From Chromatiales bacterium (lineage in GTDB: Bacteria; Pseudomonadota; Gammaproteobacteria; JAGRGH01), in the NCBI GenBank assembly GCA_020445605.1, contig JAGRGH010000032.1, positions 62,001 to 126,000 on the forward strand: a DNA stretch of 64,000 bases. Direction: 5' to 3'. How positions within the stretch are numbered: position 1 is the first letter of the stretch; each line of letters opens with the position of its first letter. Position numbers and translations under genes: made by a program. Positions 1 to 64,000 of this stretch are shown one piece after another. The notes under the pieces were generated by a model. That model was not told the DNA's origin, did not search any database, and worked only from the letters and a program-made list of their open reading frames with translations.

Positions 1-825
1 GAAGCCGCCCCGGACGAACTGGCTGTGGCGGGTGCGCAGCGTCTGGTCGACGGCCTCGAGCAGTTCCGGATCGGCAAACTCGCCCAGTCGCTGGGTCGCC
101 TTGCCGGCGAAATCCCCGGTGCCGGCGATGATGATTTGCCTTCCGGCCTCGGCCGGCGAACGATCCGACAACAGCGCTAGGCTGCGGCTGTAAAAGCCGC
201 TCGCGCCGCCAGCCAGCATGCCCTGCAACTGCAACAGCACGCCTTCGATGAAGCTCGTCAGGGACTGGTTCGTCGACAGCCGGTTGGAAGACTCGATGAT
301 GTAGAGCAGTCCCTCGCGCGCACGCGCGAGCGCGGCGAGATTTTCGTAATTGCGCAGCGAGGCGACCATCAGCGTGAACAGCTTGGTCGCGGTGAGTTCG
401 GTCTTTTCCTTGTAGTCGTTGATGTCGTAGTCGACGATCACGCGCCGTTCCGGCGCCTGCCCGGGCTGTCCGGTCCTGAGAATCACCCGCGTGAGCGCGC
501 AGTTGTGCTCCTCGCGCAGCCAGCGCACGAGTTCAAGGCCGGCATGCTCGGTCTCCATAACGACGTCGATCAGGGCGACGGCAATATCGTCGTGCCGCTC
601 GAACAGCTCGCGCGCCTCGGCGGCCGAGTAGGCGTGCAATAGATTGAGGCCGACGGCCTTGTACTGGAAATCCGCCAGCGCAAGCCGCGTGACGTCGTGG
701 ATGGACTGATCATCGTCGACGACCAGCACGCGCCACGGCTGCTGGGCATCCGCTTGGCTGCGATCCGAGGCGCCCGCCTCTGGCTCCTCGGCAAAACGGA
801 ACAGTGCTTCGTCGGTCATGGTCAT
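1..825 (-). CDS. Response regulator with REC and DUF3369 domains (3' end outside window)
   Basis: The reading frame is open from an ATG at 823-825 (a second ATG lies two codons further in) to the left edge, so the C-terminus is missing. After a roughly 30-residue linker comes a receiver domain with the acidic cluster in WRVLVVDDDQ, a phosphorylatable Asp in VALIDVVM and a conserved Lys in NDYKEKTE. A DUF3369 region follows (NYENLAALARAREGLLYII). In this family DUF3369 is often followed by an HD-GYP or other output domain, which would lie outside the window. The gene starts only 13 bases after the stop of the histidine kinase at 839-2620, so the two are probably one operon and a cognate pair. 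The family assignment is firm; the output is unknown because the end is missing. Confidence 0.85.
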   Translation of the reverse strand, partial: MTMTDEALFRFAEEPEAGASDRSQADAQQPWRVLVVDDDQSIHDVTRLALADFQYKAVGLNLLHAYSAAEARELFERHDDIAVALIDVVMETEHAGLELVRWLREEHNCALTRVILRTGQPGQAPERRVIVDYDINDYKEKTELTATKLFTLMVASLRNYENLAALARAREGLLYIIESSNRLSTNQSLTSFIEGVLLQLQGMLAGGASGFYSRSLALLSDRSPAEAGRQIIIAGTGDFAGKATQRLGEFADPELLEAVDQTLRTRHSQFVRGGF

Positions 826-838
826 CGTTCTCTCGTTG

Positions 839-2620
839 TCAGGTCTGCCGGGCCGTGCGCTGTTCGAGCCGCTGGGGCATGTGGACCCGGAAGCCGGCGC
901 CGTACGGACATTCGACCGCATCAAGCAGCCGAATCCCGCCTCCCAACGGGCCGGTCACCAGATTGTAGACCACACTCAGGCCAAGTCCACTGCCGCCGCG
1001 GCCGCGGGCGGTCGTGAAGAACGGTTCGAAGACCAGCGAGCGGTGTTCGGCCGGGATGCCGCGGCCGTTGTCGCGGTAGTCGAGCACGACCTCGCCGGGG
1101 CGGCCGATGTACGCTCGCATCTCGATGCGCCGGCTCGCGCTGTCGTCGTCCCAGGCGTGGGTCAGCGAGTTCGTCACGAAGTTCGTGACGACCTGCGCGA
1201 GCGCGCCCGGCACGCTGTGCAGGCGGATGCCGGGCGTGCAGTCGACGACCAGCTCGATCGGCGAGCGCTTCAGCTGCGGCTTGAGGTTCAGCAGGACCTC
1301 GTCAAGGTAGCCGCACAGATCGAATTCGCGCGGCGCCTCGCTGGCCTGATCCACCGCGACGCGCTTGAAGCTGCCGATGATGGTCGCGGCGCGGTCCAGA
1401 TTGCGCAGCACGATGCCGGCGGCCTCGTCGGCGGAGTTAAAAAAGCCATACAGATCCGAGCGTTTCATGTCGCCCTGGTCGGCGTGCGCGCGCAGGCCGG
1501 CAATCTGCTCGCGCAGCACCGAGGCGGCCGTCACGCCGGAACCGATCGGGGTGTTGATCTCATGCGCGACACCGGCGACCAGCCCGCCGAGCGAGGCGAG
1601 CTTGTCGGCCTCCACCAGTTCGGCTTGCAAACGCTTCTGCTCTTCGAGCGCGCGGCGCAGGGCGCTGTTGCCGTCCGCCAGCGCGAATTCGGCCATCTGG
1701 CGTCGGTGCTCCTCGCGCAACAGCACGACAGTGAGTCCGGCGCCCAGGGCCGCGATCAGGAAAAACACCAGCGCGGCATCGCCGATCAGCCGCCAGCGCT
1801 GTTCGAAGTAGATCGCCTCCGAGACCAAGTCCACCAGCAGCCAGCGGGTACCGGCGATCTCGGCACTCGCGGCGGCGGTTGCGAGTTCGGCCTCAGTCAG
1901 CCGGATCGCCTCGCCCAGCTGGTCGCGCCCACCGCTGGCCGTGACCTCGATCAGGGTCGGATCGTCGTTGCGCACGATCGCGAGCCGGTGATCCGGCACC
2001 TGACCGGCGGCCAGCACGCGCGCGATGTCGTCGAGCCCAAAGCTGACCATGAAGACAAAGGCTGAAACGTCCGGCGTGGCCCCGATCCGCACGGGAAGGT
2101 CAAAGTGATAGCGCTCGCCATTCGGGTGGACGAACACCTGGTAGGCGTTGTCCAGCATGGCGAACGAATGCACGTCGCGGGCGCAGACCTCGCCGACCAC
2201 GCCGTCGAAGTCGTCGAGCCGGATGACGCCCCGGCCGTCGGCGACAGTGAAGGCGAAACGGCCCGGGAAATGCCGGTCGAGGTCCTTTGCGATCGCATCC
2301 CTCAGCGGATCGGCATCCGGGGTCGCAAGCAGGGCGGAGATCGCCGCGCGACGGTCCTCGGCGAAGGTCTGCACCGAGCGGCGGTGGCTGGCGATCAGAA
2401 ACCCGACCTCGTCGGCCGTCGCCGCGACCGAAGTGGCGGCCAGACGTGCCTGATTGGCGCGAAAGTCGTCGAGCCGCTGGCTGGTCGTCCACGCCAGCAG
2501 CAGCCCGGTAAAGACCAGCGCGGCGATGTACAGCAACAGGGGGTGCGTTGCCCGCGCGCCCCGGCGTGAGGGGCGTGCCTCGCCCTGGACGGAATCGGTT
2601 TCGCTGGTGGTCTCGTTCAT
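839..2620 (-). CDS. Membrane-bound sensor histidine kinase
   Basis: A 593-residue kinase. I chose the ATG at 2620 (MNETTSETDS) rather than upstream in-frame starts, because the first membrane helix (about residues 27-45) then has normal position and the upstream codons overlap the divergent gene's control region. An extracytoplasmic sensor region (about 46-275) and a second helix (about 277-301) follow. A short coiled coil leads to a HisKA domain with the phosphoacceptor in GVAHEINTP (His353). The HATPase domain shows NGRGIP and GGSGLGLSVV. The product should autophosphorylate on an unknown signal and pass phosphate to the regulator 13 bases downstream. The 139-base gap to the divergent gene at 2760 probably carries both promoters; I see no convincing consensus apart from a TATTCT at 2695-2700 for the plus strand. 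Confidence 0.9.
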   Translation of the reverse strand: MNETTSETDSVQGEARPSRRGARATHPLLLYIAALVFTGLLLAWTTSQRLDDFRANQARLAATSVAATADEVGFLIASHRRSVQTFAEDRRAAISALLATPDADPLRDAIAKDLDRHFPGRFAFTVADGRGVIRLDDFDGVVGEVCARDVHSFAMLDNAYQVFVHPNGERYHFDLPVRIGATPDVSAFVFMVSFGLDDIARVLAAGQVPDHRLAIVRNDDPTLIEVTASGGRDQLGEAIRLTEAELATAAASAEIAGTRWLLVDLVSEAIYFEQRWRLIGDAALVFFLIAALGAGLTVVLLREEHRRQMAEFALADGNSALRRALEEQKRLQAELVEADKLASLGGLVAGVAHEINTPIGSGVTAASVLREQIAGLRAHADQGDMKRSDLYGFFNSADEAAGIVLRNLDRAATIIGSFKRVAVDQASEAPREFDLCGYLDEVLLNLKPQLKRSPIELVVDCTPGIRLHSVPGALAQVVTNFVTNSLTHAWDDDSASRRIEMRAYIGRPGEVVLDYRDNGRGIPAEHRSLVFEPFFTTARGRGGSGLGLSVVYNLVTGPLGGGIRLLDAVECPYGAGFRVHMPQRLEQRTARQT

Positions 2621-2759
2621 GCGTGGCCACAGAGTCTGACGAGCGGCGCTGCGGCGAGCAACTTCGCAAAACTGGCGCGCCGCCGGCTTAGTGCTATTCT
2701 TCGGCCTACAAACGCGCGATCGGACGAGCCCACGCGCGCCGAAGGGGAACAAATCGTCC

Positions 2760-3533
2760 ATGCAGCTTCGATTTCTGGGTACCGGCGCCGCATTCTGCAT
2801 GTCGCCGGACAATTTCCAGTCGAACCTCCTGTTGACCAGCCCGGGCGGGCGAAGGCTTCTGATCGACTGCGGAACGGACATCCGTTTTGCACTGCGCCAC
2901 GCCGGGATTGCGGTCGCGGCCGTCACCGACATCTATATCTCGCACCTGCACGCCGATCATGTCGGCGGGCTCGAGTACATGGGCTTTTTCAACCGTTTCG
3001 GTACCGACCGCGGACCACTGCCGCTGTATATCTGCGAATCCATCGCGGACGCGCTGTGGGGCGAGTCGCTGGCGGCCGGCATGCAGGTAACCTCGGGGCA
3101 CGACAGCGCACTGGCCGACTACTTCGACGAGCGCAAGGTGGCGCCGGACGGCCATTTCGTCTGGGAAGGCATGGAGATGCATCTGGTTCCGACGCGACAC
3201 GTCGTCGGCGACAAGCGCGTGATGCACAGCTACGGCCTGGCGTTTCGCATGGACGGCAAGTCGGTCTACTTCACCGCCGACACCCGCTACTGTTATGACG
3301 ACCCTGTGGTCCGGCCCTACATGGATGCCGCGGACGTCATCTTCCACGACTGCGAAACGACCGATTACGTCACCGGCGTGCATGCGCACTTCGACGAACT
3401 CGCGGCGATGCCCGCGAAGATCCGCAGAAAGACCTGGCTCTACCACTACGACGACGGCACGCTGCCCGATGCAAAGGCCGCCGGTTTCATCGGCTACGTC
3501 GAGCGCGGCCAGCAGTTCGACTTCAGCAGTTGA
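2760..3533 (+). CDS. Metallo-beta-lactamase-fold hydrolase (RNase Z-like group)
   Basis: A 257-residue protein starting MQLRFLGTGAAF; this ATG is preferred over one 69 bases upstream because it begins directly at the first beta strand of the fold. The metal-binding signature is complete: SHLHADHVGG (HxHxDH), a later His in VPTRHVVG, an Asp in FTADTRY and a His in FHDCET. The arrangement resembles RNase Z and related cyclic-nucleotide phosphodiesterase-like members, but substrate cannot be told from sequence. The stop codon is two bases before the ATG of the receiver-cyclase gene, so the two are co-translated. A phosphodiesterase role against the cyclase product would fit that pairing but is inference. 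Confidence 0.8.
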   Translation: MQLRFLGTGAAFCMSPDNFQSNLLLTSPGGRRLLIDCGTDIRFALRHAGIAVAAVTDIYISHLHADHVGGLEYMGFFNRFGTDRGPLPLYICESIADALWGESLAAGMQVTSGHDSALADYFDERKVAPDGHFVWEGMEMHLVPTRHVVGDKRVMHSYGLAFRMDGKSVYFTADTRYCYDDPVVRPYMDAADVIFHDCETTDYVTGVHAHFDELAAMPAKIRRKTWLYHYDDGTLPDAKAAGFIGYVERGQQFDFSS

Positions 3534-3535
3534 CC

Positions 3536-5305
3536 ATGAGCAAAGACGATACCGCCGGTTCCGTGCTCGTCACCCAGGAGCAGATCTCCAAGCTCCGCCA
3601 CGACCTGCGCACACCGATCAACCAGATCATCGGCTACAACGAGCTGGTGCAGGAGGTCGCGGCCGATTCCGGCTATGAGGACATCGACTCCGACCTGGAA
3701 CGCGTCAACAATGCCGCGCGCGCGCTGCTCGACCGTCTCGAGCACTGCATGGCGGACCTGCTGCGCGCCAGCCAGAAGCCGGACGAGATCGACACGGTCA
3801 ACCAGCCCCAGGCCGGCACCGAGGGCGAACCCACGCCAGTCGTGGATTTCACGCCGCCCAAGCTGCAACCGCATGCGCCGGCCACCGACCCGAACGCCGA
3901 GCCGGCCTATGTGCTGGTCGTCGACGACAACGAGGCCAACCGCGACATGCTCTCGCGCCGGCTCGAACGCCAAGGCTACCGCGTCGCCACCGCCAATGAC
4001 GGCTACGAGGCGCTGGAGGCGATCGATCACGAGAATTTCGATGCCGTGCTGCTCGACGTCATGATGCCCGGCATCAGCGGGCTGGAAGTGCTGCACAAGG
4101 TGCGCGCGGAACGCGACATGACGGATCTGCCGATCATCATGGCGACCGCGCAGAACGCCAGCGAGGACATCGTGCGCGCGCTTGATCTCGGCGCCAACGA
4201 CTACGTGACCAAACCGATCGACTTCCCGGTCGTCATCGCGCGCCTACAGACGCACCTGCGGCTGAAGGCCGCGGCCGAGGAGATCCGTCAGCTCGCCGCC
4301 GACCTCGAGCGCGGCAAGCAGTTCGTGCGCAGCGTGTTCGGTCGTTATCTCAGCGACGACATCGTCGAGAATCTGCTCGACCAGCCGGCCGGCCTGCAGC
4401 TCGGCGGTCGCAGCGAGGAAGTCACGGTATTGATGAGCGACCTGCGCGGGTTCTCGTCGATGTCCGAACAGCTGCCGCCCGAGCGCGTGGTCAAGCTGCT
4501 CAATCACTATCTCGGCGCGATGACCGAGATCATCCAGGCCCACGGCGGCACGATCGACGAGTTCATCGGCGACGCGATCCTGGTCATTTTCGGCGCACCG
4601 AATGCCATGCCCGACCATGCCGAGCGCGCCGTCGCCTGCGCGCTGGCCATGCAGCTCGGCATGGATGCGGTGAACGCCGAGAACCGGCGCATGGACCTGC
4701 CGGTGATCGAAATGGGCATCGGCATCCATTCCGGACCCGTGGTGGTCGGCAACATCGGCTCGGAGAAGCGCGCGAAGTACGGCGTGGTCGGCCGCACCGT
4801 GAATCTGGCCGCGCGCGTGGAGTCCTATACGATCGGCGGGCAGATCCTGGTCGCCGACGACACCGTGCAGCAGATCCAGAGCAAGCTCGCGCTGAGCGGC
4901 TCGACGCAGGTGTCGCCCAAGGGCTGCCGCGGTTCACTCATGATTCACAGCGTACGCGGGATCGGCGGTGTCTATCAGCGCTATCTGCCCTACCAGGACA
5001 ACAAGCTCGACAGTCTGGGCACGCCGATCGGGCTGATGCTCGGCACGCTCGACGGGGTCAACGTGCCGGTACTGCATGCGGCGGGTTCGCTGGTCGGCCG
5101 TTCCGAGCGCGAGGTCGAGATCCTGCTGATCGACGCCGAACTGCAGCTGCTAACCAATGTCGCCTTCGAGATGGCGGACCCGGCACCGGCCGATCGCTGT
5201 TACGCGAAGGTAATCTGGATCGACCAGCGCGACGCCAAGCGCGGCATCCTGCGGCTGTCGTCGGTGCCGGACCCGGCGCGGGCGTGGATCGACGCCGCCG
5301 GCTGA
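3536..5305 (+). CDS. Receiver-coupled class III adenylate/guanylate cyclase with N-terminal HisKA-like helix pair
   Basis: Starts at ATG 3536 (MSKDDTAGS); a TTG two codons earlier overlaps the preceding stop. Residues about 15-90 look like a dimerisation/phosphoacceptor helix pair (KLRHDLRTPINQIIGYNEL, an H-box), but no HATPase domain follows. A receiver domain occupies about 125-245 (VLVVDDNEANRDM, LLDVMMPG, TKPIDFP). A coiled linker leads to a class III cyclase domain (about 300-470) with VLMSDLRGFSSMSE and GDAILVIFG, which carry the two metal-binding Asp, then KYGVVGRTVNLAARVES. The last 90 residues include a PilZ-like beta segment, uncertain. The protein should make cAMP or cGMP under phosphorelay control; nucleotide specificity is not assigned. 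It follows the metallo-beta-lactamase gene with a two-base gap. Its receiver closely resembles the free receiver at 6192-6566. Confidence 0.88.
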   Translation: MSKDDTAGSVLVTQEQISKLRHDLRTPINQIIGYNELVQEVAADSGYEDIDSDLERVNNAARALLDRLEHCMADLLRASQKPDEIDTVNQPQAGTEGEPTPVVDFTPPKLQPHAPATDPNAEPAYVLVVDDNEANRDMLSRRLERQGYRVATANDGYEALEAIDHENFDAVLLDVMMPGISGLEVLHKVRAERDMTDLPIIMATAQNASEDIVRALDLGANDYVTKPIDFPVVIARLQTHLRLKAAAEEIRQLAADLERGKQFVRSVFGRYLSDDIVENLLDQPAGLQLGGRSEEVTVLMSDLRGFSSMSEQLPPERVVKLLNHYLGAMTEIIQAHGGTIDEFIGDAILVIFGAPNAMPDHAERAVACALAMQLGMDAVNAENRRMDLPVIEMGIGIHSGPVVVGNIGSEKRAKYGVVGRTVNLAARVESYTIGGQILVADDTVQQIQSKLALSGSTQVSPKGCRGSLMIHSVRGIGGVYQRYLPYQDNKLDSLGTPIGLMLGTLDGVNVPVLHAAGSLVGRSEREVEILLIDAELQLLTNVAFEMADPAPADRCYAKVIWIDQRDAKRGILRLSSVPDPARAWIDAAG

Positions 5306-5498
5306 GGAACGCCCATGTGCTGAGGGAAACCCTGAAATGTTCGGAAGCGCCCCGGTCGCTCGATCCGCGGCGGCGCACCGAAACCATGCGTCGTACAGCC
5401 CAGCGAATAAATCGACCTGAACAGTAGGCAACACACCGTTCGCGGTGGAGAATAGACCGCCTGTTCGCCACGCGCCCGAATCTGCCGGAGACCCAGCC

Positions 5499-6152
5499 TT
5501 GAAACCGATCATCCCGATTCTCGTATCCGCCGGCCTTGTCGCACTGACGGGCTGTGTCAGCAACCCGGAACAGGGCGGCAGCGCCGCGCCCGCCGCCGCC
5601 GGGGCCGCCGTCAGCGCGGCACAGTCCTCGCAGAATCTGCGCAACGCGCAGAAGCTCGTCAGCGAGAAAAAGTACACCGAGGCGCTGGCGGCCTACGAAG
5701 AGGTCACGCGCGAGAAGGTCTCCATCGAGCACGAGTCCTCGGCCCTGCTCGGGCGCGTGATGATTCTCAGCGGCAACCCGAACTCCAAGGAATACAGTCC
5801 GAAACTCGCCGAGAGCCTAGCGAAGATCATGCGCTCACTGGCGGTCAAGGACGACAACCCCGTGCTGTTCGAACTCACGCGTGCGGCCGAACAGCACCTG
5901 CGCGATCAGCGCCGCGTCGGCGAACTGACCAAGGGCATCAGCCAGATCAAGGCCTCGATCCCGAAGGAGCCGGGCACGAAGGCGACCGAAACCAAGGCCA
6001 GCGCCAGCGTCAGCGACCAGATCGAGGCGACCATCACCGAGCTGCAGGCGCGGGTTGGCGAACTCGAAGAGCAGAATTCGAACCTCCAGGTCGAGCTCGA
6101 ACGCAAGGAACTGGCCCTGCAGCGCCTGAAGGCCGTCACCATCGGCCGCTGA
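5499..6152 (+). CDS. Coiled-coil lipoprotein of unknown function
   Basis: I place the start at TTG 5499, eight bases after GGAG at 5487-5490. This gives a clean lipoprotein signal, MKPIIPILVSAGLVALTGC, with lipobox LTGC. An upstream ATG at 5445 would add 18 residues ahead of the signal and is disfavoured. The mature part is Ala/Ser-rich, then has a helical repeat-like segment (LVSEKKYTEALAAYEEV, TPR-like), and ends in a coiled coil of about 50 residues with heptad spacing (IEATITELQARVGELEEQN). A periplasmic, membrane-anchored scaffold or sensor is plausible. It is convergent with the receiver gene, and a GC hairpin separates them. I do not recognise a named family. Confidence 0.75.
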   Translation: MKPIIPILVSAGLVALTGCVSNPEQGGSAAPAAAGAAVSAAQSSQNLRNAQKLVSEKKYTEALAAYEEVTREKVSIEHESSALLGRVMILSGNPNSKEYSPKLAESLAKIMRSLAVKDDNPVLFELTRAAEQHLRDQRRVGELTKGISQIKASIPKEPGTKATETKASASVSDQIEATITELQARVGELEEQNSNLQVELERKELALQRLKAVTIGR

Positions 6153-6160
6153 AACCAATG

Positions 6161-6180
6161 CCGCCCGCGGTTGCGGGCGG
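6161..6180. terminator. GC-rich hairpin between convergent genes
   Basis: A perfect stem, CCGCCCGC, loop GGTT, then GCGGGCGG. It lies nine bases after the lipoprotein stop and eleven before the end of the convergent receiver gene. There is no strong T-run on either side, so it may act as a bidirectional terminator or an mRNA-end stabiliser. Confidence 0.6.
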
Positions 6181-6191
6181 AATACTTGGCG

Positions 6192-6566
6192 TCAGCCGGC
6201 GCCGGCGCCGATCAGCTTGTCGATCTTCTCGAGCAGCCGCTTGAGTTCGATCGGCTTGGTGTCGTAATCGTCACAACCCGCCGCCAGGGCCTTTTCGCGG
6301 TCCTCGGCCATCGCGTGCGCGGTCAGCGCGATGATCCGCAGCCCGGCTGTGGCCGGATCGGCCCGCAGCCGCCGCGTGGCCTCCCAGCCGTCGACTACCG
6401 GCAGGCTCATGTCCATCAGCACCACGTCCGGTGCAATGCTCTGGGCCAGGTCGATGCCCTGCTGTCCATCGACGGCCATCACGACCTCGTGGCCCTTGCG
6501 TTCGAGTCGGCGCGACAGCATGTCGCGGTTCATCTCGTTGTCTTCCACGAGCAGGATCTTCGCCAT
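6192..6566 (-). CDS. Single-domain response regulator (CheY/DivK-like)
   Basis: A 124-residue stand-alone receiver with no output domain: MAKILLVEDNEMNRDMLSRR, the phosphoacceptor Asp in VVLMDMSLP, a Thr in ITALTAH-like context (IIALTAHAMA) and Lys in DTKPIELKR. It starts 11 bases after the stop of the large hybrid kinase at 6578-8998, so it is probably co-transcribed and acts as the phosphoryl carrier for it. Its first 25 residues are almost the same as the receiver inside the cyclase at 3536-5305 (DNExNRDMLSRRLER), which suggests recent duplication or a shared partner. Confidence 0.9.
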   Translation of the reverse strand: MAKILLVEDNEMNRDMLSRRLERKGHEVVMAVDGQQGIDLAQSIAPDVVLMDMSLPVVDGWEATRRLRADPATAGLRIIALTAHAMAEDREKALAAGCDDYDTKPIELKRLLEKIDKLIGAGAG

Positions 6567-6577
6567 TTCTAACTCCG

Positions 6578-8998
6578 CTATTCGTTGCCCGCGCCGTTGG
6601 CGCGGTCGATTGCACGCCGCAGGCGCGCGCTTACAGACTGCATCAGGGTCTCGCGATCGAGCTGGTCCTTGCTGATGACCTGTTCGACCCGCCCCTTGAG
6701 CCGGTCATGGTCTTCGCTCGACAGGTCCATCGAGGTGATCACGACCACCGGAATCTCGCGCCATTCAGGCTTGGACTGCAAATTCTCCAGAAATTCAAAT
6801 CCGTCCATCACCGGCATCAGAAGGTCGGTGAGGATCAGGTCAAAGGTCTTCTTCTTGTTAAGCAAATCCAGTGCCAAGTGGCCGTTCTCGGCGCCGGTGA
6901 CGCGGCAGTTCTCGCGCTCGAGCGCCCGGATGACCATGCGTCGCTGCGATTCCTCATCCTCGACCACGAGGATGTTGGAACTGGTCACGGCCGGCAGCAC
7001 GCGCCGCAGGGTCTCGGCCAGACGCTGCTGATCGATCGGCTTGGTGAGGTACTCGGCGACGCCCCAGCTGACGCCGGCATCGGCCTCGTCGAGCATGCTC
7101 GCGAGGATCACCGGGATGTCGCAGGTGCGCGTGTCCGCTTTCAGTGCATTGAGCACCGCCCAGCCGTTCATGCCGGGCATGATCAGGTCCAGCGTGATCG
7201 CATCGGGCTGTTCGGCACGCGCGAGTTCCAAGCCGCGCTCGCCGCCCTGCGCGACGATGACCCGGTAGCCGTCACGCGACAGGTAACGGCTTTCGAGCTG
7301 CAGAACGGCCGGGTCGTCGTCGATGACCAGCACCGTCGGCAGCCGGTCGCCGCTCGCCGAGGTCACGGCCATGGCAGGCGCCGCGGCCGCGTCACCGGAC
7401 CCGGGCGGCGCCGCCGCACTCGCCTCCTGCGCGCTCGGCTCGCCGGCGATCTCGGCCGGAATCTCGAGCGTGAAGGTCGTGCCCTTGCCGGCAATGCTGG
7501 TGGCGGTGATGTCGCCGCCCATCATGCGCGCGAACTTGCGGCTGATCGCCAGCCCCAGGCCGGTGCCGCCGTACTTGCGGGTCGTGGAGCTGTCGGCCTG
7601 AGTGAACGCCTCGAACACCTTGCCGAGCTGCTCCTCGGTCATGCCGATGCCGGTATCGATGACGCGGAACACGACACGGTCGCCAGTGTTTGCATCTCCG
7701 GGCAGGCGCTCGGTCTGCAGGGTGATCGTGCCTTCCGAGGTGAACTTGCAGGCATTGCTCAGCAGGTTCATCAGGATCTGCCGGACCTTGGTCTGGTCCG
7801 ATGACATCTGGCCGATGGTTTCCAGCCCGTCGGCAACGATCTTGTTGCTGTTCTTGTCGACCAGCGGCTGCACGGTGGTCAGGACGTCCTGGATCAGCTC
7901 CTTTGCATCGAAGTCTTCGGCAAACAGGGTCATGCGACCGGCCTCGATCTTGGACAGATCGAGCACGTCGTTGATCAGGGCCAGCAGGTGCTTGCCGGCG
8001 GCGCGGATTTTGACCAGGTCCTTGCTGAAGTCCTCCAGCCCGTCGTCCTCGGCATCCTCGATGAGCATCTCGCTGTAACCGATGATCGCGTTCATCGGCG
8101 TGCGCAGTTCGTGGCTCATGTTCGCGAGGAACGCGCTCTTGGCCGAATTCGCCGCATCCGCACGCGCCTTCTCGTCGCCGGCCTCGCGCAGGGCGCGCCC
8201 GAGTGCAACGGCCATGTCATTGAAGGTGGAGGCCAGCAGGCCCATCTCATCGCGATTGCGCACCTGGATGCGGTGCAGCAGATCGCCGGTGCCGATGCGC
8301 CGCGCACCGTTGGCGAGTTCGTCTAGCGAACTGCCGACATAGCGGATGATGCGCAAGCCCAGCGCCGCAGCAATCAGCACCGTGATGACGAACACCGCGC
8401 CGCCGACTTTTGCGACGAACCCGCGCGAATCGGCGATATCCTTCGCGGCAGTCTCGGCACGCGCCGACTGTCGGTCGACCAGCGCGCTGAGCTGGTCGGC
8501 AACCTGTGGAAAGCGGTCGGACAGAGGCAGGTCAACGGGCGGAGCAATCGATTTCCGACCCGAATCCTGCTGCGGCCGGGGATTGACCGCCTCTTCGCTG
8601 GGCCAGTCGACGTACTCGCGCCAGCGCGCAACGAGTTCCAGCCCCTCGCTGCTCAGCGTCTTCAGCGCATCGCGGTCTTCGGTGCTTTCGGCGCCGGCCA
8701 GGGAGTTGAACATCGCGCCGAGTTGATCCATGCGCTGGAGCATGTCGCGCCGTTCGCGCTCCGAGGTCAGACCCGATTCGCCGGTCACGCGCAGGGCCTC
8801 GATCACGCGCAGTTCCTTGAAACGGCGCTCGATGGCCTGCTGCAGACGCGTGGCATGCAGCTGTGAACTGATGGCGCTCTCCATGCCGGCCACGCCCTTT
8901 TTGTTCACGTGACCGCCCCAGAGGAACACGGCAACGTTCAGGGCGAACAGGCCCAGGATCGCAACGAGGGTCAGGGTCAGGCGTACACGCAGGGTCAT
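6578..8998 (-). CDS. Hybrid sensor histidine kinase with HAMP and two C-terminal receiver domains
   Basis: An 806-residue protein starting at ATG 8998 ([11 protein letters not shown]). Domains in order: membrane helix (about 7-27), a mostly helical periplasmic region, a second helix near 180-200, HAMP, a HisKA domain with [19 protein letters not shown], a HATPase domain with [10 protein letters not shown] and [11 protein letters not shown], an Ala/Pro linker, a first receiver ([30 protein letters not shown]) and a second receiver ([22 protein letters not shown]). The second receiver's usual Lys region reads QVISKDQLD, slightly divergent. A phosphorelay from His to internal receivers and on to the free receiver 11 bases downstream is likely. 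The gene lies about 100 bases after the RND transporter on the same strand; whether they share a transcript is unclear. Confidence 0.9.
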
Positions 8999-9100
8999 GG
9001 CGATGGCTCCGGCGGCCGCAGGCGCGGTCGCCCCAGTGTACTGAGCAGGGTCGCCGCGCGCACGCGCGCAACGACGACGCATGACAATCTACCGTGCGGT

Positions 9101-11806
9101 TCAGCCACCGACATTGGCGAGCCGCTGGCCGATGATCGTGGCGAGATTCCGGTACAGCTTGGCCGCGGCGCGCGGATACACGCGGATCAGGTTGGCGATA
9201 CCGTCCCAGTCGAGTACCAGTGCGCGTGTCTGCGCCGTGGCGATCACGTCGGCGGTGCGCGGCATGTCCGCAAGCAGGGACAACTCGCCGATCACCGAAC
9301 CCGGGCCAAGTTCCCGAAGCTTCAGCCGCTCGCCGGTCTCGCGCGCCTGGTAGACCTCGGCCGCGCCGTCGAGCAGGATGAACAGCTCCTGCCCGCGACT
9401 GCCCTGCTCGACGATGGCCGCGCCCGGCGCATAGTTCTGCACGCGCGACAGAAGCACGGTCTTGCGCACCTGCCAGGGACGCAGCCCCTCGAACAGCTGG
9501 CATTCGTCCTGGATCCGGGTGCGCAGGCTCAGCGACAGGGCGTCCCACATCGTGATCAGGCGCGTGCTCGCCAGCAGCAACGGCGTCAGTACGAATGTGG
9601 CGACCGCCGCGATCGCAATGACCAGCGCGCTGAGCGCACCGAAATGCACCACTGGCGGAAACGACGAGACCATCAGCGTCGCGAAACCGGCCGCCAGCGC
9701 GAGCGAGGTCGAAAAGATCGGCAGCGCCTCCTCGCGCACCGTGCGTGCAAGCACCACGGCGCTGCGACTCTCTGTGCGGGAGTTCTCGTGATAACGCACC
9801 ATGAAATGCATGGTGTCATCCACGCAGATGCCCAGCGCGATCGCCGCGGTCATGGCGGTGCCGGTATCGAGTGAGATGCCCGTCGCACCCATCACACCGA
9901 ACAGCACGACGATCGGCACCAGATTCGGCACGACGGCTATCAGCCCGGCCCGTACGTTGACGAACAGTATGCCGATGATCACGACAATCACAACGGCCAT
10001 CATGCCGATGGATTGCAGCTGTGCATCGATCAGCGAGTCCGCCGCACGCAGGTGCAGAATCGAATCGCCCGTCGCGCGCAGGCGCAGCCCACGATCGAGA
10101 TGTTCGCCGGCCCAGCCCTGAATCGCGTCCAGCAGTTCGGCCAGCGCCTCGGTCGATTCGCGGTCATGGCGAACCAGGATGCGCGCTTCCGAATAATCCA
10201 CGTCGACGAACGCGGCAAAGCGGTCGTGAGACACCAGCGCGGTGTACTCGCGCACGACGTCATCGAAGTCCGGCAGATAGGGCTGCGCGCCGTCGTCGCC
10301 CTCCATCGCGGTGTGAATCAGCGCGATGTGGTCCGCGAACGAAAGCGTCTTGTCCGCCAGTGCATTGTCCTCGAGCCAGCGCTGAAACTCCTGGATCGCC
10401 TTCAGGTAGCGCACCTGCTGAAAGGTGCCCTGGATGCCGGAGTCGATCAGCACGGAGAAGCTTTCCAGCCCGGCGATCTCTTCGCCGAGGGTGGCGACGC
10501 GTTGCAGGACCTCGGACTGGCGGTCGAAGTAGCCGAGCGAACTGTTGTTCACGCGCAGGCCCAGTGTTCCGTACAGCGATACCGCGACGATGATCGCCGT
10601 GGCGATGAACACCTTGAGCCGCGCGCCCGAAATGCGTCGATACAGCCCCTCGGCGAAGGCGCCGAATACATCGGCGACACTGCGGGTGGGGCGTACGCGT
10701 CCGGCATCCGGCCCGAAACTCAGCGCCGCCGGCAGCAGGCTGACCGTGATGGCGAAGTTGAACGCCAGACCGGTCGAGGCAATCAGTCCGAACTGGTGGA
10801 GCAGATGCAGGTCGTTGAGTGAAATGGACAGAAAACCGAGATAGGTCGTCAGAAACGTCAGCGTCACGGCCATGCCCATGCGCCGGTTCATCGCACCGAG
10901 CGCACGCGCTCGCGTTTCGCCGCTCGAGCGCACGGCGATGAACTCCGACAACAGGTGGATGTCCTCGGTCGAACCGATGATCACCAGCAGCGCCGGCACG
11001 ACCGAGGTCATCACGTTCACCGGTATGCCCAGCCATGCCATCAGACCGAGCGTCCACACGACACTGAGCAGCGCCGTGGTCATCGGCAGCGCCACGGCGC
11101 TCGTGCGTCGCAGCGCCAGCCCGAGGGTTACGAGCAGCACCCCGAGGGCCAGCGGGACGATGCTGGTCTGATCGGCGCGGATGCGTTCGGCGATGCGCTC
11201 GCGCACGAACGGCCCGCCAATCTGAAACGCCTGCTCAAACTCGGCGCGAACCGGTTCGATTGCATGGTCAAGGCCCGCGACCACGCGTGCGTCGAAGTCC
11301 TCGCCATCGGGCTCGCGCAAATAGACGTTGACGGCCATCGCGGGCCTGTCCACCGCGAGCAGATTGTTCGCAATGAACGGGTCGCGGCGCGCGGCCTCGA
11401 TCGCCTCCTCGAATACCGCGGGCTCATCGAACGGCGGCGTCAGGTACGGCGAGGCCTGGAACTCGTCGTTGACCGTGCGCATGCGGCTGACTGAAAACAG
11501 GCTCTCGGTGCGCGCGACGAAAGGCAGCTCACCGATCCGTTCGATCGTGGCATGCGCGCTCGACAGCCCGGCGGCATCCAGCAGGTTCGCACCCGCAAGG
11601 TAGACGACGACCAGGCTCTCGGAACCATAGGTGTCGTGCAGGTGCGAGTTGAGCGCGACGGCCTCGGGCTCGCTGCTCGCAAGACCTTCGGCCAGCAGCT
11701 GAAACTGCAGGCGATCAAGAGACCAGGCCATGGCCACGGTGATCGACGCCAGCACGGCCAGCACCAGCCAGCGGTGCCGCGCCGCGAGATCCATGAAATA
11801 CCCCAT
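9101..11806 (-). CDS. RND-superfamily (MMPL/COG1033) transporter with fused C-terminal cyclic-nucleotide-binding domain
   Basis: A 901-residue protein beginning MGYFMDLAARHRWLVL, with a second possible start at MDL four codons later. The layout is that of a half-size RND/patched-type transporter. A first membrane helix (about 15-32) precedes a periplasmic loop, then a five-to-six helix bundle (about 210-375). A second helix and loop follow, then a second bundle (about 615-745) with an Asp-bearing helix (CVDDTMHFMVRY). After about residue 770 there is a complete cyclic-nucleotide-binding fold ending in VIGELSLLADMPRTADV, which holds the Glu and Arg of the phosphate-binding cassette. The substrate is unknown; relatives include hopanoid and lipid exporters. 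Fusion to a cNMP sensor, with a cyclase a few kilobases away, suggests gating by the nucleotide. Confidence 0.85.
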   Translation of the reverse strand: MGYFMDLAARHRWLVLAVLASITVAMAWSLDRLQFQLLAEGLASSEPEAVALNSHLHDTYGSESLVVVYLAGANLLDAAGLSSAHATIERIGELPFVARTESLFSVSRMRTVNDEFQASPYLTPPFDEPAVFEEAIEAARRDPFIANNLLAVDRPAMAVNVYLREPDGEDFDARVVAGLDHAIEPVRAEFEQAFQIGGPFVRERIAERIRADQTSIVPLALGVLLVTLGLALRRTSAVALPMTTALLSVVWTLGLMAWLGIPVNVMTSVVPALLVIIGSTEDIHLLSEFIAVRSSGETRARALGAMNRRMGMAVTLTFLTTYLGFLSISLNDLHLLHQFGLIASTGLAFNFAITVSLLPAALSFGPDAGRVRPTRSVADVFGAFAEGLYRRISGARLKVFIATAIIVAVSLYGTLGLRVNNSSLGYFDRQSEVLQRVATLGEEIAGLESFSVLIDSGIQGTFQQVRYLKAIQEFQRWLEDNALADKTLSFADHIALIHTAMEGDDGAQPYLPDFDDVVREYTALVSHDRFAAFVDVDYSEARILVRHDRESTEALAELLDAIQGWAGEHLDRGLRLRATGDSILHLRAADSLIDAQLQSIGMMAVVIVVIIGILFVNVRAGLIAVVPNLVPIVVLFGVMGATGISLDTGTAMTAAIALGICVDDTMHFMVRYHENSRTESRSAVVLARTVREEALPIFSTSLALAAGFATLMVSSFPPVVHFGALSALVIAIAAVATFVLTPLLLASTRLITMWDALSLSLRTRIQDECQLFEGLRPWQVRKTVLLSRVQNYAPGAAIVEQGSRGQELFILLDGAAEVYQARETGERLKLRELGPGSVIGELSLLADMPRTADVIATAQTRALVLDWDGIANLIRVYPRAAAKLYRNLATIIGQRLANVGG

Positions 11807-11942
11807 ACCCCCGCCTTGAAAGTACGACCATTTGCGCCGGTCGTGCGCGCAAACGTCTGCCCGTCGGCCGCCCGAAACCGGAGCCGGCCCGGGCGATTAC
11901 GCGCGCTTGCCCCTGATGTCGACCCCTCTTGGACGGGGGTCT

Positions 11943-12113
11943 TAACAGGCTGTTGAAATTCCCTTTTCAAAAGCCTGTTATCGCGAGAGAGGGACGTCTC
12001 GCCCGAAAATCGAACACCCAAGTGTTTGATTTTCGTGAGCAACCGAAAACCGCGCTTTTCGGTTGCGATGTTGAAAAGGCCATGGATGGGCCATTTTTTT
12101 TCAACAACCTGTT
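11943..12113. repeat. Family A hairpin element, copy 1 (MITE-like)
   Basis: This lies in the 422-base gap between 11806 and 12229, which has no gene. The element opens with TAACAGGCTGTTGAAA paired to TTTTCAAAAGCCTGTTA, and closes with a GTTGAAAA/TTTTCAAC hairpin ending AACAACCTGTT. The two outer ends are therefore inverted copies of each other. Inside are two further perfect hairpins, one around AACAC/GTGTT (12003-12034) and one around GCAACCGAAAA/TTTTCGGTTGC. Copy 2 at 14052-14219 is nearly identical through the middle. I see no transposase, so a non-autonomous element is the likely explanation. The rest of the gap (11807-11942 and 12114-12228) shows nothing I can name. Confidence 0.85.
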
Positions 12114-12228
12114 CAAGCCGCCCGCGACAGGACGCGGGCCACCGCTTGGGCGCGATCCCGCAGGACGGGCCGCTCGCCGCGGTCGATTCTACCGGTAGCG
12201 CGACGGCTTGTGCGGGTTTCGGCCCGGG

Positions 12229-12582
12229 TCAGGCCTGGGTGCGCAGGCGCAGGCGGTCGGCCAGGATGCCCATGACCTCGAGGGCGAAGTACGGCTGCTG
12301 GGTGACCAGAAACACGAACCGGCGCTGGTCGACGGTGACCACCCGGCAGTCGGTGCGTGCCCTGACCGTTGCGCTACGCACTTCACGGTCTATCAAGGCC
12401 ATTTCACCGAAAATCTCGCCTGGACCGTGGGAGTTGATGGGCTTGTCGCCAACCAGCACCTCGACCTCGCCGTCGAGGACGTAATACATCGCATCGCCCG
12501 GGTCGCCTGCGGCAAACAGCGTGGCACCGGCCGGAAACTCGCGAATCGTGGTTTCATGCTTGAGCAGATCGAATACGGACAC
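12229..12582 (-). CDS. Stand-alone cyclic-nucleotide-binding domain protein
   Basis: A 117-residue protein using GTG at 12582, supported by GAGGG about eight bases upstream. It is one complete Crp-like sensor fold: FPAGATLFAAGDPGDAMYYV, a turn DGEVEVLVG, and a phosphate-binding cassette IFGEMALIDREVRSATV with the Glu and Arg expected for cAMP or cGMP binding, then a C-helix (PYFALEVMGILADRLRLRT). There is no DNA-binding or enzymatic domain, so it must act by protein contact. It lies on the same strand upstream of the RND-CNBD transporter, separated by repeat copy A1. Similarity in type to the transporter's C-terminal domain suggests a common signalling pathway; this is inference. Confidence 0.85.
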   Translation of the reverse strand: MSVFDLLKHETTIREFPAGATLFAAGDPGDAMYYVLDGEVEVLVGDKPINSHGPGEIFGEMALIDREVRSATVRARTDCRVVTVDQRRFVFLVTQQPYFALEVMGILADRLRLRTQA

Positions 12583-12812
12583 CGGGGCAGCCCTCGGGAA
12601 AAATCGAACGAGTCAGTCTGGGCGCGGGATGTTTCAAAATGATTACGGGCGCGGCGAGCACATGCGATGCAAACGGGCGCAAATGCCCCAAGCGGCCCTG
12701 CGGCATCCGGCGGAAACTGCGTTTACACGCGTTTGCGCATGCGCCCCGGCGGCGTTAGCCTGAACGCGCCCGCAGCAGGCGGGCTCCGCAGCTCCAGTAG
12801 GCGTCAGCGCCC

Positions 12813-14054
12813 GTGAAAAAGCTCTTCGGCATCGCAACCAGCCTGGCGTTTCTGGCGCTGATCGCATTCGTGCTGTACGCCTTTGTGCTGCCGTGGCGGG
12901 TCAAGGTTCGGCTTGACGAGGCGATCGAAACCGTTTCGCCGTTTGCAGAGATCGGCTACGGGCGTGTCGAGACCGAACTCGGTGGGCGGCTGCGGCTGGT
13001 CGAGCCGGTCGTTGCCGAACGCGGCGGCGATCGGTCACTGCGCGCCGAGCATCTGACCGTGGACTTCGGCGGCACCCTGAACCTGATCGAGGCCCTGGTC
13101 GGCAGCCTCGACAACTTCCCGGACCGCTTCGGCGTACGCCTCAAGGCCATCGAACTGCGCGGGCCGCGCGCAGAAGGCGCGCCCCAACTCGCCTCGGGCG
13201 GCTGGCCGCGGGCCTGCGGCGCGTTTCCGCAGACCTTCACCGTCGCCACCGCCGAACGCCCGCTGGACCTCAGCGTGTCGCTGATCGTCGAACCCGGCGG
13301 CAGTGTGGAAGCCGCGCTCGACGTGCTCGTGGCCGGTTTCACGCGCGACTACGCAACCCTTCGCATCAGCGGCCTGAATCGGGAGATTCCCGAGCGCTCG
13401 AACCCACAGCTGCGCTATCTGCAGCTGGAACACGACGACCTCGGTGCACTCAAGGCGCTGGTCGCCCAATGCATCCAGGCCAGCAATGCGGATCGGGCCA
13501 CCGTGCTGGGGTGGTTTGTCGACGCAGCTGGAGACCAGCTGGGCGCGCGCAGCGACGAACGCCTGAACGCCGCGACCCGGGACGAACTGCAGGCCTATCT
13601 CGATCAGCCAGGCACCCTGCTCCTGACCGGCAAGCCGACCGGCCAGATCGACAGCGTGCGGCTGAACACCGAGGGCAGCCTGCCGCTGCTGCGTGAGATC
13701 GAGTTCACGCTGACGGTTGGCGATCGCAGCGACGTCACCATCGGATTCGAGCCGCGCCCGGAATCAGCCGCGAGCGGTGCGGACAGCGGCGCGGATCACC
13801 AATCCGCGACGGATTCCGCGGGTGCGCCGGCAGCACGCGAACGCCGGCCGACGCTGCGCACGATCGGTTACGACGCGATGGGTGACCACGTCGGGCGGAT
13901 CGTCGAGTTCGAAGCCACCGACGGGCGCATCTACCGCGGCCGGCTGATCGACGACGGGCTCGAGGCCATCGGCATCGAACAGCGCTACGAAGGCGGCCGC
14001 TGGACCTACTACCCGAGCCCGGAAACCACCCGGCGCATCACGCTCCTGCGCTAA
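12813..14054 (+). CDS. Membrane-anchored hypothetical protein
   Basis: A 413-residue protein from GTG 12813 (MKKLFGIATSLAFLALIAF). One N-terminal helix (about 5-27) anchors it, and the rest should be periplasmic. The first third is beta-rich with IGYGRVETELGGRLRLVEPV, reminiscent of AsmA/DUF945-like proteins. A middle region has DELQAYLDQPGTLLLTGKP. A low-complexity Ala/Ser/Asp linker (about 318-345) precedes a C-terminal beta module (VGRIVEFEATDGRIYRGRL). I do not recognise a specific family. The TAA stop is supplied by the outer end of repeat copy A2 (14052-14219), so the element's insertion may have reset the gene's end. Function unknown. Confidence 0.7.
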   Translation: MKKLFGIATSLAFLALIAFVLYAFVLPWRVKVRLDEAIETVSPFAEIGYGRVETELGGRLRLVEPVVAERGGDRSLRAEHLTVDFGGTLNLIEALVGSLDNFPDRFGVRLKAIELRGPRAEGAPQLASGGWPRACGAFPQTFTVATAERPLDLSVSLIVEPGGSVEAALDVLVAGFTRDYATLRISGLNREIPERSNPQLRYLQLEHDDLGALKALVAQCIQASNADRATVLGWFVDAAGDQLGARSDERLNAATRDELQAYLDQPGTLLLTGKPTGQIDSVRLNTEGSLPLLREIEFTLTVGDRSDVTIGFEPRPESAASGADSGADHQSATDSAGAPAARERRPTLRTIGYDAMGDHVGRIVEFEATDGRIYRGRLIDDGLEAIGIEQRYEGGRWTYYPSPETTRRITLLR

Positions 14055-14219
14055 CAGGCTGTTGAACTTCTCTTTTCAGCAGCCTGTTAGCGCGAGGCAG
14101 GGTCGTCTCGCCCGAAAATCGAACACCCAAGTGTTTGATTTTCGTGAGCAACCGAAAACCGCGCTTTTCGGTTGCGATGTTGAAAAGGCCATGGAGAGGC
14201 CTTTTTCAACAATCTGCTC
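14052..14219. repeat. Family A hairpin element, copy 2
   Basis: It starts TAACAGGCTGTTGAA, whose first three bases are the stop codon of the gene at 12813-14054, and ends TTTTTCAACAATCTGCTCA. The internal block from about 14100 to 14190 is practically identical to copy A1 (11943-12113), including the AACAC/GTGTT and GCAACCGAAAA/TTTTCGGTTGC hairpins. It sits between convergent genes and would fold into several stems, so it may also serve as a terminator. Confidence 0.85.
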
Positions 14220-14224
14220 AGGGC

Positions 14225-14788
14225 TCAGCCAGGCTCCGTGAGCAGTGTCTCGATCAGCGCCTCGATGCGCTGCGCCTGGGCATCGCCCGCGTGGGTCTCA
14301 CCGATGAACCGGCCGCGAATCCGCCCCTGCCGGTCGAGCACGTACCAGGCCGGCCAGTACCGGTTGCCGAGCGCGTTCCAGTAGCTCCAGTCGTTGTCGA
14401 TCATCACCGGATGGTGCAGACCGAACTCGGCGACCTTGGCCTCCAGCCGTCCGCGGTCCTTTTCGCGATCAAACTCGGGCGTGTGCACGCCGATGACCTG
14501 AAGACCCCTCGGTTCCAGCCGCGCGGCCATGGCGTTCAGCCACGGGAACGAGCGGTAACAGTTCCAGCACTCGAACGCCCAGACGTCGAGCAGCACAACC
14601 TTGCCACGCAGCGCCGCCAGCGTGAGCGGCGGCGAGCCGATCCACTGCGCGGGCGCGGTGTGCGTGAACGCCGGCGCGGGCGCTGGCGGCACCACGCCCG
14701 TCTCAGCGCGACAGCCGGCCGTCATCAGCGCCAGACCGGTCAGCAGCACGAGTCCCCGAGCGAGCGATGATCTCAATGGGCCACGCAT
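14225..14788 (-). CDS. Thioredoxin-like (TlpA/DipZ C-terminal-type) lipoprotein
   Basis: A 187-residue exported protein. The N-terminus has a basic start, a hydrophobic stretch (LVLLTGLALMTAGC) and a lipobox Cys, so it should be anchored at the membrane facing the periplasm. The core is a thioredoxin fold of the AhpC/TSA-Redoxin group: LRGKVVLLDVWAFECWNCYR with the redox motif CWNC, VIGVHTPEF, HPVMIDNDWSYWNALG and a cis-Pro segment YWPAWYVLDRQG. A role in periplasmic thiol reduction or protection is likely; partners are not visible. The gene is divergent from kbp with about 180 bases between starts. Confidence 0.88.
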   Translation of the reverse strand: MRGPLRSSLARGLVLLTGLALMTAGCRAETGVVPPAPAPAFTHTAPAQWIGSPPLTLAALRGKVVLLDVWAFECWNCYRSFPWLNAMAARLEPRGLQVIGVHTPEFDREKDRGRLEAKVAEFGLHHPVMIDNDWSYWNALGNRYWPAWYVLDRQGRIRGRFIGETHAGDAQAQRIEALIETLLTEPG

Positions 14789-14970
14789 CGCAGGACACCT
14801 CCAAATTCAGTAGCGGAAACATCCACACTGGACCGGACACCAAGCGAAATCCATGCCGACCGACGCAGCGGGCGACCGCCGGCCGTGCATCGCGGCGTTT
14901 GCGCACGGCGCGCACGCGGTCTATAAATTCAGCCAGCCACCCTACTGCCAACCGCAACAAGGAGCCATCC

Positions 14971-15408
14971 ATGCAATTCTGGGAATTCGGCCTGAGCCTC
15001 GGGCGCAAGCTGTTCAAAAAGGGCGACGACGAGGCCACGAGCATCCAAAAACACATTGAGGAGGACAACCCCGGCGTAAAGGACCTCAAGGTCGCTTTCA
15101 ACGATGGCGTGGTTTCCATCAGCGGCGAGGCCGACAGCGTGGAGGCGATGGAAAAGGCGGTGTTGATGGCCGGCAATGTCAAAGGCGTCAAGCAGGTCAA
15201 CGCGGCGGGCGTGGTGCATCCAACCCCGGCCACCGAGATCAAGGTCGAGATGTACCAGATCAAATCCGGTGACACGCTCTCGGCGATCGCCAAGCGTTAC
15301 TACGGCAAGGCGAGCCTGTATCCGCGAATCTTCGAAGCGAACCGCGAGGTCATCAAGAACCCGGACCTGATCTTCGTCGGCCAGATCATCCGGATTCCGC
15401 TGGATTAG
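14971..15408 (+). CDS. kbp: BON-LysM protein, YgaU/Kbp-type K+-binding protein
   Basis: A 145-residue protein from ATG 14971, with AAGGAG seven bases upstream; in-frame codons further upstream are not used. Residues about 25-80 form a BON domain (VKDLKVAFNDGVVSISGEA) and about 95-145 a LysM domain (YQIKSGDTLSAIAKRYYG, ending GQIIRIPLD). Length and order match E. coli YgaU/Kbp (149 residues), a cytoplasmic potassium-binding protein linked to osmotic stress. There is no signal peptide, consistent with that family. A family B hairpin begins exactly at the stop codon and is likely to act as its terminator. Confidence 0.92.
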   Translation: MQFWEFGLSLGRKLFKKGDDEATSIQKHIEEDNPGVKDLKVAFNDGVVSISGEADSVEAMEKAVLMAGNVKGVKQVNAAGVVHPTPATEIKVEMYQIKSGDTLSAIAKRYYGKASLYPRIFEANREVIKNPDLIFVGQIIRIPLD

Positions 15409-15500
15409 GGAAACTCTGAACAATTCAGAGTTTCCCGCGGCGCATGGATGTGACGCCACAACGACGGCTGCAAGCCGTTGAAAACGAAAGAGGACGAACA
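15406..15500. repeat. Family B hairpin element, copy B1
   Basis: Beginning with the TAG stop of kbp, the sequence reads TTAGGGAAACTCTGAA, then the inverse TTCAGAGTTTCCC (15424-15436). The following CATGGATGTG...GTTGAAAACGAAAGA segment matches copy B2 at 36375-36534. The distal end seen in B2 and B3 (GATTGATCAGAG) is missing, so this copy is truncated. The outer stem would work as a transcription terminator. Confidence 0.75.
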
Positions 15501-15550
15501 GGCACGGCCGGCACCGATGGCGACGGCATTCCGGTCGCCACCCACAAGCG

Positions 15551-17068
15551 TCATTCGATCAGGCGGCGAAGTTGAACGGCGAGTTCATCGTAGTCGAGCC
15601 GGCCGTCACAGGTATCCACCGTCAACGCGTAACCGGCTTCGTCGCAGGTCAGCGGAGTGAAGCCGGCGAGCTGTGCCTCGAGTACGGCGAGATCCGCATC
15701 CGAGGGATCGTTGCCGAGACCGCTGCGCGCGGCCACGCGCTCGCGCAAGGTGTCGACGTCAGCATGCACGGACACGATCGCGCAAGACACACCTCGCGCC
15801 CGGACCTGATCGATCGCATTCGCCCGCGCCTGCGGGTCGAGCCAGGTCGCGTCTAGAACGGCCACATATCCCGCCGCGGCGACCGCGAGGCCCAGATCGA
15901 GCAGACGCTGCATGGTGCGGCTATGCCATTGGTCTGTATAGAACTCCGGCTCCAGCCGGTCACCTGCATCACGACCCGCCAAGCGCTTGCGTTCTACGTC
16001 CGCACGGATGCGCACACCGCCCAGTCGTTGCGCGATTTCATCGGCGACGACGGATTTTCCCGAACCCGATACGCCGTGCATGAACACCAGCGCGCCGCGC
16101 CTCGGACGCACGAATTCGCGCGCCAGTTCGACATAGTGACGAATCCCGCCGGTGGCGGGGTCGCCATCGGTCGCCGACAAAGCGGCAACCTTCGCACGCA
16201 CCAGCGCACGATAGGCCGAGCAATATCCGAGCAGACCCAGCGCCGCGTAGTCACCGGATCGGGCGAGATACCGGTCGAGGAAACGCCATGCCATTCGCGG
16301 GTGTCCCCGCGCCATGAGGTCCATGTACGGAAACGCGATCTCCGCGGCGACGTCGCCCCAGCGCAACGCGGCGTTGAACTCCAGGCAATCGAATGCCAGC
16401 AGCCGACCGCCCCACTCGACCAGATTGCCGAGATGCAGATCGCCGTGACATTCACGGACAAATCCATCGGCGCGACGCCGCTCCATCCGCTCGGCCAGCG
16501 CATCGAAGCACCCGGTCAGCCGTTCACGCAGGCTCGCAAGCTCGCCTGACCCGCCAAGTCTGGATTGGATCGGCTCGAAATTCTCCAGCGTGCGCGCCTG
16601 TAGGTCGTCCGGCTTTCCAAACGGACACTGCGCGTCACTTGGCGGAAGGCTTGCGTGGAACCTGGCCAGATCGGCGGCGAAGGCATCGAGCTGGTCTGCG
16701 CGCAGTGCGCCGCGGTCCGCGAGGTCGCTCGCCACGCAGGCGTGATCGAACCGGCGCATGTGCACCGCATATTCCACGAACCGGCCGGCCCCGCCGATCG
16801 CAAGGGTGCCGTTGCGTGCGACTACGGAAACGACGCCCAGATAGAGCTCGGGCGCGAGCCGTCGGTTCAGCCGCAGTTCGTCCGCGCATGCGCGTGCACG
16901 CAGCTCCGGTGTGCTGAAGTCCACGAAGCCAAAGTTCACCGGCTTTTTGATCTTCCATGCGTCGGTGCCAGCAAGCAGCACCCAGGAGATGTGCGTTTCC
17001 ACGAGGTCGACATCGGCCGCATCCCTGCCGAGCGCCGACCGCAACTGGTTGATTTCATCGATGTGCAT
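15551..17068 (-). CDS. Bifunctional aminoglycoside-phosphotransferase-like / P-loop kinase protein
   Basis: A 505-residue two-domain protein of the COG2187-COG0645 type. Residues about 1-330 resemble the aminoglycoside phosphotransferase/protein-kinase fold: an early Lys in DAWKIKKPVNFGFVDF, then the catalytic block FVRECHGDLHLGNLVEW and the metal-binding Asp in LLAFDCLEFN. Residues about 335-505 are a P-loop kinase: VFMHGVSGSGKSVVADEIA (Walker A), VRIRADVERKRL and an Arg-rich lid (VRARGVSCAIVSV). The physiological substrate of this common family is not known to me. It is divergent from yjbQ with only 56 bases between starts. No truncation or missing residue is visible. Confidence 0.85.
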   Translation of the reverse strand: MHIDEINQLRSALGRDAADVDLVETHISWVLLAGTDAWKIKKPVNFGFVDFSTPELRARACADELRLNRRLAPELYLGVVSVVARNGTLAIGGAGRFVEYAVHMRRFDHACVASDLADRGALRADQLDAFAADLARFHASLPPSDAQCPFGKPDDLQARTLENFEPIQSRLGGSGELASLRERLTGCFDALAERMERRRADGFVRECHGDLHLGNLVEWGGRLLAFDCLEFNAALRWGDVAAEIAFPYMDLMARGHPRMAWRFLDRYLARSGDYAALGLLGYCSAYRALVRAKVAALSATDGDPATGGIRHYVELAREFVRPRRGALVFMHGVSGSGKSVVADEIAQRLGGVRIRADVERKRLAGRDAGDRLEPEFYTDQWHSRTMQRLLDLGLAVAAAGYVAVLDATWLDPQARANAIDQVRARGVSCAIVSVHADVDTLRERVAARSGLGNDPSDADLAVLEAQLAGFTPLTCDEAGYALTVDTCDGRLDYDELAVQLRRLIE

Positions 17069-17124
17069 CGAAGCTCTGCATTCCGGGTCCCGTAACCACT
17101 GCGGCTGACGTAGACTGAGGTGTC

Positions 17125-17562
17125 ATGGCCCCACGTTTCAGACAGGATAGCTTCACGCACCGCACCCGGGGGCGCGGCAGCCATGAACTGACTTCGAGTG
17201 TCGCCGGGGTCGTGCGTGACAGCGGGGTCCTGACCGGGCTGTGCCATGTGTTCTGCCACCACACCAGTGCCTCGCTGCTGCTGACCGAGAATGCCGATCC
17301 GCAGGTACGGCGCGATCTGGAGACCTTCATGGCGCGCATCGCACCCGACGGCGACCCGACCTTCGGTCATGATGAAGAAGGGCCAGACGACATGAGCGCG
17401 CATGTGCGCACCATGATTGCGGGCAGCGAGCTGACGCTGCCCGTAAGCGGCGCGCGCCTGGCGCTCGGCACCTGGCAGGGCGTGTATCTGTGGGAACATC
17501 GCAGCGCTGCGCACACCCGGCGCATCACCGTAACCGTTCACGGCGAGGCGTCCGCAACGTAA
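17125..17562 (+). CDS. YjbQ family protein (UPF0047)
   Basis: A 145-residue single-domain protein matching the YjbQ/UPF0047 family in length. Conserved features are GLCHVFCHHTSASLLLTENAD, the HDEEGPDDMSAHVRTM block and the C-terminal LGTWQGVYLWEHR with a final beta strand. The His and Glu residues of the putative active site are present. Members have been linked to weak thiamine-phosphate synthase activity, but the native role is unsettled. It is followed 61 bases later by the DUF2235 gene on the same strand. Confidence 0.93.
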   Translation: MAPRFRQDSFTHRTRGRGSHELTSSVAGVVRDSGVLTGLCHVFCHHTSASLLLTENADPQVRRDLETFMARIAPDGDPTFGHDEEGPDDMSAHVRTMIAGSELTLPVSGARLALGTWQGVYLWEHRSAAHTRRITVTVHGEASAT

Positions 17563-17623
17563 GCGCCGCCAGCCATCGCGACCCCCGTCGCATTTCCTTT
17601 CAGCCAAGCCCAAGGAGGCGATC

Positions 17624-18865
17624 ATGGCACTGTATGCATTCGACGGCACCTGGAACACCGATGCAGACGACGACGCGGAAGACTCCAATGTCGTCCGGTT
17701 CAAGGAGCTGTACACCAGGCAATCCTTTTACCTGTCGGGGGTCGGCACGCGCATGGGCGCGATCGGGCGCGCGATCGGCGGCCTGTTCGGCGCCGGCGGA
17801 CATACGCGCATCCGCGAGATGCACGAGGCGCTGGGCAAACAATGGGCTGCGGGCGACCACGAAATCGATATCGTCGGCTTCAGTCGTGGCGCCGCGCTGG
17901 CGGTGCACTTCGCGAACCTGATCGCCACAAAGGGCATCGAATTGCCCGATGGCACGCACATCGACGGCGCGCAGGCACCGATCCGCTTCCTTGGAGTCTG
18001 GGACATCGTTGGCTCGTTCGGGCTTAATGTCGACACCATCGTCAATTTCCAGGCCATCAACCTCGGCTGGGAGATCGACCACGTCGAGCGCAACGTCCGG
18101 CACTGCTTCCATGCGATGGCGCTGGACGAGCGCCGCGAAACCTTCGGACTGACGCGGCTGGACCCAGACAACTCACGCGATTTCGTCGAGGAGCGCTGGT
18201 TCCGCGGCGTGCACAGCGACATCGGCGGTGGCAACCGCAATCCCGACCGTTCGAACATCGCGCTGCAATGGATGCTCGACAAGGCCGTTGGCGTCGGCCT
18301 GCCGATCGATGCGGCGAAACGCACGCAGGTGAAATACGCGAAGATCGATCGCTTTGCGATTGTCAGCGAGAACAAGGATCCGCAGCGCGACCCGCGACGC
18401 GCTCAGCAGCCCGGCGACAGCATCGATCCGAGCGCGCCGGGCCTGATACTCGCCATCGGCGAGTCGCACACGACCAGCGTACTGGCCGAACAGCAGTACA
18501 ACTGGTCCGGCGTAACGCTCGAGCGCGGCGCGCGCTACCACGTCAAGGCCGAAGGGACGTGGAAGGATGGCGATCTGGAACCCTGTGATGCCCGTGGCTG
18601 GAAATCCGAGCAACTCGGCTGGGTCAAGGAGAAGATCGTCGAGTGGTTCGAGGACAACCGCCGCGAACCGCTGGCGGACTGGTTCGAACTGGTCGGCGCC
18701 TACGGCGACGAGGACGACGAACTCGTTCGCCTCGGCGACGCCGTCGATGGCATGGAATTCACCGCGACCCGTGACGCCGATCTGTGGCTGTTCGCGAACG
18801 ATCTGAAATCGCGCTATGGCAACAACGCGGGCGCGATCGACGTGACCGTCACCCGCCGGGCCTGA
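17624..18865 (+). CDS. DUF2235 alpha/beta-hydrolase (Tle-like phospholipase family)
   Basis: A 413-residue protein from ATG 17624, with AAGGAGG at the ideal distance. The DUF2235 core shows LYAFDGTWNT at the N-terminus, the nucleophile motif VGFSRGAAL (Ser at about 87) and IRFLGVWDIVGSFG, followed by a HSDIGGG block with the likely catalytic His/Asp. The last 140 residues form a beta-rich extension (GVTLERGARYHVKAEGTW) found in some members. Related proteins include type VI secretion phospholipase effectors, but no VgrG, PAAR or immunity gene is nearby and no signal peptide is visible. A cytoplasmic hydrolase is equally possible. Confidence 0.85.
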   Translation: MALYAFDGTWNTDADDDAEDSNVVRFKELYTRQSFYLSGVGTRMGAIGRAIGGLFGAGGHTRIREMHEALGKQWAAGDHEIDIVGFSRGAALAVHFANLIATKGIELPDGTHIDGAQAPIRFLGVWDIVGSFGLNVDTIVNFQAINLGWEIDHVERNVRHCFHAMALDERRETFGLTRLDPDNSRDFVEERWFRGVHSDIGGGNRNPDRSNIALQWMLDKAVGVGLPIDAAKRTQVKYAKIDRFAIVSENKDPQRDPRRAQQPGDSIDPSAPGLILAIGESHTTSVLAEQQYNWSGVTLERGARYHVKAEGTWKDGDLEPCDARGWKSEQLGWVKEKIVEWFEDNRREPLADWFELVGAYGDEDDELVRLGDAVDGMEFTATRDADLWLFANDLKSRYGNNAGAIDVTVTRRA

Positions 18866-18876
18866 GACTTCGTCGA

Positions 18877-18900
18877 CGCCGCGCGCCCGCGCGCGCGGCG
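18877..18900. terminator. GC hairpin between convergent genes
   Basis: The stem CGCCGCGC pairs with GCGCGGCG around an eight-base loop, in the 45-base gap between the convergent DUF2235 and PPK2 genes. There is no T-run; a shared bidirectional terminator is the simplest reading. Confidence 0.5.
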
Positions 18901-18910
18901 CCACACCCGC

Positions 18911-19963
18911 TCACTCGCTGCTGGACCGGCGCTGCCCCGGATGCAGGCTCTTGCCGAGGATGTGTTCGCTCGCGTGCACGACCTGGCGCCCGGCGCCGAC
19001 GATCAGAGGGTCCGGCCCACGGACCACGGACTTGTCACGATCCGGATAGGGCAGCGACGACAGGAAATGCTGCATGCAGTTCAGGCGCGCACGCTTCTTG
19101 TCATCGGATTTGACGATGATCCACGGCGAGTCGGCCGTATCCGTATAGAAGAACATCGCCTCCTTGGCCTCGGTGTAGTCGTCCCAACGGTTCAGGGACG
19201 CCTGGTCGATCGGCGAAAGCTTCCAGTGCTTGAGCGGATCGCCCTTGCGCGCCGTGAAACGGCGCGACTGCTCGTCCTGCGTGACCGAGAACCAGTACTT
19301 GAACAGCCGGATGCCGGAGCGCACGAGCATCTGCTCCAGTTCCGGGCACTGGCGCATGAACTCCAGATACTCGTTCGGCGTGCAGAAACCCATCACGCGC
19401 TCGACGCCGGCGCGGTTGTACCAGGAGCGGTCGAAGAACACCATCTCGCCCGCGGACGGCAGATGCTTGATGTAGCGCTGGAAATACCACTGCGTGCGCT
19501 CCTCGTCGGTCGGTTTGTCGAGTGCAATGACCTTCGCGCCGCGCGGGTTCAGGTGTTCCATGAAGCGCTTGATCGTGCCGCCCTTGCCGGCCGCGTCGCG
19601 ACCCTCGAAGATCACAACGATCTTCTGCCCCGTTTCCTTGACCCACTTCTGAATCTTCAGCAGCTCGACCTGCAATTCGGCCTTGTGCTCCTCGTAGTGC
19701 GCGCGCCGCAGCCTGCTGCGGTAGGGATACTCGCCGGTCTCGAACGCGCGGCGGATCGCGTCCGCGTCGTGACGCATGTCGGCCAGCTCATGCGCGCGCG
19801 AAGGGTGCGCCGCGCCATTTCCGGGTTCCGCGGCCTTTCGGGCACGGCGCTTGGCGCCGGGCTTGCCCGGTTCGGGTGTCGGAGCGGCGGCGGGTTCGCT
19901 CGTTGCGGCGGGCTTGGCCGCGGTGTCAGTGGCTTCGCTCTTGTTCTCGGCGGATTTATCCAT
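18911..19963 (-). CDS. ppk2: Polyphosphate kinase 2
   Basis: A 350-residue protein from ATG 19963 (MDKSAENKS); a GTG three codons earlier is an alternative. The first 65 residues are a low-complexity Ala/Pro/Lys tail. The catalytic PPK2 domain is intact: KIVVIFEGRDAAGKGGTIKR (Walker A), FFDRSWYNRAGVERVMGF (Walker B and lid I) and FTARKGDPLKHWKLSPID. The single-domain length fits class I PPK2, which moves phosphate between polyphosphate and nucleoside diphosphates. It is divergent from the dehydrogenase at 20242 across a gap of about 280 bases in which no clear promoter stands out. Confidence 0.93.
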   Translation of the reverse strand: MDKSAENKSEATDTAAKPAATSEPAAAPTPEPGKPGAKRRARKAAEPGNGAAHPSRAHELADMRHDADAIRRAFETGEYPYRSRLRRAHYEEHKAELQVELLKIQKWVKETGQKIVVIFEGRDAAGKGGTIKRFMEHLNPRGAKVIALDKPTDEERTQWYFQRYIKHLPSAGEMVFFDRSWYNRAGVERVMGFCTPNEYLEFMRQCPELEQMLVRSGIRLFKYWFSVTQDEQSRRFTARKGDPLKHWKLSPIDQASLNRWDDYTEAKEAMFFYTDTADSPWIIVKSDDKKRARLNCMQHFLSSLPYPDRDKSVVRGPDPLIVGAGRQVVHASEHILGKSLHPGQRRSSSE

Positions 19964-20241
19964 GTCGTTCACCCATCAGGTCGCGGAGGCGCCAGCGACG
20001 CAAGGCCCGCGCCGGAGTCTTGCGGGGCCGCGCGCCTGTCATCAAACTGACATCGTTGATGTTAAACCCATGACCCTACGCCCGGGTTTGCGCTGGATCA
20101 AGGGAGCGGGATCCATCCCGAACGCTGCGACGCGGCCTCTGTGGATACGGCAGATTCGACCGTTGAATGCGCCCGTGCGCTGCTATCGTTGCCGGGTAAT
20201 CCCCGAACTCAGCCCGGCCTGCCACACCCGGAGAAACCGCA

Positions 20242-21207
20242 ATGCCCGCGAAGCCCATCGTACTGGTGACCCGCCGCCTCCCGGATGCGGTCGAAGCGCG
20301 CCTCAGGCGCGACTACGACCCACGTCTGAACCCCGATGACCAGGTCTACCCACGTGACCGGCTGCTGGCCTTGTCGACGGATGCGGTGGCGGTCATTCCC
20401 TGCCACACCGAACGCATGGATGCCGGTGTGGTCGCCGAGCTTCCCGAGACCGTTCGGGCGATCTGCACCTACTCGGTCGGCCACGATCACATCGACCTCA
20501 CGGCGGCACGCGCGCGCGGCATCATCGTGACGAACACACCCGATGTACTGAGTAATGCGACCGCGGAGATCGCCATGCTCCTGCTGCTGGCGGCCGCGCG
20601 CCGCGCACACGAAGGAGCGCACATGCTGCGCACGAACACCTGGGCCGAGTGGAGTCCGACCGCCAATCTCGGCCTGGAGATCACCGGCAAGCGCCTGGGC
20701 ATCCTGGGCATGGGACGGGTCGGCCAGGTGCTCGCACGTCGCGCCCGAGGCTTCGACATGGAGATCCATTACTACAACCGTCACCGACTGGACCCGGCGA
20801 CCGAGGCGGGTGCGACCTATCACGGGTCCGTGGAAAGCCTGCTCGGTGTCAGCCAGTTTCTGTCCATCCACAGCCCGGCGACTGCCGAGACCCGCGGCCT
20901 GCTGAATGCCGAACGCATCGCGCTGCTGCCGGATGACGCCGTGGTCGTGAACACCGCGCGCGGCGCGGTGATCGATGACGACGCCCTGATCGCGGCACTG
21001 AAATCCGGCAAGCTGTTTGCGGCGGGGCTTGATGTGTTCAACAACGAGCCGAACATCGATCCGCGCTATCGCGACATCGAAAATGCGTTCCTGCTGCCGC
21101 ATATCGGCAGCGCTGCGCGCGAGACCCGCGACGCGATGGGATTCCGGGTGCTGGACAACCTGGATGCGATCGTGGCCGGGCGCGAACCCCGCGACCGGCT
21201 GGCCTAG
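20242..21207 (+). CDS. D-2-hydroxyacid dehydrogenase (glyoxylate/hydroxypyruvate reductase-like)
   Basis: A 321-residue protein from ATG 20242 with GGAGA eight bases upstream. The NAD(P) fold is clear: RLGILGMGRVGQVLARRA, followed by HYYNRHR, where the Arg after the second strand favours NADPH. The catalytic triad is in place: Arg in VVNTARGAVIDDDAL, Glu in FNNEPNIDPRY and His in LLPHIGSAARET. It is closest in type to the GhrB/glyoxylate reductase group, but substrate is not certain. Its stop overlaps the end of the small opposite-strand membrane protein at 21204-21383 by four bases. Confidence 0.9.
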   Translation: MPAKPIVLVTRRLPDAVEARLRRDYDPRLNPDDQVYPRDRLLALSTDAVAVIPCHTERMDAGVVAELPETVRAICTYSVGHDHIDLTAARARGIIVTNTPDVLSNATAEIAMLLLLAAARRAHEGAHMLRTNTWAEWSPTANLGLEITGKRLGILGMGRVGQVLARRARGFDMEIHYYNRHRLDPATEAGATYHGSVESLLGVSQFLSIHSPATAETRGLLNAERIALLPDDAVVVNTARGAVIDDDALIAALKSGKLFAAGLDVFNNEPNIDPRYRDIENAFLLPHIGSAARETRDAMGFRVLDNLDAIVAGREPRDRLA

Positions 21208-21383
21208 CGTGAGGCTTTCGTGCCGCGACGCTCGCGGAAGGTTCGCCAGAAGTCGTAAACGGCAAGCAGCGAAACGAAGCCGATGACCAGGATGAGATCG
21301 ATGTCGGGCACGAACCAAGCCACGATCGCGAGAAACCCGATCATCGTCGCCAGCGCCAGGAATGCCATGATCTTGTCGGTCAC
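21204..21383 (-). CDS. Small two-helix membrane protein
   Basis: A 59-residue protein from GTG 21383, with GGAGG nine bases upstream. The sequence MTDKIMAFLALATMIGFLA, then WFVPDIDLILVIGFVSLLAVY, then a basic tail FWRTFRERRGTK, predicts two membrane helices with cytoplasmic ends. It follows the amidase by 22 bases on the same strand, so it closes the amidase-TRAP block. Codon use looks coding and the ribosome site is strong. No function is assigned. It overlaps the end of the convergent dehydrogenase by four bases. Confidence 0.7.
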   Translation of the reverse strand: MTDKIMAFLALATMIGFLAIVAWFVPDIDLILVIGFVSLLAVYDFWRTFRERRGTKASR

Positions 21384-21405
21384 CGTCCGGCCTCCGGAGT
21401 AAGAG

Positions 21406-22734
21406 TCAGACTTCGAGAAACCTGTCTAGCCAGCGCGCGGTGCGCAGCAGGCGTCCGTCTTCATTACGCCGGCCCACGATCTGCACGCCGATCGGCAGGC
21501 CGTTGGCCGCAATGAGCAGCGGAACGCTCACCGCCGGCACACCCAGTAATGACCATAGCACGTTGAATGCGGCGCTTCCGGTGCTTTCGATTCCGTGCGG
21601 TGCCGCGCCGGGCGCGGCCGGCGTGATGATTGCGTCATAGCGCGCGAACACCTCCTCGAGTGCCGAGTACAACGGTTCGCGCCAGTCGAGTGCGGCGAGG
21701 TAGTCGGCCGCGGCGATCGTTCGTCCTTCCTCGATGCCGGCCCGCGTCTGCGGCGCAAGTTTTTCCGCGCCATGGGCATGGTAGTGGCGCAGGTTGTGCG
21801 CGATCTCCGCATGCATGATGCGCCGGTGCGCGGGCGCCGCCTCCGCGAACACGCGCGGCAGCTCCACCTCGTCGCATTGCTCGCCGAGGGCCGCAACCAG
21901 TTCCGCGAACCCTTCGGCGCAATCCGCATCGATCTGCTCCCACACCGCGGTCTTCACGAACGCGAACTGCGGCGCGACCGGCGGCTCGCTCAGCGCGGTC
22001 GCCAGCAGACCCGGCGGCGCAGCGGGCCGCGTGTCCGGATCGCCGCGATCAAAGCCAGCGAGGACGTCCGTAATCAGAGCCACATCCGCGACGGACCGTC
22101 CGAACGCTCCGAGCGTGTCCAGCCGGCGCGAAGTGCGCAGCAAGCCCGTGCGCGGCAGCAATCCAAACGTCGGCTTGAAGCCGACGACACCGCAATACGA
22201 CGCCGGCCGAATGACCGAACCGCCGGTCTGCGTGCCGAGCGCGAGCGGCACCATGCCATCGGCGACGGCGGACGCCGAGCCCGAGGAGGAGCCGCCCGGT
22301 GTGTGCGCTGGATCATGCGGATTGCGCGTCGCACCCGGCGCCAGATAAGCGCACTCGGCGGTGACGGTCTTGCCGAGGATCACCGCACCCGCCGCACGCA
22401 GGCGCGAGACCACGGTGGCGTCCGCGCCGGGCCTGCGGCCCGCATCCAGCGCATTGCCGTTTTCCGTCGGCAGATCGGCGGTGTCGATGATGTCCTTGAT
22501 GCCCACGGGCAGCCCGTGCAGCGGTCCGATCGGTCGGCCGCTCGCGCGGTGCGCATCGAGCGCCCGTGCCTGTGCCATGGCGTGACTTTCATCCAGATGC
22601 GCCCAGGCGTGTAACAACGGCTCACGCTCGCGTATGCGTGCGAGGCTTGCGGCCGTAACGTCGACGGCGCTCAGTTCACCGCGGGCGATGCGCTCGCGAA
22701 GCTCGAGCGCGCCTGTCGATTGATCAACGGCCAC
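21406..22734 (-). CDS. Amidase-signature family hydrolase
   Basis: A 442-residue protein with the Ser-cisSer-Lys amidase signature: Lys in LPVGIKDIIDTADLPTENG, then the Gly/Ser-rich block PGGSSSGSASAVADGM and GTQTGGSVIRPASYCGVVGF carrying the catalytic Ser residues. Length and order fit the GatA/amidase family. Substrate cannot be told. It begins 31 bases after the TRAP large permease on the same strand, so the likely job is hydrolysis of an amide or carbamoyl compound taken up by the transporter. That link rests on gene order only. Confidence 0.9.
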   Translation of the reverse strand: MAVDQSTGALELRERIARGELSAVDVTAASLARIREREPLLHAWAHLDESHAMAQARALDAHRASGRPIGPLHGLPVGIKDIIDTADLPTENGNALDAGRRPGADATVVSRLRAAGAVILGKTVTAECAYLAPGATRNPHDPAHTPGGSSSGSASAVADGMVPLALGTQTGGSVIRPASYCGVVGFKPTFGLLPRTGLLRTSRRLDTLGAFGRSVADVALITDVLAGFDRGDPDTRPAAPPGLLATALSEPPVAPQFAFVKTAVWEQIDADCAEGFAELVAALGEQCDEVELPRVFAEAAPAHRRIMHAEIAHNLRHYHAHGAEKLAPQTRAGIEEGRTIAAADYLAALDWREPLYSALEEVFARYDAIITPAAPGAAPHGIESTGSAAFNVLWSLLGVPAVSVPLLIAANGLPIGVQIVGRRNEDGRLLRTARWLDRFLEV

Positions 22735-22765
22735 TGGTCAGCGATCGCAAGCGTGTCGTGGCGAA

Positions 22766-24187
22766 TCAGTGCCCATAGATCAGGTCCGGCAGCCAGAACG
22801 CGATCTGCGGAAACACATAGAGAACGATCATGGCCAGCAGCACCATCGCCAGATACGGATAGCAGCCGCGAAAGATCTCGACAAGCTGCACATGCGGTGG
22901 CGCGATGCCCTTTAGGTAGTACGCCGACATCGCCATTGGCGGCGTCAAGAACGAGCTTTGCAGGTTCAGTGCGACCAGAATGCCGAAGAACAGCGGATCG
23001 ATGCCGAAATGTGGCAGCAGCGGGAGGAAGATCGGGACGAAGATGATGATGATCTCCGACCATTCCAGCGGCCAGCCGAGCAGGAAGATGATCAGCTGCG
23101 CGAGGATCAGGAACATGATCGGCGACATGTCGAGCCCGGTGACGAAATCCGAGATGATCTGCTCGCCGCCCAGATACGAGAACACCGACGAAAACGTCCA
23201 CGAGCCCACGAACAGCCAGCACACCATCGCCGAGGTGCGCACCGTGAGATACACCGATTCGCGCAGCCGCTGCCAGGTGAAGGCGCGATAGGCGAAGGTC
23301 AGCAACAGGCCGCCCAGCGCGCCGACCGCCGCGGCCTCCGATGGTGTCGCAAGCCCGAACAGGATCGCACCCAGTACCGCTAGAATCAGAAACGCCAGCG
23401 GAAAAAACGAAGTCAGCAGCTGCCAGACGATCTGGCCGACGGAGTACTCGCCCACTTCCTCCTTCGTCGGCTTCGGAGCCAGCTGCGGTTGGAGCATCGA
23501 ACGCCCGACGACGTAGACCATGTACAGGCCCGCAAGCAGCAGACCGGGCAACAGCGCGCCGGCGTAGAGCTTGACGATGGACACGCCGGAGGCCGCCGCA
23601 TACACGATCAGCATGATAGATGGCGGGATCAGGATGCCGAGCGTGCCGCCGGCACAGATCACGCCGCAGGCGAGACTCGTATCGTAGCGCGCCTTCAGCA
23701 TCGCCGGAAACGCCAGCAGGCCCATCAGCGTGACCACCGCACCGACGATGCCCGTCGCGGTCGCGAACAGCGTGCAGGTGATCAGCGCGGCAACCGCCAT
23801 TGAACCCGGGACCCGGCGCGCGGCGATGTTCAGCGTATGAAACAGCCTCGCAACGATGTTCGCTCGCTCGACGATGTAGCCCATGAACAGAAACAGCGGC
23901 ACCGCCGTGAGCACGTCGTTCGACATGACCGAGTAGGTCTGGTTGACGAACAGATCGAATATCCGGTTGTTGAACAGACCGTCTATCCACAACTCGCTCT
24001 GTGTCCACTGGTCGGCGCCGGCATCCACTGCGCGATCGTAGGCCCGCCACATGCGGTCCGCGTCGAAATACGCGTAATAACCGAACATGATGCCCATTGC
24101 CATGAGTGTGAAGGCGACGGGAAAACCGAGCAGGATGATGAACAGAAAGATGCCCAGCATGACGAGCGCAATTACCGGGTCGGACAT
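22766..24187 (-). CDS. dctM: TRAP transporter large permease subunit
   Basis: A 473-residue, highly hydrophobic protein of the DctM family. It has about 12-13 membrane helices, an N-terminal helix preceded by MSDPVIALVM, and the family-typical GGTLGILIPPSIMLIVYA and TPSEAAAVGALGGLLL segments. It provides the ion-coupled translocation path of a TRAP transporter in the inner membrane. It starts three bases after the stop of dctQ, implying translational coupling. A hydrophilic insertion (about residues 45-80, around DRMWRAYDRAVDAGAD) is longer than in DctM proper and is typical of the TakP/large-loop branch. Confidence 0.93.
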   Translation of the reverse strand: MSDPVIALVMLGIFLFIILLGFPVAFTLMAMGIMFGYYAYFDADRMWRAYDRAVDAGADQWTQSELWIDGLFNNRIFDLFVNQTYSVMSNDVLTAVPLFLFMGYIVERANIVARLFHTLNIAARRVPGSMAVAALITCTLFATATGIVGAVVTLMGLLAFPAMLKARYDTSLACGVICAGGTLGILIPPSIMLIVYAAASGVSIVKLYAGALLPGLLLAGLYMVYVVGRSMLQPQLAPKPTKEEVGEYSVGQIVWQLLTSFFPLAFLILAVLGAILFGLATPSEAAAVGALGGLLLTFAYRAFTWQRLRESVYLTVRTSAMVCWLFVGSWTFSSVFSYLGGEQIISDFVTGLDMSPIMFLILAQLIIFLLGWPLEWSEIIIIFVPIFLPLLPHFGIDPLFFGILVALNLQSSFLTPPMAMSAYYLKGIAPPHVQLVEIFRGCYPYLAMVLLAMIVLYVFPQIAFWLPDLIYGH

Positions 24188-24190
24188 CTC

Positions 24191-24835
24191 TCAGCGCTCC
24201 AGTTGGTCTTTGTATTCTTCGCGAAGGTCGGCGCCGTCCTCACGCGCCGTACCGGTCGCGAAGTGCCCCGGCTCGGCGTTCTGCTGACGCGCCAGCTGGA
24301 CCTCGGTTTCCTCGATGTCCTCGGCGGCCAGCACCCATTCACCAGTACGCATGCAGATGATGCAGCGGAACACCTGCGCGATGCCCTGGATCAGCAGCAG
24401 CACGCCGGCGGCGACGATGACCGCCTTGAACTGGAAGATGGGAATGCCCGCCGGACTGTTCACGCTGACCTCAAGATAACGCCATGATCGCTCGGTGTAC
24501 TTCCAGCCCGAGATGATCAGCGCCAGCACGCCGGGAAAGAAAAACAGGAAATACAGGATCAGCTCGACACGCGCCTGCGTGCGCGGCTTCCACAGTCGAT
24601 AGACGAAATCGCCGCGCACATGACCACCGCGCGACAGCGTGTAGGCACCGCCCATCATGAACAGCGTGCCGTAGGTGATGTACGACAGATCGAACGCCCA
24701 ACTCGTCGGTGCGTTGAACCCGTAGCGGACCAGCACCTCCCAGCCCACGCCGACGGCCATCACGAGAATCAGCCATGCGAACGCCTTGCCGAACCAGGCC
24801 GACAGGCGATCCGCAAACGCGATATAGCCAAGCAA
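24191..24835 (-). CDS. dctQ: TRAP transporter small permease subunit
   Basis: A 214-residue protein. The frame opens at TTG 24835 with GGAG at 24844-24847 (minus strand), eight bases upstream; no ATG is better placed. Four membrane helices are visible (LILVMAVGVGWEVLVRYGF, SYITYGTLFMMGGAYTL, VELILYFLFFFPGVLALII, KAVIVAAGVLLLIQGIAQVF), with the DctQ pattern G(G/A)xxHVRGDFVY. A charged C-terminal tail of about 35 residues (DIEETEVQLARQQ) is an extension. The start lies right next to the end of repeat B3, which separates it from dctP. Confidence 0.9.
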   Translation of the reverse strand: MLGYIAFADRLSAWFGKAFAWLILVMAVGVGWEVLVRYGFNAPTSWAFDLSYITYGTLFMMGGAYTLSRGGHVRGDFVYRLWKPRTQARVELILYFLFFFPGVLALIISGWKYTERSWRYLEVSVNSPAGIPIFQFKAVIVAAGVLLLIQGIAQVFRCIICMRTGEWVLAAEDIEETEVQLARQQNAEPGHFATGTAREDGADLREEYKDQLER

Positions 24836-24851
24836 CGCCTCTACTCCGATT

Positions 24852-24945
24852 TTCTATGGAATCTCTGATCAATCCATCCCTAAATTGCCAGAGCAGCACG
24901 TCCATGGGCCGCGGGAAACTCAGGAATTTTCAGAGTTTCCCTAAA
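24852..24945. repeat. Family B element, copy B3, between dctP and dctQ
   Basis: Read on the minus strand it starts TTAGGGAAACTCTGAAAA, folds back with CTGAGTTTCCC, continues CATGGACGTG and ends GGGATGGATTGATCAGAG. Both ends match copy B2 at 36375-36534; the middle is shorter. The strong outer hairpin (24912-24941) lies after the dctP stop and ahead of dctQ. It could cut read-through, so that more binding protein than permease is made. Confidence 0.8.
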
Positions 24946-25018
24946 TGCCTCGGCCCGGACTCGCGACGACTTCACAGCGGAATTCGCCGCGGCCGGGCCG
25001 GCCGATCCGGATGTCAGA

Positions 25019-26188
25019 TCAAAGCTTCAGCTTTCCGGGGAAGTAATGGTCATACGCAAGCGCATAGTCCGGCGCGTTCATGATTTCATAGAACACGACC
25101 CGTTCGACCCAGGCGCGCTGGCTGTCGAGCACCTTCTTGATGAAGGCGTCCTTCTCCAGCTCCGGAATCAGCTGATCCCAGGCCTTGAGCTGGGCGTCGA
25201 GAATCTCCTTGGAGGTACGCTCGACGTTGACACCGTTGTCTTTCTGCAGCTTTTGCAGGTCAGCCGAGTAGTTGTCCATCGCGCTGGCGGTGTTGGACGT
25301 GCTCGCGGCCTCGACGCCATATTGCAGAATGGCCTTGAGATCGTCGTCCAAGCCGTCGAAGAAGTCCTTGTTGAACAGGAACTCGAACGATTCGCTGGCC
25401 TGGTGGTACGAAGACAGGTAGTAGTACTTCGCTACGTCCTGCGCACCGAACCGCATGTCGGAAGACGGGTTGTTGAACTCGAACGCGTCGATGACGCCAC
25501 GCTCCATCGCCGGCACGATCTCGCCACCGGGCAGCTGTGCAACGCTCATGCCGAGCTTCTGCATCAGGTCGGCCGCAAGCCCGACGGTGCGGTACTTGAA
25601 GCCCTGCAGTTCGGCGGCCTTCGTAACCGGCTTCTTGAACCAGCCGAACGGCTGCGCGAACATCGGGAAGCCATAGAAGCCATAGACGTTCAGGCCCATG
25701 ATGTCCTGGGTCAGCTCGCGGTAGAGTTCCTTGCCGCCACCGGCGTAGAACCACGACAGCATGGTCGTGGCGCTTCCGCCGAACACCGGACCGGTGCCAA
25801 ACAGTGACGCGGCCTTGTGCTTGCCGTACCAGTACACCGGCACCGTGTGCGCGGCGTCCAGCACACCGTCGTTGACCGCATCCAGCACCTGGAAGGCCTT
25901 CACGACCGCGCCCGAGGGCAGCAGATCGATCTTCAGTCGCCCACCGGACATGCGTTCCACGCGCGAGGTGTACTCACGCGCGAAATCCATCCAGATGTCC
26001 GATGCCGGCCACGAGGTCTGCATCTTCACGACCACCGGCTTGGCGGCCCGGACGATCGCCGGGGCGCCGACGGACGCGGCCGCAACGCCCGCCGCGACGG
26101 CGGCGCCGCCTTTCAGAAATTTGCGGCGGGACTCGCCTTCCGCGGAGCCGGGGACCTTCTCCGCGGTGTCTTGTTTCAGATCACTCAT
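25019..26188 (-). CDS. dctP: TRAP transporter solute-binding protein, Tat-exported (TakP-like)
   Basis: A 389-residue protein from ATG 26188, with GGAGG six bases upstream; the frame continues upstream but lacks another good start. The N-terminus carries a twin-arginine signal, ESRRKFLKGGAAVAAG, cut near ASVGAPAIVRA, so the protein folds before export. The DctP fold follows: VVKMQTSWPASDIWMDFA, GGRLKIDLLPSGAVVKA and the ligand Arg in GFKYRTVG, with the long helix (about 280-300) typical of TakP-type 2-oxoacid binders. Ligand is probably a small carboxylate. It is separated from dctQ by repeat B3. Confidence 0.9.
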   Translation of the reverse strand: MSDLKQDTAEKVPGSAEGESRRKFLKGGAAVAAGVAAASVGAPAIVRAAKPVVVKMQTSWPASDIWMDFAREYTSRVERMSGGRLKIDLLPSGAVVKAFQVLDAVNDGVLDAAHTVPVYWYGKHKAASLFGTGPVFGGSATTMLSWFYAGGGKELYRELTQDIMGLNVYGFYGFPMFAQPFGWFKKPVTKAAELQGFKYRTVGLAADLMQKLGMSVAQLPGGEIVPAMERGVIDAFEFNNPSSDMRFGAQDVAKYYYLSSYHQASESFEFLFNKDFFDGLDDDLKAILQYGVEAASTSNTASAMDNYSADLQKLQKDNGVNVERTSKEILDAQLKAWDQLIPELEKDAFIKKVLDSQRAWVERVVFYEIMNAPDYALAYDHYFPGKLKL

Positions 26189-26315
26189 CACATCCTCCAA
26201 CGACTTGGTGTTATTGCGGCCGCCGGCGGGCCCGTTGTTTCGCTCATTCGCGCCGGGTGCCGGCGGCGCCTCGGCAGGGGTGGCCGTTCCCTGACGGGCG
26301 GCGGTCACTCGGGAA

Positions 26316-26343
26316 AGTATAGACACCACGTTGCAAAGTGGTG
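26316..26343 (-). promoter_or_regulatory. Candidate dctP promoter with inverted-repeat operator
   Basis: On the minus strand a TATACT (-10-like, 26316-26321) is immediately preceded by the perfect inverted repeat CACCAC-N8-GTGGTG (26324-26343). The repeat would cover the -35 side of the promoter, as expected for a repressor or activator site of a dimeric regulator. No regulator gene is adjacent. The leader to dctP would be about 120 bases. Confidence 0.5.
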
Positions 26344-26366
26344 CGCAAGTTTTCCGTCGCGCGCGA

Positions 26367-26771
26367 TCAGGTCACCAGCTCCACGCTGAGGTCCACGGCC
26401 GCGCGCAGCGTGTTCGCCACAATGCAGCCACGCTCTGCGATGGTGACCAGTTTCTGGAATTCGGCCGCCGGTTCGCAGGTTCCCGAAACCCGCATGCGGA
26501 TGGCGAGATAGCGCGGCGGGGCATCATCGGCGAGATCGCCCTCGATCTCCGCGCGGACGCCGCTGAGGGAGATTCCACGGGCAAGCGCCGCGGCCAGCAG
26601 GGTGCTCATGAAGCAGCCGCCAAACCCCATCAGCAGCACCTCGCCCCCCATCGGGCCCTTGTTCTGTCCGCCCTTGGCCTCGGGCCGGTCGATTGTAAGC
26701 GTGTGCCCGCGCACCTCGGCCCTGGATGCGGAATGGTCGAGCTGGGTGACGGTCGCGCGGATGGTGGGCAT
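26367..26771 (-). CDS. OsmC-family peroxidase
   Basis: A 134-residue protein of the OsmC/Ohr superfamily. The two redox Cys are present: one in MGFGGCFMSTLLAAAL and one in IAERGCIVANTL, at the usual spacing, and PMGGEVLLMG matches the family's N-terminal helix start. Members reduce organic hydroperoxides with dithiols; this branch (YhfA/COG1765-like) is less well characterised. It starts 12 bases after the stop of the reductase at 26784-27668 and is probably co-transcribed with it. Confidence 0.88.
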   Translation of the reverse strand: MPTIRATVTQLDHSASRAEVRGHTLTIDRPEAKGGQNKGPMGGEVLLMGFGGCFMSTLLAAALARGISLSGVRAEIEGDLADDAPPRYLAIRMRVSGTCEPAAEFQKLVTIAERGCIVANTLRAAVDLSVELVT

Positions 26772-26783
26772 GGTCTTTTTTCC

Positions 26784-27668
26784 TCAGCAGATCTCGTGGG
26801 CGGCGAGCAGTTCCAGCGCGCGTGCCATGGCGGAGTGGTCTAGGCCGGACCAGCCCTGGCCGGCGCAGGCGTTGAACAGCTCCTGTGCCGTGGCGGTGTT
26901 CGGCAGGCTGAGGCCCAGGGCACGGGCGCCCGAAAGCGCCAGGTTCAGGTCCTTCTGGTGCAGTTCGATGCGAAACCCAGGATTGAAGGTGCGCCGGATC
27001 ATGCGTTCGCCGTGGACCTCGAGAATCTTCGAGTTCGCGAACCCGCCCATCAGCGCCTCGCGCACGCGCGCCGGATCGACGCCGGCCTTCGAGGCGAACA
27101 GCAGCGCCTCGGCGACGGCCTCGATATTCAGCGCGACGATGATCTGGTTGGCAACCTTGCAGGTCTGCCCGGCGCCGCTGTCACCGACTAGGGTAATGTT
27201 CTTGCCCATGACCTCGAACAGCGGCCGCGCGCGCTCGAACGCGGCCTCGCTGCCGCCCACCATGATGGTCAGTGTCGCGGCCTTCGCGCCGACCTCACCG
27301 CCGGAGACCGGCGCGTCCAGGTAGTCACAGCCGGCTGACTGTATCCGCCGCGCGAAATCCTTCGTCTCGATCGGCGAGATCGAACTCATGTCGATGACCA
27401 GCGTGCCGGGCTTCAGCGCCGGGGCAATGCCATCGTCGCCGAACAGCACCTCGGCGACCTGCGGGGTGTCCGGCACGATTGTGATGACGACCTCGGCCTG
27501 CGCGGCCAGCTCGCGCCGGCTGGCGCAGACGGTCGCGCCGCCCGCAACGAGTTCTTCCGGCAGCGCAGAACGATGCCGGCACAGCAGAAGCTCGTGCCCC
27601 GCGGCCTGAAGGTGCCCCGCCATGTGCCGGCCCATGATCCCGGTACCGATGAATCCGATCTTGCTCAT
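26784..27668 (-). CDS. 2-hydroxy-3-oxopropionate reductase / 3-hydroxyisobutyrate dehydrogenase family
   Basis: A 294-residue beta-hydroxyacid dehydrogenase. It has the dinucleotide site MSKIGFIGTGIMGRHMAGHL, the substrate motif DAPVSGGEVGAKAATLTIMV and the catalytic Lys in GAGQTCKVANQIIVALN. The C-terminal GFRIELHQKDLNLAL is close to E. coli GarR/GlxR, as is the length, so tartronate-semialdehyde reductase is my first choice. Because the next upstream gene is a methylmalonate-semialdehyde dehydrogenase, 3-hydroxyisobutyrate oxidation (MmsB role) is the alternative. It starts 19 bases after the mmsA stop. Confidence 0.87.
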   Translation of the reverse strand: MSKIGFIGTGIMGRHMAGHLQAAGHELLLCRHRSALPEELVAGGATVCASRRELAAQAEVVITIVPDTPQVAEVLFGDDGIAPALKPGTLVIDMSSISPIETKDFARRIQSAGCDYLDAPVSGGEVGAKAATLTIMVGGSEAAFERARPLFEVMGKNITLVGDSGAGQTCKVANQIIVALNIEAVAEALLFASKAGVDPARVREALMGGFANSKILEVHGERMIRRTFNPGFRIELHQKDLNLALSGARALGLSLPNTATAQELFNACAGQGWSGLDHSAMARALELLAAHEIC

Positions 27669-27687
27669 AGGCTGGTCTCGCTCTGCG

Positions 27688-29187
27688 TTATTTCATCGTC
27701 GGCATGTGGAAGTCGGCGCCCGCGCGGATGCCGGTCGGCCAGCGCGAGGTGATGGTTTTCAGCCGCGTGTAGAACTGCACACCCTCGGTGCCGTGCATGT
27801 GGAGGTCACCGAACAGCGAACGCTTCCAGCCGCCGAAGCTGTGGAAGGCCATCGGCACGGGAATTGGCACATTGACGCCAACCATGCCGGCCTGCACACG
27901 CGAACTGAAGCTGCGTGCGCTGTCACCGTCGCGGGTGAAGATCGCCGTGCCGTTGCCGTACTCGTGGGCGTTGACCAGGGCCAGCGCCTGCTCGAAGTCC
28001 GCCACGCGCACGACGACGAGCACCGGCCCGAAGATCTCCTCCCTGTAGATGCGCATGTCCGGCGTCACCCGATCGAACAGGCAACCGCCGAGGTAGAAGC
28101 CCTCCGGGTGACCATCGACCGCAATGCCGCGGCCATCGACCACGAGAATTGCGCCCTCATCGACGCCGAGGTCCACGTAGCCCTTCACGCGTTCGAAGTG
28201 GGCGCGGGTGACCAGCGGGCCCATCTCGGCGGCGGGGTCGCTGGCCGGGCCGACCTTCAGCGCCTGAACCCGTGGCGCCAGGCGCCCGATCAGCGCGTCG
28301 GCAGTATCGTCGCCGACGGCCACCGCGACCGAGATCGCCATGCAGCGCTCGCCGGCGGAGCCGTAGGCCGCGCCCATGAGCGCGTCGGCGGCCTGGTCGA
28401 GGTCCGCGTCGGGCATCACGACCATGTGGTTCTTGGCGCCGCCAAGGGCCTGCACGCGCTTGCCGTGCGCCGTGCCGGTTCGATAGACGTGCTCGGCCAC
28501 CGGCGTGGAACCCACGAAGCTGATCGCCGCGACGTCGGGATGGGTCAGCAGCGCGTCCACCGCCTCGCGATCGCCATTGACGACATTCAGCACGCCGGGT
28601 GGCAGTCCCGCCTCGCTGAACAATTCGGCGAGTCGCAGGGCCGTGGACGGCACCCGCTCGGAGACCTTCAGCACGAAGCAGTTCCCGCAGGCGATGGCCA
28701 TCGGGAACATCCACATCGGCACCATCGCCGGGAAGTTGAACGGCGTGATCCCCACACAGACGCCGAGCGGCTGGCGCACCGAGTGGCTGTCGACGTTGGT
28801 GCCGACGTTCTCCGAGAACGTGCCCTTGAGCAGATGCGGCGCGCCACATGCGAACTCGACGACCTCGATGCCGCGCGCCAGTGAGCCGCGCGCGTCGGCC
28901 GGCACCTTGCCGTGTTCGGCGGAAATCAGTCCGACCAGTTCGTCGGCATGCTGTTCGAGCAGTTCCTTGAAGCGGAACAGCACGGCCGCGCGCTTGAGCG
29001 GCGTGGTGTCGCGCCAGCCCGGGAACGCGGCGGCCGCCGTGGCCACGGCGTTTGCGATTTCCGCTCCGGAGGCGAGCGGCACCCGTGCCGCGACCGCGCC
29101 GGTGGCGGGGTCATACACCTCGCCGAAACGACCGCTAGCGCCTTCTACCCGGGCGCCATCGATGTAGTGGTACAGGGCTCTGGCCAT
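27688..29187 (-). CDS. mmsA: Methylmalonate-semialdehyde dehydrogenase (CoA-acylating)
   Basis: A 499-residue aldehyde dehydrogenase from ATG 29187 ([11 protein letters not shown]), the usual length for MMSDH. Characteristic segments are [35 protein letters not shown] (Asn where most aldehyde dehydrogenases have the general-base Glu, typical of CoA-acylating MMSDH) and catalytic Cys in [11 protein letters not shown]. It converts methylmalonate or malonate semialdehyde with CoA and NAD to propionyl- or acetyl-CoA in valine, beta-alanine, thymine or inositol breakdown. It leads the minus-strand block that ends with the amidase, and is divergent from tpx. Confidence 0.95.
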
Positions 29188-29274
29188 GCCGCACTCCAGT
29201 GGTGAACTGCCCGCCTCTGACGGGCGGGTCGTCCCCGCATGATAGGACAGCCGCGCGGCACTGCCCAATCGGCT

Positions 29275-29302
29275 GCCGACGGGCTAGAGTTAGCCCATCG
29301 GC
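29275..29302. promoter_or_regulatory. Inverted repeat in the mmsA-tpx divergent region
   Basis: GCCGACGGGCTA pairs with TAGCCCATCGGC around a four-base loop, with one mismatch. It ends 22 bases before the tpx ATG and its ribosome site. Both flanking genes point away, so a terminator is unlikely; a leader stem or an operator is possible. Confidence 0.4.
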
Positions 29303-29324
29303 AAGAACCCTCCAAGGAATCCCC

Positions 29325-29822
29325 ATGGCGACGATCTCCTCCCGCGGCGAAATGGTCGAAACCCACGGTGAACTGCCGGACGTCGGCAGCGCCGCCCCAG
29401 CCTTCCGGCTGCACCGCGCCGACCTCACGCCGGTCACGCTGGAAGACTACGCCGGCAGCCGTGTGGTGCTGAACATCTTTCCGAGCATCGACACGCCGAC
29501 CTGTGCAAAGTCCGTTCGCCAGTTCAACGAACGGGCGAGCGCGATGCCAAACACGCTCGTGTTGAACGTCTCTGCGGACCTGCCGTTTGCGCTGAAGCGC
29601 TTCTGCGCGGCTGAGGGCATTCACAACGTGGACTCGGCCTCCGTGTATCGCTCACCCGAATTCGGCAAGGATTACGGAGTGTACATGCACGAGGGCCGGC
29701 TCGGCGGACTGCTCGCACGCGCCGTGGTGGTCATCGACGAGGACGGCAAGGTGATCCACAACGAACTCGTGCCAGAGATCGCGCAGGAACCAGACTACGA
29801 AGCGGTGATACGGTCGCTGTGA
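29325..29822 (+). CDS. tpx: Thiol peroxidase (Tpx, atypical 2-Cys peroxiredoxin)
   Basis: A 165-residue protein from ATG 29325 with AAGGA seven bases upstream. The peroxidatic Cys is in FPSIDTPTCAKSVRQF, with the Thr and Arg of the active site. The resolving Cys is in LKRFCAAEG, at the spacing that defines the Tpx group. Length matches E. coli Tpx (168). It reduces hydroperoxides with thioredoxin, in the cytoplasm or periplasm; no signal peptide is seen here. The small lipoprotein gene starts 33 bases after its stop. Confidence 0.95.
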   Translation: MATISSRGEMVETHGELPDVGSAAPAFRLHRADLTPVTLEDYAGSRVVLNIFPSIDTPTCAKSVRQFNERASAMPNTLVLNVSADLPFALKRFCAAEGIHNVDSASVYRSPEFGKDYGVYMHEGRLGGLLARAVVVIDEDGKVIHNELVPEIAQEPDYEAVIRSL

Positions 29823-29854
29823 TCCGCGACAGCCACGCATGTATGAGGCCGGAA

Positions 29855-30454
29855 ATGAGTACCTTGCGGCATCTGCCTCTCGTTGTTGTGGTTGTCCTAC
29901 TGTCGGCCTGCGTACCGACGTCAGAGCACGCGCTGACCGCGCCGGGCGAACAGGCGTTGGACGCGAAACTGATCGGCACTTGGTACTGGACGGAACCAAA
30001 CGAAACGGGCTACGTCCACATCGGGCGCAACGAACAGGCCGACGAGCTGCGCGTCATGATGGTCGAGTGGAACGCCGACGGCGTGATGAAGCTTTCCGGG
30101 CTGCACGGGCACAATTCGACGGTCGGCGACCATACGTATCTGAATCTGAAGTGGTCCGACACAAAGGAAAGCGCCGAAGACGGCTACCTGTTCGTCAAGT
30201 ACACGCTGACCGATGACCGGCTCGGCATCGCCGTGATCCGGCAGACGACGGTGGAACAAGCGGTGTCGGACGGCGCCCTCGCTGGCAACATCGAGCAGCG
30301 AAAGTGGTTTTCGACCGTGCACCTTTCCGCGTCGCAGCGACATTTGCAGGCCTTCGTGCAGGACAATGACAAGGCGCTATTTGAAGACATGCACTATCTG
30401 TATCGGCTGCCTGCGCCGCCGGGCACCGGCAACGGAGTACCCGCAGGCAATTGA
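29855..30454 (+). CDS. Lipoprotein of unknown function
   Basis: A 199-residue protein. I use ATG 29855 (MSTLRHLPLVVV), which has GAGG six bases before it and gives a tight signal peptide ending LLSAC, a lipobox. Upstream GTG and ATG codons in frame would lengthen the n-region. The mature part begins VPTSEHALT, then LIGTWYWTEPNETGYVHIGRN, a pattern typical of small lipocalin-like or DUF-type beta-barrel lipoproteins, and is beta-rich throughout. No named family is recognised. It follows tpx on the same strand. Confidence 0.75.
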   Translation: MSTLRHLPLVVVVVLLSACVPTSEHALTAPGEQALDAKLIGTWYWTEPNETGYVHIGRNEQADELRVMMVEWNADGVMKLSGLHGHNSTVGDHTYLNLKWSDTKESAEDGYLFVKYTLTDDRLGIAVIRQTTVEQAVSDGALAGNIEQRKWFSTVHLSASQRHLQAFVQDNDKALFEDMHYLYRLPAPPGTGNGVPAGN

Positions 30455-30477
30455 CCGGGCCGGCGCGTTGAGCCGGC

Positions 30478-30570
30478 GGTTGAAACTCGCTTTTCAGCAG
30501 CCCGTGATCGCCACACAGGGATGTCTCGCGTTATCAGGCCGTTGAAATGGGAATTTCAACAGCCTGTTAA
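30478..30570. repeat. Family A hairpin element, copy A3 (short, degenerate)
   Basis: Read on the minus strand it begins TTAACAGGCTGTTGAAA, pairs with ATTTCAACGGCCTGATAA, and ends GCTGCTGAAAAGCGAG next to TTTCAACCG. It lacks the central hairpins of A1 and A2. Its first TAA is the stop codon of the radical SAM gene at 30567. It lies between convergent genes. Confidence 0.7.
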
Positions 30571-31964
30571 ATTCCAGCAGCCAATGCGGCGCGTGCGCGT
30601 CGGCGCCGATCGCGATAGATCAGATTGAAGGTCTCGAACGGATAGACCTTGCCGTCGGGTTCAACGAAGTGCACGCAGGAGCGCTTGATGGCGCTAATGC
30701 AGAAATCGTGCGCGTCCATGAAGCCCATGATCACGATCCGAAACACATCCGCATAAGTCAGGTTCGGCGCGTCGATCTGCGGCAGGCAACACAGCAGACC
30801 CTGCAATTCTTCGGCACCCTTGTCGGCGCAGGCGTCCAGTGAAAACACTCGCAGAAACTGTTTGCGAAGTTCCGGATTCGTCTCGAACGTGATCGCGTTC
30901 TCGGCGCCGGCCAGCAGGTCCTCGCGCTGGAGGTGCCGGGTCACGGGAATCAGTTCGTCGACGTCCCTGTAGGCGTAGGCCACACAGATGTTCTCGGGAT
31001 GACAGGGCAGCGGCACGAGGTCCTGATCTGCAAACGGATTGTCGCCATCGATGATCCGGCGACGAATCTCGGAGACGGTCACTCGCTGTTCCGGTCCGCC
31101 GGCGGTATTGCGCCCGGCGTCTTCGACGGGCTGGAACGTGATGCCGCGCACGCAGCGCCACTGGCGCGCGAACGCGATCAGCTCGTTCATCTCGTCGTCA
31201 TTGCTGCCACGGCGCACGACGCACACCAACGTGGTCGAGATGTTCGCGGCCTCAAGATTACGTAGGGCTTGCATGCGTACTTCGGCAAGATCGGCTGCGC
31301 GCAGGGTGCGCAATGCCTCGGGACGCAGTGAATCAAACTGGAGGTAGACCTCGAACCCCGGCCTGAGCGTTGCGAGTTCCGCAACGAACTCTGGTTCGCG
31401 CGCGATGCGCAGGCCATTCGTGTTCAACATGAGATGCCGGATCGGGGTGGCCTTCAGGCGCCGGAGAATCTCCAAGATCCGGGGATGCAGCGTCGGCTCG
31501 CCGCCGGAGACCTGCACCAGATCCGGCTCGCGTTCGGTACGAAGCAGGGTCGCGAGCATCGACTCGATCTCGTCCATGCTTCGCGCGCCGCCATGTCCCG
31601 GCCCGGAATCGGCAAAGCACACCGGGCAGCGCAGGTTGCATTCGTCGATGATGTCGAAGATCGCCAGACACGAATGCTGTTCGTGATCCGGACACAGTCC
31701 GCAGTCATGCGGACAGCCTCGCTCGATGCGCGTATGGAACAGCGCCGGCAGGTCGCCGGGCTTGATGTATTCGCGACAGCGCTTGTAGTAGTCGATGTCA
31801 GTCGATATCAGCACACGCGAGGTGCCGTGCTCGGCACACCGCTTGAGATACCAGACGCAGTCGTCCTGAAAGACGATCTTCGCCGGGATCACGGCCATGC
31901 AGTCCGGACACAGCGACTGCGTCTGGCCGTAGAACAGGTATGGGCGCGCCTTACGCGTGGACAC
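30567..31964 (-). CDS. Radical SAM enzyme of the COG1964 / tetraether-synthase-like type
   Basis: A 465-residue protein. The radical SAM motif is DECNLRCPVCFA (CxxxCxxC), followed by QVSGGEPTLHPRI. The N-terminus is rich in extra Cys in pairs: SLCPDCMAVIPA and KRCAEHG (rubredoxin-like), then RGCPHDCGLCPDHEQHSC, and more Cys occur near the C-terminus (PLPCHPENICVAY, GLLCCLPQID). This is the architecture described for MJ0619/Tes of archaea, which joins lipid chains. In a bacterium the substrate is unknown. The gene overlaps the Lgt-like gene by 14 bases, supporting a shared membrane-lipid role. Its stop codon is part of repeat A3. Confidence 0.82.
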   Translation of the reverse strand: MSTRKARPYLFYGQTQSLCPDCMAVIPAKIVFQDDCVWYLKRCAEHGTSRVLISTDIDYYKRCREYIKPGDLPALFHTRIERGCPHDCGLCPDHEQHSCLAIFDIIDECNLRCPVCFADSGPGHGGARSMDEIESMLATLLRTEREPDLVQVSGGEPTLHPRILEILRRLKATPIRHLMLNTNGLRIAREPEFVAELATLRPGFEVYLQFDSLRPEALRTLRAADLAEVRMQALRNLEAANISTTLVCVVRRGSNDDEMNELIAFARQWRCVRGITFQPVEDAGRNTAGGPEQRVTVSEIRRRIIDGDNPFADQDLVPLPCHPENICVAYAYRDVDELIPVTRHLQREDLLAGAENAITFETNPELRKQFLRVFSLDACADKGAEELQGLLCCLPQIDAPNLTYADVFRIVIMGFMDAHDFCISAIKRSCVHFVEPDGKVYPFETFNLIYRDRRRRARAALAAGI

Positions 31965-32649
31965 GTTCGCGCCCGCGCATCATCGCCATGGCATAGCCGG
32001 CAAGCAGCAGACACAGCAGATGGAACAGGTTCAGTGGTCCGAGCACGCCGGCATAGGGTTTCAGGAACTCCCACGCGAAACGCTGCACGGCATACCAGAG
32101 CGCAAACAGATAGAACCCCTGCCCGAGCCACACAGGTTCACGCCGCGCGACACCGCGCACGAACAACATGAGAAACAACAGCATTGCGATGCTCTCGTAG
32201 AGCTGCACCGGATGGCGCGCGATCCCGTCGCCAAAATCGTGCGCCCAGGGCAGGTCGCTCGGCGTTCCGTAGGTGTAGTCGTCAAGCCCGGCCTGGTAAC
32301 AGCCGATTCGCCCAATGATGATGCCCACCGCAAGGCTCGGCACCCAGACCAGCCCGGTGGATTCGCGAATGCCGTGGCGCGCCTTGAACAGCTCCGCCGC
32401 AACGATCGCGCCGATGAGCCCACCCAGCACGCTCTTGCCGAACAGGTGATCGTTTCCGCCGAGAGCCAGATTCCCGCTGCCGGCGAGCAGGGAGCCGACG
32501 ATCAGGCCCGGCACGACCCAGGCGGCGTAGACATAGCGTTGTTCGGTGGTCAGGCGGGCATCGCCGGGCGCAAACAGATAACGACGCGCGGCCCAGCCAG
32601 CGACGATGGCACTGGCCAGCGTCAGGACATCGAATGCCGCGTGAATCAT
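31951..32649 (-). CDS. Lgt-like (prolipoprotein diacylglyceryl transferase family) membrane protein
   Basis: A 232-residue protein from ATG 32649, in ATGA overlap with the gene before it. It has about six or seven membrane helices and Lgt-family motifs: KSVLGGLIGAIVAAEL (the HGG-like loop), GIIIGRIGCYQAGLDDY and ARHPVQLYES. It is shorter than E. coli Lgt (291) and diverges in the first third, so it is a paralogue rather than the housekeeping enzyme. A transferase using phosphatidylglycerol or another lipid is plausible. It overlaps the radical SAM gene by 14 bases, so the two should be made together. Confidence 0.8.
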   Translation of the reverse strand: MIHAAFDVLTLASAIVAGWAARRYLFAPGDARLTTEQRYVYAAWVVPGLIVGSLLAGSGNLALGGNDHLFGKSVLGGLIGAIVAAELFKARHGIRESTGLVWVPSLAVGIIIGRIGCYQAGLDDYTYGTPSDLPWAHDFGDGIARHPVQLYESIAMLLFLMLFVRGVARREPVWLGQGFYLFALWYAVQRFAWEFLKPYAGVLGPLNLFHLLCLLLAGYAMAMMRGRERVHA

Positions 32650-33014
32650 CCGCCGCTCATGAGAACGACGCAGCTTCCAAACCACAGGAACACCACGATC
32701 AGCGGCAGGGCGGCCAGATAGAACCAGGTGCGGCCGCTGCCAATGCGACCTCGACCCTGCTGGGAAAATCCGTAGCGGGCGGACTGGACAACGGCAACGA
32801 TGAGCGCGATGTCGGTCAGCGCGGTTGCGCCGACGAGCCACCACGTTTCCCACGTCGGTTCGCTGTCGAACAGGGCCTCCAGGCCGGCCAGGCTGCCCGC
32901 AACAACGAGCAGCGTGATGAACAACAGAAACATCCATAGCACCCAGAACCCGATCGCGAGCCCGGCGTTCGGCTCCTCGTCCGGCGACATTCCACTTGGC
33001 ATCGGTTCAGTCAT
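32646..33014 (-). CDS. Small integral membrane protein
   Basis: A 122-residue protein from ATG 33014 (MTEPMPSGM), with AGGGGGTGAT just upstream. Three membrane helices are predicted: about 22-47 (IGFWVLWMFLLFITLLVVAG), about 60-80 (WWLVGATALTDIALIVAVV) and about 98-120 (TWFYLAALPLIVVFLWFGS). No family is recognised. It is the first gene of a three-gene operon with the Lgt-like protein and the radical SAM enzyme, joined by a four-base overlap. Confidence 0.72.
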   Translation of the reverse strand: MTEPMPSGMSPDEEPNAGLAIGFWVLWMFLLFITLLVVAGSLAGLEALFDSEPTWETWWLVGATALTDIALIVAVVQSARYGFSQQGRGRIGSGRTWFYLAALPLIVVFLWFGSCVVLMSGG

Positions 33015-33152
33015 ATCACCCCCTGTGCGCAATTTCGCCATGGGTCCCACATTCCGAGCGCGCCAGGATGCGGGATGCGGCGGGCTTTGAGCAAGGTTTT
33101 CAGAAAAGCACGTATTTTCGTGGGCTTTGGTGATTTTTCACATACCACAGAG

Positions 33153-34346
33153 CTAGCTCCGACCGAGTTTCGTTTTGAGATACTTCGCCATTTTGCGTCG
33201 GACGCTCCCCTTCGGAAACACGATGTCAAGTATGGGTGCAACACGCTTGGGTGCGATTCTCCTCACCTTGCCCACCCAGGGTTCTTGCACCCCGTGATCC
33301 TCGGCATATCGGTAAATCGTTGACCACTCGACGCGTATATGGTCGTTTTTCAGCTCAATGGTTTTCAGATCGTCCAGAATGTTCGTTTCGGGAAAGCATG
33401 CCGGTATTGCGGTTCCAGACGCCAGGAAATTCAGTTTTGTTCGAACGCACTTTTCGCATATCCCACAGTTTCTGTCCTTCAAGCGGCCCTGCCAACAGAC
33501 CCGCAGATTTTCCATTCCGATTTTCCATTCAGAGATCTCCTTCACTTTTTCGGTGCGACTATGGCTCGCGCCATCGTGCATGACAACAAAATCACCTGAT
33601 CCGAGCAGGTGATCGGTAATCGGAGACGAGCCCCACGGGAAAAGCAATGATTCGTAGGGTTGGCCACTTCCGATGATGCATGTACCCGCCAGCCTCTTGA
33701 AGTTGCCAAGCGTTGAGACAAGGGCTATGGAGAACGAGTCTGCCCAGTGAACCTTTGAGATTTCCCGGTAGTTGGTTCGGATCTGCATCAGTCCTATGCC
33801 AACGTCGTGCAGTGTTCTTGCTGCCTTGCTCTTCGCGCCATCAAACGCGGCCTGATCTGCAAGCGGTATGTCGAATCCGTGCACCATGGCGCATAGGTTG
33901 ATCTGTTGGGATCGATGACCGTTTTTCGATTGCGAGTGCCGCCACACTGAGAAGGTCGCATCAACACCACCGGAAAATGCGCAGATCGCCCCCGGGACGC
34001 TCGCAGCGGGGTGTCGCTCGATCGCCACATTGATCTCGACGCAGCCATAGGTGTCCGGCTTCCATCGGTTCCATGCCGCCTGAAACTCGACCAGATTGCT
34101 CAGAAGCTGCTTTGATACGCTGCCTTTGACCTCGATGGTCCTGTTTTCCCTCATGGCGTCCATCACCACGGCCAGCACATAGGCGTCACAATCGTCTTCG
34201 TCCGGCAGCGGAACCGAGCTGTCGAGTTGAAACCAGATCTCGGATTCTTCATGTGAACCGTCGACATGCAGTCGCTGGATCCGGCATCGCCTGGTCGAAT
34301 GCCCGTCCGAGACTTCGTGTTTGAGTGGTTCGAGCCGAATCGTCAT
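33153..34346 (-). CDS. Orphan QueC-like PP-loop ATPase with zinc-binding C-terminus
   Basis: A 397-residue protein from ATG 34346; a TTG four codons upstream is possible. After a beta-rich N-terminal region of about 115 residues comes a PP-loop, ICAFSGGVDATFSVW, and a nucleotide alpha-hydrolase-like core (GTCIIGSGQPYESLLFPWGS). A CxxCxxC-type cluster follows in RNCGICEKCVRTKLNF, as in QueC, where it binds zinc. Such enzymes adenylate a carboxylate before amidation. No queuosine or archaeosine genes are near, nor are QatA, QatB or QatD. Base composition is clearly more AT-rich than its neighbours, with AT-rich flanks, so it was probably acquired. Confidence 0.72.
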   Translation of the reverse strand: MTIRLEPLKHEVSDGHSTRRCRIQRLHVDGSHEESEIWFQLDSSVPLPDEDDCDAYVLAVVMDAMRENRTIEVKGSVSKQLLSNLVEFQAAWNRWKPDTYGCVEINVAIERHPAASVPGAICAFSGGVDATFSVWRHSQSKNGHRSQQINLCAMVHGFDIPLADQAAFDGAKSKAARTLHDVGIGLMQIRTNYREISKVHWADSFSIALVSTLGNFKRLAGTCIIGSGQPYESLLFPWGSSPITDHLLGSGDFVVMHDGASHSRTEKVKEISEWKIGMENLRVCWQGRLKDRNCGICEKCVRTKLNFLASGTAIPACFPETNILDDLKTIELKNDHIRVEWSTIYRYAEDHGVQEPWVGKVRRIAPKRVAPILDIVFPKGSVRRKMAKYLKTKLGRS

Positions 34347-34577
34347 GGTCTGAGGCAATCAAATGCGCCGAGATTCCGGGGCCGATCTGCATGAGCCGGG
34401 CGGTTCCGGCGGCCCCCCTTCAGCCGGACACAGCGCGAGGCCGGGCAACCCGCTGTACGGGCAATCGACGTGACCCGGCAAGTTGCGATTTCTGCCACCC
34501 CTCCATCGCGCCGCGGGGCATTTTTCGATTGGTTCTATACTGTTCTGTAACGGCCAGCCACACAAGTTGTTGACGCA

Positions 34578-36377
34578 ATGCAGAAAAGACACCTTTCCGT
34601 TGTCGCGGCCGCTGCGCTGGCGTGGGGCTCGGTCGCCCACGGCACGGATTTCATGCTGCTCGGCGGCGATCCGGCCGTGCTTTATTCGTACCCCGGCCCG
34701 GCGACCGCCGGCACGCTGAACGACGGCGCTGATGTGCATGGCGTGGCGCCGACCTTCGTCATCGGCTCGGACCCGAACTACCTCGGCGCCTGGAGCTACG
34801 TCGCGGGCGAGCAGCCGTTCGGTATTCCGGATGTGGCGACCCTGCCGCAGGACGCGGCCGGCGTCGAGGCCAACCTGATCTCGTTCGGCGTCGGCACGGT
34901 CAGCATCGATGACGGCGTGCTCGGCGCGGGCGGCGGGCCGCTCGTGACCGGCTGGTCGCTTGCGGGCACGGCCTATGGCCAGGGCATCGGGCCGACCACG
35001 CTGTCGGTCACGGCCGTCAACGGCGGGACCTACACCACGGCCACCGGCGCGCTGACCTTGGATGTGGACCTCGAGGCCGGCTTCTTCGGGGGCGCGCTGA
35101 CCGTGCCGGTGAGCGGCCTGGTGCTGTCGGGTGCGTCCGTGGTGCAGAACTCGCTCGCCGCGACGGGCAATGCCTACGTGGACGGTGTGGTGATCCCGAA
35201 GGCGACGGCCGTCGGCGCCAGCGGCGTGATGTTCATCGACATGACCGGCACGCTGCCGGCGAACCCGCCGTTCGTGCCGGTGCCGGTCGAGGTGCGCTTC
35301 CTGCTGGTCGGCGTCAGCGGCGTGATGCCGGCGAGCCTCGTCGATCTGTCGGTCACCAAATCCGCCGCACCCGCAGGCGTTCAGGCGCCCGGCAACAACG
35401 TGGTCTACACGCTGACCGTGAACAACGCCGGCCCGGCCGCGGCCAGCGGGGTGACGGTCGTCGACAGACTGCCCGCGGCGGTGAGCTGGGTCAGCGACAC
35501 CTGCGCCACCGGGGGGCCGGACGGCGACGGGCTTCTGACCTGGACCATCGGCGCCCTGGCGGTCGCGACGCCGACGATGTGCGCGGTGACCCTGAACATC
35601 GCCGCGAACGCGAACTTCGACTTCGACAACGCGGCGATCGCATTTTCGGACCAGCTCGACAGCGAACTCGCGGACAACATCGCCGAGGAGACGGTGATGC
35701 TCGCCGACAATGGCAACGAAGGCATCGGCCAGCCGTTCGACCCCACCCCCGGCACCCTGTTCCCCGCCGACCTCACCTGCTGGTACTGCCTCACCGGCGT
35801 ACAGACGCTCGGCGACAACTTCAAGGTCAACAGCTTCGCGCAGTTCGGCCAGCTCGTGTTCTACGGCGGCTACACCGACAACGTGCCCGCGCCCGACAGC
35901 TTCACGGCGCGAATCTACACGGATACACAACGGTCGCCCGGCATTCCCGGTGTGCCCGGTGTGCTGGTCGCGGACATCTCCGGGCCGGTCACCCGCAGCG
36001 GTCCGGTCGGCCTTCAGGGCGGCGCGCTCAGCGTCTATGAGTACCGCATGCCGATCGGCCTGAGCCTGCCGCGCGGCAGTTACTGGCTGGTGCTCGCGAA
36101 TGACGTGCCGGCGAGCGACAAGGACTGGGTCTGGTCCGTCGCACTGGACGATGCGGCCGGACGCTCACGCCCGACCTCCGTCTACGGCACCACGGCCCCG
36201 GGCGACAACTACCGCTGGGGCCCGAGCGAATCGCTGAGCTTCGCGTTCACCCTGCTGGCGGTCGAGGGGGCGACGGACATCCCGGCACTGGGCATCGGCG
36301 GGCTTGCGCTGCTGGCGTCCCTGCTCGGCGGGCTGGTATGGACGCGCCGACGGCGAGCTTGCGCACCAAACGGCTGA
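34578..36377 (+). CDS. Exported DUF11-repeat surface protein with C-terminal anchor
   Basis: A 599-residue protein from ATG 34578. The signal peptide MQKRHLSVVAAAALAWGSVA is cut near VAHG. The middle carries a DUF11 module (about 255-375): VDLSVTKSAAPAGVQAPGNN and VVYTLTVNNAGPAAASGVTV, ending NAAIAFSDQLD. The C-terminal 30 residues are a sorting tail of the VPEP/IPTL kind: DIPALGIGG, a hydrophobic stretch, then WTRRRR. It should be exported and either processed or membrane-held; ligand unknown. A TATACT at 34536-34541 could be its -10 box. Its stop codon directly abuts the stem of repeat B2. Confidence 0.75.
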   Translation: MQKRHLSVVAAAALAWGSVAHGTDFMLLGGDPAVLYSYPGPATAGTLNDGADVHGVAPTFVIGSDPNYLGAWSYVAGEQPFGIPDVATLPQDAAGVEANLISFGVGTVSIDDGVLGAGGGPLVTGWSLAGTAYGQGIGPTTLSVTAVNGGTYTTATGALTLDVDLEAGFFGGALTVPVSGLVLSGASVVQNSLAATGNAYVDGVVIPKATAVGASGVMFIDMTGTLPANPPFVPVPVEVRFLLVGVSGVMPASLVDLSVTKSAAPAGVQAPGNNVVYTLTVNNAGPAAASGVTVVDRLPAAVSWVSDTCATGGPDGDGLLTWTIGALAVATPTMCAVTLNIAANANFDFDNAAIAFSDQLDSELADNIAEETVMLADNGNEGIGQPFDPTPGTLFPADLTCWYCLTGVQTLGDNFKVNSFAQFGQLVFYGGYTDNVPAPDSFTARIYTDTQRSPGIPGVPGVLVADISGPVTRSGPVGLQGGALSVYEYRMPIGLSLPRGSYWLVLANDVPASDKDWVWSVALDDAAGRSRPTSVYGTTAPGDNYRWGPSESLSFAFTLLAVEGATDIPALGIGGLALLASLLGGLVWTRRRRACAPNG

Positions 36378-36534
36378 GGAAACTCTGAATTGTCAGAGTT
36401 TCCCGCGACACATGGACGTGCCGCCATTTTCAACGGGTGTAACACGTTGAAAATGAAAGAAAACGAAAAATCGCGCTTTTTCGGGCTCAAAGCTCGGGCA
36501 ATCCGGGATGGATTGATCAGAGCCTCCCTAAGCA
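36375..36534. repeat. Family B element, copy B2 (fullest copy)
   Basis: Starting at the TGA of the preceding gene it reads TGAGGAAACTCTGA, folds back with TCAGAGTTTCC, and runs through CATGGACGTG, a TTTTCAAC/GTTGAAAA hairpin and an AAAATCGCGCTTTTT segment. It ends GATCAGAGCCTCCCTAA, an imperfect inverse of the start. About 155 bases long with terminal inverted repeats, it has no coding capacity. Confidence 0.8.
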
Positions 36535-36663
36535 GCGCCAGTCGGGCGCTTCTATACTTGCTATCTCCAGCGGGCTCGGGCTCTCCCGGCCGCGGAATTG
36601 CCGCGGCAATGTCCCTCGGCCCTGTGTGATTGGTTTCCTGATGTCCGTTCGTGAGGTCAGGCC

Positions 36664-37389
36664 GTGCGCAACCCCGTTCTCAGTTTTGGTCGCCGAGTCG
36701 TCGGCGTATCCCTGTTTCTCTTCGCTTGCGTGGCACCGGCGCCGCCACTGCGCGCCGAACCGCTACCGCCCGACGTGGTTCCGATCACGGCCGAACCCGA
36801 CCACAAGATCCGGTTCGACAACGGCCGGGTTCGGTTGGTCGAGGCGCGCATTCCCAGGGGCCGGCTCACGAAATTCCATGAGCACCAGTTCGACGCGTTC
36901 TTCGTCTTCTTCGCGAATGCGGCGGTCACCAACGAGGCGTATGGCGGCAAACCGACAACCAGCCCGACGCCGGTGGGCGCCGCCTATTTCATACCGGCAC
37001 CGCTGGGAGGCTACATCCACCGCGTCGGAGCGGGCGCGGATGCGGCGGTCCATGTCAGCGCGCTCGAACTGATGGTGCCGCCAGCGACCGATCGCGGCGA
37101 GCCCGAGGGCCGCTTTCCGCCGTTCGAACTCGCGATCGAATCCGCCCGCGGGCGCATGTACCGGTTGAAACTCGATCCCGGCGAGTCGGCCGAGGCATTC
37201 ACGCGGCCCGCCGGCACCGCGATCGTTGCCGTCAGCTCCGGGCGCAGTAGCGAACAGCGCGACGGCGGACCGACAACACTATGGGATTTTGAACCCGGCG
37301 ACTTCCGCTGGGTGGACACGGCCGAGGAACTGACCGTGCGCAATGACGGCAGCGCGCCGATCGAGCTGATCGAAATCGAGGTGTTCTGA
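36664..37389 (+). CDS. Exported cupin-like protein
   Basis: A 241-residue protein from GTG 36664 (MRNPVLSFGRR). A signal peptide runs to about PPLRAEP (VVGVSLFLFACVAPA). Two related beta domains follow: the first around HKIRFDNGRVRLVEARIPRG and FHEHQFDAFFVFF, the second around MYRLKLDPGESAEAFTRPAG and FRWVDTAEELTVRNDG. Both show the cupin pattern, with metal-ligand-like HEH in the first only. Function unknown. A TATACT at 36553-36558 is a possible promoter, which would be downstream of repeat B2. It is convergent with the methyltransferase gene. Confidence 0.7.
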   Translation: MRNPVLSFGRRVVGVSLFLFACVAPAPPLRAEPLPPDVVPITAEPDHKIRFDNGRVRLVEARIPRGRLTKFHEHQFDAFFVFFANAAVTNEAYGGKPTTSPTPVGAAYFIPAPLGGYIHRVGAGADAAVHVSALELMVPPATDRGEPEGRFPPFELAIESARGRMYRLKLDPGESAEAFTRPAGTAIVAVSSGRSSEQRDGGPTTLWDFEPGDFRWVDTAEELTVRNDGSAPIELIEIEVF

Positions 37390-37444
37390 AGCCGGAAGCG
37401 ATGCGTCGGCAGGCGCGGGCCGCGCCGTGCCTAAGGACAGAATT

Positions 37445-38134
37445 TCAGCGCTTGGCTCGATAGCCGGCGGGCGGTTCCAGTAGGCGCAGCTGTGGGTCTT
37501 TATGGCCCTTGCGACGCGCAACGCCATGATACGAATTCTCTTCGACATCCTCGTTGCCCCATTGCCGCCAGCCCGGGCGTTTGAATCTGGCGAACAGTTC
37601 CAGATACGGTCCGGGTGAACAGGCCTCGACGAGGTCGTAGATCTCGTCCGGCTTTCTCGAATGTTCGCGCTTGCGCGTGGACAGCAGGTTGACCTGCGTT
37701 CTACCGGGCGCAAGCGTACGCATGCTGCCGCGCACCCCAAAAAGTACGAGCTCGGTCACGTTGCGAAAGTAGAAGCCCACACCACGACCGTCTGGCCCGC
37801 CATCCTTGCGAATCTTGTACCAGACCAGGTTCGATTTGTAGGTAAAGCCCCAGGCTTCCATGACCCGCAATCCTTCCTGCAGCAGCGCGTTCGGCACCCA
37901 AAGATACAGATGGGATTTCGCGGCCGCGAGTTTCGAGACCGGCAGCTCCAGAATCTCCTTCAGTTCCATGGTCGGGTAACGCAGCAGCCGTCGGTGCTCG
38001 GGCGCCATCTTTCCCGTACGGTTCTGGAACTGCCAGGGTGGGTCGGCGAGGATGGTCGAAAACCGCCCAGCGACCTTGTCGACCAGATCATCCGCCGGGT
38101 TCGGCTCAGCAATGTTGTAGACCTTGCCAACCAT
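37445..38134 (-). CDS. MT-A70 family N6-adenine DNA methyltransferase (R-M modification subunit)
   Basis: A 229-residue protein from ATG 38134, in a TAATG overlap with the upstream endonuclease. The catalytic motif IV is DPPWQFQN at about 31-38. MT-A70 features follow: PTMELKEILELPVSKL, LYLWVPNALL and WYKIRKDGG, then LFGVRG and the SRKPDEIYDLVEACSPGPYLELFAR block with the cofactor-binding residues. Bacterial members such as M.MunI modify adenine in type II sites. Tight coupling to a BglII-like endonuclease makes this the protective methylase of a restriction-modification pair. Confidence 0.9.
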   Translation of the reverse strand: MVGKVYNIAEPNPADDLVDKVAGRFSTILADPPWQFQNRTGKMAPEHRRLLRYPTMELKEILELPVSKLAAAKSHLYLWVPNALLQEGLRVMEAWGFTYKSNLVWYKIRKDGGPDGRGVGFYFRNVTELVLFGVRGSMRTLAPGRTQVNLLSTRKREHSRKPDEIYDLVEACSPGPYLELFARFKRPGWRQWGNEDVEENSYHGVARRKGHKDPQLRLLEPPAGYRAKR

Positions 38135-38868
38135 TAACACACCTTCAGAGTCACGATATTCTTCGGAATGCCGATCAGCAGTAGCGGGCAAGGGTTGCCC
38201 ACGCCGCGCTTGACGCGATCCTCAAGTTTTCTCCAATGCGTTGTCGCCTGGCCAAACTTGTCAGACACAAACGCATGCGCCCACCCATCTTCGAATGAGC
38301 CCTTGGAACCCGTGGCCCGCTCGATATTGCCACGTTGACGTTCAGTGGGCGAATAGTACTCGCGCGCCTTCTCTAACGAGTTGACTTGGTTTGCACGTGC
38401 GAATGAAGCAACAATCTCCGACAGCGAATCCTGTAGCGTCGAACCGCGTGTAATGATGCCGCCGATCGAGATCACGCCGTCTGCATGCAGGCGCTTGAAG
38501 TTCTCCAGGTCTCGATCGAAAAACGGATCCTTGTTGTTCCATTCGATCTCCAGCGCGAACGTGCCGTTGTCGAACGATTTGACGTGATCAATCTCGTGCG
38601 AGATGGACTCCTTCTCCACGCCATCGACGGTTTTCTTGATCTCAAAACAGTGTTTGTTCCATCCGAGATCGGCGAACGCACGGCGCAACCGCTGCGTGAG
38701 TTCGCCCTCGCCGCCGCCACCGCGCACCAGTTCCTCGGCCGGCAGTTTCGCACCGAGCAGCACAGACTCGATCTCTGCCGCAGCCGATTCCATATCGTGT
38801 TTGAGGATGGCCTCCGCGTGGTGCAACTGGAGCACCTCGAAACCAGCTTCCCTTAGCTTTTCAAACAT
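38134..38868 (-). CDS. BglII/BstYI-family type II restriction endonuclease
   Basis: A 244-residue protein from ATG 38868 (MFEKLREAGFEV). The frame continues upstream, but that part is the wrong frame of the SPFH remnant and antisense to the integrase remnant, so it is not coding. The family core is HEIDHVKSFDNGTFALEIEW, with acidic residues at about 94, 107 and 109 in a PD-(D/E)XK-like arrangement. WNNKDPFFDRDLENFKRLH and GVISIGGIITRG follow, as in BglII-type enzymes. Recognition of a GATC-containing palindrome is likely from family but not shown. It overlaps the methylase start by one base. Confidence 0.85.
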   Translation of the reverse strand: MFEKLREAGFEVLQLHHAEAILKHDMESAAAEIESVLLGAKLPAEELVRGGGGEGELTQRLRRAFADLGWNKHCFEIKKTVDGVEKESISHEIDHVKSFDNGTFALEIEWNNKDPFFDRDLENFKRLHADGVISIGGIITRGSTLQDSLSEIVASFARANQVNSLEKAREYYSPTERQRGNIERATGSKGSFEDGWAHAFVSDKFGQATTHWRKLEDRVKRGVGNPCPLLLIGIPKNIVTLKVC

Positions 38869-38939
38869 GTTCGGGTGTTCTTGGTCGACTTGTTCGCCGC
38901 CCGCCGTGCGAGTCTGGCTACGCGATTCCGCATCATCCG

Positions 38940-39731
38940 CTATGGTTCGCGCGGCTTGCGCGCTTCGCTGGCCTCGATGCCGCGCAGCATCTGGATGATG
39001 TTCGACGCACCCAGCACCGCGGCCGCACCCTCGTAGCCCGCGCCCGTACCCTGCACCTGCACGGTCGGCACCTTGATGATGTCCGGGTTGTTCTGCGACG
39101 CGGCGAGGATCTTTTCCAGCGCCTGCAGTTGCAGCGTGCGGTCCTTGCCGAGCACCTGCGCCTGCGCCTCCTGGCCCTTGGCAATCTCGATCTGCTTGAG
39201 CTTCTCGCCCTCGCCCTCGAGACGCAGCTGTTCCTTGCGATGCTCGGCGGCGGCCTTGGCGATCTCGGCCGCGACCAGGGTCGGCTGCTGATCGGCCGCG
39301 GCGCGTTCGCGCTCGACCTTGATGCGTTCGGTCTGCGCGTTGCGTTCCTGCTCGTAGGTCGCGCGCAACTGGGTCGCGAGCTGTTCGCGCAGCCGCGCGA
39401 CCATCAGTTCCGGCGGAATCGCCGGCTCGCCCATGCGCACTTCCTGGATGGTCACGCCGGCCTTCTGGCCCTCGATCGCGATCGCCTGCTCGACGAGCGC
39501 GGTGATCTCGTCGCGCTTTTCGATGAAATCCAGCGCGCGGCGTTCGGGCTGGCCACCGATCGAGCGCAGGATGTCTCGGATCGCCGGCGTGATGATGTTG
39601 TCTTCCACGCGTTGCAGATCGCCGACCGAGGCGACGACGCGCGGCGCGTCGACCGGATGCACCTGCGCGACGACACGCATTTCGACCGGGATCTGCCAAC
39701 CCTTTTGCTTTGTTGTAACCGTTACGTAGAT
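38940..39731 (-). pseudogene. SPFH/prohibitin-family protein, 5'-truncated
   Basis: The C-terminal two thirds of a stomatin/prohibitin-type protein: GWQIPVEMRVVAQV, DAPRVVASVGDLQRVEDNII, EVRMGEPAIPPELMVARL, then a long Glu/Ala/Arg coiled coil and a C-terminal tail. The frame can be followed upstream to IYVTVTTK at 39731, where an in-frame TAG (39732-39734) stops it. The N-terminal membrane anchor and first SPFH strands are absent. Just beyond lies an AT-rich stretch and an integrase remnant. The gene was therefore cut by an insertion or deletion. An internal ATG at 39680 could still give a 246-residue product. Confidence 0.8.
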
Positions 39732-39757
39732 CTAGTCTTTTGTTTTTGGGGCAATAA

Positions 39758-40222
39758 TATTTTTTTGACCGTACCCCAGAGACCGGCAGGTACACACACC
39801 GCGTGCCCCTGTCACAGCAAGCGCTCGCCACGCTCGAGGAATTGCACAAGGTCTCGGGCCATTCGCAGTGGCTGATGCCCGGTCGCCTCGAGGACAAGCC
39901 GGCGAGCCAGAACACCATGATCTTCGCCGTGTATCGGATGGGCTTCCACAAACGCACCACCGTCCACGGCTTCCGCGCCCTCGCCTCGACGATCCTGAAT
40001 GAGGCCGTCATCGAGGTCGACGGCAAGAAGCACCGCATGTGGTCCGTCGACGCCGTCGAACGCGCGCTGGCCCACACCGAGCAGAACAAGGTCAAGGGCG
40101 CCTACGACCGCGGCGACCGCTTCGAAGAGCGGACACGGATGATGCAGTGGTGGGCTGATTACCTGGACGCGGTCGCCAAGTCCGCGGCCACGATGGAATC
40201 GGGGAGCAACGGTGCCGAGTGA
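39758..40222 (+). pseudogene. Phage/island integrase (P4-type tyrosine recombinase), C-terminal remnant
   Basis: The frame opens after a TAA at 39755-39757 and gives RTPETGRYTHRVPLSQQALA, then WLMPGRLEDKPASQ, VHGFRALASTILNE, LAHTEQNKVKGAYDRGD and MMQWWADYLDAV. These are the HxxR, H and Tyr boxes of a P4-like integrase, in order. The N-terminal arm-binding and core domains and the first catalytic Arg are missing. A GTG at 39803 could start a short product, but it cannot be an active recombinase. It ends 124 bases before the AlpA-like gene. Confidence 0.82.
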
Positions 40223-40346
40223 TCAGTTACTTCAGCAGATTCAGCCGGCTGGAAACCACGACGCGGGTTGCATTGGTTTTCTGCAGCCATCGCCAGCGAT
40301 CTCAATACCATCTCCACAAGTGAGGTCGCGATAGCACAGGAGACCA

Positions 40347-40526
40347 ATGATGAAACGACTGATTACCGACAAGCAGCTCAAGGAGAAACTCGGCGGCTGC
40401 TCCGAAATGACGACCTGGCGCCTGCGGCGCGATGGCACGCTCCCGAAGCCCAGGCAGCTGGGCAGCCGAAACGTGACGCCCGAGGAAGAGGCGGACAAGG
40501 CGATAGCCCAGCTTATAGGGCCCTGA
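40347..40526 (+). CDS. AlpA-like small DNA-binding regulator
   Basis: A 59-residue protein from ATG 40347 (an ATG follows at once at 40350) with AGGAGA four to eight bases upstream. The sequence MMKRLITDKQLKEKLGGCSE, then MTTWRLRRDGTLPKPRQLG, matches the winged helix-turn-helix of AlpA/excisionase proteins that accompany P4-type integrases. It belongs with the integrase remnant just upstream, and may once have controlled excision. It is convergent with the DUF262 gene, 32 bases away. Confidence 0.82.
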   Translation: MMKRLITDKQLKEKLGGCSEMTTWRLRRDGTLPKPRQLGSRNVTPEEEADKAIAQLIGP

Positions 40527-40558
40527 TTTCGTAAAAATCCATAACGCCCGATTACCGG

Positions 40559-42433
40559 CTACAGCGACGCAGGCCAAATCGTGTTGACGAGCGCCCCCAA
40601 ATCCGATGAACGCTCATGAATATGCTGCTCGTCCCACACATCAGCCTCAGCCACCTCCCGGTTAAGGACGAGTAGCGATTTTCCGAGCCGCGCACGCTTT
40701 TGGGCCCAAGCACCATTGCTAAGACTGGGATTCAAAGCCTCGGTCACTAAAGTCAGGTTTCCAAGCGTATTAACTCCTTGCTGCCGGGCCTCCATCTGCG
40801 ACTTTGTCTCGTCATCCAAGATATTCCCGTTCAGGGTGGCTTGAAACGTCGACTCGCATGGCGCCACTGCTCCATTTGGCAGCGGCCAATGTTCCGCCCA
40901 CTTCTGCGGCATAACGTGCTCGATCGTCAGATTGCTCGTATCGAGCGTCGTCTCATCAAACTTCGTCCGCTTGGCGTATTCGAGCTGCTGTAAGATGTAA
41001 CGTAGTCTTGCTGCGGGGATGCTTCCGTAGATCCCACGTGTTGTTGCAGCCTCCAAGACCTGGCCGTCGCTCGGCATTCTAGACGCGTCACCAGTCAGAG
41101 CAGCCAAGTCTGCGGCGAACGCAACGACGTTCGCGCCATTTTCATTCAGGCTACGTATCATCATGATCGCGACCTTGTTGTAGTTCTTTGTCGTCAGACC
41201 GCACAACTCGCGTCGAACAACGTAATTCTCGAGGAGCCTGAGCAGGCTTTCTTTCTCTTCGTCTTCAACTTCTTGCGCATTGATCCAGAGCACTACCGGG
41301 TGAAATGTAGACAGGTCCCAGTACCGCAATACCTGAGTTAGACGATTCGTTACCGGATTGGAGAGCTCTTCCATCCCACGGTAGGTCTTTGCGTGACCTA
41401 ATAGGATGTCAAGCTCTTCCCCTACCGTTGGGAAGCCCCTCTCGCGTGCGTAGTGCTGGTATTCAGTCGCAATCTTGCCCGTGTTTACCTCTCGTGCCGT
41501 TTCCGCCACGACGGCGTGCGAAATCAGGTGATCCGCCCTTGCTCGCTTGAAGCGACCTTGCCGAACCTGTGCGCTCCAGAAAGGCCCCTCGAATTCCTTC
41601 CAGCGTTCGTCGAACAGCTGCTCATCGTCCTCACCTGTCTTGCGGGCACGGTGAAAGACGTCATTGCGAATGAGGTCGAATGGCGACAGCGGTTTCGCCA
41701 TGCCGTTCAGCGACGCAAATATCTCCTGCGCGTCGTCGTTCTCGTCGAGATGAATCATCACAACCTGGAAGCCGGAGAGGAAGCCTGATAACAGGGCGTC
41801 TAGCGTATCCTCGGCCGTCGAGCCATCATTCTTGACGCGATCGTCAATGAATTCATTGATGGCTTCATGCAGGAACCAATAGGCTCTCAATAGGTTCGGA
41901 GCCTGACCTTTAATGAGATTCCCATTCTTATAAAAATACTGCTTCTCGAGCTTTTGAATGCTCTTCCGAGGGTTGTCCACGATGTTACGGTAGAGCTGGC
42001 GGTCATAGGCGGAAGGCCAAAGCTTGTACCGCTCCCTTTCGGGGTCAGCCATGCCTTTACCGAGTTCGTTGAAGAGATACGTTTCTACGACGTCCTGAAT
42101 CCGCGGCAATTCACGCTCGCGGGCAACTTCTCGCATCGTGATGAGCACCAGCTCGAAGGTTGTTATACGTTGCTGCCCGTCTACCAGATAGCGCTTGCGT
42201 ACAGTACCGAACGGCTGGCCCGAAGGCTCTGAGTAAATAATTGCTCCGAAGTAATGCGGGTACGCACGGCGCCCGTCGAGATGCTCTTCTGCTTTGTCCC
42301 GCAAATCCTCCCACAACTTGGGAATTTGCTTGTCTTCGTTGGTTTCCCACTCATAGTGCCGCTGATAGACGGGCACCACCCACTGCTGCTTTTCACTCAG
42401 CACAACCTCTAATCGGAACGCGTCCGCCCGCAT
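40559..42433 (-). CDS. DUF262-DUF1524 protein (GmrSD-type nuclease)
   Basis: A 624-residue protein. The DUF262 domain has VVPVYQRHYEWE at about 20-30 and the nucleotide-handling motif YLVDGQQRITT at about 82-92, then IFASLNGMAKPLSPFDLIRND. The DUF1524 domain near the C-terminus has a His-Asn-His-like motif LTIEHVMPQKW (about 502-512) and NTLGNLTLV (about 554-562). The fused form resembles type IV GmrSD enzymes that cut modified phage DNA. It starts 36 bases after the ATPase stop and so is the last gene of the six-gene operon, but it is more AT-rich than the genes before it and may be a later addition. Confidence 0.85.
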   Translation of the reverse strand: MRADAFRLEVVLSEKQQWVVPVYQRHYEWETNEDKQIPKLWEDLRDKAEEHLDGRRAYPHYFGAIIYSEPSGQPFGTVRKRYLVDGQQRITTFELVLITMREVARERELPRIQDVVETYLFNELGKGMADPERERYKLWPSAYDRQLYRNIVDNPRKSIQKLEKQYFYKNGNLIKGQAPNLLRAYWFLHEAINEFIDDRVKNDGSTAEDTLDALLSGFLSGFQVVMIHLDENDDAQEIFASLNGMAKPLSPFDLIRNDVFHRARKTGEDDEQLFDERWKEFEGPFWSAQVRQGRFKRARADHLISHAVVAETAREVNTGKIATEYQHYARERGFPTVGEELDILLGHAKTYRGMEELSNPVTNRLTQVLRYWDLSTFHPVVLWINAQEVEDEEKESLLRLLENYVVRRELCGLTTKNYNKVAIMMIRSLNENGANVVAFAADLAALTGDASRMPSDGQVLEAATTRGIYGSIPAARLRYILQQLEYAKRTKFDETTLDTSNLTIEHVMPQKWAEHWPLPNGAVAPCESTFQATLNGNILDDETKSQMEARQQGVNTLGNLTLVTEALNPSLSNGAWAQKRARLGKSLLVLNREVAEADVWDEQHIHERSSDLGALVNTIWPASL

Positions 42434-42469
42434 CTTCTATCTCCCGCCAATTTTTCGGTAATTCACATT

Positions 42470-44419
42470 TCAAAGATCGTATTTCAGAAATCGCTCCCGC
42501 GCTGGTGCACCACGGAGGGTAAGGCGTAGCCAGGGCTGCTTCGCCAATTCCGGTGGCGGACGGGTGGTGGTAGTCACGACATATTGGAAGAGCGGCTGTC
42601 CGCCGATCTCTTCCAACCCACGTGCGAGATGGAATACTTCATGATACAAGGGCAATCCGAGGTCAGCTTCGCGCGGACTATCGTGTACCAGGAAGGCGGG
42701 GGCGCGTGTCGCGCCCTCAATGCTAAGACAGAGAGCGGCAAGGTCGAAGGCGATCACTTTCAGTGACTCGATCGCCGACGTCGACCGATTTCCACCCATC
42801 TGCACGGTCAGATTTAGTCCGTTGCCGGTCAGAGTGACAGTGCCCGACGCATCCTGGCCGACCAGTCGACGGATGATGGGATCGAATTTCTGGCTGAGGT
42901 GAGCGAAGACCTGCGTCTGTTGATCCAGAAAAGCGCCCAGGCGGGCCCGCTCCTGCTCTATGGTTGTGGCACGTTCGTGCAGTGCGCTTTCCGCCGCCTG
43001 CTGCTGCCCCATCAGGTCGGCGAGGCGCTCGACGTCGTCGGCCAATCGTTTGGCGGAATACCAAGCGGATTCCCGCGCGTTGCGCGCAGCCTCCAATTGC
43101 CTGAAGCGCTCTTGCCGGCGAGCCTCGCGCTGTCGCGCGATGGCAAGCTGTTGGTTCGCTTGGGTCCGCTCAGCTTTCGCCTTATCTAGGCGTTCGGTCT
43201 CCTCGGCCAGCTCCTGTCGGTTCTTATCCAGCCGCTGCCGGCACACTTCCACATCCGGGAGCTTGTGGGAAAGTTTGCATTGGGTGGCCAAGACCCGATC
43301 CACGGGAACTTCGCAGATGGGGCAAGGGAAGCTCTCGGCCTCCTGAAAGGCGTAGGACAGACCCGGGTACTCTCCGTTGATCTTGGCGATAATCCGCTCG
43401 CTGTTTGGGATATCGGCCTCGAGGATGCCAATCTTCCGGTCGAGCTCTACCACCTCGGCGCGGGCCGCCTCGTATTCCTCCCGTGCCACTTCGATCTCGG
43501 AAGCGCCTTCGTTCACGGGAAGTCCGGCCGCCTTTGCGAGTCGTGCCTGCGCGGCCTGGCGTAGCACGCTAATCGCCATCCCCCCTTCGGTGAGGGCGTC
43601 CTCCGGAACCTCCAGCTCGGCAAGCAGTCGCGCCTTGATTCGGCAGATTTCCCAGCGCCGATGTCCGATCTCCTGCTCAATGGCGCGCTTTTCTTCGTCG
43701 AGCGTGGCGATTTCCCTTCGCTTGGCCTGCTCCTCCGGCGTAATTGCCCGCAAAAACGCCCGTAAGGCGTCCAGTTTTTCGGTCTGGTTGAGTCCGCGGG
43801 CCGGCGAGTCGGAATTCGACGCCGTCGATCGCCAGTCCAGGACATGATCGAAGCGGCATTCCTGATCCCGGGCCAGCAAGGCGAGAGCAATGGGCCAGCT
43901 CCTGTGCTTCAGTCGATGGCCGGGGACCAGGTTGGTCAACTCTGATGTAAGAATGGTTTTCTCGACGGCATCCAGAAAAGGTTCGATTCCCGTCGATGCC
44001 GCTTCACCCGCCGCAAGCTCGTCTAGCTTGCCATCCGGAACCGCCAGATGCCGGCGTCGACTGCCCAACGGTCGGACAATGGCCCAGCAGGTGCCGTCGA
44101 GCATCATCTCCGCGCCGACTAGGCCATCCGGGAAGACCTCGCCGATTCTGCTGCGCTGGTCTTCCGGTGCGTAACGGTCCTCGCCCAGGCAGTAGCGCAA
44201 CAGGCGACAGAACAGGGTCTTGCCGCCGCCATGCCCGATGCCTTGGTCGTCGGGCGTCCAGATGATGTTGAGTCCGGGACGGAGTTCAATGTCCCTGACA
44301 ATCTCTCCGCCGGGTTCCTTCCAGATAACGAGGCGGCGCACCCATAAGCGGGGACCTGACATGTCCGGTGGCGGCCGGACGTGCAGCTCCTGTCGAAAGA
44401 ACTCACGCTGCCGCGACAT
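42470..44419 (-). CDS. Rad50/SMC-like coiled-coil ATPase with zinc hook
   Basis: A 649-residue protein from ATG 44419, overlapping the methyltransferase end by 17 bases. The Walker A is GIGHGGGKTLF (about 61-70), within LRPGLNIIWTPDDQ. Two long coiled-coil arms (about 225-355 and 395-515) flank SFPCPICEVPVDRVLATQC, a CxxC plus C cluster in hook position. The C-terminal head has LKVIAFDLAALCLSIEG and a Walker B-like FLVHDSPREADLG. It should use ATP to sense or hold DNA. Within the operon it would be the ATPase of a helicase-methylase-ATPase system; assignment to a particular family is tentative. Confidence 0.82.
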   Translation of the reverse strand: MSRQREFFRQELHVRPPPDMSGPRLWVRRLVIWKEPGGEIVRDIELRPGLNIIWTPDDQGIGHGGGKTLFCRLLRYCLGEDRYAPEDQRSRIGEVFPDGLVGAEMMLDGTCWAIVRPLGSRRRHLAVPDGKLDELAAGEAASTGIEPFLDAVEKTILTSELTNLVPGHRLKHRSWPIALALLARDQECRFDHVLDWRSTASNSDSPARGLNQTEKLDALRAFLRAITPEEQAKRREIATLDEEKRAIEQEIGHRRWEICRIKARLLAELEVPEDALTEGGMAISVLRQAAQARLAKAAGLPVNEGASEIEVAREEYEAARAEVVELDRKIGILEADIPNSERIIAKINGEYPGLSYAFQEAESFPCPICEVPVDRVLATQCKLSHKLPDVEVCRQRLDKNRQELAEETERLDKAKAERTQANQQLAIARQREARRQERFRQLEAARNARESAWYSAKRLADDVERLADLMGQQQAAESALHERATTIEQERARLGAFLDQQTQVFAHLSQKFDPIIRRLVGQDASGTVTLTGNGLNLTVQMGGNRSTSAIESLKVIAFDLAALCLSIEGATRAPAFLVHDSPREADLGLPLYHEVFHLARGLEEIGGQPLFQYVVTTTTRPPPELAKQPWLRLTLRGAPARERFLKYDL

Positions 44420-47400
44420 CGTTAACCCAGTCTCTTAGATCATCTGGCAGCGCAGTGACGACCGTATCCGCAGCATGACGCTGCAATACGTCTAGCACCA
44501 TCCTTGCCCGGCCATCGGGCCAACCGGACGTTGGAAACCGCTCCAGATTCGCACCCGGTGCCCAGGTGCCCGCTTGGACATCTTCGATTAGATGACCGTT
44601 GGCGCGCAGGTTATGCACCGCCGCGCCCCAGGCTTGATCATTCCGCGCGACAAAGGCTGAAATACCCTGAGGTATTGGGTTGGACTCAGCACCAATCAGT
44701 CTTCGCCAGCCAGCCGCTTCTGCATCATCCAGGTGCAGAAGCAACAGGCGCGGCTCCAGTGCCAAGAGTGCGGCGAGCCGGACCTGGCGAGCCGGCAGCG
44801 GTTGGGACATCGCCTTCAGAATGGCTGCAAGCTGCACACCCGTCTCGGCGCGCTGATCCGTCATGGGCCGTGCCCAGATGCCGTCCGCCAGATCATCGAA
44901 GTCAGCAGCGATCGGTCGCTCGACGTCACGCGGCGGATGGATATGCGGCGGCGGGTTGTCGGCGATGTCCGCATAGCTCACGAAGTTGCCATCGGTATCC
45001 AATGGCGGTCCCGGCAGCGGGTCAAGACGCGTCTCGTACGGTTGGCCGGTTCGAATCGCCGCCTGCATGGCATCGTAGATTTCGAGGATTACCCGTTTGG
45101 TGTGGTACTCACCGCACGCCTCCTCATCCTTGCGGCGGACGATCGGGAAGGTGTCCATGATGTAGTCAACGGCGTCGCGCGGCGTTGGGAAATGGCGCTG
45201 CAGTTCCTCGAGCTGCTCAGGCGTCTCGTCGTGGGGGCAGCCGTCCGCCTTGCGCGCCGGGCGCCAGTCGCCGGTCTCGTCGGCGGGCAGGTAGAGGTGG
45301 AAGAAGGCGGCATCCAGCTCGCAGCGGATCAGGAAACGGCGCTCCTCGTCCCAGCGGAAGGGAGGGCCGTCCCAGCCGCAATCTCGGGCAACACCTTGAA
45401 GGTCCCACGACGTGTAGCTTAGTTCAAGACTGCGTGGAACCAACCAAGCGACTCCGGATGTCGCTGTTTCCGACCACGAAAACGGATAGTGAAGGAACTC
45501 GGGCGCAAGGACTGCAAATTGCTTGAAGTAAAAGTAAGTGAGTGAAGTTCCCCCAAGCTTCTGCCGCGCATTGTAGTCCAGCGCAAATGAAGTCAAGGTG
45601 GCCACTAAGCCAATCGCATGATCTGATGAATCGATCAGAATCAGTGGCGTCTTGTGGTTGGCTGCTACCCCGGGTATCAGGGTGGCAATTACCGTTCTTA
45701 GGACGGTGGCGCCTGTAACATCCCGGAATCCGATTTGCCAGCCGCGGGCGGTCTCACGCTGAAACGCTCGTGCAACTTCCGCATCATCCACCCAATAACG
45801 GGGAAGCGGCACGAGAGTCGGATCCGCATGCATCGAGCTGTCAAACTCGGGAAGTTTCCCTTGGTTTGCCTGCGCCTCGGATTGACCATCGTATGTTCCC
45901 CACCTGTGGTCGAAGTGGTGAATCATCTTCGCCTCATACAGCGGCAGACACGCCTTCCCATCCTTGCGGAACACGTTGCCATCCAGGCGCCAGCCCTCCG
46001 CCTGCAGCTGTTCGCAGGTTCGGAACAGGTGCGAGTCGTTGGACATGTGGAACATAGTGCTGAACTTGATGCCCCAGGGGTTCTCCTCAGGCTCGCCGTC
46101 ACGGGCCTCGCGGATCAGCACCGGCACGCGGCGGAAGGTGGCCTTGGTGAGCTCCGCGTCCTTGCGGAAGCGGAAGATGGGGCAGGTTCGGGTGTTGGGG
46201 TTCAGGAGCGCGATGTCCTCGGGCGACAGTGTGAAACGCCGCTCGGGGTCGCGAAGGTGCTCAATGCTTCGGGCAAAGAATACAAAATCAGATTCACTGC
46301 TAATCGGATACGCTCCGCCGCCTATCGTGAAAAGGCAAAACCGAGTAGCGTGATGGACTTCAGGGAATACGAACTCTTCGTTTTCGAAGCTAAACAGGCT
46401 GACGAGTGACTTTGTCTCCACTATGTCCTGGAAGAACAGTTTGGTAGTGTCATCGGTCGCGATGCCAGTCGGTAACACGGCGCCGACGCGGCCCGTCTCG
46501 TTGAGCACGGTGCGCATGCCCTCGGCGAAAACGGTGTAGACGTTAATGTCGCCGCGGCCGCACAGGGGGTACCGGCCGCTCGAGCGCAGCAGATGGCTCT
46601 CGCCCTCGGCCTTGCGCGAGGCGGCCACGAAACGTCGGTGGAGCTCCGGGTCTTCGCGCGTCAGGGCCGCAATCAGGCGCTTGCGGGCAGCGGCATTGGG
46701 GGCGTTGGCGATCTCGGGGCTGCGCTCGGCGAACCACTCCTTCTCCTGTAGCTTCACGCGCTCCCAGGGGGGGTTGCCCAGCACGCAATCAAAGCCTCCC
46801 TGAGCGAAGGCCTCAGGGAAAGCGAGCTGCCAATGAAAAAACTGGTACCGATGTGTCAGCCGGTCCAGTTCCTTACGCTGGTCGGCATGGAGTGCCTCGG
46901 CATCTTCTTCCAGGCGCCGGATGGTGTCCGTCGTGATCGGCGCCGGGGCATCGGCTCGCTTCGGCCAGACGAAGGCTGCACACCAAGTATCGGCGATGGC
47001 TTGCTGATGGCGGTACTCAGGCGAGACCACGAGCCTTCGAAACTGATCTGCCTTTCGGGCGATCGCTTCAAGGTTGTCATCTGGCGCCTTGTCGATCCCC
47101 TGGCTGCGTGAGATGAGCGTCTCGTACTCGGCCGCTGGTTCGGCAACCTGCAGTAAAAAACCACGATCGCCATGTTCGCGCTCACGCTTGTTCTGACGCT
47201 TATATTGTGTACAGACCTCGCGCTCGTCGCCCTCGATGGGCTTGAAGGCGTCGTCCGGCAGACCACCTGCGATCAGCTCCGGCGTGGTTCCGAGCAGGCT
47301 GTTGCCCACGCGGATGTGGTGGTCGAGGAAAGACAGCGGCTTGCCCGGTTCCAGCGCCTCCAGCCACAGACTGACCCGACAGAGCTCTGCGGCCATAGGG

Positions 47401-49109
47401 TTCACATCCACGCCGTAGAGGCAGCGACCGATGATGTCGCGCAGCGCGTGCTGATAGAGGAGCGGCGAAGGTTCGCTTTCACCCTCGGCTAGCGCCCGGA
47501 CTCTCGCGAGGTGCCGCGCGAGCCGGTGCGCCGCGCCGACCAGGAAGTGGCCGGAACCGACCGCGGGGTCACAGACCTTGAGCGCGAGGATGGCCTGCTC
47601 CGCGTCGGCCGGCGGCTTGCCCTTGATGGCCTCCTCGACGACCGGGTCCAAGGCGGAGTCCAGCAAGCACTGCACCAGAGAATCCGGTGTGTAGTAGGAA
47701 CCGGAGGTCTTGCGCTCGTTGCCGGCAAACTCGGCGAAGGTAAAGCGCGCGCCATCGCCGCTCACCTGGGGGGTCAGCCCCAGCAGGCTCTCGTAAACGC
47801 CGCCCAGCTCCTCCGCGCCCAGGTTCTTGTAGTCCACCGGGCGCAGCACCTTGCCCTGGCGGGTGAAGGCGAGATGGCGCAGGGCCTCCAGCAAATCGAA
47901 GTTGGTCAGCTCGGCATTGTTGAGGTCGGGCGTCGAAGCCGTGTCCCAAAGGAAGCTACCGAGCGCCGGCAGAGCGAGCGCCTGCCGGATGGTCTCGGAT
48001 TCGGGCTCTCCCGAAAGTGCCCGGACCAGGATCTGGAATTGGCGCCAGAGGTCCCCATGCCGGCTGCCCTTGATCTTGCCTGCCATCTCGCGCAATCGGC
48101 CAGTGCCGTAGTGTGCGGCGTAGCGCTCGCGGGCAGCTCGCGCCGCATCGGAGTCATCCAAGGGGTGAATCAGGGGCTGGCCCTCGAGCGAGCGATCCTC
48201 GGCGACGAACAGGAAGATCAGTCGGTAGACCAGGCGCAGGAGCTGGGCGTGTAAATCGGTCGGCGACAACGCACTGGACCGCAGGGCATCGCGCAACGCG
48301 GCGTTTCTTGGATGGCTCGTGAACCCCTCGCCGAGGATGGCGAGCGCCTGCTCGACGCCGCGGCGCAGTTCGCCCAATGCCCGGGCGCCCTGTTCCTCGG
48401 CCTCCTGGGTCCACTGCTCAAGCCAGCAGGTCTCGGGGCGGTCGCCCTCTCTGGGCGCGAAACGGGTGGCGTGCGCTACCAGCCAGAGAAGTACGAAGTC
48501 GGAGTAGACCTCGCCGCTCATCATCGCTTCGAGGTCGAACTCGAGGAAGGACTGGCGCGACAGGGCTTGGTTGTCCCGCAGAATGCGCAGACGCAAGCCG
48601 TTCGACAAGAGCGCCCAAAGGTGCGCATCGCTGCGGTTGAGAAATTCCTGCACCAGGCCGTGCGGATTGGCAGCCGCCGCCCCGCGCTGGCCGGCAGCGC
48701 GGCGATCCAGCGAGAGATGGCAGCCGATCAGGTGCACGGGCACCGGCCCGAAGAAGCGGCTGATGGCGTAGGTGCGCCCACCGATTTCTGGACCAGCGCT
48801 GCTCGGCAGCAGTCCGAAGCCCAGTTCGCGCAGCAGTGGAAGGTTCCAGCGGTCGTTGGTAAGACCCGTGCCCGCTTCGGTTTCGGGCAGGTTCGCCGCC
48901 GTCTCACGGAACTCCGCCCAGTGCTTGCGCAGGCGGTTCCACGATTGGGTGATGACCTCGTTCAGCCGTTCCCCGGCCGGCAGGCCATAGTCCTCAGGCC
49001 GGGTGCCGGCGAGATTCGAGCTGCGATCCAGAACGCGACGCAGCAGATCCGCGGGCAGCAGGCCGCCCTCGGAACGGATGGTCTGGAACTCCTGATTGCG
49101 GCGCGCCAT
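44403..49109 (-). CDS. Giant Eco57I/PglX-like N6-adenine DNA methyltransferase
   Basis: A 1568-residue protein from ATG 49109. An N-terminal helical region of about 470 residues is followed by [16 protein letters not shown] and cofactor motif [15 protein letters not shown] (about 513-526). [11 protein letters not shown] comes next, with catalytic motif IV in [13 protein letters not shown] (NPPW at about 779-782). The C-terminal half is a target-recognition and helical region. Length and order resemble DISARM DrmMI and BREX PglX, and type IIG enzymes, but no clear nuclease motif is visible. It begins one base after the SNF2 helicase stop. Likely role: marks self DNA, or takes part in restriction. 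Confidence 0.88.
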
Positions 49110-49110
49110 C

Positions 49111-51945
49111 TCAGTTCAGCCTCGGCAGCAAGACGTAGGCGCCAAGGATGTCCACCGGCAGTACGGGCTCGATCGAAACACGCCCCCGCTTTCGGGAGGC
49201 CTCGCGCACGCGCTCGTGGGCCTCAAGCTGGGCCGCCGCCCGCTCCGCCGCCAGCGCTGCCAGCGCCTCCTGGACACGAGGCAGGCTCGGCAGCAGCAGG
49301 TTCATCTGCTGCTCGATTGCGGTGGGTAGAAGGTTGCGCTCGGGTCGCGCGTCGAGCAGACGCTCGCCTATTTCCGCTCCCAGCCACTGCGGCGCATCTA
49401 CCGGACCGGTAAAGGCCAGGGGCAGGATCTCCTCGCACAGCAAGGTCTCGCCATCACGACCCGCGACCTTCAGGTGGAAACGGAAACGCGCGACCAGAAG
49501 CGTCGTACGCGCCTCGACAACGGACGTCGAGACCGCGCCGCAGCGTGCGGCAATGGGCCGCGTATCGCGGGCCACTGGGTCCAGTGCCTGGTCGAGCGTC
49601 CATCCCGCGAGGCCCTCGACGATTGGGCTGGTGCGGCCCAGGTAGAGCTCTCCCTCCTGCAGCGGCAAATCGAAGCGGCCGGTGAACGGCTCATCCCGGC
49701 CAATCGCTTGGCGCAGAGCGCGCGGGGCCTCAAGGCCGAGGTGGACTACAAGCGCATTGCCCTTTTCTTCCGTCGGCACGTTCGCCGTTTGCAAGACGGT
49801 GCGCGCGAACCGTTCGACATCTTCGGCGCGGCCTATGGCTGCGCGCACACTCGCGAGTTCCTCGGCAACGGCCTCCGGACTCAAGGTGTGCTGCGCAAAG
49901 CGCGATCGGCTGGCCTTCTCGCGATCGCGCGCGTTGTCCCACTCCGCGTGGATCGATTCCTTCTTCGGGCCTAGGTCGTCGATAAACTGAAGCGACAGCT
50001 GACGATCTCCCTCCCGCGTCCTTTCGCGGAACAGCGCGCCCTCGAACAGGGTTTCCGCGATCTGCTCACTGGTACCGGGCACGGCGACCGTGACGCCGAG
50101 CGCGCTCTTGATGCTTTTATGCTTGCGGATCAGAACATCCAGAATGACCCCGTCGATGGGGTTATCCGCCCCATAATAGGTAACGACCCGCACCTCGGGT
50201 TTCTCTTGTCCAAATCGATCGACTCGTCCTTCGCGTTGCTCGTGGCGGGTCGGATTCCATGCTAGGTCGTAGTGCAGAACAGCGTCGAAGTGATCCTGTA
50301 GGTTGATGCCCTCGGACAGGCAGTCGGTGCATACGAGGACGAACTGGCCGCCCTCGGACACCAATGTGTGGATACGCGCCTCGCGCTCGGCAGGCGGCAG
50401 CAGACCGGTGACCGACTCAACCCGGACCTTGTCCGGCAGCGTTTCCCGCAGGTGACGCGCCACGTACTCCGCGGTATCGATGAAGCGACAAAAGACCACC
50501 GGATGGAATCCATCCTTTAGCAGACCTTTGATTTCGGTGGCAGCCCCTTGGAGCTTTTGGTCATCAGCCGGATCGAGCGCCTCGGCGCGACGGGCAAACT
50601 CCAGGAGCTTGGGCCGGCTGGCATCGCGGGCATCTTCCGTCTCGGTCCCCGGACTGAAATCCAGCGCGACGGTATCATCGTCGTCGCCATGGTCCAGAAC
50701 TGTCCGCCGGCCCACCTCATCAACATCCTCACCCTCGGCCTGGTCTACGGCGGCGCGACTGCGCAGCGTTGCCGCGGCGGCCGCCGGGCTCGATGAGACG
50801 CAACGCAGTAGCGCCAATGCTGACCAGTACCGGACGCGCTGTCTGCGATTGCCGCCGTCCTCTTCGGTCACGTACTCGTGAGCGAAATCGACGATTTCTT
50901 CGAAGAGACCGCGGTAGGCCGGATCGAAGTTGTAGGTGGCCTCCTTGTCCTTTCGCTCCGGGAAGGCGGTGTCGGTTTCCAGGTAATGGCGGATATCGGC
51001 CCGCCGCCGCTGAACCAAGTGCCGCGCGAGGTGGCGGCGGATACCCTCGCGTTCCGCCCGATCAAGATCCGTCGGCAGGTTGATGAAACTGTCGTCGAGC
51101 AGGCTCAGCAGCGAGCGGAAGGCGTCCTCATTACCGCTGTGCGGCGTTGCGGTCACGAGAATCATGTGACGCTCTGCGTCGGCTGATACACGGCGCAGAA
51201 GTTCATAGCGTTGCTGTCGCCCGCGGCCTACGCCGCCCGCCAGGGTACAGCCGTGCGCCTCGTCGACGATGACGCATTCGGGACACTTCAGCGCAAAGTC
51301 CTCCGCGCGGCGCGGTGCCTTGATGAAGTCGGTCGATACTACTGTGAAGGGATAACGTTCGAAGACGGATACCCCCAGCGGTAAGTCGCGCTCGAGACGC
51401 TGAATCGTGCTCGAGAGCACAAGCTCCGCATCAATGTGGAACTTCTCCGACAGCTCTCGCTGCCATTGCTCCGCGAGATGGGGCGGGCAAAGAATCGCTA
51501 GCCGTCTAATCTCGCCGCGATCGAGGAGCTCGCGCGCGATCAGGCTCGCCTCGATGGTCTTCCCGATACCGACGTCGTCGGCGATCAGCATCCGGATCGG
51601 ATCGAGCTTCAACGCCATCATTAGTGGTACGAGCTGATAGGGCCGAGGCTCGGCCGCGATGCGGCCGAAACTGCGAAACGGGCCGGCCGCCGAACGAGTC
51701 GAGAGGCGTGCGGCATCGCGCAACAAGCGCCCCGACGTGAAGTCGCCCAGATCGTCCATACCGGGTAGGCGGAACGTCGCCGATTCGACCGGCTCGACCG
51801 ATGGCAGCACGCCAGTGATCTCTTCATCGAGTCCACCAAGCGGGCGGAGAAGCAACAACTCTTCCGAAGAATCGGGCAGCACGACCCACTCTCTGCCACG
51901 CGCGTGGACCAGCGTGCCGGGCTTCGACAGGTAGGCTGCGCTCAT
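49111..51945 (-). CDS. SNF2/HepA-like helicase (DrmD-like)
   Basis: A 944-residue superfamily 2 translocase. Motif I is IADDVGIGKTIEASL (about 121-135), motif II VIVDEAHGC (DEAH at about 228-231), motif III LVTATPHSG and motif VI EQREGRVDRFGQEK. An acidic insertion (about 405-440, rich in Asp/Glu) separates the two lobes. A C-terminal domain of about 300 residues has no family I can name. It starts within the helicase stop (ATGA, four-base overlap) and ends one base before the methyltransferase, so all three should be co-translated. DNA translocation or remodelling during defence is the likely role. Confidence 0.88.
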   Translation of the reverse strand: MSAAYLSKPGTLVHARGREWVVLPDSSEELLLLRPLGGLDEEITGVLPSVEPVESATFRLPGMDDLGDFTSGRLLRDAARLSTRSAAGPFRSFGRIAAEPRPYQLVPLMMALKLDPIRMLIADDVGIGKTIEASLIARELLDRGEIRRLAILCPPHLAEQWQRELSEKFHIDAELVLSSTIQRLERDLPLGVSVFERYPFTVVSTDFIKAPRRAEDFALKCPECVIVDEAHGCTLAGGVGRGRQQRYELLRRVSADAERHMILVTATPHSGNEDAFRSLLSLLDDSFINLPTDLDRAEREGIRRHLARHLVQRRRADIRHYLETDTAFPERKDKEATYNFDPAYRGLFEEIVDFAHEYVTEEDGGNRRQRVRYWSALALLRCVSSSPAAAAATLRSRAAVDQAEGEDVDEVGRRTVLDHGDDDDTVALDFSPGTETEDARDASRPKLLEFARRAEALDPADDQKLQGAATEIKGLLKDGFHPVVFCRFIDTAEYVARHLRETLPDKVRVESVTGLLPPAEREARIHTLVSEGGQFVLVCTDCLSEGINLQDHFDAVLHYDLAWNPTRHEQREGRVDRFGQEKPEVRVVTYYGADNPIDGVILDVLIRKHKSIKSALGVTVAVPGTSEQIAETLFEGALFRERTREGDRQLSLQFIDDLGPKKESIHAEWDNARDREKASRSRFAQHTLSPEAVAEELASVRAAIGRAEDVERFARTVLQTANVPTEEKGNALVVHLGLEAPRALRQAIGRDEPFTGRFDLPLQEGELYLGRTSPIVEGLAGWTLDQALDPVARDTRPIAARCGAVSTSVVEARTTLLVARFRFHLKVAGRDGETLLCEEILPLAFTGPVDAPQWLGAEIGERLLDARPERNLLPTAIEQQMNLLLPSLPRVQEALAALAAERAAAQLEAHERVREASRKRGRVSIEPVLPVDILGAYVLLPRLN

Positions 51946-54900
51946 AAGCTGGGTACTCCGAAGACATCCGGATGGCGGCGGAAGATGGCTACCCAGTCAT
52001 CCCTGTGGTGGAAGCGGATCACGATATATCCCATTTCCAGCAGTCCGCGCGTCACTTCCTCGTCCTTGCGGATTTGATCCGCCTCGTCGTGAGGGGGGCC
52101 GTCGATGAAAACGGCGACGTTGGCTTCTCCATAATAGAAGTCGGGCTGGGCGAAGTAGCCAGGTATGCGATATTGCGCCTCGCTGGGCAGGCGGAGGCCC
52201 AAGGATTCGATTTCGTCCAGCCAGCGTTGCTCGAGCTGGCTGTCACAACGGGCTCTCAATGCCACCAGCCTCTCGGCGCGGGATCCGGTTCCACCCGCTG
52301 GGCGGCAAGTCGACCTGGCCAGCTCCACCAGGAGGTCACGGATCAGATTGCGATCCAGGTCCTTGTGGTCTGGCTGGTTGCCATAGTCGAGCAAACATTC
52401 GTAGCAGGCCTTGCCACAGGTCGCCGCACCCCGGTCTTCCAGCGTGTCCGAGTCGTAGTGGCATATCTCGAGCGCGCGGCGCGCTAAAGCCGGCAGAATC
52501 GCCGGCTCTTCCGCCAGTTGCCGAAGCACACCCGCGCCACCTTCCGAAGATTCGTAGAAGAGAATCTCCTGGCGCTCCTCCCGAGTCGGCATCGGCTCAC
52601 AGGACAATTCCCGCGGCTCGAGCTGGAAGTGCTGCTGTATCGCCTGCTTGAAAGCGGCTTGCAGGCCCGCCATTTCCGGACCTGAACGGGGCGGCTCAAA
52701 CCGCATCACCAGCGCGTTCTTCGTATCCTTGACGTAGGGGACGACCCGCTGGATTCTGGCGGCATTGGCCGCATCGTCCTGGTCTTCGTCGTCGGCCTGA
52801 TTGCGCGACCAGTACCCGCGCTCGAGGTCCAGGTTGAAGCCCGGCGGTTGATTACCGCGCTGGTTAGTCCAACCGAGGTTGATGCGGTACAGGTCCGTGG
52901 CATCTCCGTAGCTCAAATCCATCAACACCTGTCCGTCCGAGACGACCTCCGCGTCCTTCCGGTCAAGCTTTCCCCCTACCTCGGGGAAGCGATAGGCGGT
53001 GGCAAGCTTGTAGCCGAAGCGCTGGCGCTCCTCCTCGTCACAGGTGATTCGTTGCGCAAGCTTCAGGCTGACATTCTGCAGTTGAACCAGGTTGTCGATA
53101 CGTGCCGGGCCATCCAGTGCCGCTCCGCAGCGATCACAGACTTCAGTGAGATTGTTGGCGCCATGCTCCAGATGTGCGTACCCGCAGCTCGGGCAACGTT
53201 TCATTGTCGCCGTCATCAGATCATGGGTGTTCTCGATGTCATCCGAACCAAAGTCGAGATTGACCTTGTACACCCTGTACCGCGCACCTTCGTGGTAGAT
53301 CAGCGCCCGTGGACCGAACTCCGATATCGCGAGGAATCTTGGGCGAGAGACGAACTCGTCACGACCCCGCCGCTGACGGCGACCGGGCACATATGCGGAG
53401 AGCGGCAAACGGGGGAAGTTGTAACCAGGCAGGAAGCCTTCAGTCGCGAAATAGCGATACGAGTAGAAATCTCCCTCGTAGATCCCCTCGGCTTCTGTCA
53501 GCAGCCGAATCTGGCTCTCGGCTTGTGCTCGTAGCCGACGCGAATGATTTCGCTCGAGTTCGGGCCGGGAGTGATCTCCGATAATCGTGTGGTGCAGCTC
53601 GCGCTGCCGAACGGCCGCCCTGTACAAGCTCCGCCAGCGATCACAGGCGGATTCGAAGCTGCGCTCCACCTGCTCAAGGATTTCATCGAGCCAGTTCTCA
53701 TGAAACCATGAGGCGGTATCGAGCTCCTCCTTGATGCTTCGTACCAAGGCGCTGGCCTTTTGACGGGCCGCTGCTCGATGAACAGGGTTACGTAGTTCCT
53801 GGAGTAATCCGTCCTTGACGGACAGCGGCAATCGTCCGTCGGTTGGCGTGAGATCGAGCACTGTAGTCAACGTGCGACCGAGGTCAGGTTTCGCCACCTC
53901 CATCCAAACGGCATAGATATGGGACCGTACGAGGTCCCTATTTCGGAGGTCGATGCGGGGTGGCGCCACGGTACCGGCCACCATTCTTGTCGGCTCCCGA
54001 TAGAAGTATTGATCGTGCGGGCTGCGCCCAGCGCAGTACGTGAAGACAAGCGCCGGTTGGCCGCCACGCCCAGCACGGCCGCTGCGCTGGGCATAGTTCG
54101 CTGGGGTCGGTGGAACGTTGCGCAGATTCACCAAGTTGAGCTGGGCGATGTCGACACCCAACTCCATCGTGGGCGAACAGAACAACAGTGGCAGGTCACC
54201 CGCTCTGAAACGTTCTTCCCGCTCTTCCCGGTCCTCCGAGGTGACCTGGGCAGTATGTTCGCGGGCTTCGAGTACGCATTTCAGGTCGACGAAGCCCTTG
54301 TAGCAATCCACAAAGTAGCGGTTGACCTCCGGGGGGATTTCCCCGGCATCCAAAAGACGCGTGCGATCTACTGGCCGAACCTCGCCGTGACCCGGTAGCC
54401 ACCGTAGCGCGTCCGCATTGAGCTGATAGCCCGGGTCGTCGTTATCCCGGCCGCTACGAACCTGCTCGATAATTCCGTAGCGTTTCAAAGCCAGCAGCAA
54501 GAACCGAATAATCTCGTCGATCTCCGCGCGTCCGAGCGCGTGATCAGGAGGGACCACTTGGCTGAGAGTACGTTTGACGTAGCGCCCGTAGGCACCGTAA
54601 GAGGAAACAAAGAAGCCGCTCCTATCCTGCCGACTTCGAGGCCTCGGATAGGCAACAACGGCACGTGTCAGTTCACGCTCATCCTCCAGATACCAAACGG
54701 TACCTTCAAGCAATCTCGGCTTGGTTTGCTCTACGAGCTCGTGCTGCTTTTGCGGATCCAGCACATCGACTTTGACGGCAAGCGAGCGCCGCATCACGTC
54801 CAGCAAGGTACGAAGCAACTCCTCGCGGATTTCCGCAGGGGCCAGCTGCAACGCCGCCGGAGCTTCTACGAACCGTTGCGCGGCCCGCCCTTCGCGCATG

Positions 54901-57221
54901 GAGAAGCCCGCTTCCCATAGTTCAGCCTCGGTGAGCAGGCTCTCTTCCCCCAAGAGTCCCTCGTACTCGAAGCGAAGGAGTCCACAGTCTTCCAGATTCG
55001 GAGCAGTGACTCGCCAGCCTCTTTCCAGATCTCGATACAGGAAATATTCAATTACGCGCCGCAGGGCGTCGTGCGTTGCCTGCCTGGCTGGGCCGCGGAC
55101 ATCCGGATCTGCCGCGTACTCTGCAAATTCGAGCTCCATCGCCTCGAAGACAGATCGTGAAAGAACGCCGTGGCGAAGGCCGACTGTATGCGTCTTCTCC
55201 GTTGCACGGTGGAGTGCCGAGCGCAACAGCGCGACCTGGACGAAGTCGTTGAAGTGCCCCGCCTGCAGAGATGCGTCCTGTCGGTTGTCTGTGAAGCTAA
55301 GTAGCTTGCGAGCTTCTGGGCGCAGGTCCCGGTCACCCTGCAGCTCGATGAGGGACCGAACGGCCAGAATCGTGGTCGCCGTGCTTCTGTTGTCCACACC
55401 GAGCGTAGCCAGCTTGTTGCGCTCAGATCTCTGGCTCTTGGTATAAGCGACACCGCATGACGGTTCGAGACAGAAAAGGAAGTTGCGATGGATCAGCGCC
55501 GCGTCGATGCCATTGCCTTCGGCGGTGAGCCTGCCCGACGCGTCGACGAATACAGCTTCAGGGACGTCCTTGCGCGCATCGGGTCGGATGCGTTCGATTC
55601 CCTGTGCCGTCGTCTCCTTGAGATAGTCCGGCACACGCGCCGGGCGGGCCTGCTCATCGCCACGTGGCCAGGGAGATTCCTGGGAGACATACAGATAGGC
55701 GTCCGTACTACCGTCGTCATCCTCCTCACGCCGATCCTCTCTGGGAAACAAGAGCTGGCCATGCTCGTCTTCCACAATTCGCACGCGGTAGTAGGCCGTT
55801 CCGCAATGGCGACAGAACACCAACGGGTATAGCGGCTTCTCGGGCTCGCCGGGCTTTGCGGCTTTCTTGGCAATCTCCAAATGCCGTTGGGCTTCAGGCT
55901 CAATTGAAGCCCAGACCGTATCGCCGCGCGTGAAGAACTGATGAAGCCGAAAGGCAAAGATCGGGAAGCGGCTTGACTCACTACGGCGAAGCGACGAGCC
56001 ATGAAGCAGCCATTTCCGCAGAACGTCGGCGCAGTCTTCCGGCGCCACACCGGTGAGGGCCGCGAGTTCGTCCGAGGCGCTCTCCTGCCCATCAATGTGC
56101 TCGCCCTTTAGCCTTCGGGGAAGTTGCCTCAGGAGGCGGCATGTACCGACCTCCTCCCGTACGCCAAACGTTGATTCGATCCATGACGCGAGCGCGTGTA
56201 TGCGGAAGGATTCGTAGTCTGTAGGCGGCTCCTCCTTTGCCTCCATTGTGTTCCTGATCGTCTCGACCACAGACTCGGAAAGCTCGATCTCCGGCGTGGC
56301 TCGTTCGAGCGTCTCGCCGATAATCTGCTCTGGATCAAACGGCACGCCAAACAGCGACTGCGCGACCTTTGCAACCTCGCGCTGCTGCTCATCACTTGTG
56401 CCACCACTGGCCATCGTGGCAGAAGTGCCAATGCACGTAATATCGTGCCCACCGAATGCCTCGCGACAGCGCCGAATGAGTAGTGCTACATCAGCACCCT
56501 GGCGCCCACGATAGGTATGTAGCTCATCAAAGACGAGAAACTGAAGCCCCTGTGCTGCACGCACGAGTTCCCGGTCTTCTGCCCGCGTAAGGAGAAGCTC
56601 GAGCATCATGTAGTTCGTGAGCAGGATGTCCGGAGGATTGCTACGAATCGCCTCGCGCGCGTCGCCCTTCTCCTGGCCCGTATATCGCGCAAAACGAACC
56701 GGCGATTGACCCTCTGCATAACCTTTGTCGAGGAATTTCTTGAGTTCCTCGTCCTGGCTATTCGCCAATGCGTTCATCGGATAGACGATGATCGCCTTTA
56801 TACCGCCGCCGGACCTTTTGCGTAGGATATGGTCAACGATGGGGACGATGTAGGTCAGGCTCTTACCTGAACCCGTACCGCTGGTCAAAACGTATGACTG
56901 GCCCTGGTTGGCCTTGAGGATTGCCTCGCGTTGGTGTTCATGGAGCAGCAGCTGCTTTCCGACGTGATCCGTATCCGATTTGTCGATTCGGAAGATTCGG
57001 GAACATTCCTTATGCAGAACTCCCTGCTCGACCAGCTCATCTATCGTGCCACCGGGATGGAACGTCGGGTTGAGTTGAAGAAGCGGCTCAGGCCAAAAGC
57101 CCTCTTTGTTCAGAACGTTGTCAACGAAGTCACTGACGCGCGTATCGCGAATCTTGATAAAGCTTCGCGTGTAGCTCTGGTAGTCCGATACCAAGCGGTC
57201 CCTAAGGTCAAAGACGTCCAC
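51942..57221 (-). CDS. DEAD/DEAH helicase with DUF1998 and C-terminal Vsr/DUF559-like nuclease domain (DrmA-like)
   Basis: A 1759-residue protein from GTG 57221. Motif I is LTSGTGSGKSLTY (about 112-124), motif II FDELH (about 231-235), motif III GTSATM and motif VI YAQRSGRAGRGGQ. Cys pairs in VFCRHCGTAYY and RCPSCGYAHLEHG...VCDRCG look like zinc ribbons. The DUF1998 segment carries GKACYECLLDYGNQPDHKDL. The last 90 residues have a PD-(D/E)XK layout as in Vsr/DUF559 proteins: YRIPGYFAQPDFYYG, VAVFIDGPPHDEAD, then LLEMGYIVIRFHH. It is the first large gene of the operon, two bases after the HTH gene. It is longer than canonical DrmA because of the added nuclease-like domain. Confidence 0.87.
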   Translation of the reverse strand: MDVFDLRDRLVSDYQSYTRSFIKIRDTRVSDFVDNVLNKEGFWPEPLLQLNPTFHPGGTIDELVEQGVLHKECSRIFRIDKSDTDHVGKQLLLHEHQREAILKANQGQSYVLTSGTGSGKSLTYIVPIVDHILRKRSGGGIKAIIVYPMNALANSQDEELKKFLDKGYAEGQSPVRFARYTGQEKGDAREAIRSNPPDILLTNYMMLELLLTRAEDRELVRAAQGLQFLVFDELHTYRGRQGADVALLIRRCREAFGGHDITCIGTSATMASGGTSDEQQREVAKVAQSLFGVPFDPEQIIGETLERATPEIELSESVVETIRNTMEAKEEPPTDYESFRIHALASWIESTFGVREEVGTCRLLRQLPRRLKGEHIDGQESASDELAALTGVAPEDCADVLRKWLLHGSSLRRSESSRFPIFAFRLHQFFTRGDTVWASIEPEAQRHLEIAKKAAKPGEPEKPLYPLVFCRHCGTAYYRVRIVEDEHGQLLFPREDRREEDDDGSTDAYLYVSQESPWPRGDEQARPARVPDYLKETTAQGIERIRPDARKDVPEAVFVDASGRLTAEGNGIDAALIHRNFLFCLEPSCGVAYTKSQRSERNKLATLGVDNRSTATTILAVRSLIELQGDRDLRPEARKLLSFTDNRQDASLQAGHFNDFVQVALLRSALHRATEKTHTVGLRHGVLSRSVFEAMELEFAEYAADPDVRGPARQATHDALRRVIEYFLYRDLERGWRVTAPNLEDCGLLRFEYEGLLGEESLLTEAELWEAGFSMREGRAAQRFVEAPAALQLAPAEIREELLRTLLDVMRRSLAVKVDVLDPQKQHELVEQTKPRLLEGTVWYLEDERELTRAVVAYPRPRSRQDRSGFFVSSYGAYGRYVKRTLSQVVPPDHALGRAEIDEIIRFLLLALKRYGIIEQVRSGRDNDDPGYQLNADALRWLPGHGEVRPVDRTRLLDAGEIPPEVNRYFVDCYKGFVDLKCVLEAREHTAQVTSEDREEREERFRAGDLPLLFCSPTMELGVDIAQLNLVNLRNVPPTPANYAQRSGRAGRGGQPALVFTYCAGRSPHDQYFYREPTRMVAGTVAPPRIDLRNRDLVRSHIYAVWMEVAKPDLGRTLTTVLDLTPTDGRLPLSVKDGLLQELRNPVHRAAARQKASALVRSIKEELDTASWFHENWLDEILEQVERSFESACDRWRSLYRAAVRQRELHHTIIGDHSRPELERNHSRRLRAQAESQIRLLTEAEGIYEGDFYSYRYFATEGFLPGYNFPRLPLSAYVPGRRQRRGRDEFVSRPRFLAISEFGPRALIYHEGARYRVYKVNLDFGSDDIENTHDLMTATMKRCPSCGYAHLEHGANNLTEVCDRCGAALDGPARIDNLVQLQNVSLKLAQRITCDEEERQRFGYKLATAYRFPEVGGKLDRKDAEVVSDGQVLMDLSYGDATDLYRINLGWTNQRGNQPPGFNLDLERGYWSRNQADDEDQDDAANAARIQRVVPYVKDTKNALVMRFEPPRSGPEMAGLQAAFKQAIQQHFQLEPRELSCEPMPTREERQEILFYESSEGGAGVLRQLAEEPAILPALARRALEICHYDSDTLEDRGAATCGKACYECLLDYGNQPDHKDLDRNLIRDLLVELARSTCRPAGGTGSRAERLVALRARCDSQLEQRWLDEIESLGLRLPSEAQYRIPGYFAQPDFYYGEANVAVFIDGPPHDEADQIRKDEEVTRGLLEMGYIVIRFHHRDDWVAIFRRHPDVFGVPSL

Positions 57222-57223
57222 CT

Positions 57224-57442
57224 TCAGCCCCCCCGCTCATCGGCAGATTCACCGCTCGTTCTCGAATTGCCACTTCCGCCGCCGCGGACCCATTGATCGA
57301 CTTCGTCCTTTCTGAATTTCCACAGCCGCCCAACCTTGTGGGCAGGCATGTTCTTGCGGTCGATCCACTTGTACACGGTGTCCCGCTTGATCCCGAGGTA
57401 CAGGGCAATCTCGTCGACCGAGAGCCATCGGTCTTCAACCAT
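57224..57442 (-). CDS. Excisionase-type helix-turn-helix protein
   Basis: A 72-residue protein from ATG 57442, with AGGGG 11 bases upstream. RWLSVDEIALYLGIKRDTVY, then KWIDRKNMPAHKVGRLWKF and RKDEVDQWV, is the classic MerR/excisionase DNA-binding fold. A Gly/Ser-rich tail follows. The stop lies two bases before the helicase start, so it heads the six-gene operon. Small HTH proteins of this type are common at the head of helicase-methylase defence operons, where autoregulation is likely. Confidence 0.87.
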   Translation of the reverse strand: MVEDRWLSVDEIALYLGIKRDTVYKWIDRKNMPAHKVGRLWKFRKDEVDQWVRGGGSGNSRTSGESADERGG

Positions 57443-57733
57443 CTACTTGTTTCCCCTGACGCAAACCCGGCAGGCCTTTGCCGCTGGACCAGGCTCGAAA
57501 CCCATAAAGGAGCGAATTGTCCAATTGGTACGGCTACACTAGGCCTCATGCTAGTAGAAGTGGGCGGGTTGAACCAGCCAAAATTGAGGAAATCGTCGGG
57601 TTGGCGCGAAGAAATGACGGAAGTTCAGTAGGTTGGACGCAGGTATTCCTGAAACGGGGCCCGGCGTAGACTGTCACTGATGACAAGCGCCCGTGCCGGC
57701 CCGGACCGGTTCACCAGTCAGGAAGCGAATGCG
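57443..57733. other. Divergent control region of the defence operon
   Basis: No gene is visible. It must contain the minus-strand promoter of the six-gene operon. It includes the palindrome CCAATTGG within ATTGTCCAATTGGTAC, and CTAGGCCTCATGCTAG further right, either of which could be an operator. I see no convincing -35/-10 pair. Confidence 0.4.
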
Positions 57734-57952
57734 GTGAAGAGAGTATTGAAAGCAAGCGGCAGGCTCACGATCGCGACGATCGGCGCGGGCGTCGGAGCGC
57801 TGTTGGCTGCGGTCCGCTTTCTGGCCGGCGCCGCCGAGACGACGCCGGCGGACGACGAGCTCAGCAGCTCCGTCCGGGGCGGCCTCCTCAACTACAGGAC
57901 TGGCAAGTTCGACGACGGAACCGATCCGGCCGGTATCTACAAGCCTGATTAG
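57734..57952 (+). CDS. Small ICE-associated membrane protein
   Basis: A 72-residue protein from GTG 57734, with AGGAAG eight bases upstream; an ATG 54 bases earlier in frame lacks a ribosome site. One hydrophobic segment (ATIGAGVGALLAAVRFLAG) is followed by GGLLNYRTGKFDDGTDPAGI. The latter resembles, from memory, the tail of small proteins beside traG in PFGI-1-type ICEs. It is convergent with the TraG remnant 14 bases away, which supports that origin. Confidence 0.6.
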   Translation: MKRVLKASGRLTIATIGAGVGALLAAVRFLAGAAETTPADDELSSSVRGGLLNYRTGKFDDGTDPAGIYKPD

Positions 57953-57966
57953 GCTCCCCCGACTCT

Positions 57967-58305
57967 CTATTTCCGGATTCCTTTCGACAGGGCAGCCTTA
58001 CCGATGGCCCCGCCCTGACGGCCGGCGTCCTGAGCGGGATTCCGCATCGCGCTGGTCGCGACCTCGAGGGACCGCCCCACCTTCAGGCCCGCCCAGCCCA
58101 TCATGCCCGTCCAAAGCAGGGGCAACCCCAGGTAGAGGCTGGTCGTGATCATGTTGAGCAGCATGCGTTTAGCGTCGTGCTCGCCGGGGTTGGCGAAGAT
58201 CTGCAGGAACACGTTCACGTCCGGGTACATGGACAGGATCAGGTTCTGGTCCACCCACATGGCCAGGTACCAGAGCACGCTCCAGAACTTGACTGTGAAG
58301 ATTTC
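57967..58305 (-). pseudogene. ICE conjugal transfer protein TraG (N-terminal-domain family), C-terminal remnant
   Basis: In one frame from 58305 the sequence reads FTVKFWSVLWYLAMWVDQNL, then PGEHDAKRMLLNMITTSLYL and LLWTGMMGWAGLKVGRSLE, ending ALSKGIRK and a stop. This is the end of the large inner-membrane TraG-N protein of PFGI-1/SXT-related elements (usually 450-500 residues). An in-frame TAA at 58306-58308 cuts homology. Only about 110 residues remain, so it is not functional. It shows that the island sits in, or replaced, ICE DNA. Confidence 0.78.
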
Positions 58306-58661
58306 TTAATCCGCCGTAGCTCCACAAGCCTTCATTACTCTTTTCTTGCTGTCTTTTCCACAACGTCATAGAGGGTCAGCACCTCCGTACGCCGCGGGAA
58401 ACTCAGAATTTTCAGAGATTCCCAGAAGCCTCGAAGCGATGGCCACCCACCAAGTGACGCGATCGGTGAAAACACCAGCAAAAATCCTCAATGGTAAGTT
58501 CGCGAGTCCTTTGGGTGGACACTGACCCGCAGTGCTGAAAACATCGCGCCACACGGAAAAAAACAAGGTATTGCCGTAAATCTTGACTCATCGTGTGCCC
58601 GCCATATCCTTGCAGCTACCGGTAAGGTCCAGCATTGTTGTCGTGCTCCGGCAATTCCGAG
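58306..58661. other. Non-coding gap with repeat B4
   Basis: This 356-base stretch holds no convincing gene. The family B hairpin is at 58396-58423. Between it and the broken end of traG the sequence is AT-rich and weakly like the interior of a B element. The part beyond 58424 shows nothing I can name. Confidence 0.5.
58396..58423. repeat. Family B hairpin, copy B4
   Basis: GGGAAACTCAGAA pairs with TTCAGAGATTCCC, preceded by CGCGG as in the other B copies. Read on the minus strand the element would extend towards the truncated traG end at 58305, so insertion of this element may mark the break point. Confidence 0.65.
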
Positions 58662-59060
58662 CTAGTTATACTTTCCGGTTGCAACCCCGCCACCAGTCAT
58701 GACAGCCCTCAAACGCCGAATCTCCAGTTCCAAGGTTCGGTTGATCGACGCCAAGGACGCTGCGTCATTATTCGAATCGCGCAACTCCTTCCGGAGTCTC
58801 ACTATTGTAGCGCGCGCCACCCTAAGCTGTTCGTTCTTCTGATCCCTTAGGGCTCGACTGGTCCGGCCTTGGGCCGCCCGGATTTTCTCCGCCACCTCCG
58901 GATATCGATTGTGGATCGTCGCAGTTGAAACCTCGGCCTCACGCGCCACATTGGCGAACGTCAGCTTGGCATCGCCCTTCACGATTCGGCCCCGGCCGCG
59001 CTGGATCCGGTATAGAGCCATCTCCAGCCGGTGCTGAGTTCGATTTCGTTCAATCGTCAT
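58662..59060 (-). CDS. TnpC/DUF6262-like recombinase accessory protein
   Basis: A 132-residue protein from ATG 59060 (MTIERNRTQHR); a TTG at 59084 would overlap the preceding recombinase by eight bases. A basic N-terminal part carries a helix-turn-helix-like LTFANVAREAEVSTATIHNR, followed by a coiled coil (LRVARATIVRLRKELRDSNN, then LELEIRRLRAVM). Size, layout and position after tyrosine recombinases match TnpC of Tn554-type elements. It probably helps or orients recombination. It is the last of four overlapping genes. Confidence 0.72.
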   Translation of the reverse strand: MTIERNRTQHRLEMALYRIQRGRGRIVKGDAKLTFANVAREAEVSTATIHNRYPEVAEKIRAAQGRTSRALRDQKNEQLRVARATIVRLRKELRDSNNDAASLASINRTLELEIRRLRAVMTGGGVATGKYN

Positions 59061-59076
59061 GAGCAGGGCCGAGAAC

Positions 59077-60960
59077 CTACTCAATGACGCTCAACACGCC
59101 CAGATCCGTTAACACCTGCTCGCAACGCCGCAAATCTCGCTCGACTCGTCGTCGCGCCGCATCCCCTATGTCGTTGATCTGACGCAGTTCGAGCTGCTGC
59201 TGATATACCCCACGCCAATAGGGTATTTTTTTGTCATCTATCACGGCATTTGAGCATCCACCACAGAGCGTACGCTCTACTGCGCCTCGGCCTCCGCAGC
59301 CACCATCGTCCGCCGTGCACCATGCAGCCCCCGTCGCTCTAAGGTAAACACTTTCGGAGATCGTCTTCGCCATTTCTCGGCGAGTGTGGTAGACACGCAA
59401 CTTGTCGTCCTTTGATCGAAACGCACGAATGTTACCCGCGGCCCCACCCGAGAGCAGGGTCTCCTCGTCGAGCCAATGCGCGATGACTTCTATTGAGTGA
59501 TCCGCTATTGCCAAGTCAATTTCGGCAAACAACTCTGGATCCTGTTTGCTATTGCGCGCATAGATCCAAGTCATATCCATAGACCAGTGCTGCATGTGGT
59601 CGCGCAAGTATCGGAGATCACCCAGCTTTGACCGCGCAACGTATACGGCAAACGTGCGACGAAACTGATGCGGCGCGAAGTCCCAATTGATCCCGCGTCT
59701 GGCGGCGAACCGTCTGATCGCGTATTGCATGGTGTACTCATGCACTGCGGCGACAGTGTTTCCAGCTCCAGTATTGTTTGCCAAAAAAAGGCGGTCCACG
59801 TCCGCGCGAATGTTAAGTGCATCGAGACAGCAAGGATCTTCCAATTCTTCTAACTTACTTGACAACCTTTCTTGAAGCGGCTGAGCTACCCGCTGCGCTA
59901 CATCCAGTGCCGTTGTAACTATTTCAGGAATCATCCATTCAGTTTCGCCGATTCCCGTTTTATCGGATCGTGAGCGCATCCAGTAATATACACCGTCGTC
60001 GCGGATTTCACGACGCCACGCGTTGTTTCGCAGGTTGCGCAGTTCATGCGCGCGAATCCCTGATAGCGATAGAATCACTATTATCGCCGCATCTCGCAAC
60101 TCCCCGCGGGCTTGGCCAAGATCGCGCACGGATCCCTCGAATCCGGCCTCTGATAGGAACCGGCACACTGCCCCCCGAATACTAGTGGAATTGAACCCGC
60201 GTTCGCGCCAATCCGCTCGCAGGTCCTCAACTTGTTGCATCAATTCCAACAGGTAGCTCGCAATCTCTAGCCGTTCGCGCGCCGCCTGAAACAACTTCCT
60301 CCAAGCATAGTCGGGAATTACGGCAGTGCCGGCTTCGAGTCCACCCTTCCACGACATACCGGCAAGATAACAAGCTGTTGCGTCTGGCCAAGGGTGCGGG
60401 AACGCAAAGGGAGTACCCGCGGCATGCTTCTGAAGCTTTTCCACAGCGCCAAACAATAGTGCCAAATACCGGGGTTTCCGTGGCTGTCCCCTGTTTTTTC
60501 CCCCGGAAACTGGAAGCGATTTGCAATGGTTCACATAACTCAGACAGTGAATTGGCGTAGTGTCGGCCAAGTTCGTGATCCCTAGCGACGACAGATACTC
60601 CAGAAATTGCGCCATGGACCGGTGCATCCCAAAAAGGGATTGGCCCTGAGGCTTATCGCTACGCAGGTACCGCCAGAATAGCTCCTTGAAGGAATCCTTA
60701 AGCGCCTCCGGCGTGCCGACAAACGAGATCCTACGTTGAGGTTCGCTGAATTTATCGAAGCTCCCGGCCTTGGGCCATTCCCAGACGTCGTCGCCGTATC
60801 GACTGATTACCCGGTATTCGCCTTCTTCCCCCAAGTGCCAGGTAACCGGCAGCAGCCTAACCGTATCGGTCGATAGCGCCCCAAACTCTACCTGTCGCAT
60901 CTCATGTTGGTCCGCCACCGGCACTCGGTCGGAAGCTAAGTGGGGCCGCAAAGCACTCAC
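59077..60960 (-). CDS. Large tyrosine recombinase (TnpB-like), third gene of recombinase module
   Basis: A 627-residue protein. I choose GTG 60960, which overlaps the previous TGA as GTGA; an upstream TTG at 60993 is possible. The tyrosine-recombinase core is in residues about 290-490: ILSLSGIRAHELRNL (first Arg), APHQFRRTFAVYVAR (HxxR), DHMQHWSMDMTWIY (His/Trp box and nucleophile Tyr). A C-terminal zinc-like cluster has AWCTADDGGCGG and ERTLCGGCSNA. Length is near that of Tn554 TnpB (630). All key residues are present, so it looks active. Confidence 0.85.
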   Translation of the reverse strand: MSALRPHLASDRVPVADQHEMRQVEFGALSTDTVRLLPVTWHLGEEGEYRVISRYGDDVWEWPKAGSFDKFSEPQRRISFVGTPEALKDSFKELFWRYLRSDKPQGQSLFGMHRSMAQFLEYLSSLGITNLADTTPIHCLSYVNHCKSLPVSGGKNRGQPRKPRYLALLFGAVEKLQKHAAGTPFAFPHPWPDATACYLAGMSWKGGLEAGTAVIPDYAWRKLFQAARERLEIASYLLELMQQVEDLRADWRERGFNSTSIRGAVCRFLSEAGFEGSVRDLGQARGELRDAAIIVILSLSGIRAHELRNLRNNAWRREIRDDGVYYWMRSRSDKTGIGETEWMIPEIVTTALDVAQRVAQPLQERLSSKLEELEDPCCLDALNIRADVDRLFLANNTGAGNTVAAVHEYTMQYAIRRFAARRGINWDFAPHQFRRTFAVYVARSKLGDLRYLRDHMQHWSMDMTWIYARNSKQDPELFAEIDLAIADHSIEVIAHWLDEETLLSGGAAGNIRAFRSKDDKLRVYHTRREMAKTISESVYLRATGAAWCTADDGGCGGRGAVERTLCGGCSNAVIDDKKIPYWRGVYQQQLELRQINDIGDAARRRVERDLRRCEQVLTDLGVLSVIE

Positions 60961-62558
60961 GGCACGGCTTCCAGTTGCTCGCGGCTTCGCCAAAACGGGT
61001 GCGGATTGACTTTGGCTCGTTCCTTGGCTGCCTGGACGGCTACCGGGCTAAACTGCGGCTCGATATCCCGGTCGATCAGTCTTATGACGGCGGCGTAGTA
61101 GCGGGACCACCGCCTCGCGCCAAGTCTTGCGCGCTCCCGCACTAGAAGCCAATAAAAACTGTAGAGTCGATACAGATCATCTACTGTGATCACGAAAGAC
61201 TTACATCGGACGCAACTCATGAAGTCGTCGCAATATTGTGTGCTGCTCAGGCCTAGGTTGTGGCGACACCGCGCGACGGGTGTCTGGGCTGTGCTGGTCG
61301 AAAGCACATGTTCACCCGCGAGATCCGCGGCCAACACCTGTCCGAGGAGCCTGAAGTTCTGCTCGGCCACTGGCGGTGCCTCCAAGTAGTGGTCGTTGCT
61401 GATCCTGGCGGAGTGATTTCCCAGGCGCGCTGTAACGATTGGATCTCCATCGGACAAAACCCAAACTCTATTGATGTAGGTTTTTCGCAGCCGCATAAAA
61501 TTCAACGCTAAGAAGCGTCCAGAGTCGTCCAGCAAACTATGTCGAGCGACAAACGCAGGGATAATTTTTGCAATCGTCGTATATGAGATTACTTTTTTTT
61601 CTCCGAGCATACCGCGCTTTCTTGACTCGCATACGAACAATTGATTCGCAAGTCGAGCGTCCGCGCGCAGATGTGCGTTGCGGGCGATGATCATTTCGAT
61701 AATAGTCACTACATCCGGCAAAATCGTCTTGGATGTTTCGACAGACTCGCAATACCGCAGAGCCTGAACCTGCGGACCGCCACCCCTGCGTTTTACACTA
61801 ACCAGCAGTCGGCGACTGGTTTTCAGTGGATGCGCCCGAATGCAGTCGGTAGAAAGCTCGATCAGGGAGGTTGGATTTAGGCCGCTCCGCAGGCTGATCG
61901 CAAGCATACACACAACAAGGTCATCAGCGTTCAGCGCTCCTTCGCGTTTTTGAATCTCGACCAAATCCTCCTTTAAGCATTGAGTCAGCCGTCTGCGCTC
62001 AGCGTCTGAGAGCGGCGTTGCACCCTTTTCGGCGCGTCTCGCGCCCGGAAACGGATTGTCGGGAAAGAGACCCTCTCGGCGGATCCACCCGTTGGCGGCC
62101 ATACGCTCGAGAACGGTTTTAGTGGATGAATAGCGCTTTCTCAACGCAGAAGGTTTATAAGCCGTATTGCGGAGAGCGGCCACGTAAGAGTCGATCAGGT
62201 CGCAGTTTATGTCGACTAGTGTCAAAGGGTGCCCGAGCAAGGATGACCACATCTGACAGAACGGCAGAAACGACTTCAGGCCAACCGCCCAATAACTCGC
62301 TACGGTAGTGGCTTGTAAAGTGGTTTCGTTAAGCATCGCGTGGATGATTTGCTGACACGCCCTCGTAACATCATCAATGTGGCCGTCATACCAGGCGGCA
62401 AATGACAATTGGCGAATACGGCACGTTCGATTTTCGATAGTTATGACCGTATCCCGTGGGTTGTCCTGCCACCGAATAGGACGCGTAGCAGATGATGCGA
62501 AGTCGGTTCCTCGAGCGGATTCCCCCAGAGCTACGTCAAATCGTTTTCGTTTCGACAT
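60957..62558 (-). CDS. Divergent tyrosine recombinase, second gene of recombinase module
   Basis: A 533-residue protein from ATG 62558, in a TGATG overlap with the first recombinase. An N-terminal SAM-like domain (about 85-200) precedes a catalytic-type region: ISLRSGLNPTSLIEL, ALNFMRLRKTYINRV and RLGNHSARISNDHYL. The HxxR box appears as NxxR, so a catalytic His is replaced, while the Arg and Tyr positions remain. The Cys pair DDFMSCVRCKSFV follows. It may be a weak or architectural member of the set. Confidence 0.8.
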   Translation of the reverse strand: MSKRKRFDVALGESARGTDFASSATRPIRWQDNPRDTVITIENRTCRIRQLSFAAWYDGHIDDVTRACQQIIHAMLNETTLQATTVASYWAVGLKSFLPFCQMWSSLLGHPLTLVDINCDLIDSYVAALRNTAYKPSALRKRYSSTKTVLERMAANGWIRREGLFPDNPFPGARRAEKGATPLSDAERRRLTQCLKEDLVEIQKREGALNADDLVVCMLAISLRSGLNPTSLIELSTDCIRAHPLKTSRRLLVSVKRRGGGPQVQALRYCESVETSKTILPDVVTIIEMIIARNAHLRADARLANQLFVCESRKRGMLGEKKVISYTTIAKIIPAFVARHSLLDDSGRFLALNFMRLRKTYINRVWVLSDGDPIVTARLGNHSARISNDHYLEAPPVAEQNFRLLGQVLAADLAGEHVLSTSTAQTPVARCRHNLGLSSTQYCDDFMSCVRCKSFVITVDDLYRLYSFYWLLVRERARLGARRWSRYYAAVIRLIDRDIEPQFSPVAVQAAKERAKVNPHPFWRSREQLEAVP

Positions 62559-63682
62559 CAGAGCCGGTCTATCTCTTCCTGAAACGCCGCTAGAACTCGA
62601 TCCTCAATCATGTCGACATAGTGCAGATAAATTTCGGTGGTCGTTACACTAGCATGCCCCAACCTATCGCGGAGGTACATCAACGCGTTCCCGACATCCA
62701 TGTGTTGCTTCATACTGATCAATGTGTAGGTCGCGTAGGAGTGGCGCAACATGTGCTGGTATACAAAACCTAGATGCCTCTTTATTTGCGCGTTGATTGA
62801 CTGCGAGTTGACACTGTAGGGGTGGCCGAATCTAGTAATGAACAGCGGTTTACATTCCATGGTTCCGCTCTGATCGAGTCTTGCCTGACGTTCGTGCAGT
62901 TTGTATTGCCAGAGACGATCCATCAGCGACCAAGGCACGTCGATTCGGCGCGCTCTGTCTCCTTTGACCGACATTTCTCGCGGATTTAATTCGACGGGGA
63001 TTAATGTCCTGCGGTCGTGCGCTGGATTGATCACAGAAGAGGCGGGGAAACTAAGCGCCTCCTCTTTTCGGAGACCGGTCTGTATCTCCAGCCGCAAGAT
63101 AAGATTCAGGGTAGGGTGATGCATCGTGCCTTCCATTAGGCTTCGAATCTGGTCCATCGATAGGAGCCTGAGCAACGGACGCGTCTCACGCATTAGGACG
63201 CTCGGTGTTCCTCGGGTCGGAGCGGACTTGCGGAAATGGGCATAGAAATCTTTGCGTCGAGGGACTATAACCTCGTCAATATCGTAAGGTACTCGCGATA
63301 CCCACCCCACCTGGAATGCGTATCGATAGAACTGCAGGATCAATCGGAGGCGGTAATTTACGGTAGTGGGTGACAGGCCTTGGCGAATTGACCAGTCCCG
63401 ATAGGTAGCGACGATGGAATGATTGTTGTCGTAGAGGCAGTCGCGATAGTCCAGGTTACGAGCTTCCAGAAAGCCAAAATAGTCGTACATCGCTTGACCA
63501 TAGGGCCGCCACGACTTCTCGGATTGGACTCGGCCGCGACTCAGGCAATGGTAGATCAAAAAATCGCAGGCCGACTCTACCGAACGCATGTCCCGGTCGA
63601 GCAGGATTGGAAACCCCGGATACGACAATCCGCCGACTCGGAAATCGTCGGTGGCCCAAACCAGTCTCACCCTGAAACCCAC
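62558..63682 (-). CDS. Tyrosine recombinase (TnpA-like), first gene of recombinase module
   Basis: A 374-residue protein from GTG 63682 (MGFRVRLVW). A SAM-like N-terminal domain (about 45-140) leads to the catalytic domain: LEIQTGLRKEEALSFP, YQHMLRHSYATYTLI (HxxR), RLGHASVTTTEIYLHYVD (His and nucleophile Tyr). Length and motifs match TnpA of Tn554-like elements and RIT recombinases. It starts the four-gene module; its stop overlaps the next ATG. Confidence 0.88.
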   Translation of the reverse strand: MGFRVRLVWATDDFRVGGLSYPGFPILLDRDMRSVESACDFLIYHCLSRGRVQSEKSWRPYGQAMYDYFGFLEARNLDYRDCLYDNNHSIVATYRDWSIRQGLSPTTVNYRLRLILQFYRYAFQVGWVSRVPYDIDEVIVPRRKDFYAHFRKSAPTRGTPSVLMRETRPLLRLLSMDQIRSLMEGTMHHPTLNLILRLEIQTGLRKEEALSFPASSVINPAHDRRTLIPVELNPREMSVKGDRARRIDVPWSLMDRLWQYKLHERQARLDQSGTMECKPLFITRFGHPYSVNSQSINAQIKRHLGFVYQHMLRHSYATYTLISMKQHMDVGNALMYLRDRLGHASVTTTEIYLHYVDMIEDRVLAAFQEEIDRL

Positions 63683-64000
63683 GACCGAACAGCACGGTGT
63701 TGTTGGCTGACTTGAGCCAACGGGACTAGATCAAGATTCCGACTCGACCGCTGCGCACCTAGCGTCCGCCGATCCGCCGCGCACCAAGCACGAGTTTGTC
63801 GATGGATTAGCGTGTCTGCCGGTGCGACCCGCTGACCGGGATACCCCCGGCATCGGTGGCCCCAAACAAACCGCCTACGAGGGCTCGCCGTAATTGACTG
63901 CATTTCGCCTACGTAACCTCTCTGGCCCACCCAGGAACATCCCGAGCAGCACCGGCACTCGGATTACCATAGGCTAGGAGGCCATCATCTATTTGTCTAC
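63683..64000. other. Right-edge non-coding sequence
   Basis: Apart from the small inverted repeat at 63703-63720, these 318 bases show no gene, RNA or repeat that I can support. The element's outer end, if it lies here, cannot be identified without the sequence beyond the window. Confidence 0.4.
63703..63720. repeat. Inverted repeat upstream of the recombinase operon
   Basis: TTGGCT and AGCCAA are separated by six bases, 20 bases upstream of the first recombinase start. It could be an operator or a recombination core at the element end. I cannot decide which. Confidence 0.35.

Follow-up and report, generated by a model that had tools for sequence, protein, structure and literature searches.

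The window analysed here, 64,000 nucleotides of contig JAGRGH010000032.1 from a Chromatiales bacterium (positions 62,001 to 126,000), carries close to its right-hand end a minus-strand operon of about 5.1 kb (58662-63682) that encodes, in order, an intA/ginA-like tyrosine recombinase, a tfp-like degenerate recombinase, an intB-like large tyrosine recombinase and a small srap/ginD-like protein (Table 1). A check of the open reading frames placed all four genes where a previous reading made from the letters alone (the sequence-only reading) had put them. The overlaps of 1 to 8 bases that it had claimed hold for two junctions (1 and 8 bp); the third is 37 bp, or about 4 bp with a later start of gene 3. 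The product of this gene, which has 638 residues counted from the first TTG and about 627 from the later start, contains Cys in its C-terminus. Proteins 1 and 3 match Pfam PF00589 (28.8 and 33.2 bits), and a profile scan gave no Pfam match to protein 2. In an AlphaFold model (mean pLDDT 80.8), however, protein 2 resembles Tn1549 Int, XerH and Cre, with a best E of 3.9e-6 at a probability of 1.00; it is thus a recombinase-fold protein.

We compared the catalytic residues of the three recombinase-like proteins across 92 related modules. Genes 1 and 3 carry the full R-K-H-R-H-Y set in 91 and 92 modules, respectively, save for one gene-1 His. In the gene 2 product of the window, Arg I and the box II His are both replaced by Asn, and Lys, Arg II and Tyr are retained. 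The change of HxxR to NxxR that had been noticed from the sequence is thus borne out, and it is accompanied by a second substitution: Arg I is Asn in all 92 modules, box II His is Asn in 83 of them, and both Lys and Tyr are kept throughout. Because these changes recur across the modules, NxxR is a family trait rather than a local decay, and the degeneracy of the second recombinase follows a fixed pattern.

Next to the module lies a five-gene operon for two helicases, an N6 methyltransferase, an SMC-like ATPase and a type IV restriction enzyme, which we predict to be a phage-defence cluster; the small excisionase-type HTH regulator-like frame stands directly upstream of it. Plasmids of Nocardioides and Roseomonas have the helicase-helicase-methylase core but not the module, and Deinococcus plasmids have the DpdE-like gene; the core is therefore independent cargo. 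A TraG_N fragment is placed between the module and the defence operon and, together with a nearby 90-residue frame of no known family, is probably debris of another mobile element. Apart from this fragment we recognised no transfer machinery in the element delimited below, and movement from cell to cell would therefore depend on a plasmid, on a phage or on the uptake of DNA.

Table 1. Features of the island and of its surroundings, in window coordinates unless marked L009
Feature	Coordinates	Strand	Details
Gene 1, intA/ginA-like tyrosine recombinase	62558..63682	-	374 aa; R-K-H-R-H-Y complete
Gene 2, tfp-like degenerate recombinase	60957..62558	-	533 aa; tyrosine-recombinase fold
Gene 3, intB-like large tyrosine recombinase	59077..60993	-	638 aa; R-K-H-R-H-Y complete
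Gene 4, srap/ginD-like small protein	58662..59084	-	140 aa; HTH-like
TraG_N fragment	57967..58278	-	39.8 bits; host-like codon GC
ORF of no known family	57680..57952	+	90 aa; inside element
Small ORF, excisionase-type HTH regulator-like	57224..57442	-	72 aa; family by eye
DruE-like DEAD/MZB helicase (cargo)	51942..57221	-	1759 aa
DpdE-like SNF2 helicase (cargo)	49111..51945	-	944 aa; 836.8 bits, full length
Eco57I-type N6 methyltransferase, DrmMI/type IIG-like (cargo)	44403..49109	-	1568 aa
LmuB/SMC-like ATPase (cargo)	42470..44419	-	649 aa
GmrSD type IV restriction enzyme (cargo)	40559..42433	-	624 aa
Possible tyrosine recombinase remnant	39803..40219	+	PF00589 20.8 bits (cut-off 27.1)
AT-rich cargo end	39690..39769		GC 0.36; second-lowest 80-bp stretch in 25-68 kb
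Cargo-side terminal arm TTTTGCTTTGTTGTA	39703..39717	+	inverted repeat of module-side arm
Cargo-side core (crossover) CAACCC	39697..39702		identical copy at L009:54-59
Integrated element	39697..64000 (end 54 bp past window)	-	24,357 bp; repeats, arms, restored SPFH gene
Host SPFH/Band_7 gene, C-terminal part	38940..39696	-	outside element
Host SPFH/Band_7 gene, N-terminal part	L009:60-1021		far side of element
BglII-like endonuclease and MT-A70-type methyltransferase	37445..38820	-	outside element
Gene of unrecognised family	33153..34358	-	401 aa; unusually low GC

The two ends of the element are marked by the hexamer CAACCC, whose module-side copy (L009:54-59) corresponds to window coordinates 64054-64059, just outside the window. 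Beside each copy lies a terminal arm in inverted orientation (consensus TTTTGCTTyTGTTGT); the module-side arm TTTTGCTTCTGTTGT (L009:39-53) pairs with the cargo-side arm at 14 of 15 positions with one gap. On the plus strand the cargo end reads GATCTGC/CAACCC/TTTTGCTTTGTTGTA and the module end ACAACAGAAGCAAAA/CAACCC/TCGACACG; the exact direct repeat of the ends is the 7-bp CAACCCT. A first search for ends, which used ungapped 22-bp arms, did no better than shuffled controls; the arms identified afterwards require one gap. Among 4092 pairs of sites sharing a hexamer, the CAACCC pair had the best arm score, which was equalled in 1 of 60 shuffles; taken alone, the terminal repeats are suggestive only. 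The element has a GC content of 0.595 and its flanks one of 0.64-0.66, and the lowest-GC 80-bp stretch between 25 and 68 kb (63990-64069, GC 0.31) lies at the end opposite to the AT-rich cargo end.

Beyond this modest repeat signal, decisive support for the ends comes from the gene that they interrupt. Joining the flanks at CAACCC, which we did in silico solely to display the inferred empty site, unites a family-less 328-residue frame (L009:35-1021) with an orphan Band_7 fragment (38940-39696) in a single SPFH/Band_7 reading frame of 574 codons. Homologues of this gene in three other genomes (55-69% identity) are unbroken across the junction and read V-E-G-W at the core position, and in comparisons with four of four homologues the similarity of the 328-residue frame ends at residue 322, exactly the junction. 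A search for an empty site by flank synteny found none among the compared genomes, which are related at the level of class at closest, and the empty site is accordingly deduced from the orthologous SPFH genes of other genomes. Two alternative positions of the far end, at 37.4 kb (a change in codon usage) and at 32.93 kb (the 10-nt repeat TTCTGTTGTT), were abandoned when restoration of the SPFH gene at 39,697 became apparent.

The module stands at one end, the two ends pair, and a conserved SPFH gene is made whole when the flanks are joined. We therefore consider it highly probable that the genes of the module serve as the recombination operon of a single 24,357-bp island with the adjacent defence operon as its cargo, and that this island is of a recently described kind, known as strand-biased circularising integrative elements (SEs) or genomic islands of the ginABCD type (GInts). 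The island is inserted within a gene for an SPFH membrane protein. The same anatomy is supported by two relatives of the module. On a Marinobacter plasmid (L023), the core AAGATG flanks an element of 7,449 bp, and joining across it restores umuC; at L043 the right end is identical to that of L023 (28 of 28 positions). The two 6-bp core copies of L043, CCCATG and AAAATG, agree only in part, a difference to be expected if they have separate origins.

We weighed two other accounts of these boundaries. In the first, the two ends pair by coincidence and the island really extends further, taking in for example the BglII-like and MT-A70-type genes (37.4-39 kb). The atypical codon GC that continues to about 37.4 kb, the restriction of arm similarity to just 15 bp and the unproductive initial search for termini could all be read in this way. 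However, the C-terminal half of the SPFH gene stands between the BglII-like gene and the element end and is the in-frame continuation of the N-terminal half on the far side of the element; we regard a larger island as most improbable. In the second, the defence operon arrived earlier or by way of another element, and the module inserted beside it without mobilising it. Such a history would fit the TraG_N fragment with host-like codon use that separates module and operon, the recombinase-like remnant at the far end, and the existence of the helicase-helicase-methylase core without the module in other phyla. Yet the core and arms pair on either side of module and operon, restoration of the SPFH gene requires that both be removed together, and a cargo assembled earlier would still travel now; we therefore think two separate events very unlikely. 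The suggestion of the sequence-only reading that the module may mobilise the defence cargo thus gains structural support from the single island, whose ends appear to enclose the entire operon, and the reconstructed empty site likewise puts the whole of it inside the element.

Some minor features surround these boundaries. The C-terminal recombinase match just inside the cargo end falls short of the family cut-off and is perhaps the remnant of an earlier recombinase. Outside the element, beside the interrupted SPFH gene, the BglII-like endonuclease and MT-A70-type methyltransferase genes are likely to form a second restriction-modification pair. The 401-residue gene of unrecognised family, about 5 kb outside the element, has an SGGVDATFS motif and looks PP-loop-like by eye.

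We compared the module with described recombinase operons. SEs, among them SE-6283, SE-6945 and SE-PaeBT2436, are defined by intA, tfp, intB and srap together with 6-bp cores and imperfect inverted ends; their terminal inverted repeats are 13-19 bp long beside the 6-bp core, and they form circles without an empty site and leave a strand-biased 6-bp fingerprint (PMC9345347, PMC10214605). As references we used SE-6283 on pSEA1 and an element of the SE-PaeBT2436 type that was identified through its Srap protein, WP_023443007.1; a complete SE sought in pAQU1 was not found. Profiles matched genes 1-4 to their SE counterparts in order (E 2.3e-29, 2.9e-5, 8e-22 and 5.7e-12). Genes 1, 3 and 4 share 28, 25 and 31% identity with SE-6283, which is at or above the level between the two SEs themselves (23, 22 and 28% for the same genes). 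Like SEs, the window element has the four genes in intA, tfp, intB, srap order at one end, RHRY in genes 1 and 3 as in IntA and IntB, the degenerate recombinase in second place, and inverted-repeat ends beside a 6-bp core, as also seen in L023; it is present in one copy, is inserted in a gene, and belongs to a host that groups with gammaproteobacteria by RpoB placement; a search of that genome turned up no 16S gene. The element differs from SEs in gene 2, whose product has 533 residues against the 773 of Tfp and still bears Lys, Arg II and Tyr, while published descriptions of Tfp have it without RHRY; the match of gene 2 to Tfp is the weakest of the four (3e-5). The window element also bears defence cargo.

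Could the island instead be a GInt (ginABCD) of the Tn6571 and Tn6488 type (PMC5385486, PMC10121019, PMC8865565)? All four genes of GInts are needed, and the islands excise as circles (PMC5385486). In common with GInts, the window element has three recombinase-like genes and a small TnpC-like/HTH-type gene at one end, a large variable cargo and an AT-rich far end, the last seen here at the cargo end. Defence or restriction cargo is reported in E. coli and Pseudomonas GInts: GInts carry defence systems in E. coli (PMC10121019), and restriction cargo is frequent among them (PMC5385486). The operon of about 5.1 kb also fits the 5.8-kb gin segment of pGInt0, and the relatives of the window module reach Burkholderiales, a departure from SEs in an order where Idola et al. 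saw GInts and no SEs. Conversely, the degenerate GinC is third, next to ginD, in published GInts (PMC5385486, PMC10214605), and the degenerate gene is second in all modules that we examined, as in SEs; filing the element under GInts, our first choice, is weakened by this position. The terminal inverted repeats with a 6-bp core also match the description of SEs. GInts are flanked by imperfect direct repeats of 10-17 nt; the exact direct repeat of the window element is 7 bp long, which speaks clearly neither for nor against a GInt. We regard the GInt assignment as a real possibility towards which we do not quite lean; were it correct, at least some excision events would yield an empty site, and strand bias would not be required. 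By profile matches, identities and the position of the degenerate gene, the window element stands closest to SEs; its comparison with GInts was made against published descriptions.

The wider kinship proposed in the sequence-only reading fared unevenly. The module is indeed a recombination module of a Tn554-related kind with an extra degenerate recombinase: it shares with Tn554 an ordinary recombinase, a large recombinase and a small helper (TnpA, TnpB and TnpC), and a 6-bp footprint is described for that transposon. Tn554 is without a gene 2 counterpart (PMC10214605), whereas the window has an extra recombinase-fold gene between the two; the four-gene set, however, did not arise here by insertion of an extra gene into a Tn554-like pair, as had been supposed, but is standard in SEs and GInts. 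The link to RIT elements fails. They too have three recombinase genes in tandem, but these encode proteins of 315-410 residues, all with the catalytic tyrosine (PMC10214605), and a fourth gene is absent, against 374, 533 and 638 residues and a fourth gene in the window. A tentative link to gamma-mobile-trio elements (GmtX, GmtY, GmtZ) gained no support from a search of NCBIfam, where no match bore that name, in a library whose coverage of such models is unconfirmed.

By analogy with SEs and GInts, the proteins of genes 1 and 3 would attach to the terminal arms and carry out strand exchange at the 6-bp core, the gene-2 protein would bind as a structural or cleavage-impaired partner, and the gene-4 protein would be a required accessory factor; deletion of intA, intB or srap each ended circle formation in an SE (PMC10214605). 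The product would be a circle bearing the defence operon, able to reinsert at a matching target site. A more speculative reading, which we think unlikely, is that the modules whose second recombinase keeps its Tyr and lacks Arg I make up a branch of their own, separate from both SEs and GInts, where the fixed asymmetry imposes a one-sided, copy-out exchange. The gene-2 subunit would then have a nucleophile and yet be unable to activate the phosphate normally, and the island would be copied out instead of cut out. This fixed asymmetry is the part most worth following, and it makes the question of strand bias in circularisation testable by point mutation.

The four-gene architecture and defence-carrying GInts were already known; what is new here is an element delimited at both ends. 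The island belongs to a little-known class, has exactly placed boundaries and carries a long defence operon of several genes; it lends further weight to the view that islands of this sort spread defence systems outside E. coli.

We traced the distribution of the module with tblastn searches of plasmids and a single scan of contigs from genomes. The same four genes recur in the same order at about 90 other loci, and the arrangement is therefore not due to chance. Hosts include Pseudomonas, Marinobacter, Vibrio, Legionella, Methylophaga, Alteromonas, Burkholderia and Massilia, among others. Far from never standing next to variable cargo, these homologues commonly do so, with a blaVMB-1 integron, ars, mer and CBASS genes among their neighbours. 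Defence genes showed no excess downstream of related modules and were if anything fewer there, with 46 PADLOC families matched downstream (92 ORFs) against 188 upstream (95 ORFs). A general claim that the module family is armed for defence is accordingly unsupported, although matches to Mokosh, Avs2, PifA and MADS-like systems do occur downstream. The defence operon of the window was found at no other module among the approximately 90 loci.

In a quick tree of gene 3 with SEs as outgroup, the window sits on its own long branch inside the family. Its nearest module, in Thiorhodococcus minor (L060), shares 53% identity along a part of gene 3; this module is truncated, with a break in that gene, and is followed by a P-loop ATPase-like gene, possibly defence cargo too. 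Two four-gene modules are adjacent at L075, L096, L103 and L124, and the pairs at L096 and L124 each combine one module of SE type with one from the wider family of the window; such modules seem to share insertion regions. Among the modules at L023, L043, L109, L114, L062, L067 and L090, several clades lie in or beside umuC and others have as neighbour a nuclease gene resembling EndA or a gene resembling ComM, as judged by eye, so that target preference differs between clades.
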